Part shown: piece by piece, positions 1 to 64,000 of the stretch
Position numbering within the stretch: position 1 is the first letter of the stretch
Layout of the letters: each line of letters begins with the position of its first letter
Origin: Cenococcum geophilum 1.58
Lineage: Eukaryota > Ascomycota > Dothideomycetes > Gloniales > Gloniaceae
Assembly: GCA_001692895.1 (NCBI GenBank)
Contig: KV748204.1
Location: 1,578,771-1,642,770 of the forward strand
Direction: 5' to 3'
DNA length: 64,000 bases
Position numbers and translations under genes: made by a program
Notes under the pieces: generated by a model
The model's database searches: none
Seen by the model: the letters and a program-made list of their open reading frames with translations, nothing else
What the model was told of the DNA's origin: nothing

Positions 1-2
1 CT

Positions 3-62
3 AAAGAGGTTGAAGTGGAATATCTTATGCAAAGACTCAAGGCCACCGAAAGGGAGTGCTAA
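3..62 (+). CDS. possible 3' end of an upstream gene
   Basis: A 19-codon stretch open from the window edge ends in TAA at 60-62. It reads as a charged helix-like tail (ends RLKATEREC). A second frame is also open here, from base 1 to about 120. Without upstream sequence neither can be confirmed as coding, and no family can be named. Confidence 0.2.
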   Translation, partial: KEVEVEYLMQRLKATEREC

Positions 63-686
63 GCCTAAAACATGGCTGGAAGTTTTTCTCAGTCTTGTGT
101 AAGTTCCTACAATGGATACATCATTTGCGTACTGTGCTGTATCTGGGGCCCGCTGACCTTTTTATCTAGACCCATGATGTTGTTTCACGTTTTTCTAAAC
201 CTCGTTATCATATTTTTAATTTTAGCGTTTGGCAAGAAGACTTGATTCCACGCATTTAGCATCACAGTTATCATAAACACCTCTGTGCACAGCGTATATG
301 AGAGAGCTGAAGTTTCTTGGGCGATTTTTATGAGTCATACCGGGGAATTCCTTTTCCTATAGAGAAAAGTATGGAGCTGTGACTCCACAATAGATTATCT
401 GTGGTGGTATACGCAGTGCATGTAGAACTAGAGTGACTTGTGACGTTCTAAAATAGATAACAACGGTTCTAGAACTGCAAATCGACCATCCGGAACAAAA
501 TAATGCGATGGAAGCTCTCGCTTCCTAAATCTTGATATGAAACACTATTTGTCTTGAGAAATGCCTTCGGAGTGCATGCGAAACCTGCAACTAAGGCCAC
601 GTGATCTTAACGGCCCCTTTAATAATGCCGTGAGGTCCCATAAGGCATCAGCTCATCCATATTTCTCACAACAAAAATCTATCACA
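63..686. other. intergenic, ALG3 upstream region
   Basis: No convincing ORF or RNA gene. It is moderately AT-rich and contains the presumed promoter and 5' leader of ALG3. ATGs upstream of 687, for example at 561, are in short out-of-context ORFs and do not align with the ALG3 N-terminus. Confidence 0.5.
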
Positions 687-2098
687 ATGAATTTAATCGA
701 ACGGAGCGTCGACCTTGCGGGGAACCCAAAGCATACCAGATGGCTTTCGCCATTGCTCCTCATAGCGGACGCGGCTCTTTGCGGTCTAATAATATGGACG
801 ATCCCCTGTTTGTGATATCTTGCCAAGAATGTCCGAACCTCTGCTAAGCCGTTATTAGACACCGAAATCGACTGGCAAGCTTATATGGAGCAAGTTGAGA
901 TCTATCTCACAGGAGAACGAGACTACAAAAATATTGAAGGCGGAACAGGCCCTCTTGTCTATCCCGCTGTTCACGTGTATATTTACCGCGCTCTCTACGC
1001 GCTCACAGATCGGGGGACCAATATTCTCCTAGCTCAGATCATCTTTGGGCTTGTATATCTGGCGAACTTGGCCGTGGTAATGGCTTGCTATAGACTAGCA
1101 AAGGTTTGACGCTTTCCTATATTGTATTGCTTCAAGTAAGAACTAAACGCTCATGCAAGGCACCACCATACGTTTTTCCACTTCTTATTTTATCAAAACG
1201 ACTGCATAGCATCTTTATCCTGCGCTGCTTTAATGACTGCTTTGCGGTCCTGGGGCTTTTCCTAGCTATCTATGCCTACCAAAGGCGCATGTGGACTATT
1301 GGATCGTTTTTGTATACGATTGGTCTTAATGTTAAGATGACAGCTTTGCTGCCTCTTCCTGCAATCGGTATGGTTCTACTTCAATCTATTGGCCAATCAA
1401 GAGCAATCACGCAGGCTTTGATTATTGGGCAGATGACGGTACGTTTATCATAATTTGATGTGCCGGTTGGTCTAAGTGGTGCATAGATCGTTTACGGATA
1501 TCCGTTCTTATATTACTACACATCTTCATACATATCCAGAGCATTCCAGTTCACACGGCAGTTCTTGTACAAATGGACAGTCAACTGGAGATTTGTTAAA
1601 GAAGAAATTTTTCTATCAAAGGGCTTCTCATTGTCACTATTGGGAGCGCACGCCGGTCTCCTTTCATTCTTTACTATCACCCGGTGGACCAAACCAGCAC
1701 AACGACCCTTCCCGGATTTCATAAATTTGGTATTTAATGATCCCTGGGACCAAGAACGAATTTCTAGGAAAATAACACCCCAATTCGTCATGNCTACAAT
1801 CCTGACAGCCAACGCAATCGGCATGCTTTGTGCGAGATCCCTCCATTATCAATTCTACGCCTATATTGCGTGGACAACACCCTTCCTGTTATGGCGGGCC
1901 GGCTTCCATCCTATCATTCAGTATTGCCTCTGGCTTGTGCAAGAGTGGGCCTGGAACGTTTACCCGAGCACAGAAGCAAGTTCGTTGGTGGTTGTGAGTG
2001 TTCTTGCAATAACTGTGGCGGGTGTGTGGTGGGGTACAAGGAAGGATTTCGAAGATGTAATGGTAAACGGCGGACCACAGCACCAGCACACCGATTAG
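687..2098 (+). CDS. ALG3: Dol-P-Man:Man5GlcNAc2-PP-dolichol alpha-1,3-mannosyltransferase ALG3
   Basis: ER membrane enzyme adding the first lumenal mannose (from Dol-P-Man) to the Man5 lipid-linked oligosaccharide for N-glycosylation. Four exons: 687-807, 859-1103, 1160-1438 and 1487-2098, with introns of 51, 56 and 48 nt. They splice in phase to 418 aa, the usual length for the family. Joining exon 1 to exon 2 recreates IPYTEIDW, followed by [16 protein letters not shown] and GTGPLVYPA, hallmarks of ALG3. FNDCFAVLG and YKWTVNWRF lie further on. The protein is hydrophobic with many membrane segments. The codon at 1792-1794 contains an N, so one residue is unknown. The stop lies 32 bp from the stop of the convergent EIF1AD-like gene. 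Confidence 0.95.
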
Positions 2099-2130
2099 TG
2101 TCCTATAGAATCCTAGCAGGTAGAACATTT

Positions 2131-2597
2131 TCAAGATTCGTCATCCGATTCTTGTGGCGGCATTTTACCAATCGTAGACTCTTCCTCGTCGGCATCGTCT
2201 ACATATGCGGATTTCTTCGCAAATTCAGCTGGCCTGGGAAAGACGTTAACAAATGCGGTGAAGTTTCCATGCATGCTCCCACTCACCAATAACTCTGTTT
2301 TCTCCATTCTCTTTCGTCCCTTACCACATTAATGATTTCTCCATCCAGCTTATTATCACGGTCTGCAAGCGCTTTGGTATCAACGACCACATATGATCCC
2401 CGTTTTATCCAGATGGTAGAACGAAAGCGAGAAGGCAGCTCAACGAGGATGGGCCTGCTAGATGGGAGGTCTGCATTATAGAGGTTGTTGCCGGCTGCTT
2501 TCGTGACTCGCGCTATCGACTGGCCTTCGGACAAGGCGTCTGGCGGTGTCAAAGTCTCCTCCGCTGTCGCAAGAAGGTTGCGTTTTGGGCGGCCCAT
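2131..2597 (-). CDS. EIF1AD-like protein (S1/OB-fold, eIF1A relative)
   Basis: Two exons (2597-2287 and 2233-2131; intron 2234-2286, 53 nt) give 137 aa. The start MGRPKRN, then AGNNLYNADLPSSRP, LVELPSRFRSTIWIKRGSYV and GEIINVVRDEREW, matches the eIF1A-like OB fold of EIF1AD, with the conserved IWIKRG strand around residues 60-65. After splicing, the tail changes from the false end SYW to W-PAEFAKKSAYVDD and an acidic C-terminus (DADEEE, ESDDES), as in this family. The family is linked to nuclear or translation-initiation-related roles; its exact role in fungi is not visible here. It converges with ALG3 and is divergent from the MFS gene. Confidence 0.88.
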
Positions 2598-3168
2598 TAT
2601 TCACGAGAGGCGTTAAAGTGGTTGCTAACTTCGGTGGCGCCTTTAGAAGCTGGAAAGTTTGCCGAGAACTTTCTGAGCCGAGAATCCGCCCTCGAATCAA
2701 AGGTCTATTTTAATTCAACATCAGAACCGTTCTTTCGTCGAGCTCCACTTTTACGGATGGCTTCCCCTTGGTATCAATTCCGGTTCCGGGGAGATTTTCC
2801 TCTTCTGATTGTTCAACAGAGTGATCTTCTCGCGATGCATGAGGCACTGGGTAGGGAAAAGCGCCAGCGTCATGTCTTATCAATCAACTTACCTCCCGCA
2901 CGAGGGGTATCATACGGTAAGCTATGTATGGTCTAGGGACGTAACACTATCCCACTTCTGAGGAGGATTCATATTTTGCAATAGTCTTTAAACTTTACGA
3001 TGATCACCCCGTCTCTTTCCTCCTAACCTCTTCTCTCAACACTAATTTGGTCTGCCTTCTGCTTAAAGCCTTTGTGACTAACGAGCTTGAGTTCTTCTTC
3101 CCTCAATCTCAACTCCTTCCTAAGATTCTGTCTGATAGCCTACAAAAAAATCAAGCGAATGTTTCATC
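2598..3168. promoter_or_regulatory. divergent intergenic region, EIF1AD-like / MFS transporter
   Basis: 571 bp between two opposite start codons, so it must hold both promoters. A pyrimidine-rich stretch around 3010-3060 and 3090-3120 precedes the MFS start, typical of fungal transcription start regions. A 104-codon plus-strand ORF (2622-2936) has no recognisable protein character. Confidence 0.5.
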
Positions 3169-4968
3169 ATGCCTCCCAATTCCTTTGCTGGGTATTTTGA
3201 TATTCATCCCGGCCCAAAGTCCGTCACCAGCCCACCAGCAATTCTTCAGAAAACCCTTAATTCACCTCCATCAGCCTTCGAGTTGGATAATTATACGTGG
3301 GGCAGCCGATACAATGGGCCAAGTAATTCTTGTGGCGGAACGCAGACCACACGCACTAGTCAAACGCCCTATACTGGAGCACAAACTCCAGTAACACCAA
3401 TGAGTCCTAACGAATTGGAGATGAGTAGACCTCCATCCCCAAAGCAAGATGAAGCAACATCGCTTGTCCAAAGCTGGTCAAATCCACCAATGAATAAATG
3501 GAGAGTCTTGAGTTGCTGCTTGATTTACTTCGGAAATGGGCTGAACGATAGCGGTACGTAGCTTATGGGAACAGAACCTGAAGTACCACCATCTTGAGTT
3601 CTCTCGAAGTTTCCAAGGGGTTCCAAAAAATCAAAGCTGATCTCATCGCAGCTCCCGGTGCTCTTATACCCTACATGGAAAACCACTACCATATAGGCTA
3701 CGCTATTGTCGCTCTTATCTTCGTCAGCAATGCCCTTGGGTTCATCGTAGCTGCGTTCTTCACTAATATGATTCTCGGCCGCCTCGGGCGGGCAAAGTCT
3801 CTAATTTTTGCAGAGCTGCTAATGCTTGCTGCATATATTATGCTTGTTGCTACTCCACCGTTTCCGGTAGTAGTTATAGGGTAAGCTTTCCTAGTTCCTA
3901 TACTTAAGACTGTCTAACCTTCATTTAGGTTCTTTCTACTGGGCTATGGAATGGCCGTTAATCTTGCCTTGAATAATGTGTTCTGTTCTAATCTTCACCC
4001 TTCCACTGTAACTCTTGGATCCGCCCATGGCAGCTATGGTATTGGAGGTAAGACCCTGTTGACTACCCTCTTGATCGATATCATCTTCTTCCCTCTGTTG
4101 ATACTGATGCCCGGTATAGGCATCATTGGGCCAATTATAGCAACTGCCATGGTCTCGCATGGGCTCCTCTGGTCACGGTTCTACTTCATCACCCTCGGCC
4201 TACGACTCTTCTGTATCGCCTCTGCGGGTTGGGCATTTTGGTCATACGAAGAAGAAGCTCCAACCCGACTACTGACTGCTCTGGAACGAACAGCGGGCCG
4301 ACGAGAAGCAATTGAGGCAGGCGAACCGAGCAAGACACAACTCATGAAACAAGCCTTGAAGAGCCAAGTCACGCTTGTCGGCGCGCTCTTCATCTTTGCA
4401 TATCAAGGCGCCGAAGTATCTATTTCGGGTTGGGTCATCTCATTCCTCATCAGCTACCGTAACGGTGACCCAGCCCGTATCGGTTATGTCACTGCAGGTT
4501 TCTGGGTGAGTTTATTGGAGAAAATCCGGTTGTCAGAAGCTGATTTTATTGCAGGCGGGAATCACCCTGGGTAGATTCGTCCTCACGCATGTCGCTCACA
4601 GAGTCGGAGAAAGGTCCTTCGTGATTGGAATGACGGCAGGAGCAATGGCATTTCAGCTCCTCGTGTGGCTCGTCCCCAACGTCATCGGTGATGCCGTCGC
4701 AGTCGCGGTTCTCGGTCTGCTGCTTGGCCCTGTATATCCCTGCGCGCAGACGATATTCGCCAAACTGTTGCCGCGCAACGTTCAGATGACGGCGGTTGGG
4801 TTCATTGCGTCAGCTGGAAGCTCCGGAGGTGCTGTTGCCCCCTTCACGACTGGTTTGTTGGCGCAAGCTGTGGGGACTTATGTATTGCATCCTGTCTGCA
4901 TTGGACTCTTTGTGGTCATGCTTATTTGCTGGTTCGTGTTGCCCAGGGTCAGGAAGCGGACGGAGTGA
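3169..4968 (+). CDS. major facilitator superfamily transporter
   Basis: Five exons (3169-3553, 3652-3880, 3929-4047, 4120-4505, 4555-4968) encode 510 aa. A soluble N-terminus rich in Ser/Pro/Thr (about 100 residues) precedes hydrophobic segments. The motif LGRLGRAKSLIFAELL is the MFS loop 2-3 signature; GYGMAVNLALNN and HGSYGIGG follow. Later segments include GITLGRF and PVYPCAQTIFAKLLP. Intron 3 (4048-4119, 72 nt) is in frame and free of stops, but removing it restores GIGG-IIGPIIATAM, which fits a transmembrane helix; retention would add 24 hydrophobic residues. It resembles the fungal family including yeast BSC6 and sugar/fucose-type permeases; the substrate cannot be told from sequence. 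Confidence 0.85.
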
Positions 4969-6046
4969 GGTGCTGAGTATCAGGGCGGACAAGATGATGC
5001 GGCAACCCGCTCAGCAAAGGGCCAACTAATCTTTCATTCAAAATGCTTTTGGAGGGATCAAGGCTCGCTTCAAGCAGTTATTACCGGCGATCAGTGTTCA
5101 GGAGTCAACACCTCGAGGCGTTTCAAACACTTGGAAACAACATGTAATTACCGGTAGTGTTAATATGTAGAAGGCTGCTATCAGACGATCAAGATATCGA
5201 TTTTCCCATGGCGGTCAAAGTGGCTTTTAGAGGTGTTAAACCAGATTTGGATTGCAAATGCCTCTGCATCGCCCACTTATCTCGGTCTCTCTGTAATCAT
5301 CCTTCAAGTCGACGGAGTTTGCACAAGTTCAAGATATTCCTCGACTCAATAAATAATGCCTCCGCTTGTAAAGTTCGTAATTACGCTGCTAAAAGCAGTA
5401 GAAGTCGGATATAGCAATATTAAAATCGACGGGCCGGACCACTTTATGCGGATGGAATTTTGAAGCTGGTTATGGAGTGGGACCGGATCAGGCCCATATC
5501 CAGGCCGGACTAAAATCGGTGGGGTCGCTTCCGAAGACACTCCCGCCCAACAAGGGGACACTCCGCAAAGCGACTCTCGCATTGTAACTGACAAGACACC
5601 GGATCATATTCGGCAGCACTATTTCGCTCCATTAAGGCCTGTGAAGGGTGTCTAAGCTTGTGATTAAGGTGCCCATGCAGTAGATCCGTGCACAACTGAA
5701 ACTCCGGTTTTCTTTCATTGTCGATAAAGACTGGGGGTGGAGATAGAGGTCGGAAATAGCAGCACGACAGTTCCAGAGCTGTTCCATAGCGATGCAGCTC
5801 TCTTTGCTGCTCGCATCACTGTTTCGACCGGACGGACCTGAGTCAACTCGAAGATGTCATGCCCATACAAATTAGTTATATAAACATGCCTCTGCTCTTG
5901 CTGAAGGCCTCACTCCTCACTTTAAGTCCATTAGTCCCTCAGTCCCTTCGTCTCTTCATCTCTTTGCATTCCTTCGTCTCACCCCGCTACTCCTCCCAGT
6001 TAACCGTTAGCCGAGCTTCTATAGCCCCTCTTATCCATCTGTCAAC
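4969..6046. other. intergenic region upstream of the aldo-keto reductase
   Basis: 1,078 bp without a supportable gene. Between about 5430 and 5600 there are several CGG/CCG half-sites (GGGCCGGACC, GGACCGGATC, GGCCGGACTA, CACCGGATC), the kind of element bound by Zn2Cys6 regulators. A pyrimidine-rich leader runs from about 5920 to 6040 just before the reductase start. Binding by any factor is inference only. Confidence 0.4.
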
Positions 6047-7519
6047 ATGTCTAACAGTCGCAGCCCATTCGGAGACATCCCCACTCCTAGGAGTCTGCTC
6101 GACTTCCATCGGATCCTCTCGCCCACTGCGGGCGTGCGAGTATCGCCACTATGCCTTGGAGCGATGAATTTTGGAGATGCCTGGTAAGAAGCCGTACTTA
6201 CTCAACTATTGTTTCCCTTCTGTGAATACAAAGGCTTACCCAATACAGGAAAGATATGATGGGCGAGTGCAACAAGCAAACGACGTTTGAAATCCTCGAT
6301 TACTTCTTCGAGAACGGTGGGAACTTCATCGACACGTACGAAGCCCTCAACCAACCCCGTCAACCACAGTTTCCACCGCACCTAAGCTAATTCCTGTCTC
6401 TGACATAGCGCGAACAGCTACCAGGCCGAAGAAAGCGAGACCTGGATCGGCGAATGGATGGCCGAGCGCGGCGTGCGCGACCAAATGGTCGTTGCCACAA
6501 AGTTCACAACCTGCTTTCCTGCGCACAGCCGCCAACCATCCCTGAAAGTCAACTACGCGGGTAACAGCTCCAAGAGCCTGCATATCTCGCTCGAGGCGAG
6601 CTTGAAGAAGCTACAGACGAGCTACATCGACCTGCTGTACGTGCACTGGTGGGACTGGTCGACCAGCATCCCCGAGCTGATGCAGTCGCTCAACGACATG
6701 GTGGCCGCGGGGAAGGTGCTGTATTTGGGCGTGAGCGACACGCCGGCGTGGATTGTGAGCAAGGCGAACGAATGTGAGTGTCCCTCTATCATACCACCAC
6801 CCCCTCTTTTACACACCCATACCCAAACACCTGAACACCCAAGCTGCCTGCAGTCTAATATCCAACATCCGCACACTCTTGCCCGACGCGCCTCCCCTCC
6901 CAACCCTCCTCGACATAGTAACCAGCTAACCCACCACCCAGATGCCCGCAACCACGGCCTCCGCCAATTCACCGTCTACCAAGGCCACTGGTCCGCCGCC
7001 TCGCGCGATTTCGAGCGCGACATCCTGCCCATGGCGCAAGCCGAAGGCATGGCACTCGCACCGTGGGGCGCACTGGGCAGGGGCAACTTCAAGAGCGACG
7101 CGGAGCGCGCGCGCAACGAAGGGCGCAAGTCGCTCGGCACGTCCGAAACAGACATCCGGGTCTCCAAGAAGCTCGAGGAGATCGCGACGGTCAAGGGCAC
7201 GCTGATCACGTCGGTCGCGCTGGCGTACGTCATGCACAAGGCGCCGTACGTGTTCCCGATCGTTGGGGGACGGAAGGTCGAGCATCTGAAGGGGAATATT
7301 GAGGCGTTGGGGTTGGAACTGACGGAGCAGGAGATCGATGAGATCGATGCGGCGAGTGCGTTCGATATCGGGTTCCCGATGAGTATGCTGTTTGAGTTTA
7401 TCTCCGGGAAGAAGTATAATACGCGCATGACAACGGCGGATGTCGGGCCACTGAAGTTCGCTGGGAATATCGACGCCGTGGCGAATCCGGCGCCCATTAA
7501 GCCGCATAAGAAGTTGTAG
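6047..7519 (+). CDS. aldo-keto reductase (aryl-alcohol dehydrogenase / NorA-like)
   Basis: Four exons (6047-6183, 6249-6335, 6409-6773, 6942-7519) give 388 aa, the usual length of fungal AAD/norsolorinic-acid-reductase-like enzymes. These are NADPH-dependent carbonyl reductases with a TIM barrel. The catalytic tetrad is present once spliced: Asp74 (NFIDT), Tyr79 (ANSYQ), Lys106 (VVATKF) and His154 (YVHWWD). The first exon ends ...[11 protein letters not shown], the classic N-terminal strand. Intron 3 (6774-6941, 168 nt) is unusually long here and in frame, so an unspliced read looks coding but is full of Pro/His/Thr. C-terminal [12 protein letters not shown] is the cofactor-binding segment. 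The substrate is unknown; no biosynthetic cluster surrounds it. Confidence 0.92.
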
Positions 7520-7599
7520 GTTAGTTCACAACCAACAATATCGGCTGTACAGCCCTCAAAGAAAACACCGCGGAGCTTGGAGCACGTTGGGAAATTACT

Positions 7600-7632
7600 G
7601 GATGCTGGATGCTGAATGCTGGATGCTGGATA
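7600..7632. repeat. 7-bp minisatellite (GGATGCT)n
   Basis: Four and a half tandem heptamers (GGATGCT, one variant GAATGCT) lie in the 3' flank of the aldo-keto reductase, about 80 bp past its stop. Confidence 0.85.
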
Positions 7633-7759
7633 GAAGGGGGCAGTTGCAGTTGTATGAGAATGCGCTTTATAGAACCAATAAAAACCCCCTCCCTTCTCTC
7701 TCCCTTCTCATCCTTCAGCGAAAACCCCTCCGGGCAAATCCACCCTCGCCCTCAACCCC

Positions 7760-8658
7760 CTAACTAGCTCCCCCATCCTGACCCCCCTCCTCCGCCCGCC
7801 GCTCAAACTCCGTCATGTGCTGCCGCATCCACACGCGGTCCCCCGGCCTTCGGCAGCGCGAACCCCTACTCCCACCCCGCGTCGACGTCCGCCAGCACGA
7901 AGATGATGTGCAGCGCCACGCGGTTGCGCAGCCCGTGCCCGGAGCCGGACGCAGCCGCAGCTGAAGCGGTGGCGGTAGTGGTGATGGCGGCGGCGTGCGC
8001 GGCGTACGGGTCGCTGCTGGGCGCGCGCACGACCTCGTCCCAGATCCTGGCGGTGCCCGCGCAGAGCGCGTTGTATATCTCCGCTGGGCACAACTTCTCG
8101 GGCCGGTTTGGGTATTCGTGGCGCGCGCGGAGATGCGCGAAATATGCGGTTTAGCTGCGTCTAGGGATGGGAGGCAAGGCCAGTATGGAAACTCGAATTG
8201 TAACGCTAGAAGCCATGAATAGAAATTTGCTGCTAGGGTGGTATAGGGAAGGGGGGAGGGGCGGAGAGGGGCGGGTTTCCCGCCGACGTAGGAGGGCGTC
8301 TCGGGGACGGTGTGTGTGAACCGGATGTTCACGAAGAGCGACGGCGTCATGAATTGCGTGGCGTGTAGGTGAGTGACTTGGACTGCGATCGTCACGCTGC
8401 GCGCGGGTGAGGGGGATGCTGTGGTGGATGTCGCAGAAAGATGGTGGTGGGTGAGTGGGGTTGGAGAGAGGGGTCGAGCCAATACTGCCGTTCAGAATGG
8501 TGGAAGTAATTAAATGAGATGTCAGGACTATAGGGCAGCGAGCTGGTAAGATTATGAGGTAGTGAGATGGTAAATTCATGGGACAGTGAGACGGTAGGAT
8601 TATGGGGTGGTGAGAGAAGTAAGGCGTAGCTTAGTCCGTGATCGTCATGCACATCCAT
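7760..8658 (-). pseudogene. unrecognised protein locus, apparently broken
   Basis: The minus strand holds protein-like segments in different frames. One is MDVHDDHGLSYALLL (from 8658). Then come VTIAVQVTHLHATQF / SLFVNIRFTHTVPETPSYVG (about 8410-8280) and ARHEYPNRPEKLCPAEIYNA...WDEVVRAPSSDPYAAH...RVALHIIFVLADVDAGWE (about 8130-7869). The end is WMRQHMTEFERRAEEG, stopping at 7760. The shift between the last two frames cannot be bridged by a clean GT-AG intron, and TAG follows DAGWE at once. The upstream part also contains a short tandem repeat. I read it as a decayed or badly sequenced gene of unknown family; very GC-rich codon use may also mislead. It could be a real gene with unusual introns. 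Confidence 0.35.
8533..8616. repeat. imperfect ~24-bp tandem repeat
   Basis: Three to three and a half units of the form GG-CAGTGAGA-GGTA-GATTATG (starting at about 8533, 8558, 8581 and 8605) with scattered substitutions. In the minus strand they would encode repeated SL-HE/N-T-SLPH-like blocks. Confidence 0.7.
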
Positions 8659-9060
8659 CCTTGTAATCCCTCGGCGACGAATGACGTTTGTGGGTATTTA
8701 TCCTTTTGCGAACTTTAGAATATTCAGACGTGAAATAAAAAATGAACACGAAGAATAGAATGAAGTGCAATAATCTTGATTTGGCTCTGTTTGGTGTTGA
8801 GGTGGTTTAGACTTTGGAAGGAAATAGAGAAAATCTGGGCTCTTTTGAGCGCTCAGGTAAGGCTATACAGCTTCTCAACGCCTAGGATGTAGAATTCTGC
8901 ACCAAAGATCGATAGATCTTGACCAAATAAAAATATTAAGAGCTTTAGTTAGCATGTTTCCGCCTTTGAAGTCAGGTTGCCACCATATCCATTCCTTCTT
9001 GCCGTTATCATTATTTTCGGTGATCAGGATACGTTGTGCTGATAGGCTTTCTTGAGCCAT
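8659..9060. other. intergenic
   Basis: About 400 bp between the broken locus and the small membrane-protein gene. No supportable gene; a 61-codon minus ORF (8875-9060) lies directly downstream of the small gene's stop and looks like its 3' UTR. Confidence 0.4.
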
Positions 9061-9386
9061 TTAGATTCCACCGCCTATAAAGTATCCCGTAAGCTCCTGG
9101 AGAAGTGTTTGTGATGGAGGGAGGCTATGTAAGCTGCTGCGCAGAGGCGAACGTACCGGATCGATCCACAGAAACCGAGTAGTCTCCTACAGCTCGCTCC
9201 CTCTTCTTCTCCGCCAAGGTTCGAGATTTCATTATAAAGTATGAGCCTCCGAGGGACATAAGGGATAATATTGCGATGTTGCGGCGGCTATCGTAGAAGA
9301 AAGTGTTAGTCAGGCGAGGTGAACATGAAAAGCGGTCGTAAGGAATACACCAGGTATACATACTTGAAGAAGCTAGTGTAAGCCAT
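9061..9386 (-). CDS. 55-aa single-pass membrane protein, three exons
   Basis: Found by splicing: exon 1 is 23 nt (9386-9364), exon 2 131 nt (9287-9157) and exon 3 only 14 nt (9074-9061). Introns are 76 and 82 nt with GTATGT/GTACGT donors, a CTGACTAAC branch point in intron 1 and TAG acceptors. The product begins MAYTSFFNRRN, has one hydrophobic segment (IAILSLMSLGGSYFIM, about residues 12-27), then a basic stretch (KSRTLAEKKRERA), and ends GDYSVSVDRSGGGI. A short N-terminus, one helix and a basic flank suggest a small organellar (for example mitochondrial inner-membrane) protein, but this is inference. I do not assign a function. The clean splice phases and glycine-rich end make it convincing as a gene. 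Confidence 0.72.
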
Positions 9387-9937
9387 TGGGTCGTCTGGGG
9401 CGGCTAAATATATTTAATAGAGTTTTAACAACAGCTCTACGGCGTAGATGGTGGTTTAGAGAGAGGTTGCGGCGGTTGTTGAGCTGTTGGACCCTTTGAG
9501 CACACGACAGTGACGCCTATGATGATTGCCAAGCTTATATTACAAGACATGTCCTTATCGATAACTTCGAAATCTTAGCGCCTGGTCAACTCTACATCAA
9601 CGACTAACGCAGAGCACTTCATGCGCATGGCTCAAATACTAGTCTTTAAACATACTTATGGTTATACAAATTACGGCCGGACCTCTACTAGTGTCTGTTA
9701 TATAGATGGGCATGCCTCCACGAAGATCATCATAGCATTCATCGGCCGGAAGAAACTAGCTCGGATTTTGAGGCCTGCGGATTTGGAACCAAGCTACAGT
9801 ATTAAAACAAGTGCTTGATTATAAAAGGTAAGGTAATAATTAACGTGAGTTTTTTTTGCTCCCTATTTGCTTTTTCTCCAAATTGAATATCGCTTCAAGA
9901 TTGAATATATTCAATCACCGTAAATAACACCACCCCA
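9387..9937. other. intergenic
   Basis: 551 bp holding the promoter of the small membrane-protein gene and the 3' flank of the hydrolase. No further gene is supportable; a 65-codon plus ORF at 9621 has no protein character. Confidence 0.4.
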
Positions 9938-10804
9938 TTACAACTTCTTCTCTAAGAACTCCAAAATCAATTTAGCAAACGTCTCCTCAATCCCAGCAAG
10001 TGCAAAGTGCCCTCCCTCCACCAAATGCACCTCCGCATCTGGTACATCCTTTTTGAATGCCTCCGCGCCAGGGGGAATAAAAGAAACATCATTCTTCCCC
10101 CAGGCTACTAAAACCGGCGGTTTCCTCTCCCTCAAATACCGCTGGAACTCGGGATACATCTGCACATTTGTCCGATAATCATAAAATAAGTCAACCATAG
10201 CATCCACAACACCCGGTCTCTGCAACAACGCGTAGTCCAAATGATATGCCTCGGGCTCGACGCGCGCCCCGCCGTCCACGGCCCCATTAACGTACTGGCC
10301 CTTGGTACGCTCGAAATCTGTGACCTGGGCCCGGATGGCCGCGCGCAGGTCCGGCGAGTTGGTCGCCCAGAACTCGCGCGGCACTTTCCAGCGCTCACCT
10401 AGCCCTTCCTCGTACGCATTGCCGTTTTGCGTGATGAGAGCTGTGATGGCGGAGGGGCGTCGCAGCGCGAGACGCAGACCGATGGGCGCGCCGAAGTCGT
10501 ATATGTAGAGGGCGAATTTGCTGATCTGGAGAGCGTCGAGGAATTTTCCGACCGTTGTGGTTAGGTTTTCGAAGGTGTAGGTGTAGTTTCGGGATCCTGG
10601 GACTTCAGTGAAGCCGAAACCTGGGTAGTCAGGCGCTACGACATAGTATTTGGTGCTGAGGAGTGGCATGAGATTGCGGAAGTAGAATGAGGAACTGGGA
10701 TAGCCGTGGAGAAGGAGGAGAGTTGGGTTAGTTGGGGAGCCAGCGTAGCGGTAGAAAATTAGGACGCCATCTGCGAGGACGCGGGAGATTTTGGGAAGAG
10801 ACAT
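9938..10804 (-). CDS. alpha/beta-hydrolase (epoxide hydrolase / haloalkane dehalogenase-like)
   Basis: Single exon, 288 aa, no signal peptide. LLLHGYPSSSFYFR (residues 31-43) supplies the oxyanion-hole HG motif. The nucleophile elbow reads YIYDFGAPIG with Asp103, so an Asp-type hydrolase rather than a serine esterase. The acid is probably Asp239 (WGKNDVSF) and the base His266 (EGGHFAL). PDYPGFGFTE is also typical. These features place it with epoxide hydrolases and dehalogenase-like enzymes of the 280-300 aa class. The absence of introns contrasts with most neighbours and is common for fungal accessory enzymes, sometimes bacterial in origin. The substrate is unknown. Confidence 0.9.
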   Translation of the reverse strand: MSLPKISRVLADGVLIFYRYAGSPTNPTLLLLHGYPSSSFYFRNLMPLLSTKYYVVAPDYPGFGFTEVPGSRNYTYTFENLTTTVGKFLDALQISKFALYIYDFGAPIGLRLALRRPSAITALITQNGNAYEEGLGERWKVPREFWATNSPDLRAAIRAQVTDFERTKGQYVNGAVDGGARVEPEAYHLDYALLQRPGVVDAMVDLFYDYRTNVQMYPEFQRYLRERKPPVLVAWGKNDVSFIPPGAEAFKKDVPDAEVHLVEGGHFALAGIEETFAKLILEFLEKKL

Positions 10805-11620
10805 TATGAAAACCTTTCAATCAGAGCATTGGTATGTTGCTGTGATACTCGTATGTAGTTGAAAAACTGATGTAGTCAATGCTGTAGTGAAATGCTCAAC
10901 TAAACACTTGCACTTGCATGACAGTATCATGCCTGATTACTCTCCTAGCTGGTGATATCCTTCCTTTTGTAATTGGTAAATTGACCATTTCCGCGGATTT
11001 ACAAATATGACGCGAGTATAGTTTGGCTTAGTAAAGTGCAGGCCCCTCACCTGTACGACCACAACTTCTCGCTGACCAACGGAGGCTCATCATCGTCCTG
11101 TGGACTTATACCGTTCTCAGTACATCACTGCGATTGTCCAAATTGAGCTGGACGATACTGTCATCAATCCAGGTTACATCCATAGTTGTTTCGCTTGGCG
11201 CCAGTTTTGCACTGGAGCCCCTGCAGAAGCGCTGCACTGACTAACACTACGTGAAACAAAATAGCTGGATCCTAGGACTTAATAGCTGAGAGTGGGCGGT
11301 AACCTTCAGGAATGACTTAACCGGAAATCTAAGCCCTCAATATCTATTGGAAGAAAATTCTTCAAGATATTCAGCCCTGTTGGTTTCGGCACTGGGGCCA
11401 GTTTCATAGCTAGGGCAACAAGTTCACTATCTTGTTGAGATTATATTTATAATTCGCTGTGCTACTTACAGTTTCATCAGCTTAAGATATATGATATTTT
11501 AAACATTGACTCTGTCCTTTATATTCGTCGCTAGAACTTTTTTTATATTCTTGTTCTTCGAAAGGCTCTTTCACCAATTATCTTAATCTTTATCCTCAGG
11601 AGATCACCTCACTCCTAGAA
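10805..11620. other. intergenic
   Basis: 816 bp upstream of both the hydrolase (-) and the pseudogene (+). It becomes AT-rich from about 11420. No gene, RNA or repeat could be recognised. Confidence 0.4.
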
Positions 11621-13335
11621 ATGTTTTCTAAATTTCCTAGGGCAAAGCCCAAATTCAGACTTAGTAATATCTATTGGAGGGTTCCCACATTAGTGATATG
11701 CTGCTTCATTACTGGTAATGCGCTCTTGCTCATCCTTTCTTTTACAACCACATGGATAAGCATATTGTTAACGACGCCTCTCAACAATAATGGGTTACTA
11801 GGGCTGGAACTGCGGCTGCATTCATTGTTAAATTGTCTCTAGCAACTGCGCCTAGTGTTGCTTATACATAGTGGTTATGGTTTTAGTTGAGGATAGACAC
11901 CCCGAAAGTAGAACGTCTCGATACCATGTTTTCGGTGCTTGGGAATTTACTAATCTTCGATTCTGGCTGCACCATCCTCTGCTGGCTTTACTGGCAGCAG
12001 TGACATGGTGAGTTCACTAAAAGCCATCATTTCACTAGCTACTCTTGCTTATAGATTGGTAGGCTTCTTCCCTGTCGGCGATTGTCACTCCTGGGACGAT
12101 AGTGGTGCAGCCATCGATCATTACCAATAAGCAGCTGCTCATTATCACTCAACGCGACTTTATCTCTGGAATGTACAGTACCATGATCCTGATAACAACA
12201 CCACCACGTTTGGTGGGGCTTCATCCAGTACGACGCCAGCAGACCTCCCTAGTTTAATTCAAGGGGTAATAACTCCTGTCTCCCGACAGACCTCCGATGC
12301 TAACGTCAGTTATACATTAAGATTTGAAGGACCTGCTGTGTCTTGTTCCAGAGCAGACAATACAACCGAACAGTATGTTAACCGTGCGTTTGAGGAGTAC
12401 GAGAATTCAACCCAATCATTGGTAGCCTTTGCAGGATTTACCCCCCAATTAGGGTTTGGTCCTGGAATGAACGGCTCCTTCGGTAAAGCCGGAGTCCTTA
12501 GCGTCGACAATGACCTCAACAACATGTACAATATGCTTGACATGTTCTCCACGGACGCTTCCAAGTTTTACATGCGTGTTCATCTAGCTCTTATTTCATG
12601 CGCTTTCTGTAATGCGTCATACCTTGTCTACTTTGATTTATCGAGTAACGGTCAGCAGAATGTCACTGCGAACACTAAGTTTCTGAATTAGTTCACTGCC
12701 GGATTGAGAATCCCCGGCTTACCGTCGGACCGGCAGTTAACCAAACCATGAGCTACCAGTCCATCATGTACCAACTGGGCCTTAATATGCATGGTTACCA
12801 GAGTTACCCATCAAGAAATGCATCTCAGCCAGATTTTATAACGATGAATGCCCTAGTGGGGAGTCCGCAAATGAATTATTACGCCTTCAATGCATCGGGC
12901 CTCCAAACGCTCAAGTCTGGTGGAGAGTTGAGTGGGCGGTACGGAGCGCCCAATCCTTTTGACATCACAACCCGCGCAGCCCTATCCAATACAACTACCA
13001 ATGCCACCTACTCACCCTTCGTTAATCAATGCTCCTACGAACCAAGGGACCTCGCTATTGCAAGCGGTCTCAGCATTTTCTAGGCGGTCGTCTGCATGAT
13101 CCTCGGCGTGATCGCCATGGCTCAGAACCGTGGCTTATACACGAACAGGTTCCCCACAGTTGTTAGAGTAACAAGAGATCCGGAGCTTGATCGCCTGATC
13201 GAGGAGGGAGAAGATCGGATAGGAACAGATCCGTTGCTGGATATTGCGGAGGCGACGGTGAGATTTGGGGAGAGGGCTGGAGAAAATGCGGCGAAGGATG
13301 ACATAGCACAACGGGAATGGCCTGAATGGATTTGA
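11621..13335 (+). pseudogene. decayed multi-span fungal membrane protein gene
   Basis: A start (MFSKFPRAKPKFRL) followed by a hydrophobic span (VPTLVICCFITGNALLLILS) opens a protein that continues in pieces. About 11850-12000 reads ATAPSVAYT-stop-WLWF-stop-LRIDTPKVERLDTMFSVLGN. Next are IVTPGTIVVQPSIITNKQLLI (about 12085) and VAFAGFTPQLGFGPGMNGSF (about 12420). Then FLN-stop at 12691 is followed by a frame change into SYQSIMYQLGLNMHGYQSYP (12748). Finally GLSIF-stop-AVVCMILGVIAM (13083) runs on to PEWI-stop at 13335. At least four in-frame stops (mostly TAG where Gln or Trp is plausible) and one frameshift break it. The layout (N-terminal spans, large Asn-rich lumenal part with NTT/NAT sequons, last span, cytosolic tail) fits a fungal plasma-membrane protein of unknown function. 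It could be two genes, but homology runs through. Confidence 0.65.
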
Positions 13336-13550
13336 GGCATATAATTGTTGTAGACTCTTATGGGATCCTAGGAAATAATTTCAACTCGTTCATTGGAATT
13401 GGGATATTACATGTTTGTATGCGTGCTTCCATTCTAATAAACCTCTCTTATCGATAAGACTGAAATCTTGGCGCTCGATCTCTAACCAAAAATGGTTCTT
13501 CTGCACTCTTTACCGGAGTAACTGACTGCAAACTCCCCCTCTCCTCCACG

Positions 13551-15785
13551 ATGGCTCTCCCAGCAAAGCAAAAAGCGCGGAAATCGTGGCCCTCAAGGCC
13601 TGAAGCCACCATCAGTACGTTCTTCTTCGCCTTAATTCTTGCATCAGAGCTATAATGCTAACGTCTTGCAGCCGACTCGCGTTTCACCAATATCCAAACC
13701 GATCCGCGATTTCGCCTACCTTCTAAGAAAAACACACGCACCAAGCTCGACCAGCGCTTTGCGCACATCTTGCGTGATGACGACTTCTCGAAAAAAGCCA
13801 GCGTTGATCGTTATGGGCGGAAGGTTGAGAAGGGCGCCGGGAGGAAAGAGCTGGAGCGGTTTTACCGGGTAGAAGGCGAGGATGAGGATGGAAAAGAGGG
13901 GAATGAAGGAGACGAGGGCGGCGCTGTACAGGAGGAATTGAGGCGAATGGAGCGGAAGTATGACCCTGCGCGCGAAGGAGGCTTTTCATCGTCAGAAGAC
14001 GAGAGCACGAGCGAGTCAGATGAAGATGAGGACGAAGAAGAAGCAGAAATTGAAGAGGAAGCCGAATTAGCACGAGGGACAGACGTGCCCATGGGTGAGG
14101 TCTCGGCACGCCTCGCGGCGGTGAACCTTGACTGGGACAACATCCGTGCTGTGGACCTTATGGCTGTCGCATCGAGCTTCGCGTCAGCGGATGGGCGGAT
14201 ACTGAAAGTGACGGTTTACCCCAGCGAGTTTGGGCGTGAGCGACTAGAGAGGGAGGAGCTCGAGGGGCCTCCGAAGGAAATCTTTGCCGCGAACAAGACA
14301 GCCGATTTCGACGATGAGGGCACTCCCGAACCGTCTGATTCCGACTCTGACGCCGTTGATGAAGAAATCAAGAAAGATCTACTGAAGGAGAACAAAGGCG
14401 AGGAGTTCGACCCAACAGCCCTACGCACCTACCAACTCGACCGCCTACGTTACTACTATGCCATCCTGACCTGTTCCTCCGCTAGCGTAGCTAAATCCCT
14501 CTACGATGCCATGGACGGCCGCGAGTACCTCTCCTCGGCCAACTTCTTCGACCTCCGCTTCGTACCTGACGACGTGACTTTCGACGAGAGGCCGCGCGAC
14601 GAGTGCACGGTCATCCCCGACGCATACCGACCCAATGAGTTCGTCACAGACGCGCTAACCCACAGCAAAGTCAAACTGACCTGGGACGCTGACGACAACA
14701 CGCGAAAAGAGGTCCAGAAGCGCGCCTTCTCCCGGAAAGAGATCGACGAAAACGACCTCATGGCTTATGTCGGCAGCGACAGCTCCTCATCAGAAGAAGA
14801 GCCCGACGACGAACCCGAACGCTCGGCTCTCAAGCACGGCAACAGCAGCAGCAAGAAAGAGAAGGCCGACAAGGCGGTCGCGCTCCGCGCCGCGCTCGGC
14901 CTCTCTGCGGACCGACCGTCCAAGCCTAAGAAGCGCGAGCCCGGCGCCCCGGTCGGCGACATGCAAGTCACTTTCTCGGCCGGCCTGTCCGCCGCTGCGC
15001 CGCGTGGCTCGGTGTTCGAAAACGAGCCGATTACAGACGAAACGACGGTTGAGAAGTATGTGCGGAAGGAGAAAGAGCGGAAGGCGAAGAGGAAAGAGAA
15101 GGCGAAGGCGGCGCGGAATGCGGGAGACCCTGATGCAGGAGCTGCAGATGTTAAAGCGGGCGCTGGAGCGAATGAAAAAGGTGATGAGGGAGAAGGGAAA
15201 GATCCCTTCGATGATCCTTTCTTCGACGACCCTGCCACTGTCTCGCGCGACTTGGCTAAGGCTGCGCGCCGCGCTGAGAAGGCTAAGAAGCGTGAGGAAC
15301 ACGCGAAGGAGGAGGCTGCGTCCGCGGCGCAGCGGGCGGAGCTAGAGTTGCTGATGGTGGATGATGATGCAGTAGGTGGAGCGGGAATGCGGCATTTTGA
15401 CATGAATGAGGTTGCGAAGGTCGAGAAGGCCAAAAAGCGGAAAGGGAAGAAGAAAAGAGGGAAGAAGGGGGCAGGTGAAGAGGAGGTCGAAGAGAAGACT
15501 GATGGGTTTAAAATGGATGTTCAGGACCCCAGATTTGCGAGGCTGTTTGAGAGCTATGAATTTGCGATTGATCCGACGAATCCGAAATTCAAAGGGACAG
15601 AGGGTATGAAGGCACTGTTAGAGGAGGGAAGGAGGAAAAGGAAGGCTAGGAGGGATGATGGGGATAAGGAAGGCACACGGAGGAAGAGTAAGAAGATGAA
15701 AGATAATCTAGAGGAGGGCACGGCTGGAGACGACCTAAATAAGTTAGTAGAGAGGGTGAAGGGTAAGACGAGGGCAAGAAGTTAG
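13551..15785 (+). CDS. ESF1: pre-rRNA-processing protein ESF1
   Basis: Two exons (13551-13614, 13672-15785; 57-nt intron) encode 725 aa. This nucleolar protein is needed for 18S rRNA maturation in the small-subunit processome. The N-terminal signature after splicing is DSRFTNIQTDPRFRLP...TKLDQRF, then KASVDRYGRK. The centre has DWDNIRAVDLMAVASSF, VTVYPSEFGRERL and the RLRYYYAI / AKSLYDAMDGREY RRM-like part. The C-terminal NUC153-type motif is QDPRFARLFESYEFAIDPTN (about residues 637-660). Acidic (residues about 80-115) and Lys-rich stretches alternate, as expected of a nucleolar protein. The ORF at 13770 alone would lack the conserved N-terminus; the short first exon restores it. Confidence 0.95.
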
Positions 15786-16180
15786 AGGGCTGAAGTAATC
15801 CTGCTGGACTTTATAATTTAAAACTAATTAACGTACGACACAATGCCTTCAGTCAAGCATGTTGGCTTACACCGAAGCTATCCGCCAGCTCTTTTCTGCA
15901 TTTTTGATTGAGCAGGCGGAACTGCCTTTAGAGTCACGAGGCAATGTGGCTGGAAGAGCCGATCAAGGTTTCAGGGGACTGTTCTGAGAGTTTTAAGGCA
16001 TGTATTCTACGCTAGAATATCATATGTGATGACGCCTGGGGTGACCACGAAAAGGGAATCTTGTCTAGTGTCGATGTGTACATCAATGCTGTACACGGAG
16101 ACGCTCTCGTGGCGTTGGTTGCTCTGCAATAAGGATATATAGACTAAAAGGAAAAGGCTATCATGTTGACAGTTGTTCCA
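15786..16180. other. intergenic between convergent ESF1 and NDE1-like genes
   Basis: About 395 bp holding the two 3' ends. AATTTAAAACTAATTAA just after ESF1 is AT-rich, as fungal 3' UTRs often are. Nothing else recognised. Confidence 0.4.
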
Positions 16181-18424
16181 TCAAAAGTTCATCAAATCTG
16201 TAACGACCGTTAGCTTGTGCTCCATTTGCAATGCCTCAAAGATTAGACTTACCCCTTCCAAAAAGTGCTCTTTTACTCCAATCCATAGCCAACAGAATCC
16301 GGGTTCTTAGGCTCACGCTCTGCGCGAAATAGATACCCCGCCATAAGTACACTGCCAGCAGTCCTCCAGAAAAGTTCAGTCCGTTGATATCGAAGACGGC
16401 TGCATTACCTATATATGCCAGGCTTCCAAGATGGTGATACTCAAAGGCCTTGTAGCAGGCATCGTCAAGATCGCCATAGTCGACTTGGTTGAGCCGCATA
16501 CCCGGTGCCATCTGTGCCATTTTGTTGAATTTACGGCCCAGATACTGGCCTTGTTGATGCGCGCGCTGTGCTGTGGCGGGTAATGAAGTCAACTTGGAGT
16601 CAATCTGGAGTAAAAGTTCTCGTAATTCGCCAAAGTCGAGCGTGCCGCTTTGGTCCTTGTCGTACTGCTCGAAGAGCTTGTCTAGTCTTCGAAGATGGTC
16701 TGCAGCTTGCGGGAAGCGTGATTTGACACGTTTGGCAACACCTCGCCAGTCGGCAAATGAGATTTGCATTTCTTCCGGGTTTTTGCCTTTCTCCCAAGCC
16801 AGAGTACGAAGGAAAGTCACAATGTGATCAGAGACGTTATTTTGCACGGTGCTACAATCGCCGATAGCGTAGACATCTCCGAGGGGAGCGCCCATAAGAC
16901 GAAGGTGAGTGTCAGTTTCAAGAGCATGTTTGTTGTTCTGTCCATCCAATTTCGCAGCTAGACGTCGGCAGAAGTCCGTTTGTGAAACGCCGGTTGACCA
17001 TAGACAGAATCCCATTGGGAGCTCTTTGGTAACAATCTTCCCATTCTCATCTTTTTGAGAGAAAAGAATCTTGTCCGGTTGAACCTCTTTAACCCTTGAA
17101 TTTGTTAAAACTTCAACTTGATCATGTGCAAAACGTTGCTACAGCACGTATTAGTGAAGCTAAGATATTTCTAAACAATCGGATACTCACCTCGGCATAT
17201 CTGGAGAGGGCTTCATCATAAGTATTGAGAATGTGGCCCCTGCTTTGGATGACATGTACCGAGATTTCGCATCGGAGAATCTTCGGAAAATATTTCGCTA
17301 GATCTTCGTTGAGCATGTCATAGAGTTCAGCAGCGAACTCAACTCCAGTAGGACCACCGCCAGAGATGACAAAAGACAGCAACCTCCGCCGCTCCTCATC
17401 GGAAGTAGTTGGAAGACAGGCGCTTTCGAGATTGCGGATCACCGCGTTTCGTATCAACCTAGCATCACTGATGTCCTTAAGAAAATGGCAATTCTCAAGA
17501 CCTTTCACACCATGAGGGTTGGTCACAGAACCTGCAGCTGTCAGCTCCTCACTGGCAAATAAAGGACGTTTTCTGTATACCGACGCCTATGACAAGCTTA
17601 TCGTAGGGTAGATAGAAGTTCTCCTTCTCCCCAGTTGGTCCAATTGCAGATATTTCCACAAGCTTCTCAGAAAAGTCCACATCCTCAGCCATCCCTTTCA
17701 AGAAATGGCCATTTACTTTTGCCACTATCCTTCTGATCGGTTCTACTAACGATCTAAGCTCTAAAGTACCCACAGTGGCGGAAGGGAGCATAGGAGTGAA
17801 GAGGAAGTGGTTTGACGGTGAAACAACTGTGACGTGATAATCGTCCGGATGTAATTGTTTCAGAAGAGCCACACTCCCCCATCCTGTGCCTAGTATAACC
17901 AATTTTGGTTTATGTTTCTGGTTTTTCTTTGCTGCGCTATCGTCATCGTCCACTAAGTGCTCAGCAATCGGCAAATTCTTAGGTCCACCTCTCCTTGGAT
18001 GTAATGCGACTTCCGACACAGGTATATCTTCTTCAATTGAAGGTCCTTCCTTGTACGTACTAGCATCGTATATGAAGAAAGCGACTACGAGCCCGCCGCT
18101 AATGGCGACAAATAGCCCAAATGCCGCGAGGCCTTTATAGCAATATCGAAGGAAACGAGATTGAGGAGCTGGCAGAGGCCTTGTGGACGCGTATCGGGGG
18201 AGGAGTGGACGTTGGAAGCGCCACTTTATATGTGAGTGGAGTGCCAACGAAGAGGGGAGTTGAGTGCCCTTGTGGGTCGCTGAAGGCCGTCCATTACTGA
18301 ATGACGCTCGTATAGCTAGGTAAGGACTGAATGTGTGAGGTATCCTGGGGTTTATGAGCGGCGATCGTGTTGCGCTGCGGTTAAGTACGCGTGCTGAGCT
18401 CAACCCGGCCTGCCGTAGCAGCAT
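16181..18424 (-). CDS. NDE1: external alternative NADH dehydrogenase with EF-hand (NDE1-like)
   Basis: Four exons (18424-17581, 17531-17191, 17138-16253, 16197-16181) give 695 aa. It is a rotenone-insensitive type II NADH:ubiquinone oxidoreductase on the outer face of the inner mitochondrial membrane. An Arg/Ser-rich presequence (residues 1-90) and a span (about 98-118) precede the FAD-binding VILGTGWGS (176-184). The NADH-binding site is VISGGGPTG (336-344). An EF-hand loop, DKDQSGTLDFGE (about 555-566), is inserted before the last part, with the usual 1,3,5,12 acidic positions, so Ca2+ control is likely. YAIGDCST is the second FAD motif. The last exon is only 17 nt and changes the false end GKSNL into RDLMNF-stop, the membrane-anchoring tail. 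About 100 residues longer than EF-hand-free NDH-2s, as expected. Confidence 0.95.
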
Positions 18425-19110
18425 GTCGAGCTTCCGGAAGTGCCGCGCGCTTGATCTGGAGTCTGAGGGGAAAGATACGGGTCAATTGATAGAGGGGAAG
18501 GATGCGGTTGGCGCCCTTATATCATGGAGAGTGGTTAAAGAGTGTTTGCAGGAGGGTCGGACGCTTAGGAAGCAAAACTAACGTTTATTTCTTCGCAGCT
18601 AGATTGGCCCTGGTGAGTGACGTACTTTGACATTGGCGATCGATGCGGCAGGTCCACTTTCGCACCTCGCCGAATACCAAGAGCTAACTATCCGAACCGT
18701 CACCGCTTCCGTTCTTTAGTCAAGGCCTTGAATTAATGTCAGAACTTAGATGTGCGGTTGTAGCTTTAATTGCTTGCACCGTCCGAAACGTTCATGTGAG
18801 AGGTCATTCAATACTCTTATCTGACTGTGCAGATTGACGTTTGTTTTTCCTGCAGTGTAATATCGCTGTGCAATCATGGCAGGGTATGAACCACGCTGTC
18901 AACACCTGCATTGCTCTTCGCCTGTAATAAACCCAATACAGCTTGCTAGTCAGCATACCGTTCTACTACTTTGTTCATTTAATTACAAATCCTCATATTG
19001 CTACATTTTCATCCTATCCGAACTTGTTGTATCAAACTTGAAACTCCTTGAACAATAACAATGTCTGATATGGTGGTATGATACACGAGAACGTGATGCT
19101 GAAGCTGCTC
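18425..19110. other. intergenic, NDE1-like promoter and ALG2 3' flank
   Basis: 686 bp with no gene. A 60-codon plus ORF at 18876 has no protein character. Confidence 0.4.
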
Positions 19111-20655
19111 TTACGTGTAAACTGTGGTGCGCGATTTGCCTACCATGTAGAAGGCCAATGCTATTAATACCCCGAACAGACCTGCTCCTACAATCACTAC
19201 CATCATGCTTATCATGGGTACTCTTCCGGCATACATCATATTTTGCATCTCATTCTCGAATCTCTCTGCCATTTTCTCTTTAGAAAATTCCGCCTTGACT
19301 CTCTCCTGTCCCCGCATTCCCATCTCCTTCAGCCTCTCCTCTCCAGGCCCATCCTCCAAGGCTGCACGCATCACCTCCGTCCAGTCTTGAACCTTTCTGA
19401 CGTCTCTCAGCCAGCCGGTCTGGCCATCGATCACAGTCTCTGTTGGCCCGCCTTCGTTGGCTGCGAGCACAGGTATTCCTGCCATCATTGCCTCGAGAGG
19501 TACAATACCGAAGTGCTCGTGTAGAGGTGTATAGACAAGAAGACGTGATGTAGATAGGAGTATTGATTTGAAGGCACTCGGAACCGAGTGGAGGAAGATG
19601 ACAGCTATATCATCAGGGACTGAAAGAGCGCTAATGACTGTTTTCGCTGTGGCATGTTTGAGGTGCAGAGAAGATGCAAGGCCACAGAGTTCAGCATAGG
19701 TGGAAACATTTTCCTGAACCCGGGGGTCGTATCCGCCTTCGGAATAGAGATATTAGCGAGCTTTACTCAATATTACTCAATATAGCATATTTGTGAAATA
19801 TTTACCAGCTATCACCAGCCTTGTGCTCTTCCGCTCCTCCTGACTCAACCCTGCATATGCCCTTATAGCTAAGGCTACATCTTTTTTCTTTTCGAACCGA
19901 TTGATGCTCAGGAGCACTTTCTTCTTTTCCCAGAGTGGCTTAGCCTTTTCCACTTCCTCCGCTGCATTCGTGTCTACACAAGGGTATACCACTCTTGGTT
20001 CTCTGTATTTCAAGTTTGGAAATGCCTTCTCGAAAATGCTCTTCGTGAAGTTGCTGTTAACTACGATCGTATCGCTGCATCCTGTGCTCCAGCTCTCCAC
20101 CCAATCAAAAGGGCCTCTGTACAAAGTCTTCAACAAACCTCCTTTCTTTGCCAGAAGCTTGTCCGGGAAATGGCAATAGAATATTACCCGCGTGTTTGGC
20201 TGTAGTAGCTTGAGCAGCGGAACACTAGCACTGAGTTGATCTACGAAAAATACAGTAGGGCTCAGTTTCTGCAGCTCTGACGAGAGAAGTGCTATTTGAA
20301 GTACTAAGTGTATTTGCCTCAGAATCGCGCAAAGAATCGCGAGGCGGCCGAGTATGGTGGGGGGAACGATGGAATTGCCGTGTACGCGTACGTCGAGGGT
20401 TCCTTTGGTTTGAAAAGCGGAGTCTCAGCTACCTTCTTCAAAGCCATGAGTGATATGTTGTCGTGATGGTTCGACAAGGTGCTTACCATCGCGGGCCTCA
20501 TCGAAGCAGTGCCTTGGATCGCAGTAGGAGGTAAAAATGGTGACTTTATGTCCAAGGGTTTGAAGGCCTACGGCAGCATCTATGACAAGACGCTCCGCAC
20601 CACCGATGCCTAGGTCGGGGTGAAAGAAGACTATATTCTGGGGTTTCGAAGTCAT
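19111..20655 (-). CDS. ALG2: GDP-Man:Man1GlcNAc2-PP-dolichol alpha-1,3/1,6-mannosyltransferase ALG2
   Basis: Three exons (20655-20487, 20402-19806, 19736-19111) give 463 aa. It adds the second and third mannoses to the lipid-linked oligosaccharide on the cytosolic face of the ER. It begins MTSKPQNIVFFHPDLGIGGA, with the GGAERL nucleotide-sugar N-domain motif. FYCHFPDKLL and SINRFEKKKDVALAI are highly typical. The GT4 EX7E motif is EHFGIVPLE, followed by MAGIPVLAANEGGPTETV. A C-terminal hydrophobic span (ISMMVVIVGAGLFGVLIALA) lies close to the end. Introns are 84 and 69 nt. The start was chosen because upstream in-frame codons (FLKTTT) lack family similarity. Divergent from VPS15. Confidence 0.95.
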
Positions 20656-20960
20656 GGTTGTTGTTTTAAGGAAAGCTTGATACTGGTTCTCGAAAATGTG
20701 GTAATAATGATAGCGCAGGCGATTCGGCAGGTTTGCCGAGCGTGCCTTGATGACCGCTGCCTGCACATGACACTTACCTTCACCAAGACAAAACAAATGA
20801 TAATTCATTGCCATTCGAGGATTCATTATCAGGCTCAGGAAATTAACAACATCTCTCCCACCGCTGTAGGCACTAGAAGGGGTGCAAGAACGCAATATGA
20901 GGGCGTCGAGGCAGCAACATAACCGCTTTACTTGAGATATCATCACAACCGAAAGTCATC
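20656..20960. promoter_or_regulatory. shared divergent promoter ALG2 / VPS15
   Basis: Only 305 bp separate the two start codons, so both promoters lie here. No specific operator was identified. Confidence 0.6.
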
Positions 20961-23900
20961 ATGGGTCAAGGATACTCCCTTACAACGCTCTCTGCTGGCT
21001 CGGCTGGCATCGATGTCCCAGAGCTGGCTGATCTCACATACGAGAAGTCTCTCGGAAATGCGCGTTTCATGAAGTCCATCAGAGCACGACACAAAGACGG
21101 CCTCGTGGTTGCGAAGGTAGTTATGAAACCATATTCGAGCATGAAGCTTGACGAATATGTCCGGGTTCTTCTAAGTACAGCATCCGGTTCATTTTTAATT
21201 TGTGCTGGTTCTTGGGTTGCTGATTTGACGTCTAGACGAAAGAAAGGTACTTGCTGATGTTCCAAATGCTCTGGGATACCACCGCATCTTGGAAACGAGC
21301 ACAAATGGATATTTAGTCCGGCAATACATTCATAGTTCGTTATATGATCGCATGAGGTATGTTTTCAAATATTTGTCTTGAACTGCAGCTGATGCACACA
21401 GTACTCGGCCATTTCTCGAGGACATTGAGAAGAAATGGCTCTCGTTCCAACTACTATGTGCTGTCCGTGATTGTCATGCTCGGAACATATATCACGGTGA
21501 CATAAAGACGGAAAATTCATTAGTTACTTCCTGGAACTGGTTGTATCTATCAGACTTTTCTTCGTCGTTTAAACCTACTTATCTCCCAGAGGACAATCCT
21601 GCAGACTTTTCTTTTTATTTTGACACCTCTGGGCGTCGCACATGCTATTTGGCACCGGAGAGGTTTTTATCTGCTGGAGCACAGCCCGGAGAGACAGGTG
21701 TCACCTGGGCGATGGATATTTTCAGCGTTGGGTGTGTGATTGCGGAGTTATTCCTAGAAACCCCTATCTTCTCATTGAGCCAGCTGTTTAAATATCGCCA
21801 AGGTGAGTATGAGCCTGAACACACACACCTCAGCAAAATTCACGATAAAGATATTCGCGAAATGGTCTCCCACATGATCCAATTAGAGCCTGAGTCGAGA
21901 TATTCAGCGGACGAGTATTTAAACTTCTGGCGTCACAAAGCCTTCCCAGATTACTTCTACGGATTTCTTCAGCAGTACATGTACACCATTACGGATCCTA
22001 CCTCAGGTCGAAGACCAGTGACTGCAGGAACCGAGAACCTTGGAGAATCCGATGACCGGATTGAGAAGATCTATAACGACTTCGACAAGATCTCATACTT
22101 CTTGGGTCAGGAGAATGGAAAAGAGCCAAGCAGAGCACCCCAACCTACCTCCAAATTAGACAATGACCTCTTCCCACTTTTTATCAACATACCGAACTAC
22201 CAGCACCAAGCCTCGCCTACTTCAGGAAAATCGGTAGATGACGGAACTCTCATCTTCCTCACTATTGTTGTATCCTCCCTAAGGGGCACAGCTAGGGCAT
22301 CTGCTCGCATTCGCGCATGTGAACTATTGCTAGCCTTCGCGGAAAGAACCACAGATGAGGCAAAACTTGATCGTATTCTACCATACGTGATGACACTCTT
22401 GAACGATAAATCAGACCTAGTAAAGGTAACAGCACTTCGCACTTTGACTCAGCTTGTACGTATCCCTTTTCGTCCAACTTCACTTTATTTTCTTTATTTT
22501 TAGCAAACTTACTGTGAAACAGCTTGCTCTTGTCTCCGTTGTCTCGCCAATTAACGCATACATCTTCCCAGAATACATACTTCCAAGACTCCAGCCCTTC
22601 GCGCCTGGATCGCCGACGAAACCAAGTGCCCTGGTAAGAATGACATATGCCTCTTGTATGGCTACATTGGCCAGCACCGCATCTAGGTTCTTGGATATGA
22701 TGCAGGCACTACGTGCTGACGGGTCTTTACCCACCAGCGATCCTGAAGCTGAAGATGACAGTATGAGTCATTCTGTGTATCAAACTCTTTTTGATGTAGC
22801 TCGAGACGACCTTGTATCACAATTTGAAGTCCAGACTAAAGCCCTTTTGACAGACAGCGACTCGGCTGTCCGACGAGCTATGCTAGGATCTGTCTCGACT
22901 TTGTGTGTATTTTTTGGAAGCACTAAAGCGAACGACGTTATACTAAGCCATCTGAATACCTACCTCAATGACCGCGATTGGATGTTGAAATGCGCTTTCT
23001 TCGAGACTATCGTTGGTGTAGCAATATATGTTGGGGGTCCAAGTCTTGAAGAATTTATTCTGCCGTTAATGGTTCAGGCACTGACGGACCCGGAGGAGTT
23101 TGTTGTGGAAAGGGTCCTGAGATCGTTCTCATCTATGGCAGAGCTTGGTTTGTTCCAGCGATCCAAGACCTGGGAATTGGTTGATATCGTCGGACGCTTC
23201 ACAATGCATCCGAACATTTGGATTCGAGAAGCCGCCGCACATTTTATATCCTCTGCTGCAAAGTTTCTGTCGATTGCTGATACCCACAGCATTGTCCTTC
23301 CTCTCATCAAAACCTATCTTAAAGTGCTTCCTTCGGATCTTTCTGAATTGAGGCTTCTAGATTCGCTGAAGAAGCCATTACCAAGACTGATTTTAGATAT
23401 GGCTTCGACCTGGGCCATGAAATCTGAGAAAGGGCTGTTCTGGATACCAGCGAAGCAGCAACGAACCTTCTCTTTTGGATCTGCTGAAGATTCAATACTA
23501 ACAGTTTCTGCCAAAAACCTTGGGCCAAAAGCTCTCAGCCGATTGTCGAAGAATGAAGAGGATGACCAATGGCTCACTCGTCTGCGGAATGCTGGTATGG
23601 GCGTTGAAGATGAGTTTAAGCTTGTAGCTCTCAGAGAGTTCATTTGGCGGGTAGCTCACCGCAGACGAAAAGACGATCCCGATACGGTCCCCTCAAATTT
23701 CAACAACATCATTGCATTAAAAGACCTAGATATCATTCCTCAAACAGTTTTGTTTGATAATGATAAGGAGGTCTTTGAAAAAGCACAAGTCAAAGATGGG
23801 GAAACTTCAGCAAACGAGGAGAGGCAGCCCCGTACAATTGCTGACGCTTTGCTTGACGCGTCCACCTCTGAGGATGGTCACCTGTCTCATCGAAAGAGGC

Positions 23901-25870
23901 TTCATGCAAATACTCAGGTCGACAAACTAGTACGAGGTGAGACTGGCATGAGAACGAGTTCTACACCGACTCTACCTAGCCTATCGTCATCGCCTGGCGC
24001 ACTACGATCAGCTCAAGACTCGCCTTCCTCTGATGTTGAACTTCGTCGTACCTCTCTTCAAGTACCTAGATCGGTACCCAAAGGCAATGATTCTCCTGGC
24101 GGACAATCTCCAGTTAGCTCCATCGGCGGTATCACCCTGGGCGAACATAGTCATGTTGTTCGGCATAGGAATAGCGCCATAAGTCTGTTAAATCCCAACG
24201 ACAACAAGGCTCTTCCTGAGACTGGAACAACTTCGACGAATGCTTTCGGTAAGGTTGACGGTGCAAGCCAACGCGACTTCATGGCAAGAGGTCGGCAGCA
24301 GTCCCAGCTTGCAGTTGCCCAAGAACAGCACCGGAAGAGCCCTTCGAGGATCAAGTACAAAGATGCGCATAACTATACTGGCAATGATCCTAGTATTTTG
24401 AAACTACTAGACTCTCTTTATTTAGAGAACTATCCAGTTGATGAGGTTGAGTTTGGGATGCAGATACAACCAAATAGCAGGCGTCTACCCATTAAGCGTG
24501 GTAACGGTCAAGCATCCTCATCCACCAATCCATGGCGCCCTGAAGGAACACTAGTGGCTATGATGGGCGAACATACCGCTGCTATTAGCCGTGTTCTTGT
24601 TGCGCCAGATCACTCGTTCTTTATTACTGGGTCTGACGACGGTTCCGTCAAAATCTGGGACTCTGGGCGTTTGGAACGAAATATTGCACATCGATCCCGA
24701 CAAACTTACAGACTGGCTGAGAGTACGAAAGCCTCAAGCCTCGTGTTTGTCGAAAATACCTACTGTTTCGTATGTACGGGTACTGATGGCAGTATCCACG
24801 TGGTCAAAGTGGATTACAGCCAAGTGCAAGGTGGGACGAAATACGGAAAATTGAAAGTTCTACGGCAACACCAACTTCGTCATGGCGAGTATGCTGTTTG
24901 GTCTGAGCACTACAAGAGCGAAACTCAGTCAACGTTGGTTTTGGCCACCAATACTTCGCGAGTTATTGCCTTGGAGTTGAGAACAATGGCCGAGCTCTAT
25001 GTGCTTCAGAACCCTCTGCATCACGGTACACCAACCTGTTTTTGTATCGATAAACGACATCACTGGCTACTTCTAGGCACTACTCATGGTGTGATAGATC
25101 TCTGGGATCTTCGATTCAAGCTGCGGCTTAAAGCCTGGGGCTTCCACGGCTCATCTCCTATACATCGGATAATTCTTCAGCCAGTTCGATCACGCAAAGG
25201 CAAGGTATACATCGCAGGCGGTACCGGCCAAGGTGAAGTAACGGTCTGGGATCTAGAGAAGCTCCTCTGCAAGGAAATCTACCGCACAGGTTTGAGCAAG
25301 GATAGCCCCAAAAGCATGACATTGATTGATGTGGATGAAGAAAGGGCAGGTGGCATGCTAGGCCGCTTCGCTACATCACTGGAGCCTACAAGTAGCACAA
25401 GCATCAATCGTGGTATCCGATCCCTCGCGATAGGCACACAACCTCCCGACGATGGAAGCGATCCAAAACAATTCTTCCTAGTCACTGCGGGCCCTGATTG
25501 GAAAGTCCGATACTGGGATACTGCTCATTATGAAGCGTCCATGATTGTCAGCGGCCTAGAACTAGAGGAGTCTAAGCCGCAATACAACATCAGCCAGCCG
25601 AATCAGGAGACCATTGTTGTTACTGAGCTGCTGTCACAGCCACAAGGCCAGCAGTCGTCGACTTCCAACGTCCGAGATAGCAGCCGAACCCCTAATACGT
25701 CAGCGAGGAGGGGTTCTACAAAGCCGTCTAGGTCGTCTATTATTTCCTTGCAGCAGCAACACCTGTTGAGAAGTCATCTAGATAATATTCTTGATGTAGC
25801 TTTATTGGAGTATCCTTATGGTATGATTATATCGGTGGACAGGTCTGGCATAATTTACGTGTTCCAATAG
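20961..25870 (+). CDS. VPS15: VPS15 / PIK3R4 protein kinase-like regulatory subunit of PI3-kinase VPS34
   Basis: Four exons (20961-21174, 21236-21356, 21402-22455, 22523-25870) give 1,578 aa. It anchors and regulates VPS34 in vacuolar sorting and autophagy. The start MGQGYS is a myristoylation signal (Gly2, Ser6). The kinase domain (about 25-310) has YHGDIKTEN with Asp145. The DFG position reads DFS (163-165), a common Vps15 divergence. APERFLSA follows. HEAT-type helical repeats fill about 390-750 (for example AVRRAMLGSVSTLCVFFG). A Ser/Pro-rich linker precedes C-terminal WD40 repeats from about 1130 (FFITGSDDGSVKIWD, GVIDLWDLRF, KVRYWDTAHY). Intron 1 uses a GTACAG donor at 21175, needed to give VLL-NERKVLADVPNALG. 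This is the largest gene in the window. Confidence 0.95.
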
Positions 25871-26187
25871 GTAGCCTAGACAGTAGATGAATGGTTGACA
25901 ATTCTAGCATCTCTAATTAATTGCGATCTTAATTTGAAAGATTTCCCATGACATAGCAGGGCAAGCGCTCTTCGCCTGAGGCGGGATTTCCCAAAAAGGC
26001 GCTAGTGCACCCGGTATTTTTCAATGTCGAGAAGTTCCCATTCATAACAACGCGACATCGTGCCCCTCCCACAGACCGACTACACTCTAGTCCTCTCCCA
26101 ATAAATCCTCAAGAAGGATATCCGGCTTGCGCCGCGGTACTCATCAAACAAACAAAAGATATCTTCAGAAAGGAGAAACGGTACAAA
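25871..26187. other. intergenic VPS15 to LEA1
   Basis: 317 bp, same-strand neighbours. No gene; it includes the LEA1 promoter and leader. The upstream ATG at 26005 opens an unrelated frame. Confidence 0.4.
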
Positions 26188-27289
26188 ATGAGGCTAACAG
26201 CGGACCTAATCCAGAACTCCCTCTCCTACATCAACCCACTCACAGAACGCGAGCTGGACCTACGAGGTGCGTACTCGCTGAAAGGGGCAGATACTACGCT
26301 TTTTTGAGCTGCATTAATATCAATTCTCTTTTGCGAGGCTACAGGACACAAGATCCCCGCTATCGAGAACTTGGGCGCTGCGAAGGTACGTTGAATCCCT
26401 CTCATTATACTGCCTCGCACGCTGTTCTAGACCGGACTACGATTGTAATGCTGTCTCTGACTTCCGGTTCTTCTGGGACCGTATAGGACCAAGACGCGAT
26501 CGACTTTACCGACAATGACATTTCACAACTATCCAACTTCCCGCTCAGTCCCCGTCTGCGCACCCTCCTACTTGCACGTAACCGCATCTCAGTCATCCAT
26601 CCAGCTCTTTCAAAGTCGATACCCCACCTGACGACGCTGGTCTTGACTGAGAACCAGATTTCTGAACTCGCGGATCTGGATCCGTTGGCGGGATTTCTGA
26701 ATCTGACACATTTGGTCCTGTTACAGAATCCGGTTACAAGTAGAGAAGTGAGCTTTCCATTTCCTGAAATAAGACTCCAGACGTCTGTTGGCCAGTTCGC
26801 AGATCACGGGTTTGACATTTAGAAGCATACTGATAATATGAATCTTTCGACAGCATTACCGCTATTGGGTCCTCTACCGCTGCCCCTCAGTCCGCTTCCT
26901 CGACTTCCAAAAGGTCAAAGATTCCGAACGCAGCCAGGCCAAGGAGCTATTTGGCACGGCTAATGAACCTTCAGCGTTAGCTTCTAAGGTACGTGCTCCC
27001 CCACTTCATTTCCTTCGTGTTGTTCTCGTCCAAATCTCCAACTAACTACATTCCTAATCAGATTATGGGCATCAAAACTCGCACCTTCGACATCCCATCT
27101 GACGTCAACGGCTCCGCGCCCGGCTCGAAGGTCGCCCGCGTCAAGCTGACGGACAAGGAGAAGAAGCGAGTGGAGGGGCTGATTAGGAATGCTAAGAGCC
27201 TGTCGGAGATCACGAGACTGGAGAAGGAGCTGAATGAGGGACGGATACCTGGGGGCGCGTTTGGAGGCGGAGATGAGATAGGGGAATAA
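26188..27289 (+). CDS. LEA1: U2 small nuclear ribonucleoprotein A' (LEA1)
   Basis: Five exons (26188-26266, 26345-26385, 26487-26747, 26854-26988, 27062-27289) encode 247 aa. It is a core U2 snRNP protein that binds U2 snRNA stem-loop IV together with U2B''. It starts MRLTADLIQNSLSYINPLTERELDLRG, and after splicing HKIPAIENLGAAK-DQDAIDFTDNDIS. Leucine-rich repeats follow: LSPRLRTLLLARNRIS, LTTLVLTENQISEL, LTHLVLLQNPVT. The LRR cap reads HYRYWVLYRCPSVRFLDFQKVK, an almost invariant U2A' motif. A basic C-terminal helix contains TDKEKKRVEGLIRNAKSL. Five exons in 1.1 kb, including one of 41 nt, make it the most intron-dense gene here. Confidence 0.95.
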
Positions 27290-27628
27290 ACACTGAAGAC
27301 ACTAATATGCCTAGAGGATTCTCTTATATGGGAAACAGACAAAACTCGGCGTTTGTTCTAGACTGTATTTGACTAGGGTCATGTTAAGCTGGAACTGCCG
27401 GGAGGAGCCACTTCCTGTGCGCACCCATCATATTGACATCTTAGTGTCATTGAATTGTGAAATTAATGACCGGATTTATTCTTATATTTCTTTTAGATGC
27501 CGTTCGGTGACATCTGTAGTGAATCTTTCGACGGAAGACTCGTTGAAGCGACCACCAAACCCAGCTTTAGGTATCCTACACCCATCCAACCAAAAAACGC
27601 CATCCAATGCAAGAAACCTTTCCCTAAA
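27290..27628. other. intergenic between convergent LEA1 and FIP1
   Basis: 339 bp between facing stops, presumably two 3' UTRs. The plus-strand ORF that spans it is the antisense shadow of FIP1. Confidence 0.5.
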
Positions 27629-28798
27629 CTACCATCTTCTCCCTCCACCGCGTCCACCTTGTCCCCTTCCACCATACTGCTGTCCTCCGCCTTGCTGTTG
27701 CGCATAATTCCCGTAGCCCTGTCCATAGCCTTGTGCCTGCGCCTGTTGCTGCTGCTGCGGCGCCTGCTGTCCGGGCATGCCACCGCCCGCCATCTGCTGC
27801 TGAAAGCTCGCCATGAAGGTATTAAAATCCAGCTGGCTGGGATCCGTAATCCCCTGCTGCATCATGACAGCCTGCATCGCGGTGGCCATCTCCTCCTGGC
27901 TGCCGGGCATGCCGGGCATGCCCATCATCGCGGCCATGGGGTTCGCCATGCTGGCCTGCTGGGCAGCGGGGCCCGTGGGCGCGCCGGGGACGGGCGGGGC
28001 GGGAGAGGTCGAGGGGACGGACGTCGCGCCGCCGAACATTTGCTGGAATTGCGCCGTTTCGGCTTTCTGGGTCGCGAGCGTGCCGGTCATGGTCGCTTGT
28101 CGCTGCCGGTACATCTCCCAGGTGAATTCGTCAAAGCCATAGTTGAAGTAGTCGGATTGGTCAGCGCCAGGAAGTCGCCATGGCTTCGTGTTCTCCGCGA
28201 GGTCGGCGTCGATGTCGGTTTGGGAGATGGGCTTGCCGACGGGTGGGTAAACTGGGTCGGCATTGACGTCAATTGTGGAGGTGCGCACTTCGGGATAACT
28301 GGAGCCTGGCTGCTGTGGTGCGGAAGGGGCGGTGGGAGCTGAGAGGGTGGCTTTGGGTGCGGATTGTTGCTGGTGTGTTTGCGAGCGACTCGAGGTTTGG
28401 TCGGTAGCGCGGGGGTCTTTTATAGAGTCAACCGTGGATTGGCTATGATAGTTAGTACTTCTTACAAGGTAACTCCAAGAGGTATGCTGAAAATTTGGGG
28501 TGATTGAGATTGGGAGAACTCACGATATAGGCTTTTGAGCTTGGGGTCGATCAGTGATGATCTCGATATCCTGAAAAAACAGTCAGTAAATGTGAGAGCT
28601 AAAGATAGAGCCGTCGGCGCATACTGAATCACTGCCCTCTTCTTCTTCCTCTCCAGACTCGAGCTCTTCGTCCAAGTTGTCGTCCTTGTTATTGGCCTGG
28701 CCGTTGGCAGAGGCGTCCTGCTTGCTTTGATCACCGCTGCCAGGAGCATTGGCCGTCCCATCATGACCGTAGAACTCATCATCGTCTTCTTCCATCAT
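27629..28798 (-). CDS. FIP1: pre-mRNA polyadenylation factor FIP1
   Basis: Three exons (28798-28625, 28570-28524, 28442-27629; introns of 54 and 81 nt) encode 344 aa. Fip1 tethers poly(A) polymerase to the cleavage and polyadenylation factor. An acidic N-terminus (MMEEDDDEFYG, ELESGEEEEEGSDSDIEIITD) is followed by a linker. The Fip1 motif KPWRLPGADQSDYFNYGFDE (about residues 155-175) continues FTWEMYRQRQ. A Met/Gly/Pro/Gln-rich tail with a QQQQQAQAQ run ends in an RGG-like stretch (GGRGQGGRGGGRRW). The ATG lies only about 57 bp from the first base similar to the transposon array, so its promoter is at the array's edge. Confidence 0.95.
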
Positions 28799-28854
28799 TT
28801 CCCCTAGTCGAAATCCACTTGCGGTCTTCTAAAAGGTGCTCAGGAACGGTGATA

Positions 28855-29068
28855 TATGGGTATGGCTTTGCGACTTGCGCGAATTGGCTGGGCTTTTAGT
28901 CTTGCGTTCTAGTTCCCAGAATCCAGGCCGTATGTAAGAGCGTCCAAAATAATGGATACGAGGCTGTAGGTTCCTTGATCAAGGATGAGTTTAGCTTTGG
29001 TAGGATCTCCACTAGTGGAGGTTCTTGGGGAGCAAAGCGAGAAGTTCGGCCTTCGATCAACTACAGTG
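28855..29068. repeat. left flank of the array; partial copy of unit-tail sequence
   Basis: 28855-28950 (GGGTATGGCTTTGCGACTTGCGC...) reappears with changes at about 31757-31850, inside the tail of copy 1. Weaker similarity continues towards the junction octamer at 29070. Little RIP damage is seen here. Either the array begins with a truncated tail, or FIP1 promoter DNA was copied into the first junction. Confidence 0.6.
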
Positions 29069-29146
29069 GTGTTCACGGCTCGGCTGAGCGCCCGCTCAGT
29101 CGCTGAGCCGCACGTGATACATACGACCCCCGTCGACATTCGCGGA

Positions 29147-29181
29147 TGTCCACGGCCGAGCCTGCAGCCAAGCCGTGGACA
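29147..29181. repeat. inverted repeat at the unit start
   Basis: TGTCCACGGC (29147-29156) and GCCGTGGACA (29172-29181) form perfect 10-bp arms around a 15-bp spacer. A second imperfect palindrome lies at 29077-29109 (GGCTCGGCTGAGC / GCTCAGTCGCTGAGCC). Paired arms next to the junction are what a tyrosine recombinase binding site would look like; that role is inference. Confidence 0.7.
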
Positions 29182-29485
29182 TCTTTGAATGTCTTTACCC
29201 CTACTAATCGAGTCGCTGATGCGCGCGTACTATTGGCCTATTGGCCCAGCCGTGCGCCCGTTTATTACCCTATGCGGTAAGGTTACTTATCCGGTAGGTA
29301 TGCTTTCTCTACCTCTCCTCCCTAGTCTATGTCTGCGTATATAGGAAAATAGGAACCCCCCCTTAGGGCGCAGCTTCTCTAGCAGCGTCCTATATATCTT
29401 AAAAATGCTATTAATTAGTTGCGTAAAGATTAACGTCGCAAATAATGCCGAACTACGCGCTAACGCGTAGAGTATCTTTACCCTT

Positions 29486-31690
29486 ATGCGTTCCAAGAGA
29501 CCTAAAAATATGTCTCTAAATTATAAGCCAAAGCAGAAAGAGTTTAAGGTAAGTAGGTAGGTGCTTTATAAAGTAGTATATTTATAACTAACGCGTGTCT
29601 TCCTAGGCCTTTTATAAGCGGAAGCAGTACTATAACGGCGATACCATTATAGAAGAGAAGCTACTTCTTTTCCTTGTTAAGAAGGTTATAGGCTAGCCAC
29701 TAAAAGTAAAAAGCCGTAAGGCTAGTAATAACGTGCCCTAGGATAAGACGCGGCTCTCCTAGCGCTTAGTTTACGGCTATATTACTACCCTAACGGACCT
29801 CTACTAGATGTAGAAGGGTATAGAAATAAACAGCTACTAGTCCCCGCGGGAGAATAATGTTAGGGATTACCTAAAGGTTTTATAATAGAGGAACGCGTAG
29901 CGGGAAAAGGAGCAGTTTATAAATAAGGGTAGGAATACGCTACTTAACGGATATATAGAGGACGAGTTTAAGAGCGTCTACCGCAAGCTATAAGCCCGCG
30001 GAAACTCCTTACTAAAATACTACCTCCGTACGCTTATAGATATCCTACTAAGCCACTATATACTTACCTATAGCGGCAATAGGCGCTCCGCCGAGATCTT
30101 AGACCTATTTACTTTTAAATTTAAGGGGGAAGGTTTTACGCGCTATATACCCCTAATATTTACTATATACGCTAGTAAGTAGAACTAGTATAGCTACCTT
30201 AAAACTATTAGAGCTCTATATAATAAGAAGCCGCTTATCTATATACTTAGTGGGCTAGCTTTCTACCTCTTATACTACTAGGACCTTAGCAATAAGCCGT
30301 TCCTAGACTTTAGTAAGTAGTTAGCGTAGTATAATATCCACCTAATTAAGAGCAGCGCTAGGGACTATAAGACGGCCTTCTCGTATAACTTACAGCGGAA
30401 GTAGGTTATTAAGGTATTTTAAGCCATTAGCGTCTTTTTATAGAAGAAGACCTATATTAAGCGAAGCGCTAGCGCTAAGATAGTAGAGCTAAAAGGGGTT
30501 AGTAAGGACCAGATTAAATACGCTAGTAGGTAAAATTAGAAGCAGATAGTCGGCTGCTACTTAAACTCGCTGCCGTAGGAGTTTATACAGACAATAGCCG
30601 GCTATTTACCGTAGATAGGCTGCTTTAAGATTTATAGGGCAAGCGTTGCCCCCCCTAATATACTACTGTCGACGATCTAGCCAGAGCTAGACGTCTAGAA
30701 GGGTTAGTTTAGCCCTTAAGTTAGCTAGGTTAATAACCTTATAGCTATAGGCGCTATAAACCTCCTATTTTATCTTTGGGAGGTTATTCTATAGGACTTA
30801 GTAGTCCTCCACAAGATATTCCTAAGTAGCCCTATATAGAACCACCTAGTCTTCTAGTATAAGGCCTATCTACCCTTTATACAGAAGGTCGAAGCCTACC
30901 TATAGTAGGAGGAAAAAGGCCCTAGCTAGCTATTAATACTCTACTAGGCCGTGCTAGCTATTATAGACCGCTTAAAGACTATAGACGCCTAAGCACGCGA
31001 GCTATAGGCATTATTTAACTATATAGCCGAGTTCTAGTAGGCACAGTCTTTGTAGCTTTAATTGCTTACATCTAGCAGCCTTACCTTTTAGCTTAAGGTC
31101 CCTTTAGTATCTATATATTTATGTTTAACAGCACACCTACCAACGGTATATTTACTAATGGTATGTCTACTAGCGCCTTTATCTATTACGGAATTAAGTT
31201 AGGATATATTGGCCTAGGTAAGCACTATAGCTTCCCCTTTACTGGCGCCGCTGTAGCTATAGCTACAGCTATAGCCGCAGTAAGGGCCTAAGCCTAAGCA
31301 GCCGCCTAAGCAGCCGCCCGTATATCGTATATGCTATATAGTAAAGTCCGTACAGGCCCTTTAGCGCAAGTAGACTAAAGGGCTTAAAGGTAATCCTTTT
31401 ATAGTAGCGCTAGATTCTAAATAGGGTAGTAAATAGTAGGCTAGCTAGCAGAATAAGCTCTAATAGTACTCCCTACAGCTTAAAGTTATTAAGGAGATTA
31501 GGTAGGTCGCGTAGGCCTAAAGGGTTAGTAAGGAAGCGGCTATATAGTAGGTTAATTAATAGTAGAAGTAGATATAGTGCTCGCTAGATTAGCTTTATAA
31601 ACGGCTTTAAATAGGTAAAAAAGCTTTAAAATAGTATATATATCTAACTTCTAAGGCGTCTCTTAAAGCCTTGTATCTTATCTAGCCCTT
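29486..31690 (+). pseudogene. Crypton-type tyrosine recombinase, RIP-inactivated (copy 1)
   Basis: Exon 1 is 29486-29548 (MRSKRPKNMSLNYKPKQKEF-K). A 58-nt intron follows (GTAAGT...CTAAC...CTAG, 29549-29606), then a second exon in one frame from 29607. Interruptions are TAG/TAA where Gln fits, as expected of CpA-to-TpA change. Recognisable blocks: AFYKRKQYYNGD; a core resembling the Ndc10_II/CBF3 domain (FTFKFKGEG, LSGLAFYLLYYWDLSN); KKTYIKRSASAKI where HxxR is expected; GCYLNSL with the candidate nucleophile Tyr (30558-30560); and a Gln/Lys-rich C-terminal coil. A 1-nt deletion near the end removes the normal stop. No indel is seen in the core. Not functional. Confidence 0.85.
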
Positions 31691-32036
31691 AGGTCTTATT
31701 TTTAGTTGCGGTCTTCTTTAGGTGGGTCCTTAATATCGGTAGCGGGCGCCTAGCTATGGGTATGCGTAAGCTTTTGCGACTTGCGCGGATATGGCTGGGC
31801 TTCTTGTCTTGCGTTCTCAGTTCGCGTAGAGTCCTTAGCAGCTGTATGTATTAGCGTTCCATCGGTATTAAAGGGGGACGTTACGTCGCGGTAGTTGTTT
31901 ATTAGCGATTCCCGATCGAGTTTGGCTTATGGGTAAGGATCTATATACGCGCTAAGTGGACGGGGCCTTTTGGTAGCAATTATAACTTATAGCGGCTGAT
32001 TTAGCTTCTGCATTGATCCGTAAGATCATACTATTG

Positions 32037-35021
32037 GTGTTTAGGTTTAGGCTCGGTCGTACTGCGCTCCGCTTAAGTCTTTCAAGCAGCCGTGAATATA
32101 TGATCCGTCTATTAATACGCGGGATGTCTAGATCGCGCAAGCCTACTGCTACGCCAGTGGCCATCTATTGAATGTCTTCACCCTACTAATCGGTGCGCCT
32201 GCATGCGCGCGTACTATTAGCCTATTGGCCTAGCCGTACCCCTTTATTTACCCTATGCGGTAAAATTACTTATCTAGTAGGTAATGCTTCTCTACCTCTC
32301 CTCCCTAGTCTACTATCTGCGTAATTAGGAAAATAGGGACCCCCCCTTAGGGCGCAGCTTCTCTAGCAGCGTCCTATATATCTTAAAAATGCCATTATTT
32401 AGTTGCGTAAAGATTAATGTCGCAAATAATGCCGAACTATGCGCTAACGCGTAGAGTTATCTTTTACCCTTATATATTTCGAGAGACCTAAAAATAACGT
32501 CTTTAAAAATTATAAGCTGCTGAAGTAGAAAGCAGTTTAAGGTAAGTAGGTAGGTGCTTTATAGAGTTAGTATACTTATAAACTAATACACGTTTTTCTA
32601 GACCTTTTTATAAGCGGAAGTAGTTCGCTATAACGGGAATACCTTTACGGAAGAGGAAGCTACTTTCTTTTCCTTATTAAGGGAGGTTATAGGCTAGCTA
32701 CTAAAAGTAAAAAGGCCGTAAGGCTAGTAATAATATGCCCTAGGGGACAAACGCGGCTCTCCTAGCGGCTTAGTTTACGGCTATATTACTACTCCTAATA
32801 GAACTTCTATTAAATATGAACAGGTTATAAGAATAAATTAGCCACTAGTTTCTGCTAGGGAGGATAATATTAGGGATTACCTAAAGGTTCTATAACGGAG
32901 GAGACGCGTAGTAGGAAAAGGAGTAGTTTATAGATAAGGGTAGGGAATATACTGCTTAATAGATATATAAGAGGACTAGTTTAAGGAGTATCTACCGCGA
33001 GCTATAGGCCTGCAGAGACTCCTTACTAGAATACTACCTTTATATACTTATAGATATCCTACTAGGCTACTATATACTTACCCGCGGTAGTAATAGGCGC
33101 TCCGCCGAAATATTAAACCTATTTACCTTTAAGTTTAAGGGGGAAGGTCCTATGCGCTGTATACCCCTAATATTTACTATACGCGCTAGTAAGTAGAACT
33201 AGTATAGCCGCCTTAAGACTATTAGAGCTCTATATAATAAGAAGCCGCTTATCTATATACTTAGCGGGCTAGCTTTCTACCTCCTATACTACTAGGACCT
33301 TAGCAATAAGCCGTTCCTAGACTTTAGTAAGTAGTTAGCGTAATATAATATCCGCCTAATTAAGAGCAGCGCTGGGGACCGTAAGACGGCCTTTTTGTAT
33401 AACTTATAATGGGAGTAGGTTGCTAAGGTATTCTAGGCTATTAGCGTCTTTTTATAAAAGAAGACCTATATTAGGCAAAGCGCTAGCGCTAAAATAGTAA
33501 AGCTAAAAGGGGTTAGCAAGGACCAGATTAAACGCGCTAATAGGTAGAACTAGGAGTAAATAGTTAGCTATTACTTAAACTTGCTACTACGGGAGTTTAT
33601 ACGGACGATGGCCGGCTATTCGCCGCAAATAGGCTGCTTTAAGATTTGTAGGGCAAGCGTCGCCCCCCCTAATATACTACTGTTGACGATCTAGCTAGAG
33701 CTAGACGTCTAAAAGGGTTAGTTTAGCCTTTAAATCGGCTAGGTTAACAACCTTACGGCTATAGGCGCTATAAACCTCCTATTTTATCTCTAGGAGGTTA
33801 TCCTATAGGACTTAGTAGTCCTCTATAAGATATTCCTAAGTAGCCCTATATAAAACCACCTGGTCTTCTAGTATAAGGCCTATTTACCCTTTACGCGGAA
33901 GGTTAAAGCCTACCTATAGTAGGAGGAAGAAGGCCCTAGTTAACTATTAATACTCTACTAAGCCGTGCTAGCTATTACGGACCGCCTAAAGACTATAAAC
34001 GCCCAAGTACGTAAGCTATAGGCGTTATTTAACCATATAGCTAAGTCCTAGTAGGCGCAGTCTTTATAGCTTTAATTACTTATATCTAGTAGCCTTACCT
34101 TTCGGCTTAAGGTCCCTTCGGCATCCGTATATTTATATCTAACGGTATATCTACTAACGGCACGTCTACCAATAGTACGTCTACTAGCGCCTTTATCTAT
34201 TGCGGAATTAAGCTAAAATATATTAGCCTAGGTAAGCACTATAGCTTCCCCTTTACTGGCGCCGCCGCAGCTATAGCTATAGCTATAGCCGTAGTAAGGG
34301 CCTAAGCCCAAGCAGCCGCCTAAGTAGCCGCCCGTATATTATATGTGCCGTATAATAAAGTCTATATAGGCCCTTTAGCGCGAGTAAACTAAAGGGCTTA
34401 GAGGTAATCCTTCTATAGCAGCGCTAGATTCTAAATAGGATAGTAAATAGCGGGCTGGCCGGTAGAACGAGCTCTAATAGTACTCCCTATAGCTTAAGGT
34501 TATTAAGGAGATTAGGCGGGTCGCGTAGGCCTAAAGGGTTAGCGAGGAAGCGGCTATATAGTAGGTTAATTAACAGTAGAAGCGGATATAGTACTTGCTA
34601 GATTAGCTTTATAAACGGCTTTAAGCGGGTAGAAAAGCTTTAAAATAGTATATATATTTAACTTTTAAGGAGTCCTCTTAAAGCCTTTATCTATAGCCCC
34701 TTAGGGGCTTATTTTAGTGCGGTATAAGTTTAGTAGGGTACTTATACAATAGCGGCGCCTAATTTAAAACGCAAATATCTCTATTAACCTATGGCTAATT
34801 CTTACCATCCTAGTGCGAGTAAAGAGCCCTTGGACAGCTCTACGCATACTATTTAACGGGTATTAAGAGCGCGACATTGCTGCGGCGTTGCTGGCGATTA
34901 AAGATTGACTGTAGATATAGGGTAATATCTATATAGCGCTAAGCGCACGGGCCTCCTGCCTACTAAATTATGACTTAGCGGCTGATTTAGCCATACAAAT
35001 CGAACCATAGACATACTATTA
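32037..35021 (+). mobile_element. Crypton-like unit, copy 2 (with recombinase pseudogene)
   Basis: 2,985 bp, same order as the other copies. Its first half (about 32280-33000) has many one-base insertions relative to copies 3 and 4 (for example doubled bases in runs), so the recombinase frame is broken there. The start codon has become ATA, and the HxxR motif reads YIRQ. The second half aligns without gaps. Its tail carries the palindrome AGCCCCTTAGGGGCT (34695-34709), also in copies 3 and 4. Confidence 0.82.
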
Positions 35022-37961
35022 GTGTTTACAGCTTAGCTAAGCGCCCGCTTAGTTACTGAGCCGCACGTAATATATACGACCCCCGTTAACATTCGCGGAT
35101 ATCTACGGCCAAGCCTATAGCTAAGCCGTGGACATCTTTAAATGTCTTTACCCCTACTAATTAAGTCGCTAATACGCGCGTACTATTGGCCTATTAGCCC
35201 AGCCATACGCCCGTTTATTTACCCTATACAGTAAGGTTACTTATTTAGTAGGTATACTTTCTCTACCTCTCTTCCCTAGTCTATATCTGCGTATATAGGA
35301 AAATAGGAACCCCCCCTTAGGGCGCAGCTTCTCTAGCAGCGTCCTATATATCTTAAAAATGCCATTAATTAGTTACGTAAAGATTAACGTTGTAAATAAT
35401 ACTAAACTACGCGCTAACGCGTAGAGTATCCTTACCCTTATGTGTTCTAAAAGACCTAAAAATATATCTCTAAATTATAAGCCAAAGCAGAAAGAGTTTA
35501 AGGTAAGTAGGTAGGTACTTTATAAAGTAGTATACTTATAACTAACGCGTATCTTCCTAGGCCTTTTATAAGCGGAAGCAGTACTATAACAGCAATACCA
35601 TTATAGAAGAGAAGCTACTTCTTTTCCTTGTTAAGGAGGTTATAGGCTAGCCACTAAAAGTAAAAAGCTGTAAGGCTAGTAATAACGTGCCTTAGGATAA
35701 GACGCGGCTCTCCTAGCGCTTAGTTTACGGCTATATTACTACCTTAACGGACCTCTACTAGATATAGAAGGGTATAAAAATAAATAGCTACTAGTCCCTA
35801 TAAGAGAATAACGTTAGGGATTACCTAAAGGTTCTATAATAGAGGGACGCGTAGTAGGAAAAGGAGTAGTTTATAAATAAGGGTAGGGATACGCTACTTA
35901 ACGGATATACAGAGGATGAGTTTAAAAGCGTTTACCGCAAGCTATAGACCCGCGGAAACTCCTTACCAAAATACTACCTCTATACGCTTATAGATATCCT
36001 ACTAAGCCACTATATACTTACCTATAGCGGCGATAGGCGCTCCGCCGAGATCTTAGACCTATTTACCTTTAAGTTTAAGGGGAAAGGTTCTACGCGCTAT
36101 ATACCCCTAATATTTACTATATACGCTAGTAAGTAGAACTAATATAGCTACCTTAAAACTATCGGAGCTCTATATAATAAGAAGCCGCTTATCTATATAC
36201 TTAGTAGGCTAGCTTTTTACCTCTTATACTACTAGGACCTTAGCGATAAGCCGTTCCTAGACTTTAGTAAGTAGTTAGCGTAGTATAATATCCGCCTAAT
36301 TAAGAGCAGCGCTAGGGACTATAAGACGGCCTTCTTATATAACTTATAGCGGAAGTAGGTTACTAAAGCATTTTAAGCCATTAGCGTCTTTTTATAGAAG
36401 AAGACCTATATTAGGCGAAGCGCTAGCGCTAAGATAGTAGAGCTAAAAGGGGTTAGTAAGGACTAGATTAGATACGCTAGTAGGTAAAACTAGGAGCAGA
36501 TAGTCGGCTACTACTTAAACTTGCTGCCGTAGGAGTTTATACAGATAATAGCCGGCTATTTACCGTAGATAGGCTGCTTTAAGATTTATAGGGCAAGCGT
36601 TGCCCCCCCTAATATACTACTATTAACGATCTAGCCAGAGCTAGACATCTAAAAGGGTTAGTTTAGCCCTTAAGTTAGCTAGGTTAACAACCTTATAGTT
36701 ATAGGCGCTATAAACCTCCTGTTTTATCTTTAGGAGGTTATCCTATAGGACTTAGTAGTCCTCCGTAAGATGTTCCTAAGTAGCCCTATATAGAACCACC
36801 TAGTCTTCTAGTATAAGGCCTATCTACCCTTTACGTGGAAGGTCGAAGCCTACCTATAATAGGAGAAAGAAGGCCCTAGCTAGCTATTAATACTCTACTA
36901 GGCTATACTGGCTATTATAGACCGCCTAAAGACTATAGACGCCCGAGCACGCGAGCTATAGGCGTTATTTAACTGTATAGCCGAGTTCTAGTAGGCATAG
37001 TCTTTATAGCTTTAATTACTTACATCTAGCAGCCTTACCTTTTAGCTTAAGGTCCCTTTAGCATCTATATATTTACGTCTAACAGCATACCTACCAACGG
37101 TATATTTACTAATAGTACGTCTACTAGCGCCTCTATCTATCACGGAATTAAGTTAGGATATATCGGCCCGGGTAAGCGCTATAGCTTCCCCTTTACCGGC
37201 GCCGCCGCAGCTATAGCTATAGCTATAGCCGTAATAAGGGCCTAAGCCTAAGTAGCCGCCTAAGCAGCTGTCTGTATATTGTATATATTATATAGTAAAG
37301 TCCATACGGGCCCTTTAGCGCGAGTGGACTAAAGGGCTTAAAGGTAATCCTTCTATAGTAGCGCTAGATTCTAAATAGGGTAGTAGATAGTAGGCTAGCT
37401 AGCAGAATAAGCTCTAATAGTACTCCCTACAGCTTAAGGTTATTAAGGAGATTAGGTAGGTCGCGTAGGCCTAAAGGGTTAGTAAGAAAGCGGCTATATA
37501 GTAGGTTAATTAATAGTAGAAGCGGATATAGTGCTTACTAGATTAGCTTTATAAACGGCTTTAAGCGGGTAAAAAAGCTTTAAAATAGTATATATATCTA
37601 ACTTCTAAGGAGTCCTCTTAAAGCCTTTATCTATAGCCCCTTAGGGGCTTATTTTAGTGCGGTATAAGTTTAGTAGGGTACTTATATAATAGCGGCGCCT
37701 AATCTAAAACGTAAATATCTCTATTAACCTATAGCTAATTCTTGCCATCCTAATGCGAGTAGAGAGCCCTTAAACAGCTCTACGTATACCGCTTAATAGG
37801 TGTTAAAAGCGTGACGTTACTGCGGCGTTGCTGGCGATTAAAGATCGACTGTGGATATAGGGTAATATCTATATAGCGCTAAGCGTATAGGCCTCCTACT
37901 TACCAAATTATAACTTAGCGGCTGATTTAGCTATATAAATCGAACCGTAGATATACTATTA
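35022..37961 (+). mobile_element. Crypton-like unit, copy 3
   Basis: 2,940 bp from junction octamer (TGTTTACA, 35023) to the next (TGTTTACG, 37963). Heavily RIP-mutated throughout. It contains the best-delimited recombinase pseudogene (35440-37621) and a palindromic possible terminator AGCCCCTTAGGGGCT at 37635-37649, 13 bp after the stop. Confidence 0.87.
35440..37621 (+). pseudogene. Crypton-type tyrosine recombinase, RIP-inactivated (copy 3)
   Basis: This copy fixes the gene structure. Exon 1 is 35440-35502 with ATG intact, the intron 35503-35560, and exon 2 35561-37621 ends TCC-TCT-TAA. Exon 2 is exactly 686 codons plus stop, so the frame is 707 codons in all with no indel, interrupted only by TAG/TAA at likely Gln positions. 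The recombinase histidine is Tyr (KTYIRRSASAKI). Tyr in YYLNL near 36510 is kept. The product would be DNA-binding and nuclear; family knowledge assigns such proteins cut-and-paste circle excision and integration without target-site duplications. Confidence 0.87.
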
Positions 37962-40900
37962 GTGTTTACGGCTTAGCTAAGCGCCCGCTTAGTCGCTGAG
38001 CCGTATATAATATATACGACCCCCATTAACATTCGCGGATATCTACGGCCAAGCCTATAGCCAAGCCGTGGACATCTTTAAATGTCTTTACCCCTACTAA
38101 TCAAGTCGCTAATACGCGCGTACTATTGGCCTATTAGCCCAGCCATACGCCCGTTTATTTACCCTATACGGTAAAGTTACTTATTTAGTAGGTATACTTT
38201 CTCTACCTTTTCTCCCTAGTCTATATTTGCGTATATAGGAAAATAGGAACCCCCCCTTAGGGCGTAGCTTCTCTAGCAGCGTCCTATATATCTTAAAAAT
38301 ACCATTAATTAGTTATGTAAAGATTAACGTTACGAATAATGCCGAACTACGCGCTAACGCGTAGAGTATCTTTACCCTTATATATTCCGAGAGATCTAAA
38401 AATACGTCTTTAAATTATAAGCCGAAGTAGAAAGAGTTTAAGGTAAGTAGGTAGGTGCTTTATAGAGTAGTATACTTATAACTAATACACGTTTTTCTAG
38501 GCCTTTTATAAGCGGAAGTAGTACTATAATAGTAATACCGTTATAGAAGAGAAGCTACTTCTTTTTTTTATTAAGGAGGTTATAGGCCAGCCACTAAAAG
38601 TAAAAAGCCGTAAGGCTAGTAATAATATGCCCTAGAATAAGACGCGGCTCTCCTAGCGCTTAGTTTATGGCTATATTACTACCCTAATAGACTTCTACTA
38701 GATGTAGAAGGGTATAAGGATAAATAGCTACTAGTCCCCGTAGGAGGATAATATTAGGGATTACCTAAAGGTTCTATAACGGAGGGACGCGTAGTGGGAA
38801 AAGGAGTAGTTTATAGATAAGGGTAGGGATATACTACTTAATGGATATATAGAGGACGAGTTTAAGAGTGTTTGCCGCGAGCTATAGGCCTGTAGAGACT
38901 CCTTACTAGAATACTACCTTTATATACTTGTAGATATCCTACTAGGCTACTATATATTTACCCGCGGTAGTAATAGGCGCTCCGCCGAGATCTTAGACCT
39001 ATTTACCTTTAAGTTTAAGGGGGAAGGTCCTACGCGCTATATGCCCCTAATATTTACTATATACGCTAGTAAGTAGAACTAATATAGCCGCCTTAAGACT
39101 ATTAGAGCTCTATATAATAAGAAGCCGCTTATCTATATACTTAGCGGGCTAGCTTTCTACCTCCTATACTACTAGGACCTTAGTAATAAGCCGTTCCTAG
39201 ACTTTAATAAGTGGTTAGCGTAGTATAATATCCGCCTAATTAAGAGCAGCGCTAGGGACCGTAAGACGGCCTTCTCGTATAACTTATAGCGGGAGTAGGT
39301 TACTAAGGCATTCTAGGCTATTAGCGTCTTTTTATAAAAGAAGACCTATATTAGGCGAAGCGCTAGCGCTAAAATAGTGAAGCTAAAAGGGGTTAGCAAG
39401 GACCAGATTAAACGCGCTAGTAGGTAAAACTAGGAGTAAATAGTTAGCTACTACTTAAACTCGCTACCGCGGGAGTTTATACGGACAATAGCCGGCTATT
39501 TGCCGTAGATAGGCTGCTTTAAGATTTATAGGGCAAGCGTTGCCCCCCTTAATATACTACTGTTAATAATCTAGCTAAAGCTAAACATCTAAAAGGGTTA
39601 GTTTAGCCTTTAGGTTGGCTAGGTTAACAACCTTACGGCTATAGGCACTATAAACCTCCTATTTTATCTCTAGGAGGTTATCCTATAGAACTTAGTAGTC
39701 CTCTATAAGATATTCCTAAGTAGCCCTATATAAAACCACCTAGTTTTTTAGTATAAGGCCTATCTACCCTTTACGCGGAAGGTTAAAGCCTACCTATAGT
39801 AGGAGGAAGAAGGCCCTAGCTAGCTATTAATACTTTACTAGGCTATACTAGCTATTATAAACCGCCTAAAGACTATAGACGCCCAAGTACGCAAGCTATA
39901 GGTGTTATTTAACTATATAGCCAAGTCCTAGTAGGCGCAGTCTTTATAGCTTTAATTACTTATATTTAGCAGCCTTACCTTTTAGCTTAAGGTCCCTTTA
40001 GTATCCGTATATTTACGTCTAACAGTATACCTACTAACGGTACGTCTACCAATAGTACGTCTACTAGCGCCTTTATCTATTACGGAATTAAGCTAGAATA
40101 TATTAGCCTAGGTAAGCACTATAGCTTCCCCTTTACTAGCGCCGCTATAGCTATAGCTATAGCTATAGCTATAGTAAGGGCCTAAGCCCAAGCAGCCGCC
40201 TAAGTAGCCGCCTATATATTGTATATGCCGTATAATAAAGTCTATATAGGCCCTTTAGCGCGAGTAGACTAAAGGGCTTAGAGGTAATCCTTTTATAGCA
40301 GCGCTAGATTCTAAATAGGGTAGTAAATAGTAGGCTAGCTGGTAGAACGAGCTCTAATAGTACTCCCTATAGCTTAAGGTTATTAAGGAAATTAGGCGGG
40401 TTGCGTAGGCCTAAAGGGTTAGCAAGGAAGCGGCTATATAGTAGGTTAATTAACAGCAGAAGCGGATATAGTGCTCGCTAGATTAGCTTTATAAACGGCT
40501 TTAAGTAGGTAAAAAAGCTTTAAAATAGTATATATATTTAACTTTTAAGGAGTCCTCTTAAAGCCTTTATCTATAGCCCCTTAGGGGCTTATTTTAGTGC
40601 AGTATAAGTTTAGTAGGGTACTTATATAATAGTAGCGCCTAATTTAAAACGCAAATATCTCTATTAACCTACGGCCAATTCTTGCCATCCTAGTGCGAGC
40701 AGAGAGCCCTTGGACAGCTCTACGTATACCACTTAACGGGTGTTAAGAGCGCGACGTTGCTACGGCGTTGCTGGCGATTAAAGATTGACTGTGAATATGG
40801 GGTAATATCCACATGGCGCTGAGCGCACGGGCCTCCTGCCTACCAAATTGTGACTTAGCGGCTAATTTAGCCATACAAATCAAACCGTGGACATACTATT
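37962..40900 (+). mobile_element. Crypton-like unit, copy 4 (with recombinase pseudogene)
   Basis: Column-for-column alignable with copy 3 at an offset of 2,940 bp. The pseudogene spans 38380-40561: the first codon is ATA rather than ATG, the intron is 38443-38500, the stop TAA 40559-40561. The array ends where the next junction octamer TGTTCACG (40903-40910) is followed by an unrelated inverted-repeat element instead of a fifth copy. Confidence 0.86.
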
Positions 40901-41404
40901 GATGTTCACGACCAGCTTCACCCCCCCCCTTTAGCAAGCGCTGCGAGATTTTAAATTCGCTACGCGTATCCAACCTCGCTTAATTGCTACTAGCCGTACG
41001 TAGTACCTGTAGCGAACGGCTGTNGCCACACGCAAGGACCTTTTTGGTTGCCCTAGAGAAACGCCTTGGTTGGCTAGGGGAATTAAATTAAAGACGTACG
41101 CTTCCTCTTCTCCCCCTTCTCCCACCGTAACTACGCCTCCCTTGTGGCCGCCAGAACGCGAATACAACGCTGTCTCTGCAGAGAGGTCNATGAAATTTAG
41201 CAATATCATACGGGTGGAAACCTCACGATATCTGGTGAAGATCACGACACTGCGGGATCGCGACGTTCTTGCAGCCAAGCATATGGCTTCGCTACAATTA
41301 CTATGTACAGCTGGCGGCAATCAAGCGAGATTGGATGCGCGTAGCGAATTTGAAATCTCGCAGCGCTCGCTAAAGGGGGGGGGGTGAAGCTGGTCGTGAA
41401 CATC
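40901..41404. mobile_element. 504-bp terminal-inverted-repeat element
   Basis: The two ends are inverted copies of each other for about 118 bp: GATGTTCACGACCAGCTTCA at 40901 and its complement ending at 41404, continuing through a poly-C/poly-G run and AGCGCTGCGAGATTT. Most mismatches put T or A on the left arm (CAAATT/TAAATT, GCGCAT/GCGTAT), as if RIP hit only that side. No target-site duplication is evident. Two N calls (41024, 41190) lie inside. The interior ORFs are mirror images with no known family. Confidence 0.75.
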
Positions 41405-42321
41405 GCTGTATGGTGGGCCAACCGCCAACGCCCAAAATTTACTTACAGTCGCTTCGGAAAAAGACGATCAAATGTCAGAAACCATGATCAACCACCGAAT
41501 CCTCGCCTGTTTGAACCTTTTTTCTATACTCGCGCATGAGAACACCCATCCTGCATGCTAATGTATCGCTGTCGCCTATATCTCGAAGCCATTTAAAGCC
41601 GATATTATTTCTTATTTTAGTTAGCGCCATAACGCATAGGAGGAAAGCTAAAGCACCTAAAAATACTATAAAGAACACTTCTAAAGCGCCTAAAGAAGTA
41701 GACCTTACTATTAAACCTATACTACCTATACCGACACCTCTTTATATTATAGAATAGCCCAAAGATTTTTTAAGCCTTTATCCTAAATATAAATATTTAG
41801 TAATATCCTAGCTATTCCATTTAGAGCCTTTAAATACTAAGTATTTATTGCTTAAAATATATATTAAGCTATAAACATTATAGCCTTTAATCTTTCTGGC
41901 TTAATTAATTAACTACTATTATTGCGTTATTAAATCCGAAGGATCCTATAATACCTAAAGAAAGTAAACGATATAGATAAATAATGCGAAGTAAAGAAAA
42001 TAATAGAAGTATAGTTAAAGCATAAACGAAAGGCTTAAAGGGTTAATCTTAATGTTAAATATAAGGCCGCTATAACTATTAATATATCCACTAATACTAA
42101 AAACGCTAAAATTACTATAGTTATTTAGACGGCGCTTTAAGCAGTAAATATTTTAACTAAAGTAGTAGCTAATAAATAGGTAGAGTTCTTTAGTAAGGAT
42201 TATAATAATATAGTAGAGGAAGCTATTAGTAAAAAGAAGGTGTTAACTACTACTAAAATATAGAAAAGAGGCTTCTAAATGGCGTAATTATATAGAAGCT
42301 AAAGGTAAATGTCTATATATA
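41405..42321. repeat. RIP-degraded repeat DNA, unassigned
   Basis: The first 200 bp (to about 41600) look barely mutated and may be old host sequence. The rest is TA-rich with stop-ridden Lys/Leu-rich reading on the plus strand, typical of RIP-destroyed transposon coding sequence. I cannot name the element. Confidence 0.5.
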
Positions 42322-42421
42322 TGTAAGAGTATATATATTAGGTCCCGCAAGAGTCGCAATAGGTTCGCAATCACTCTTTATCTTTTTGGCCGTATGGCGA
42401 CGTAGTGCGGGACACGTTACA
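42322..42421. mobile_element. 100-bp RIP-poor TGTAA...TTACA insert (solo LTR-like)
   Basis: Begins TGTAAGAG and ends CGTTACA. It contains GTCCCGCA/TGCGGGAC inverted arms and is clearly less TA-rich than its surroundings. Flanks ATATA (42317-42321) and ATACA (42422-42426) differ by one C/T in a CpA context, so could be a 5-bp duplication with one side mutated. It folds as a hairpin but does not have tRNA arm order. Confidence 0.4.
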
Positions 42422-44076
42422 ATACACTACCTTTAATAGCACTATAAGAATAAAAAGTACGATATTATATACTATTTTAAATTCAACTTAAAGTACTATC
42501 TAATATAACCCTACTACTTAGCGTATTAGTTAGAATTAATAGAATAGAAAAAAGCTATAGTAAATATATTAGATGTATTCTTACTATTAAAGATTAAATA
42601 TAGTAAGTACCTATAGGATATAGAGGATAAAAAAGATATAAAGGTGTCTTTAAATAGCTATAAGTACTATTAAACTAACTCTTATAGTATAAATAAATTG
42701 ATAAATTCTTTTCTCTAATAGCGGCAGCATAAGAGGCTTATACTATAGTTATATTATTATTATTCATTTATTGCTTAACGTCTAATTTAGATCTAATGCT
42801 AAGACTTACTATTTATAGTATATATTTGATCTGGAGCTGTATTAGAGTTCCTGGAGCTCTATTAGCTTTTTGGTATATAGAGTGGATTTGGGGGTTAAAT
42901 CCACTTCACTCCAATCTAACAAGATCACTGTCCGCATAATGGTATTAAAATACGGATTAGGACCTCTACCTTTACCTAAAACGATTGCGTATACTGCAGA
43001 GTAGATACACCAGTAGACGCTGGCAGATCGCATCTGCTTATAGTAGTAGATACAGATTAGGAGATAAGGGAGACAGTAGCTACCTATTAGGGCTATCTAG
43101 ATCGTACGCGATTATCTCCTAAGGCAATTGGTATACCTGTATATGATTGGCAGTATAGCGGTATAGCTCTGCCCCAATGGCAACCCGAAGGCGATTTAAT
43201 TGCTATTTAAAAGCTTTCTAGTAGGAGTTATGGGGGATCCTACACGATTAAGCTTATAATACTGTCGATCGGTAGTCCGTGCACCGATAAGTAAGTAAAG
43301 AATAAGGACTCTGTCTATTAAATGTGGCTCTATAGCCTCTATATATATATAAGGAAGAAGGGGCAGTAGACTATGTCGGTAACCGGGGTTGACCGAGTTG
43401 CTGACCGAGATGGTAGTAAGATGGCGGTAAGGAAACCCGTTTTAAAACCTGACCTGGATCGACATACCCCCCTAGCTTTAAGCCCCTATAGGTTAAAGCT
43501 GCATCACGGGTCTTAGTATGGTGTTAAGTTAAATATTCCTATATCTTTCTCCTTACTTACCTTTATAGATTTAGATCCTTTCCTTAATATTAACTAAATT
43601 TAGTTAATAAATAAATATCTTATACTTCTACCTTTATAACGGCGCTGTAGCACACCACCTACTAAATTCTGCTATATTCTGCCGACCTATAATTGGCTCG
43701 CCTATTACTAGCGCCTTAGCGGCTGCTACTATATATTTATTTACTTTGGTCCTAGCAACCCCCTTTTCTTTCTCTTTAGCTTAGTATCTTTATAATATAG
43801 TATTTTACAAGCTTTAGTTTAGAGGCATTTATATAAGCTATAACATTATACTAAGCTTACCCTATACTGCCTAGGAAGGCCTTAATAATATCCTACCCTA
43901 AAAGAAACTTTATCTGCAATAACGTGTTAACGCGCTATACTTAGACACTAAAATAACTCTACGCTACCTAGGAAGGCCTTAATAATATCCTACTTTATAA
44001 GCTAGATAGAACTAGACCTATACCTCTAGAATTAAAACTAAAGCGTATAATACTAATAAACCTTAGAAAGCTAATA
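42422..44076. repeat. RIP-affected retrotransposon leader region
   Basis: 42840-43500 is only partly mutated and contains direct repeats (CTGGAGCTGTATTAG / CTGGAGCTCTATTAG near 42832-42866) and no ORF. Around 43690-43735 a stretch (AATTGGCTCGCC...CTAGCGCCTTAGCGG) is echoed at about 60003-60045. This may be the left LTR and leader of the retrotransposon whose gag starts at 44077. Boundaries are not resolved. Confidence 0.4.
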
Positions 44077-46337
44077 ATGGCACCTAAAGTAAGCTTATTA
44101 AAAAGAGCTGCCTTTACCTAAGAGGAACCTAAGATCTAATTAGGATTAGAGGTTAAAGATAATAATAACTTTATAGACGTATATAAGCAGATTTATGCCC
44201 TTACGGCCAGCTAGAAAGCTAATTATCTTAAATTAAAAATATATATATGAGACTCCATAAGAGATCCCAGAAAGCCTTACAGCTCTATAACATAGCCTAG
44301 CTTCCCTTTTTTAAAGCCCTAGCTAACCTATTTACTCTACTAAATATAATATACTAGGGAGTATGGATATAATAACAAAGTAATTAAAGTTTGTTAAGCT
44401 TTTTAACCCCTAACCCCTATTTAACGGGATAAACCCTACCTTTAAGAATTAGAGGATCTAAGTATAAAGAAAACTCCGCGTTAACTATAACTACTTCCCC
44501 TCTAAAAAAGCTAAGATGCTTTACCTCTTTAGTTAAACTATAGGAGATGCCTAACGTTACCTTTAAGCTAAATTTAAGGACGACTCCCCTATTCGCTTTA
44601 CATCTATTAGTAAAATACTATAGTATTTAGCCGCTATATATATAAACCTAAATAAAGCATAGGATATATGTTATAACTATAATAGCTTAATAATAAAGTT
44701 AAACTAATCCTTTACTAAGTTTTAGACTTAATTCTTATANTTAGNNNGNNAAGGCTAGGTTCCNCTTAAGAANTACTGTTTAGACCTATATAATAAGCTA
44801 ACGGTTTAACTATAAGAGAAGATTATAGTAGCCTTAAACGACCTACTAACCTACTAAAGACTTACAGTCTAATATTTATTACTTAACTTAGAACTAAAGT
44901 AAATTAATACCCGTTCTAATTAATAAAAAAGGGCTTATAGTGATTAAAACTTATTAGCTATACCTATAGGAGCTAGAGTAGGAAGATAAGCTATAATAGC
45001 TCTTATACTAAAATTAGTTATATCTATGTACTAGTAAGCCTCGCCTAACTAGCTATATACTATACTATTAACTAGTACTTATTGCAATACCCTAATTAAC
45101 CCTACCTTGGCTATATACTATAACTATAATAAAAAGGGTTACTTTACCTTATTTTACCTAGAGCTAAAGGATATAGGCGATATTAAGGAGATAGAGGAAA
45201 AAGAAATATCTAATAAGTTAGGAAAAAAAGAACCCTAGGGAAAGACTCCCCCCTAGGGTACCCTATTGGTCTTAAAGAGATTAATCTTAGTTAGTTAATA
45301 GGTAGAAAGTATTTTACTATTCTATATATAGTATCTTAAAATAGATATAGAGTAAATATAACCGCCTTTATAAATACTACCTTATATAAATAATGTTGCT
45401 AAATTTTCTAAAGGGGTGTTCGGTTGCAAATTGGCCTCCATATTCATAATCTGTCAATCCGTGCGCTTTTTAGTGTCACCCGTTTTGTAATTAGTGGCGG
45501 CTACCATTTGAATATGTAATTGAGTCGACTGTTCGGTTAAGGCTCCATATTTGACTTCGCATAATACATGATTGACGTTGGTGAGCGATTCGAATGAGCC
45601 CCTCTCTGCCACTAGGCCTCTATCGCGACTCCCTATTTTAGTATGGCAATGGAGCCTCCTCCTCGGCCAACACCCTCTCTGCGATCGACGTTTTCTACGC
45701 CTTCGCCGCCTCCCGTGCGACCCGTAGTCGAGTTACAGTGACACCTGCGACGCCCCTAGAAATAAGCTTATCGCGTTTACGAGGTTAAGACAATAATATT
45801 ATATAAGGCTTGCAAATGCGACAGCAGTATCGCGGTTGAGGCGTGGAGTCGCCATATCACGAGAAGTCGTCACTTTGGCGCGTATGTGGGAGCTCCATAT
45901 TAATATGGAATATGGAATGGAGCTTAAAGCTACATATTGAAATGGTGCCAAGAACCTCATTTCAACTACTGTATACAGTATAGCTTGCAAATTTGACGCG
46001 CTTACCGATATGGAGGAGCTTCATATTCAAAAGTCGTCAGATTTACCGAACACCCACCTCATATTCAGATTTGAGCTCCATTTCGGTTACAATATGGAGG
46101 CTCCATATTGAATATGGAGGTGCAACCGAACACCCCCTAAATATAAAAGCCACCTAATTAGAGAAGCCTATCTAGGTAAAAGGCTATAACGGCCAAGCTA
46201 GTCGGCCAGTTACCTTTATCTTAAAATTATATATTGCTTTTAACGGATAGCGCTAATATAGTATCCCTTTCTATATTCTAAACCTAGGGTCCTATAATAT
46301 AAATCCTTAGCTAAAAATTAATATTCTATTTTAATAT
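44077..46337 (+). pseudogene. retrotransposon gag-protease remnant (outermost element)
   Basis: From ATG 44077 (MAPKVSLLKRAAFT-stop-EE) a gag-like protein can be followed: LFNGINPTFK, KMLYLFSQTIGDAQRYLQAKF, FTSISKILQYLAAIYI. Near 45370 lies a retroviral-type protease site (INTTLY where DTG is expected). Stops are TAG/TAA at likely Gln positions. The frame is interrupted at 45413-46136 by a Harbinger-like insert and resumes after it as SRPVTFILKLYIAFNG-like, until the copia-type element cuts in at 46338. Sequence beyond 60995 may be its continuation. N runs at 44740-44772. Confidence 0.6.
45413..46136. mobile_element. Harbinger-like non-autonomous element (724 bp)
   Basis: Ends GGGGTGTTCGGTTGCA (45413) and TGCAACCGAACACCCC (to 46136) are perfect inverted repeats. 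They are flanked by CTAAA on both sides (45408-45412, 46137-46141), which includes the TAA expected of PIF/Harbinger insertion. GGGTGTTCGGTT ends are typical of that superfamily. The interior is scarcely RIP-mutated. It retains a Pro-rich start (MAMEPPPRPTPSLRSTF, about 45645) of what may be a lost transposon protein. Several CTCCATATT/AATATGGAG words form internal palindromes. Confidence 0.8.
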
Positions 46338-46503
46338 TGTCGGGAATGAGGCAAGCGGTCGTCACGTAACGCCGCGGCACTAGCGTGGCGAGGAGTCTTA
46401 GGCTCTTCGCCCTTTCTCATTCCAATTAATAAGCTTTATTAACCAACATTATTATAACCTACTCGAGTAGTTGTTATTGGTAAGTCACCCTATATAACTA
46501 ATA
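46338..46503 (+). repeat. 5' LTR of the copia-type element
   Basis: 166 bp; TGTCGGGAATG...AACTAATA. Contains an unmutated GC block (CGTAACGCCGCGGCACTAGCG) shared with the 3' copy. Confidence 0.78.
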
Positions 46504-46919
46504 CTAATTAGTGGTTAAATATATAGTTAACTATAGAGTAGCTAGGTTTTTGAATAGAAGAGATAGTCTCGTATAGGGGTGCTATATGCGCTTATATGGA
46601 ATAGATTCTAGCAATACTGCGCTACCTTAAACTTACGGAAAACTAGTAATAGAAGTGTTACTAAGTACTAGAAGATACTAAGTTGCGTTTATTATATAGA
46701 ACAACCACGTTTATAAAGATTTGGTCGAGTACTTTAGGTCAGAAGTGTTACTAAACCTATAGTCCTAAGTTAACATCTAAAACGCGTTAAACGACGTCTA
46801 AAACGCGTTAAATAATATCTTAAATTACCTACTTCTTAATAGTAAACCTACGAGATCCTATAAAACCAAAAATCCTACCTACCTTTAACGTACAACACCC
46901 CGTCGATTCTATACCTATT

Positions 46920-47780
46920 ATGGCATTAACCTATCTAAAGAAGTATAAGAAGGACATTAACCTAGAAATATAGAATACTAATATAATTAACTTTATAAAC
47001 GCTAAGCAATAGGACCTAAACAGATTCTTATTATACTATATAGCATACTATAAAGACAGCGAATATAATAATATTATACTATAGTACTATATAAGGGAGG
47101 ACTTTATTAGATAAATAAAGGAAATATAAACTCCTATAAAGAAGGATATTATATAAGACTTCCGTAACTTCTTATAGGAGTATAAAGTATTTATACCTAT
47201 AGACGGGGGTACTATTAGAGATAATATTTAGGAGTAGGTTATTAACGTAAAAGAAGAGCACGAATAGACTCTATAAGAGATTAAGCACCAACTACGCACT
47301 ATAAGAAAGCTTAACTTATAATAGAATTTAAGTAATACACCTCTAAAGACAAATCTACCTTTGCCCTTAACTCCTCTATATCCAATTTAACCTATAGCTT
47401 TAATGTTAGATACTATACCCTAATAAAAGCAGGTATAGGATCCTATTACTCCGCAATTTAATAACCTTTAGACTCTACCGATTAGACCTACGTCCCTACT
47501 ATAGCCTATAATGCAACTCCTACCTCCTCCATCTTAATCTTAAATTAAAGGTAGTTTAAAATTACTTATAGAGCTTACGAAGCTCTATTCGGATTAGGGG
47601 AAGAAGTTTAGTAGAAAACTATATAATATCCTTAATTTAAAACTACGTATTTTCTATAACTATTACTAGAAAGTAGAAATAGAGTCTAATTAATACTATA
47701 ACGCCTATTCCGTTATACTTAAGGGCTGAGCTAGTACCTTCTATTATAACTATTTGGTAGGAAAAGGATATAATTTTAAC
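46920..47780 (+). pseudogene. copia-type gag remnant
   Basis: From ATG 46920: MALTYLKKYKKDINLEIQN, then NFINAKQQDLNRFLLYYIAY with TAG/TAA in likely Gln positions, FIPIDGGTIRDN and a Pro-rich part. Charged and helical, gag-like. Broken at 47786 by the gypsy insertion. Confidence 0.55.
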
Positions 47781-47785
47781 CGTAT

Positions 47786-48208
47786 TATAACGGAACCTTA
47801 TAGCAAGTACTACGGTAGGCTCGTTAATGGGCTAGGTATATAGGTAATGCAAATTAAAGTCAACAACGTAATAATAACTAGTGGAGTGGTTACCTAATAG
47901 ATTAACTCTAATTGTATTCTAAAAATCACTATAAGGAAGGAACTATCTAGATAGGGACTAAGGGTCCTTAAATACACAACCGTACTCCTATAAAATCCTT
48001 CTTATATATAATATACGTATTATATATAAGGTATGTAAGTTCCTCTTATTCCTCTTATTTAATATATAGTATGTTATATAACCTTAGTTACTATTCCTCA
48101 TTACATAGCTCTACCGGATCTATCTTAGACCGTGCTTTTATTAACCAACTAGCTTCTTCTAACTCTTCTCTAAGTAGTTATAATATTGTACTTAAAGCGT
48201 CCGTAACA
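47786..48208 (-). repeat. left (3') LTR of the gypsy element
   Basis: 423 bp; matches the right LTR over its length, with differences nearly all C/T or G/A. Confidence 0.9.
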
Positions 48209-51200
48209 CTATCTCCCTTCTCTCTATCTTCGTCCTTAAAGATTTCTAGCATCTCCAAGTCGTTTACTAGAGGTATAATGTCCGCCTAATTAATTTAGTT
48301 AATGTCATTACTTATTATACCTAAAGCATCTTCTTCTTTACACGCGCAACGTCGTGCCCGCACTATTACTGCTATATTATTGCTTAGTAAAATCATACTA
48401 TCTCCGTGTTCTCGTTATACGAGAAAGGGGTTAATTTATATTGCGTTGGCGAGTCCTTTATCTTAGCAACCCTCCTCTTATTCGGAGTGCACCAAAGCAA
48501 ATATTTAATCGTCCTGCGATGTTCGCTCTACTTCTAACGCTAAGTATACGCGTCCTATAACTCCTAGTAGTCTTTAAGTTCCCTAAGTAATTTATTATAG
48601 GGTCTCGTGTTTAATCTACGGCTGCGAAGCTTAACGGTAATCTAGCGCAGGCTCTTGCCAAGCTTAAGCGTTCCCATAACGCTAAGCAGAAGGCCCTAAA
48701 TACTTGCATTACGGCGTCTACTCAGCTACTTCGTCTTAAGAAAGTTCGTAAGAAGGTCCGTTCTAAGGAGTAAAAACTTATAAAGTAAGGTCTTTAGGAA
48801 CTTAGTAATAAGAGAACCAACTCTCTTCCTATAAAGGGAATAACTCTAAGTAGTTCGGTAGTCGCTCTTCCTAGGTCCCCCTTAGGTAACTTATTTTTTA
48901 GCGATTCTTCTTTATTAATGTTGCCTAACCTACTTTCTTCCGATACTCCTATACCTTTCTTATAACATTCTTTAAATTCTCTAGTAGCTCCTAAGTAGTC
49001 TTATTATAGCCTATCCACTTTACCTTATACTATGTTTTATCGTTAATATCCTTATAGCTAACGATCCTTAAAACTTACTATTTATCTTCCTCTTGTCCTC
49101 TATATATGTCTGCCTTATAGACTAGTAGCTTAATATTCCCGTATACTAGCTCTAGTATTACAATATATTATATAGGGTAGATTTTTATTTTAGCTAGTAG
49201 GTTTAACTTAAACGTGACCGGTGAAATTTTCTGCGTAATTTTAAAAGGTCCTAGTCTAACGTAGTTTAACTTCTTACTTAGTCGTTAACTCTTAAAATTT
49301 TTATATAATAGCCACACTTTATCTCCCTCCTTAAGATCTAGTCCCTTAGATCTCTTAGCATTATAGTACCTTTTTATTTTCTCTTATACTTCCTTTGCTA
49401 ATTCTATAAGGTCTATATAAAGATTTATTAATGTCTTTATTCTTTCTTTAGCTGTGCTACTCATTTTCTTTACTTAATATAGCGATAATAATGTTCTCGG
49501 CTTATATCCGTAATTTGCCTTAAATAGTAACATACCTATTCCTTCTTAAGGTGTTGCGTTATACGTAAACTATATAACTAGTAACAACGATACCCAATTA
49601 TTCTATACGTGATTGACATAATATCTTAGATACTGCTCTAGTATCTAATTTAATCTTTCCGTTTAACCGCCTATCTGCGGATAATATACAGTGAAAGTTA
49701 CTGCTTGAACTCCTTACTCCGCTAAAAATACCTTCTAGAATACTACTACGAATCTTAGATCTCTATCCAATATAATTTTACTTAGTGCTCTATATCTTAC
49801 AAATACTTCTTTAATATAGATTCTAGCGATATCCTCTGCTAAGATTTCTTCTATATAGGCTATAAAGTATCCCTACTTCGTAAGCTTGTCTACTATTACT
49901 AAAATCGCGTTATAATCCTGTCCAGTAATAGGGTCTCTTAACTTTAGTAGCTTAATAATAAAGTCCTATAATATAACCTCCTATAGTCTCTCTGGTATTT
50001 TAATAGGTTATAGCCCTCTATATAGCTTATACCTCGTTAGTTTATTTCTTTAGCAATCTAAATACTCCTTAGCGACCTTCCTAGCTATCCTCTAGATTCC
50101 ATTAATAATGTACTCCTCTTAGAGTCTTAATACTAAGCCCGTGGCTCTATTATATCCTTAAGTTAGTCCCTTATAGAAGTCTTCTATAAACTACTCCGCT
50201 ATACTTCTTGGGATATACTTTACTTCTTAGTTTTCGTATATATCCGACTATAGATCTTCTAGCTATACTTCTAAAATTCTTTATACCTAAAAGCTTTTTA
50301 GTAACTTATAAACTCTTTTTAGCTTATCTTCTTAAGTTACTGCGATTTTCGGATAATTATATCTAATTAACCCGTCTATGTCTCTTTATAGTAAAGCCCC
50401 TAATAGCTTCTTGTCGTTTTATAATTCAGCCTTTTAACTTAACGTATTGGCCCGCGTATTGTCTATACCCTTGGTATACTAAATCTTAAAATAGTATTCT
50501 ATAAGTATCTCTACCCATCTAACCTGTCTTTAGTTAAGTTCCTTTATTATTAAAAATCCTATTAGGTTCTTATAATCTATTTTAACTATAAATAGTTTCT
50601 CTATACCTTATAAGAATGCCCTTTATTTCTTTAGTGCTGTAATTATACCTAATAACTCTTTATTATAGATATCGTAGTTTAACTCTAGTGGTGTTATTTT
50701 CTAACTATAGTATGCTACTAGGTGCCATCCATCTAAATACTTTTATATAAAGTATGCCCCTAGTATAAAGTCTAATACATTTATCTCTATAACCGTTTTT
50801 AGTCCTAGTTAATAGATCTTAAGAACTAGCTCTTAAGTAAACAACTCTTTAATTTTCTTAAAGAGTCCCTACTATTCCTCTCCCCATACCTATAGTTCTT
50901 CTTTCTTTATTAATCGCGTAAGTAGTTTAATATCTTTTAACCACTACGCTATAAACCTTCTATAGTAATTATAAAACCCTAGGAATAATCTTAACTGCGT
51001 AACATTCTCTAGTTCTTACTAATTTACTATAGCCTCGATCTTCTTTAGATCTATACTAAGTTGGCCTAGTTTAATAATAAATCTTATAAAATCGGTCTTC
51101 CTAGTAAAGAACTCGCATTTCTTAATTGCTACTAGTATCTATTCTTCTTATAGTCTCTTTAAAACCTATTTAACGTATTCTCCGTATTCTTTCTTAGCTA

Positions 51201-54200
51201 TTAAGTAGATAATAATATTATTAAAGTATACTATAATAAATTCATCCAAGTATTCTCCTAATATATTATTAATACGCTTCTAAAACGTTGCTAGTGCGTT
51301 TATAAGCCTAAATTATATAACTAATGGTTTATACAGTCCTTCCTTTAACCTAAAGGCTGCCTTTTATTCGTCGCCTTTCTTAATTCTAATCTAATAGTAC
51401 GCCCATCTTAGATCTATTTTTATAAAGATTTGCGCATTACCTATCCTATCTTAGATCTCGCTAATTAAGGGTAAAGGATACCTATCCTTTCTTATAATAC
51501 TGTTTAACTATCTATAGTTAATACACAGCCTTAGTTTACTATTCTTCTTTAGTATAAATAGTACTGAATAACCCGCTAATAACTGCGATGGTTTAATGTA
51601 TTCCTTCCGTAAGTTTTCTTAAATAAACTCTTTTAATGCTCTACCTTTCTCTTTGGTAAGCTTATAGATTAAAAAGAACCTTAGACTTATTCCTAGTTCT
51701 AATTCTATCTTATAGTCCCATGCTATATACTCTAACAGCTTTTTACTCTTAAGTAACCATAACTTCTTGCCATACTTATGGTATCTCTTTAGTATATAGC
51801 TTAGCCCTTTTTCCATTTCTTTGTAGGTTGCTCCTACTTAGTATTATACTAACTTGGCTTATTATCGCACCTTATGGCGTTGAGTATCCCTAATATTGAC
51901 TTAACCTGTAATCTAGTTGATTTTTAGATTATATTCCTATAACTAAGGCATTCCTAGTATTGCCTTATTATTTCCTAATAGTAATATATTAAAAGATATC
52001 TCGATTTATCTTCCTTTAATAGTTAACTAAATTGGTCCTATTTTAAGATTAATAATACCTCCTCTATAGGCTATTAGATCTCCTAAAATTGTTACTAATA
52101 GGTAAGGTCGTTCTTTCTGTCTATATAGTAATCCCATTCTTTTAACTGCTGCTAGCGAGATATAGTTCCTTATTGCTCCACTATCTATTAATGCCTTAAA
52201 CTATTAATCTTGCCATTTAACTCGTAAATTTAGATACCGTCCTTAAATTCCTTTAAGGGTCTAAGGCTCTACCACTAGCTCCCTCTAGTCCTATAGGCCT
52301 CTACTTTTCCCAACTATTAGCTACTAGATCCTATTTATACTTAGTCCATCTTAGGCTAATACTTAGTTCGCTTTTTATCTTTAATATACCATAGATAGGT
52401 ATTCTCTGGACATTCCTACCATTATCGTTTATCTAGGTATTCTTCTATAAGGAATCTTCCTAGTTAAAGTATTAAGTCTCCTTATTCTTAAACTTCTACT
52501 AGGTGCCAACTATATATATACTTAGCGTTTTAATATTTTACCTTATCCGTCCTCCAATACATCCTTATTAGATACTTCCAATTTTTGTCCTTTAGTGCTC
52601 TATATATATTACACGCATCATCCATATATACTATCTACAATAGTGTATAATATGCTTAATATCTTAGGTCAACTCTTAGCTCGTCTTTATCTTTAAGTTT
52701 AAACCTATCTCGTATTAATCTAAGCGTTGCAACTTCGTTCGCAGGTACTAAGATTCGCCTTTTACTTCTCTAGTCCTCTAATTACTCCTCTAAATCCTTT
52801 AATATTATAATTAAGGCTCCTTTAATATAAGTCATAGCCTTTTCTATAATTAGGTAGTCTTAGATAACTTTTTCGTCTAACCATATATAGAAATCTTCCT
52901 ACTTATTATTGTGTCGTTGTCTATACTACTTTTGGTATAACTGCTTAAGTATATACGGCTTATTTATAAGGAAATATCTCTTTATTACTATATCGTAACA
53001 GCCTTTAGTATGTCGTTCCTCAAACCTAGTAGAAATCCCTAAATCCTCTTCTTACTCCAGTTTAGTAAGCCACTTAGCTCTTAGTGTGCCTATTCTAGGT
53101 CTATTAGTGATTCTTTATACTAGTGCTCTGTTCCTTATACGTCCCAATATATTAGATCTCTTATCTAGTTTCTGTTCTTGCTATAAGGTAATTCTTACTC
53201 TAAATTCCTCCATAGTTTCTTTTCTTTCGCGTCTTATAAGTAGATCCTTAAAGTCACCTTACTTCTTAATCTTAGTATTAACTTTTTAATCTTTAGGCCA
53301 AACACTGCGTTCTCCTAGTAGGTCCTCTAGGTCCATATATTTATCTCCTAGTCTAACTACTGTTTATATTATAGATTCTCTAATCTATAAAAAAGCCCCT
53401 TACCTCTTACTTATGGGTGTCCTAATTCGTACTCTAAATTGCTAGTCTCTTAGATTCTTTAATCCTAAGCTTGCTTCTAACTTAAGCTTAGCTCCCGCCT
53501 TAGTCTAACTAGGCGTCCGTAGTGTTTTTATCTCATCTTAAGAGTCTTAAATCTTACTTATCTCGTCTTAAGAATCTTATGCCGTTAGGAATTCTTATCC
53601 CAAGCTTATTTATATATCTTTAAACTAAGCTACTGCCCTACTTTATCGGTTTTCGTCCATTATAGGTCCTTAGGTGTGCCTTATCTTACTTTAAGAATCT
53701 TAGTCGTCTCTTATCTCGTCTTAAGAATCTTAAGCCTTTAGCCTTTTGCCTTTATTAAGTGCCGAAGTAGTTCGCTATTCTACTTCTCTTGTGTCTCGCG
53801 AAGCGATAAACATCGTGTCTAGTAGGGTCTTAATCCCTACTAATGTTCCCTATTCTATAGTGGGATTATCCTTTACCTCTAGTATAACATCTCTAAGGTC
53901 TACGTGCTCCTAATAAGCCGCCTCTATCGCCTTATTATTATAAAATGTTTCGCCTATATTAAATTTATTATCCTTAATATCCAATCTGCGAACTGGTTTA
54001 TTAGTTCCTCTACACTTTATAGATTTTAGCTCTTATAGCTAATAGCTTACGCTATACTTAGCATCTTTATAAATTTAGTATGCGTTATTATAACAAAACG
54101 CAAAACTTCTAATTGAATACTCTTTTATTCCTTATAGTACACTATCGTTCCCCTATACATATATGTCTTCTACTATTAGTCTAGTTCCCTTTATTATATA

Positions 54201-55260
54201 GTAATTCTAACCATCTTTATAATCCCTCGCGAAGTAACCTTGTTTTCCGTAATTTATATAAGCTCCGTCTTTAAACCATTAACTTTGCTATAAAGTCCGC
54301 CTAAACGTCTTCTACTGTTAAGATCCCTAGTTTAGCCTCTGCTTCTTAGTCCTATAATTACTAAATTCTTAACCTCTAGGTTTTTATAGTTTCTTACTCC
54401 ATCTCTTATAGGCTTCTTTAGTACTACTTAGGTCCATTAGCTCTGCGCCATACCATAGTTTCTAACTTAGCTTTAGTCGTTACGTACTCTGCGTCTTATA
54501 TAACTATAGAACTCTATCCTAACCTCTCTTAGTCTATTCCCTTTAGTAGATCCTATTATTAATCTTTATCGCTTAATCTATTAGTTCCCTTAGGGTGTCC
54601 GCATCTTCTATTAGGATAATTATATTTTAAACTTTAGCCTTAAGTCCTTACTTATACTGTGCCATAAGCGCCCTATTATTCCACTTAACTTATATTGCTA
54701 ATATTTAAAACTACGTTATATACTTAATTGCTAAGGTTCATTGCGTAATATCTTAGAGTTTTCTTTCCGCTATAGCTACTGCCTCTAGGTCTCCAAATAT
54801 TTACGTAAGTTATTCTATAAATCCGTTCTAGCTTAAAAATATAAACCGTACCTCTTGGTTTATAGTTATTATTCCATTTACTTATATTTCTATAAGGTAA
54901 GGCTTAAACTATTTAAGTACTCTTCCTATTAAGAATAGCCCTGCGTACGCTATTTAATCTATAGGTGTCGCCAGCTTTACTCCCTCTTACGCGACCTTAA
55001 AGTGCATTTATATAAGGAATCCTTTAAGCTTCAATCTCTCTCCTAAAAATCTTTCAATCGATAGTAACTTAACCTTTACTATACCTATCCCATTAATCCT
55101 ATTTTTAAGTGCTGCATTATTCTCTATTAACTAGTTAACTATTTTTTATAATTGTTCTACCGTTATAGGTTGTTATAAGTTAGTGTCCGCTATATTAGTG
55201 TCACCTCCTAACCCTAAAGTAGTTGCCGCCGTCAATGGCGTTATAGTAGCTACTTTTAGT
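48209..55260 (-). pseudogene. gypsy gag-pol, RIP-destroyed
   Basis: Gag begins about 55259 on the minus strand (MPLKVATITPLTAATTL) and includes PSIERFLGERLKLKGFL. Near 51,700 the pre-RT segment reads KIELELGISLRFFLIYKLTK. The RT active site at about 51,217-51,231 reads VYFNNIIIY where YLDD is the norm. Near 49,170-49,270 an integrase C-terminal tail reads KLNYVRLGPFKIT and KISPVTFKLNLL. Order gag, RT, integrase is gypsy (Metaviridae-type). Stop codons are dense; nothing is functional. Confidence 0.82.
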
Positions 55261-55310
55261 GGCATATTATTTAACTTTCTATATTTAATACTATAACTAG
55301 GTAGTAATTA

Positions 55311-55733
55311 TATAACGGAACCTTATAGCAAGTACTACGGTAGGCTTATTAATGGGCTAGGTATATAGGTAATACAAATTAAAGTTAACAACATAATAAT
55401 AACTAGTGGAGTGGTTGCCTAATAAATTAACTCTAATTATATTCTAAGAATTACTACAAGGAAGGAACTATCTAGGTAGGGACTAAGGGTCCTTAAATAC
55501 ACAACCGTACTCCTATAAAATCCTTCTTATACGTAATATACGTATTATATATAAGGTACGTAAGTTCCTCTCATTCCTCTCGTTTAATACGTAGCATATT
55601 ATGTAACCTTAATTACCATTCCTTATTATATAGCTCTACCAAATCCATCCTAGACCGTGCTCTTATTAACTAACTAGCTTCTTCCAACTCTTCTCTAAGT
55701 AGTCGTAACATTATACTTAAAGCGTCCGTAACA
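55311..55733 (-). repeat. right (5') LTR of the gypsy element
   Basis: 423 bp; inside it the gag start lies about 50 bp beyond the LTR edge, read on the minus strand. Confidence 0.9.
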
Positions 55734-55738
55734 CGTAT

Positions 55739-58700
55739 AATATATAAGTTAAAATACCACTTTAAAATAAAAGAGAATAAGTAGCAGTATATATTAGAAT
55801 AGAGAGAAACTACCTTTTTAAGGATTATTGCTATAAACCTAAGTATCCCTTAGCTTAATTATCTTTAAAAGCTCTTTAATTAACTTTAGATAATTTAGCA
55901 TAGTTTATCCGAATTATATTAAGAGGATTTTAGCCTATGTAATTAAATTATTAGCGTATATTAAGGCGTTAAAGAATATAACCTTATACTTTTTAATCCT
56001 ATAAATACTTATAAAGGAGTATATACTTAATTAAGATCTTCTATTAGCACTACTTTACGCTCTTAAAAAGTATAGCAATTTAACGCCTAACTTTAACCTA
56101 CTTTAATCAACCCGCCTAACTAATATAATTATAACTAGACTAATCGAATATATAGTAGCTAGGGTAAATAATACGGTAGAGGGTATAATTAACAACTATA
56201 AGGTAAAGGTGGAGGCCCTTATAGAGGTTTATTTTAAAGTAATTACTAAAAGAAGTGCTACGTTTATAAGAAACCGAATTATTAGTTAACTAGGCATTCT
56301 TTTAATAAATAAAAGGAGGTATATAATAAGTTTCGCTAAAGTATAAGAAACGTTAGAAATTATAAGGTCACTATAGCTTACTTTTAAAGCTTTCTAGTTT
56401 AATATAAAGGCGTAAAAGATCTTAAGGGTAAGGTTAATAAGGCTAAACAGCTCCTTATAGATATAGAAATTAAGGACTACTCTCCTAACTAATACTTTAC
56501 TAAGTATAGTAAGGTAAATAGTATATAAACCGTTACTATTCTTAATAACTAATCTACGCTCTATTCTATTATAAAGTTAAATATTTTTAATAAGCTAAGG
56601 GAGAGTTCTGCGTTCTTCTTTAATAATAAATACTTAGCGAATGTTTTTTTTATAGTATTATACTAGATACTAGAGCCGCAGGAGTATTTATAGTAGGAAA
56701 ACCTTAAGTTCAAGCCCTTTAGTAGCTTAATAGCTCTATTTAGATTAACTATTTAACGGCAGGCTAATATACAATTTATTTTAGTAAGGGTACTATAATC
56801 TCTTTTAGCACAATTAGGGTCCAAACCCCCTTAAGGCATATCACTTTCTACGTTATTTCTACAAATACCCCATTTCTATTTTGTATTAAAGATATAAATA
56901 AATTAGGTATTAAGCTTAATAACCTTAAGAATATACTCGTTTAGGGAGATAATTGGGTGCCCGTTATAGGTAAGTAGGATTACCCCTAGTTACTCCTTTA
57001 TTAACTAGAAAAAAGTATTACTTAGAGCCATTTAACTAAGTTAGAGTTACGTTAACTACACCATCGTTTTAGCCACCTATCTATTTATTAATTACTTAGG
57101 GTTCTTTAATAAGTAGGCTATAAAGTTAAGGTTAAGGCAATTAAGTATCTTATAAAGTACTATTATTACTACTAAATAAACCAGAAGCCCCCTAGCCAAT
57201 TTAAGTTTACCCTTAAAGATAACTACAACTTTAACTTCTATATTATTGTTAACGTTATATATCTTAGCGGCAAGCTAGTACTCTAAGTTATTAACTTCTT
57301 AACCTCCTTCTAAGCCGTACGTTTTTTAAAGGATATATTAGCTAGGAACGCATAAAATACCCTTTAATTATACTAGATTAATATNTACNTANGACCCCCT
57401 AANTAAATNNTCTATAATATAGNAAAGAACTTCTTATCTATAGAGTTTTAATAATAGATAAAGGTAATAGCAATTAAGGTTAAGGAAGTCCCTATTAAGG
57501 CACATAATAGTATTAAAAAAGTGGAGCGATATTATACGCTATTACGCCGCGTATATAAGATTATCTCTTTAAAACTAGAGAACGCTAGCAAAAAACTTAC
57601 CTTGCAAATAGCTATTAAAGCTATTAATAATTCCGCTGGCCTAAATAGACTCGTACCTACGTTACTAGTCTTTAGCGCCTACCCTTAAATAACTAATAAT
57701 TCTCTACTATCTCCCTCTATTATATAATAAGCTAAGGCTATTTATAAGGCAATAAAGGAGGTATAATATCTCTATGTTATACGCTAGGTTAATAATATAC
57801 TAGGAATAAGAAATAGCCTAAATACCTTAACTATATTTAATCTGCCACTCTAGTTTAAGATACGCGTATAGCGTAAAAAGGGAGAATAGTTAAGCCTATA
57901 TTAACTTATTATAATTAATAGTTAGACTTATACTATTTAAATACCTTATAAACCCACTTAATTCTATTTAACTATTATTAAGCCTTACTATAAAAATAAC
58001 AGTTCTAAGCCTTTGTAGGATACTATAGAAAATGCCCTAAAGGAGAACCATAATTAATATGCTCTAGAAGGCGACTATAATCCTAATATAATTATAGTTA
58101 GATACGCCGTAACCATAACGCGGTAGAGGTTGCCTAAAGGGATTATAAAATCGCTAATATTTTGTTAATTTTAAAGAGCAATTTATTGCTGCTATTAAGA
58201 ATAGAGTTAAGCTATTAATAGCCTTTATAACAGCTAAGGAGAAGGCTAACTTTAAACTTGCAAAACAGCTTTAAAAAAAGGTCGTATTATAACTCTAGGA
58301 GCTCCTTTTTAAGCATCTAATAAGTAGGAGATCGATAGTCTTATTATAAGAGAAGTCTTTAAATTTAAGAAGTATAACCCTACTAAGTTTGATAGAGTTC
58401 GCATCTTTAAGTTAAGAATGGTTAACGAGATTAAGGGTAAAGCTACTAACGCCCTATTTAAGAAATTAAGGCTTATTATTTAAGGTTATAATAATAATAG
58501 TAAGGAGGTAATTCTTATATAATCTCCTACGATTTAATAAGCTAGTTAGTAAGTTATTATTGCGCTAGCTCCCTCCTTAATAAAGAATAGAATAGCGGTT
58601 TATTTATAAGATATTACTTAAGCCTACACCCAATTAGAGATATACCTTTAGCGCTTAATATTAGTATACCTTTTAGAGCAAATTCGCTACCAGTATCCTA

Positions 58701-59945
58701 AAGATATAATTATAGTTATGCTTAAGCCATTATATAGAATTGTAGAGGTAGAAACTTACTAGTAGGCTACTTACAGTAAGCACTATAAAGAGAAGCTTTT
58801 AATAACTACTTCTATATTTAACCCCTACTTCTTTATTATAACTATAGGAACTCTATTTAAAATTATCGGCATATAAACTAACGATATAATTATCTTAAGA
58901 GATAACTAGTTCTTAGCTCTTAAAGAAAACGAGCTAATAAAGGTAAATCTTATAGTAAAGCTAAAGGAAAAGCTTAATTTAATAACACTATTACTCTTTA
59001 ATAGATATATCCTCTCCCTAAATAAGGATTCTATTGCTTTACGCTAGAAGGGTTAAGGTAAGAAGATTAATATTATTAACGTTAATTCTCTAAAGTAAGG
59101 ATATATAAAGTAACGCGCTTGTAGAGCTTATATTGCTTCTATCTATTAACCTAAGGCTTTATTTGATCTCTCTGTTACCGCTTAATACTAGGAACCAACT
59201 AAGGATAATATTCTTGCCCTAAATAAGCGTTTTTCCTAGTAAATAAACCATCTTAATTGGGGATTACTCTACGTGCCTATTAATCTTCCTACCGCTAAGC
59301 TCTTTGTATTTATTAATAGATCGTTTATAAATAATAAAGATTTTAGCTCTTAGCTAAGATATAAAATTATTATTATAAATAAATCTACTAGAGAGAATAA
59401 CTTTATAATTTACGGTAATTTTATCTATTAAAGCTTAACTAAGAGTAAATATATTACTTAAAGCGTTCTAGCGTTAGAGATATATAGAATAGTTAGCAGA
59501 GTTAATATAGCAATTATAATTAGAACTACCCTAAAGATAATTATAGATTAACTTAAACTTCCTGTTATCCCTATAATCGTATACACCGACTTATATTCCC
59601 TCTATAAGTATTTAGTTAAGCTTAGTACTATAAAGGAGAAGCGCCTTATAATTAATATTATGGCACTTTAGCAATCCTATAAGCGTTAAGAACTCTTTAA
59701 GATTTAATAGATTAATAGCTAAGATAATCTAGTAGATATAATAACGAAGGCAAACCCAAATAAGGTACTAGAGACGTTTATTAATATAAATACTCTATAT
59801 ATATAAGTTAAAGGTTAGGTTAAAAGGGAGTCTCTAGAAATTTCTTAGTTATATAAGGTCTTAAGATATCCAGGAACTTTAACCAGCGGTTAAAGTTATC
59901 TAATTAGTTAGATTCTCTTACTAAGACTTTTCTAAAGGGGGAAGT
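55739..59945 (+). pseudogene. copia-type pol (integrase, RT, RNase H), RIP-destroyed
   Basis: After the gypsy insert the copia frame resumes. Near 57,050 the pre-integrase block reads LHHRFSHLSIY, followed by SQFKFTLKD and NFYIIVNVIYLSGKLVLQVI. RNase H at about 59,250-59,800 includes VYTDLYSLYKYLVKLSTIKE and IIDQLKLPVIPI. Many TAG/TAA at Gln positions. N bases occur at 57385-57423. Confidence 0.65.
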
Positions 59946-60223
59946 ATAATATTCTATAGACCCTAATTTTAACTAGCTAATTAGGATTTTCTATACCCAG
60001 TATAGAAAATTGCTATTAGCTCGCTTATAACTAGCGCCTTAGCGGCCCCAATATAATATTTACCTACGACTTTAAGTAAGAAAGCACTATATACTAAGAG
60101 GCAAATTTTAGAACAGCGAGACTTATCTTATAATAGTAATAGTAAGTAAAGAGAATTAATATTTATTATATTAGTTAAGCAGTATTTATATATAGATAGT
60201 AACTATAAAAGAAGAGTTGCTAG

Positions 60224-60990
60224 TGTTGGGAATGAGGCAAGCGGTCGTTATGTAACGCCGCGGCACTAGCGTAGCGAGGAGTCTTAGGCTTCTCGCTTAC
60301 CTCAGCGAGCTCAGACGTGATTTTTTAGCTAGCGTCGGAATAACCTACGCCGTCTTCCGAATTGCAAAATCACGTCTGAGAGGCTTTGGCGAGTTTTGTT
60401 AAAAGCATAAGCAAAAATCTTAGTTTTAGCAATTTTGTATAGGGATTTCCTCTACAACGTAATAAAATAAAGTCTTTAAAAGTTCATAGATATATCTTAG
60501 GTGGCTACTTTATATACTAACAGCTTTAGAATTATAATATCCCCTCCTAAATCTGAGATTAATTTCGTTAAAGTTAAAATTCCCGTTGTTAAAAGCATAA
60601 GCACTTTTACGTACCCTTATATACGGGCCCACGTAAGGTATAAAAAGCCTAAAATTTCATAATCTATAGAGCTAGATCTCCTGAGTAATTTAATATATTT
60701 TTTACCTTAAAATACGTTATAGGGAGATTAATTAATTTTGTTGGGGTTTATAAGTTTTCCTTACAAAAAAAGCTTATGCTTTCATATAAATCTCGCCAAA
60801 GTCCCTCAGACTAAGAAATCGATCAAATATCCGAAGGAGTTTAGCGCGCCAGCGCAATCGATTTCTTAGTATGAGTCCACTAAGGTAAGCTTCTCGCCCT
60901 TTCTCATTCCGATTAATAAGCTTTATTAACCAACATTACTATAACCTACTTAAGTAGTCGTTATTGGTGAGTCACCCTGTGTAACTAATA
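60224..60990 (+). repeat. 3' LTR of the copia-type element, interrupted
   Basis: Equals the 166-bp 5' LTR plus a 601-bp insertion (element plus duplication). AATAT follows at 60991. Confidence 0.75.
60296..60889. mobile_element. hAT-like TIR element inside the 3' LTR
   Basis: 594 bp flanked by CTTCTCG (60289-60295 and 60890-60896; the eighth base C also matches, so 7-8 bp). Ends CTTACCTCAG and CTAAGGTAAG are imperfect inverted repeats. GGC/GGA-TTTGGCGAG and AAGCATAAGC words recur inverted further in. A sub-terminal palindrome (TCAGACGTGATTTT...AAATCACGTCTGA, about 60313-60382) sits in the left arm. No transposase frame; 8-bp duplication would fit hAT. Confidence 0.7.
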
Positions 60991-60995
60991 AATAT

Positions 60996-61450
60996 TTAGC
61001 TAAATATATAATAAAGATAATTTATTTAGCCGGAGGATAGACTAAAACTATCCTCCTTTATTAGGGAAATCTAAACTAATTGTAAGACACTAGCTATAAA
61101 GGCTAACCCTACCTACTAGTAGGATATTTAGGCCTATAACCTAGCCTTTATCTAAGAAGGCGCCCGCTATAAAGCTAGAAAGAACTCTATACTAATAAAG
61201 ATACTCTCCTAAAGCGCTATATTTAAGGAGGACTTTATATATAAAAGTGGGATAGATAGCAATATAGATAATATCTAAATCGCGTAGATTTAACCGGTAT
61301 AGAAAAGAACGTATTAATAGAAAATAAGGGATAACCTCTAAAAGATATAATAGAAGCTAAAAGAGGTAATAATAATGCTAGTACCCTAAAAGCCCCTAAG
61401 GTTATATACGCCCCTATCGTTATATAACCCCCCTATATTAAATATTACTA
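60996..61450. repeat. RIP-degraded sequence between two retroelements
   Basis: Plus-strand reading has long stop-broken charged stretches (for example GARYKARKNSI), possibly the continuation of the outermost retrotransposon cut at 46338. No clear boundary to the minus-strand copia at right. Confidence 0.4.
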
Positions 61451-64000
61451 TAATTTCTTTATAAGTGCACCTTTAAAGCTTAGAAGCCTTAATGAGTTCT
61501 CCTTAGTATATATAGTATAGATATTATCTATATAAAAGAATATAATTAGCTAATTATTATAGTAAAGACACAGCTCTCTACTAATAGGCTTTAACCCTAA
61601 TTTGGTGGGTTCCTAACTTAAGTTATTATACTAGAGACGTGGCGATTGTTAAAGTCTATAGAGAGCTCTACATAGTAGTAGATATTTGCCCTTAATAGTA
61701 AATCCATCCGGATACTTAATATAGACTATTTTATTAATTAAGCTGTTTATAAACGCGTTAATAGCGTTATCCTACCAAATGTCCAAATTAAATGCTATAA
61801 TAACTACTATAAGAGCTTTAAAGACCTTAGCTGCTAGAGTTGCTATATAGGTGTCTTTATAAATAAACTCTTACAAATTGCCTTTTACGTAGAGTTATGC
61901 TTTAAACTTTGTTAGATAATTGTTAATGTCCGTTTTATAGATAAATTTCTATATAGTAGGCACGATTTTAATAGATAGTGTTTTATTTACGACCTTAAAC
62001 GTTTTACAACCTTTTAGGTCCATATACTCTTTTATAGCTATAGCTAGAAACTTTACCCTATATTAGTGTTTTAGAAGCTTCTTCTAGCTCTTATACAGAG
62101 GTAGTAGCTTATTATAATAATTTTTCCTATAATATTTTAGGCCTATATAAGGCCGTCTAAAGTACTTTATAGCTATTTACTTCCTTAAGGTAAGTTAGAT
62201 AAACTAAGTATCGTTTAGGTAGCCTCCTTAATTATTTACCTTTTATAATATTAGCTTCCTTAATAGCTGCGCCATTATCGTCCTATAAGTTATCCTTTAT
62301 AGGTACGTATTTATAACACGGTTGTTAATAGGTAGAGGGAGCTAAGGAGCTTAAGGATCTTTTAATAGGAATTAATTAAGGTTCTAGCGTTTTATCTAGG
62401 GTAGAAAGGGTAGGTAGGAAATTGTCCTTTAAGGTTTATAGGCTTATTACATTATTATCTTAGTTAGTTACTTAATTCTAATTTCTACTAAAATCCGCCT
62501 ATTAATTTCCACTGTTATCTACTTAAATCTTATTTAAAGTCTTATTATCCTTATTTAATATTTTATTAAGCTCTTTTTAAAATATCCTATTAATATATAA
62601 CACGTTAATTACCTCCAAAATTTAATTAGCGCGTTTTTAGAGTAGATTTGTAAGATTTAGCTAACTATTGTTATAGAGCAACTGCTTATTAAATGTTATA
62701 TCTCTTATTTAAATTACTTTTTTTTACTAGGTATATAGACCCTAAAGAAATTCGTTAACTAGTACTTAACTAGGTATCTAATATAAGCTTTTAGCTTAAG
62801 CTTTTAAGTATATAAAAGGTTATATTTAAATAGGTAAGCTCTATAGCTATATACACGTAGATAGGCTATATTTAGCTTTAATGGTAAAAGCCCTAGTACT
62901 AACTAAAGCTTCTTAAAAGGTGTTATCTAGCTAAGCTAAGAATTTAGTGTCTAATTAATTAAGTACGTTATAGCTCTAATAATCTCTAATTAGAGCTCTT
63001 CTAGTAATTAAGCTTTAATTTATATATAATAAGACTTAATAATAATTGCCCCTTTAGAACGTTTAGTAGAACTATTCTAAGACTTTATATATGGAGCTAA
63101 GTGCTCTACCGTAATTCCTTTTTAGGTTATCTAACTATAGAAGTTGCCACTAAGGGAGGTCTTGCTATTAACTCGGATAACCCTAATCTTTTAATTATAT
63201 TAACGCTTTACCCTATTTAAATATTGGATAATTATTTACGTTAATAATCACTTATAGGCGAAGGTCTCTACCATATTTATCTATAAGAATTTATTAAAGA
63301 AATATATTGTTTAGATATAATCGTTATACGTCACGATTTTTAGAAATAAGCTAATCTACACTTAGTAGAAGGGCCTTATTACTTTATTAGTAGGTATTCT
63401 TTTTAATACGATTTTATAAGCCTTGCTAATAGTATAAGATTTATAGTTAATTATTACTAGTCCTTAAAGCTTCGTACTACCTACCTTCTAGAGTAGATAC
63501 TTAATTATATTGGGTCCTATATAATCCAGTTTCTTATACTAAAGCCTTCCTACTACTTCTTAATTAGGTAGAGGGTCTCGCGATTAGATTATAAATAAGG
63601 CTTTTAGCTTATTATACCTAAGGGTTAATTGGTTATAATAGTACTTATAATATACGAACGGTTAATTATAACCCTTTTTATATAGTACGTTCTTCTTATT
63701 ATCCCACTATATATTCTTATTATTAAACTTCTTTAAGTAGGCTAAATTTATATAAAAGGCTATTATATATACTATGTTAGTTAAAAAGATCTTCTTAAGA
63801 CCTAATGGCGTCTAGATAGTAATTACTGCTATCCCTATACCCTTAACTAGATCTATACCCATTCTAGTATATATAAAGTTATTACTTAGTTAAAGCTTAT
63901 TAACGAATCTTAATTAATTGTTAATAACGTATATTATAGTTCTATTATTAAGAATTACGCTATTATATAGCTTATAGTTAGTACCTACTTTATAGGCGCC
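61451..64000 (-). pseudogene. second copia-type pol, minus strand, runs off the window
   Basis: RT reads right to left between about 62,300 and 61,470: YLTKFKAQLYVKGNLQEF, TYIATLAAKVFKAL, YIKYPDGFTIKGKYLLL and RALYRLQQSPRLQYN. The active site is FFYIDNIYT (about 61,520-61,545) where YVDD is normal. Integrase-like sequence (LDYIGPNIIKYL, KAYKIVLKRIPTNK) lies near 63,350-63,530. Stops at Gln/Trp codons reflect RIP. Its LTRs are not identified; the 5' end is outside the window. Confidence 0.7.

Follow-up and report, generated by a model that had tools for sequence, protein, structure and literature searches.

Tandem arrays of Crypton transposons are common, not exceptional, in the genome of Cenococcum geophilum 1.58, and the array that we describe from the window (the whole 64,000-nucleotide stretch of contig KV748204.1 analysed here) lies 5 bp inside a short mariner-type MITE. 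The target, polarity and junction sequences of such arrays can be read directly from the genome, and they suggest the work of a circle and its enzyme. In the account that we consider probable, a circle formed by the recombinase enters the genome at a TG core, most readily at MITE ends, and what it leaves can serve as a target again, so that the arrays grow before RIP kills the copies. Neither the MITE target nor the death of the copies was mentioned in the initial annotation of the window.

The window array is made up of four direct head-to-tail units of about 2.94 kb each spanning 29069–40901 (Table 1; boundaries are from junction comparison at many loci), and every unit has 76–102 stops per frame in all six frames. 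Its edges read TA/CAGTG on the left (slashes mark boundaries) and ATGTTCACGACCAGC on the right, where the array ends within the same MITE whose remainder runs to 41408 and is followed by TA. The initial annotation had placed the array at 28855–40910, which is 214 bp too far to the left at the start, as 28855–29068 is left flank ending in TA/CAGTG, and also misses the actual end at 40901 inside the MITE. The spacing is 2984–3014 bp from unit 1 to unit 2, 2940–2970 bp from unit 2 to unit 3, and 2940 bp from unit 3 to unit 4. Four units in the same orientation with no host DNA between them had been claimed, and this stands for the direct orientation of the four and for the 2/3 and 3/4 junctions (0 bp between units), but not for the 1/2 junction, which is untrustworthy. 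Here 60 of the 62 transversions between units 1 and 3 lie beyond position 2600, 44 of the 46 between units 2 and 3 lie within the first 800 positions, and the left flank at 28855–28943 recurs, as a 79% copy with 8 gaps, at 31761–31857 (97 bp). Blending of the left flank with the end of the unit explains 31690–33100 only partly; many bases match neither. As the tail of unit 1 and the head of unit 2 are unreliable, the number of units, four, is only as good as the assembly and is provisional. Further to the left, at 22448–25870, the window carries a gene which is Vps15-like by its matches (76% identical to its closest named relative, in Lepidopterella palustris, with two closer matches at 98 and 96%).

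Table 1. Features of the Crypton array and its MITE in the window.
Feature	Position	Strand	Remarks
TA, left target-duplication copy of the array-bearing MITE	29062..29063	.	
CAGTG, outer 5 bp of the MITE left inverted repeat, severed from the remainder by the array	29064..29068	+	
Crypton unit 1	29069..32036	+	reliable to about 31690
NDC10_II of unit 1	29823..30869 (C29:1608593-1609639)	+	E 1.9e-41; 20 TAG + 5 TAA within
Unreliable stretch over junction 1/2	31690..33100	.	transversions, scattered indels, noisy left-flank copy
Crypton unit 2	32037..35021	+	
NDC10_II of unit 2	33038..33883 (C29:1611808-1612653)	+	E 4.0e-35; 14 TAG + 7 TAA within
Crypton unit 3	35022..37961	+	
NDC10_II of unit 3	35912..36823 (C29:1614682-1615593)	+	E 2.5e-35; 19 TAG + 5 TAA within
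Crypton unit 4	37962..40901	+	
NDC10_II of unit 4	38717..39763 (C29:1617487-1618533)	+	E 3.1e-36; 20 TAG + 7 TAA within
Remainder of the 512-bp MITE, ATGTTCACGACC to right inverted repeat ending ATCGCTG	40902..41408	+	
TA, right target-duplication copy of the MITE	41409..41410	.	

Sequence comparisons support the identification of the four units as dead CryptonF transposons with an NDC10_II-type tyrosine recombinase and a GCR1_C domain. A Pfam NDC10_II profile search of the window's own genome (177.2 Mb in 162 contigs) matched all four units (E 1.9e-41 to 4.0e-35) and the same search found no match in any of 14 control genomes. Translations with X at stops gave NDC10_II matches of 2.9e-42 in unit 1 and 4.5e-37 in unit 4, and GCR1_C was weak in these two units scanned in frame (0.0076 and 0.00047, respectively, both under the Pfam cut-off). 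Both domains are clear in L011, an un-RIPed single-copy relative on contig C17 with an open frame of 682 codons (NDC10_II 4e-88 and GCR1_C 4.6e-19), and were found in 40/40 homologues scanned; nothing else was found in the one-frame scans of units 1 and 4 and L011. A protein search gave 174 homologues, and 40 sequences from the 120 matches listed were aligned, in which the recombinase residues R185 (40/40), K217 (39/40), H309 (38/40), R312 (38/40), W335 (40/40) and Y344 (40/40) are kept. The spacing of HxxR, W and Y is as in Cre. A profile of the 40 homologues matches Ndc10/CBF3A in PDB (1.3e-10), while direct Pfam Phage_integrase matches were found in none of the 40 among the families shown. 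Judged by these residues and profiles, the proteins belong with the tyrosine recombinases at the family level. Units 1, 3 and 4 retain both R and Y, with H reading Y and W a stop, and they are therefore dead copies; L011 has D at the catalytic H position.

The Ndc10_II-like core and Crypton identity proposed in the initial annotation are thus borne out by the NDC10_II matches in all four units, L011 and the 40 homologues and by the conserved recombinase residues. The check that it had suggested, a Pfam search of 35440–37621 with X at stops, gave no match; 35532–37593, which is one base out of frame, also gave no Pfam match, and 35531–37593 aligns. The unit ends have neither terminal inverted repeats nor long terminal direct repeats; all that was seen close to them is a 9-bp inverted pair, which is imperfect. 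The terminal direct repeats are 2–4 bp long (the unit end TATTG compared with flanks ending in TG in 18/25 cases, and TTG in L011).

A RIP-tolerant pattern search of the genome found at least 50 occurrences of the exact unit-to-unit junction in 28 loci (0 in the control), and the expectation that long tandem Crypton runs would be unusual does not hold for this genome. Unit starts numbered at least 98, of which 48 follow another unit, 21 follow TAYARTG (TACAGTG) and 29 follow something else. It should be noted that all counts made by pattern, whether of junctions, starts, right ends, orientation or unoccupied ends, are lower bounds because no mismatch was allowed beyond the written degenerate bases; the window 1/2 junction and one C56 junction were missed. 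Single copies were sought in the genome along with other arrays, as had been recommended, and both were found (L011 and L016, and the 28 array loci). A satellite without mobility was rejected, as these single copies have the same ends at other loci. A second subfamily, 75–78% identical over its matches, is also tandem (e.g. C51, C80 and C8). The junction is bordered by 9-bp inverted arms with 8/9 positions paired (75 of 20000 shuffles were as good), which are absent from the second subfamily (4/9 paired).

The element holding the window array has inverted repeats and a TA duplication and is too short for a transposase, and is hence a MITE, with its ends and TA pointing to the Tc1/mariner superfamily. 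TACAGTG is the outer end of this ~510-bp MITE: unoccupied copies read TA/CAGTGATGTTCACGACC...GTGAACATCRCTG/TA, and in L041–L048 CAGTG is followed directly by ATGTTCACG. TA was found on both sides of 7/8 fetched copies and of the window MITE (499–512 bp long), and in the eighth, L044, the right end is occupied by a Crypton. No autonomous partner was found when the 150 DDE_1 matches scored were looked for inside the four wider TIR pairs noted. Genome-wide, a MITE end follows the right end of a Crypton in at least 28 cases and at least 147 MITE ends are unoccupied, and the pattern search found no Crypton in a MITE end in the opposite orientation. With some 175 such sites in ~354 million strand positions, random insertion would be expected to strike one almost never. 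We also found five pairs of facing right junctions 474–589 bp apart, with C33 as a sixth, so that six MITEs have a Crypton in each inverted repeat. The 29 starts that follow neither a unit nor TAYARTG are represented by 25 fetched flanks, of which 18/25 end in TG (22/25 counting TA). Several right ends lie outside the MITE (L003, L008, L010, L025, L037, L011 and the second subfamily), so that Cryptons prefer the MITE but do not require it.

Units of the same lineage at different loci (units 3 and 4, C33a, C33b, C56r and C89a) differ by ~10–12% transitions and 0 transversions. In the comparison of unit 3 with unit 4, C changed 46 times and stayed 19 times when followed by A, and changed 5 times and stayed 135 times when followed by C. 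With only RIP-type differences, the copies were identical before RIP apart from a few indels. Most same-lineage pairs lack transversions and the loci of one lineage are not separable by them. Across 35 units in 13 arrays, pairs from the same array have 0.00097 transversions compared with 0.00876 for other pairs, and 0/5000 shuffles were as low (this test left out C17_1 (L011), C19_4, C21_3, C56L40_1, C19_2mini and C2_1, had no array label for C33a, C33b, C56l and C6, used unit 1 up to position 2600 and unit 2 from 1100 onwards, and had only part of C33c_2, C5_2, C89a_2 and C56r_3).

The first 24 bases are unmutated in 26/50 outer unit starts and in 0/48 internal starts (Fisher p 3.9e-10), and it seems that to RIP a whole array was a single unbroken repeat. 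Since RIP spared outer starts only, the arrays would have existed before RIP finished. Alternate units also share RIP mutations, with values of 0.067 for units 1–3 and 0.070 for units 2–4 of the window, 0.069 for C89b 1–3 and 0.081 for C49 1–3 among units nearly identical before RIP, compared with 0.092–0.116 for the listed neighbours and a minimum of 0.097 over 26 pairs from different arrays; the signal is absent from C37 1–3 (0.111). This sharing suggests that duplication continued after RIP mutations had appeared.

We propose that growth of an array would begin when the end-to-end junction of a Crypton circle, ..GACATACTATTG/GTGTTCACGG.., recombines with a target that has TG at the end of its core; in the window this target is the inverted repeat of the TA-flanked ~510-bp mariner-type MITE (TACAGTG/ATGTTCACG..). 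At the left junction, CAGTG/GTGTTCACGG, 1 base in 14 departs from the intact MITE end, so that the site would be nearly regenerated and repeated integration is predicted; the internal and right junctions would keep the same half-sites and the locus would stay a target. Further circles would then add head-to-tail units with no host DNA between them, as the mixed-lineage arrays and the 28 array loci suggest. RIP would follow, hitting the array as one repeat tract and sparing the outer edges, which is the pattern seen, and homologous recombination may later have duplicated unit pairs in some arrays, the window array included, to judge by the shared RIP mutations. Serial integration fits the exact junctions, the target preference and the mixed lineages, whereas the far greater likeness of units from the same array than of other pairs counts against it as the sole process. 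Repeated integration and homologous recombination probably both act. The initial annotation had offered circle integration into a resident junction, with unequal crossing-over as the alternative: the former agrees with the junctions, target and lineages as a likely though not sole process, and the latter appears to have acted too, as indicated by array-specific lineages, shared RIP mutations in alternate units and the 8893-bp repeat described below.

It is unlikely, in our judgement, that each locus received one recombinase insertion and that homologous recombination alone, by unequal exchange or by re-insertion of circles by homology, did the rest. Units of the same array share a lineage, the C89b and C11 lineages occur in their own array only among the units fetched, for which local amplification is simpler, C70 contains a two-unit higher-order repeat of 8893 bp with a divergence of 0.044, and in the window, C49 and C89b RIP mutations are common to every second unit. 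However, copies identical before RIP are found across arrays (C37 with C21, and the window with C33, C56 and C89a), so a shared lineage needs no local copying, and in C56 two pre-RIP lineages adjoin at an exact junction. The C56 neighbours have 7 transversions, 4 of which separate two lineages elsewhere, and non-RIP differences between neighbours were also seen in C5 (5 transversions), C3 (4, 11 and 15) and C19 (3–7), with some of those in C3 and C19 possibly assembly noise because noisy units such as C19_4 exist.

Mixed-lineage arrays such as C56 also argue against multimeric circles, formed by rolling-circle replication or recombination between circles and integrated once as a ready-made array, as does a 621-bp deletion unit within the C19 array with both of its junctions intact, and the frames scanned, one per unit, contained no known replication protein. 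We consider this origin improbable, even though it would account for pre-RIP identity within arrays, with 0 transversions in C37 1–3, C21 1–2 and window units 3–4. Least credible is an assembly artefact in which a single copy, or fewer units, was repeated by the assembler. The corrupted 1/2 junction with its left-flank copy and the noisy stretches in the interiors of other arrays (C19_4 and C56L40_1) are what this would produce, but units 3 and 4 differ by 10% transitions with 0 transversions, 0 indels and the CpA bias of RIP, and as CpA-biased transitions are unlike read errors the clean units are not assembly copies; the recurrence of clean junctions at 28 loci is not chance either.

CryptonF elements of fungi and oomycetes encode a tyrosine recombinase with GCR1_C, and a circular intermediate has been proposed for them (Kojima & Jurka 2011, PMC3212892). 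The domain architecture of the window units, L011 and the homologues, NDC10_II-type recombinase plus GCR1_C, is the same, and the text of that paper likewise reports no terminal inverted repeats or long direct repeats. The terminal direct repeats that it reports are 4 or 6 bp long, mostly 6 in fungi, and those seen here 2–4 bp. Neither arrays nor a favoured target were seen in the text available; the word ‘array’ is absent from the main text, and ‘tandem’ appears there a single time, in a reference. The same text describes MarCry-1_FO from Fusarium oxysporum, a Crypton fused to a mariner-type transposon with TA duplications; a Crypton is combined with a mariner-type element with TA duplications in both cases, but MarCry-1_FO is one element with a DDE transposase and 16-bp inverted repeats, whereas our arrays sit in a MITE that is too short to encode one.

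Amongst bacterial elements, Salmonella genomic island 1 (SGI1), once integrated, can be present at a single attachment site as a head-to-tail array with as many as six copies, and SXT/R391 also form tandem arrays, as stated in the portion of PMC2297512 available to us, where the SGI1 mechanism is called unknown; these elements are bacterial and large, and their arrays arise on conjugative transfer. Cassandra retroelements of plants are likewise eukaryotic transposable elements in long tandem arrays, attributed in the available text of PMC7215508 to LTR recombination, whereas Cryptons lack LTRs and their units meet here at the junction of integration. Starships of the Pezizomycotina are also fungal and moved by a tyrosine recombinase, but are far larger and carry cargo, with arrays and MITE targets not seen for them in the sources available. 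No report of Crypton arrays or of Cryptons in MITE ends was found in the literature searched, which left out most subscription journals. The transposon is of a known kind, what is newly seen being its preference for a site and its habit of forming arrays, and the mechanism is well constrained by sequence and unproven.

More doubtful is the suggestion that integration restores a mariner-type end to the MITE (CAGTGGTGTTCACG for CAGTGATGTTCACG), so that a Crypton or a whole array might be mobile as cargo of a mariner-type transposase with the site open to more circles; if true, two unrelated enzymes would move one composite, and MarCry-like elements could arise in this way. Crypton integration has previously been understood by analogy with bacterial elements. 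With filled sites, empty sites, internal junctions and strict orientation all present in one genome, the recombination site, core and target become definable and can be tested in vitro. The arrays provide an example of a transposon using the inverted repeats of another transposon for landing, and regeneration of the target would explain simply how transposons come to lie in tandem in a eukaryote.

Across the genome, the outer left ends of the Crypton arrays are spared by RIP, with 26 of 50 unit starts at these edges free of RIP mutation vs none of the 48 internal starts. The outer right ends also appeared less mutated. RIP mutations are shared more by alternate units than by neighbours in window units 1–4 and in arrays C49, C89b, C70 and C19, with the C37 array as an exception, and this two-unit periodicity looks as if arrays had grown by dimers between rounds of RIP. 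The C19 array also includes a 621-bp unit in which most of the interior is deleted and the junctions on both sides are intact, and which is perhaps a non-autonomous Crypton.

The window also contains a Gypsy-type element with strong GC skew, in which direct repeats of ~300 bp (92% alike, spaced 7.5 kb apart) enclose matches to reverse transcriptase, RNase H and protease.

Stop-free NDC10_II frames of 507–818 codons on four further contigs are candidates for more Crypton families or domesticated genes. The C137 frame has a DDE_1 transposase match 1.4 kb away on the same strand, and together these could be a composite resembling MarCry, the Crypton–mariner fusion of Fusarium oxysporum.

Features in the window and elsewhere in the same genome
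Feature	Location	Strand	Details
Gypsy-type LTR retrotransposon	window 47786-55610	minus	direct repeats, domain matches
621-bp Crypton unit (L074/L075)	C19:1893674-1894323		within array
NDC10_II frame	C101:304627		stop-free
NDC10_II frame	C79:592407		stop-free
NDC10_II frame	C38:1563820		stop-free
NDC10_II frame	C137:32855-35648		stop-free, 587 codons
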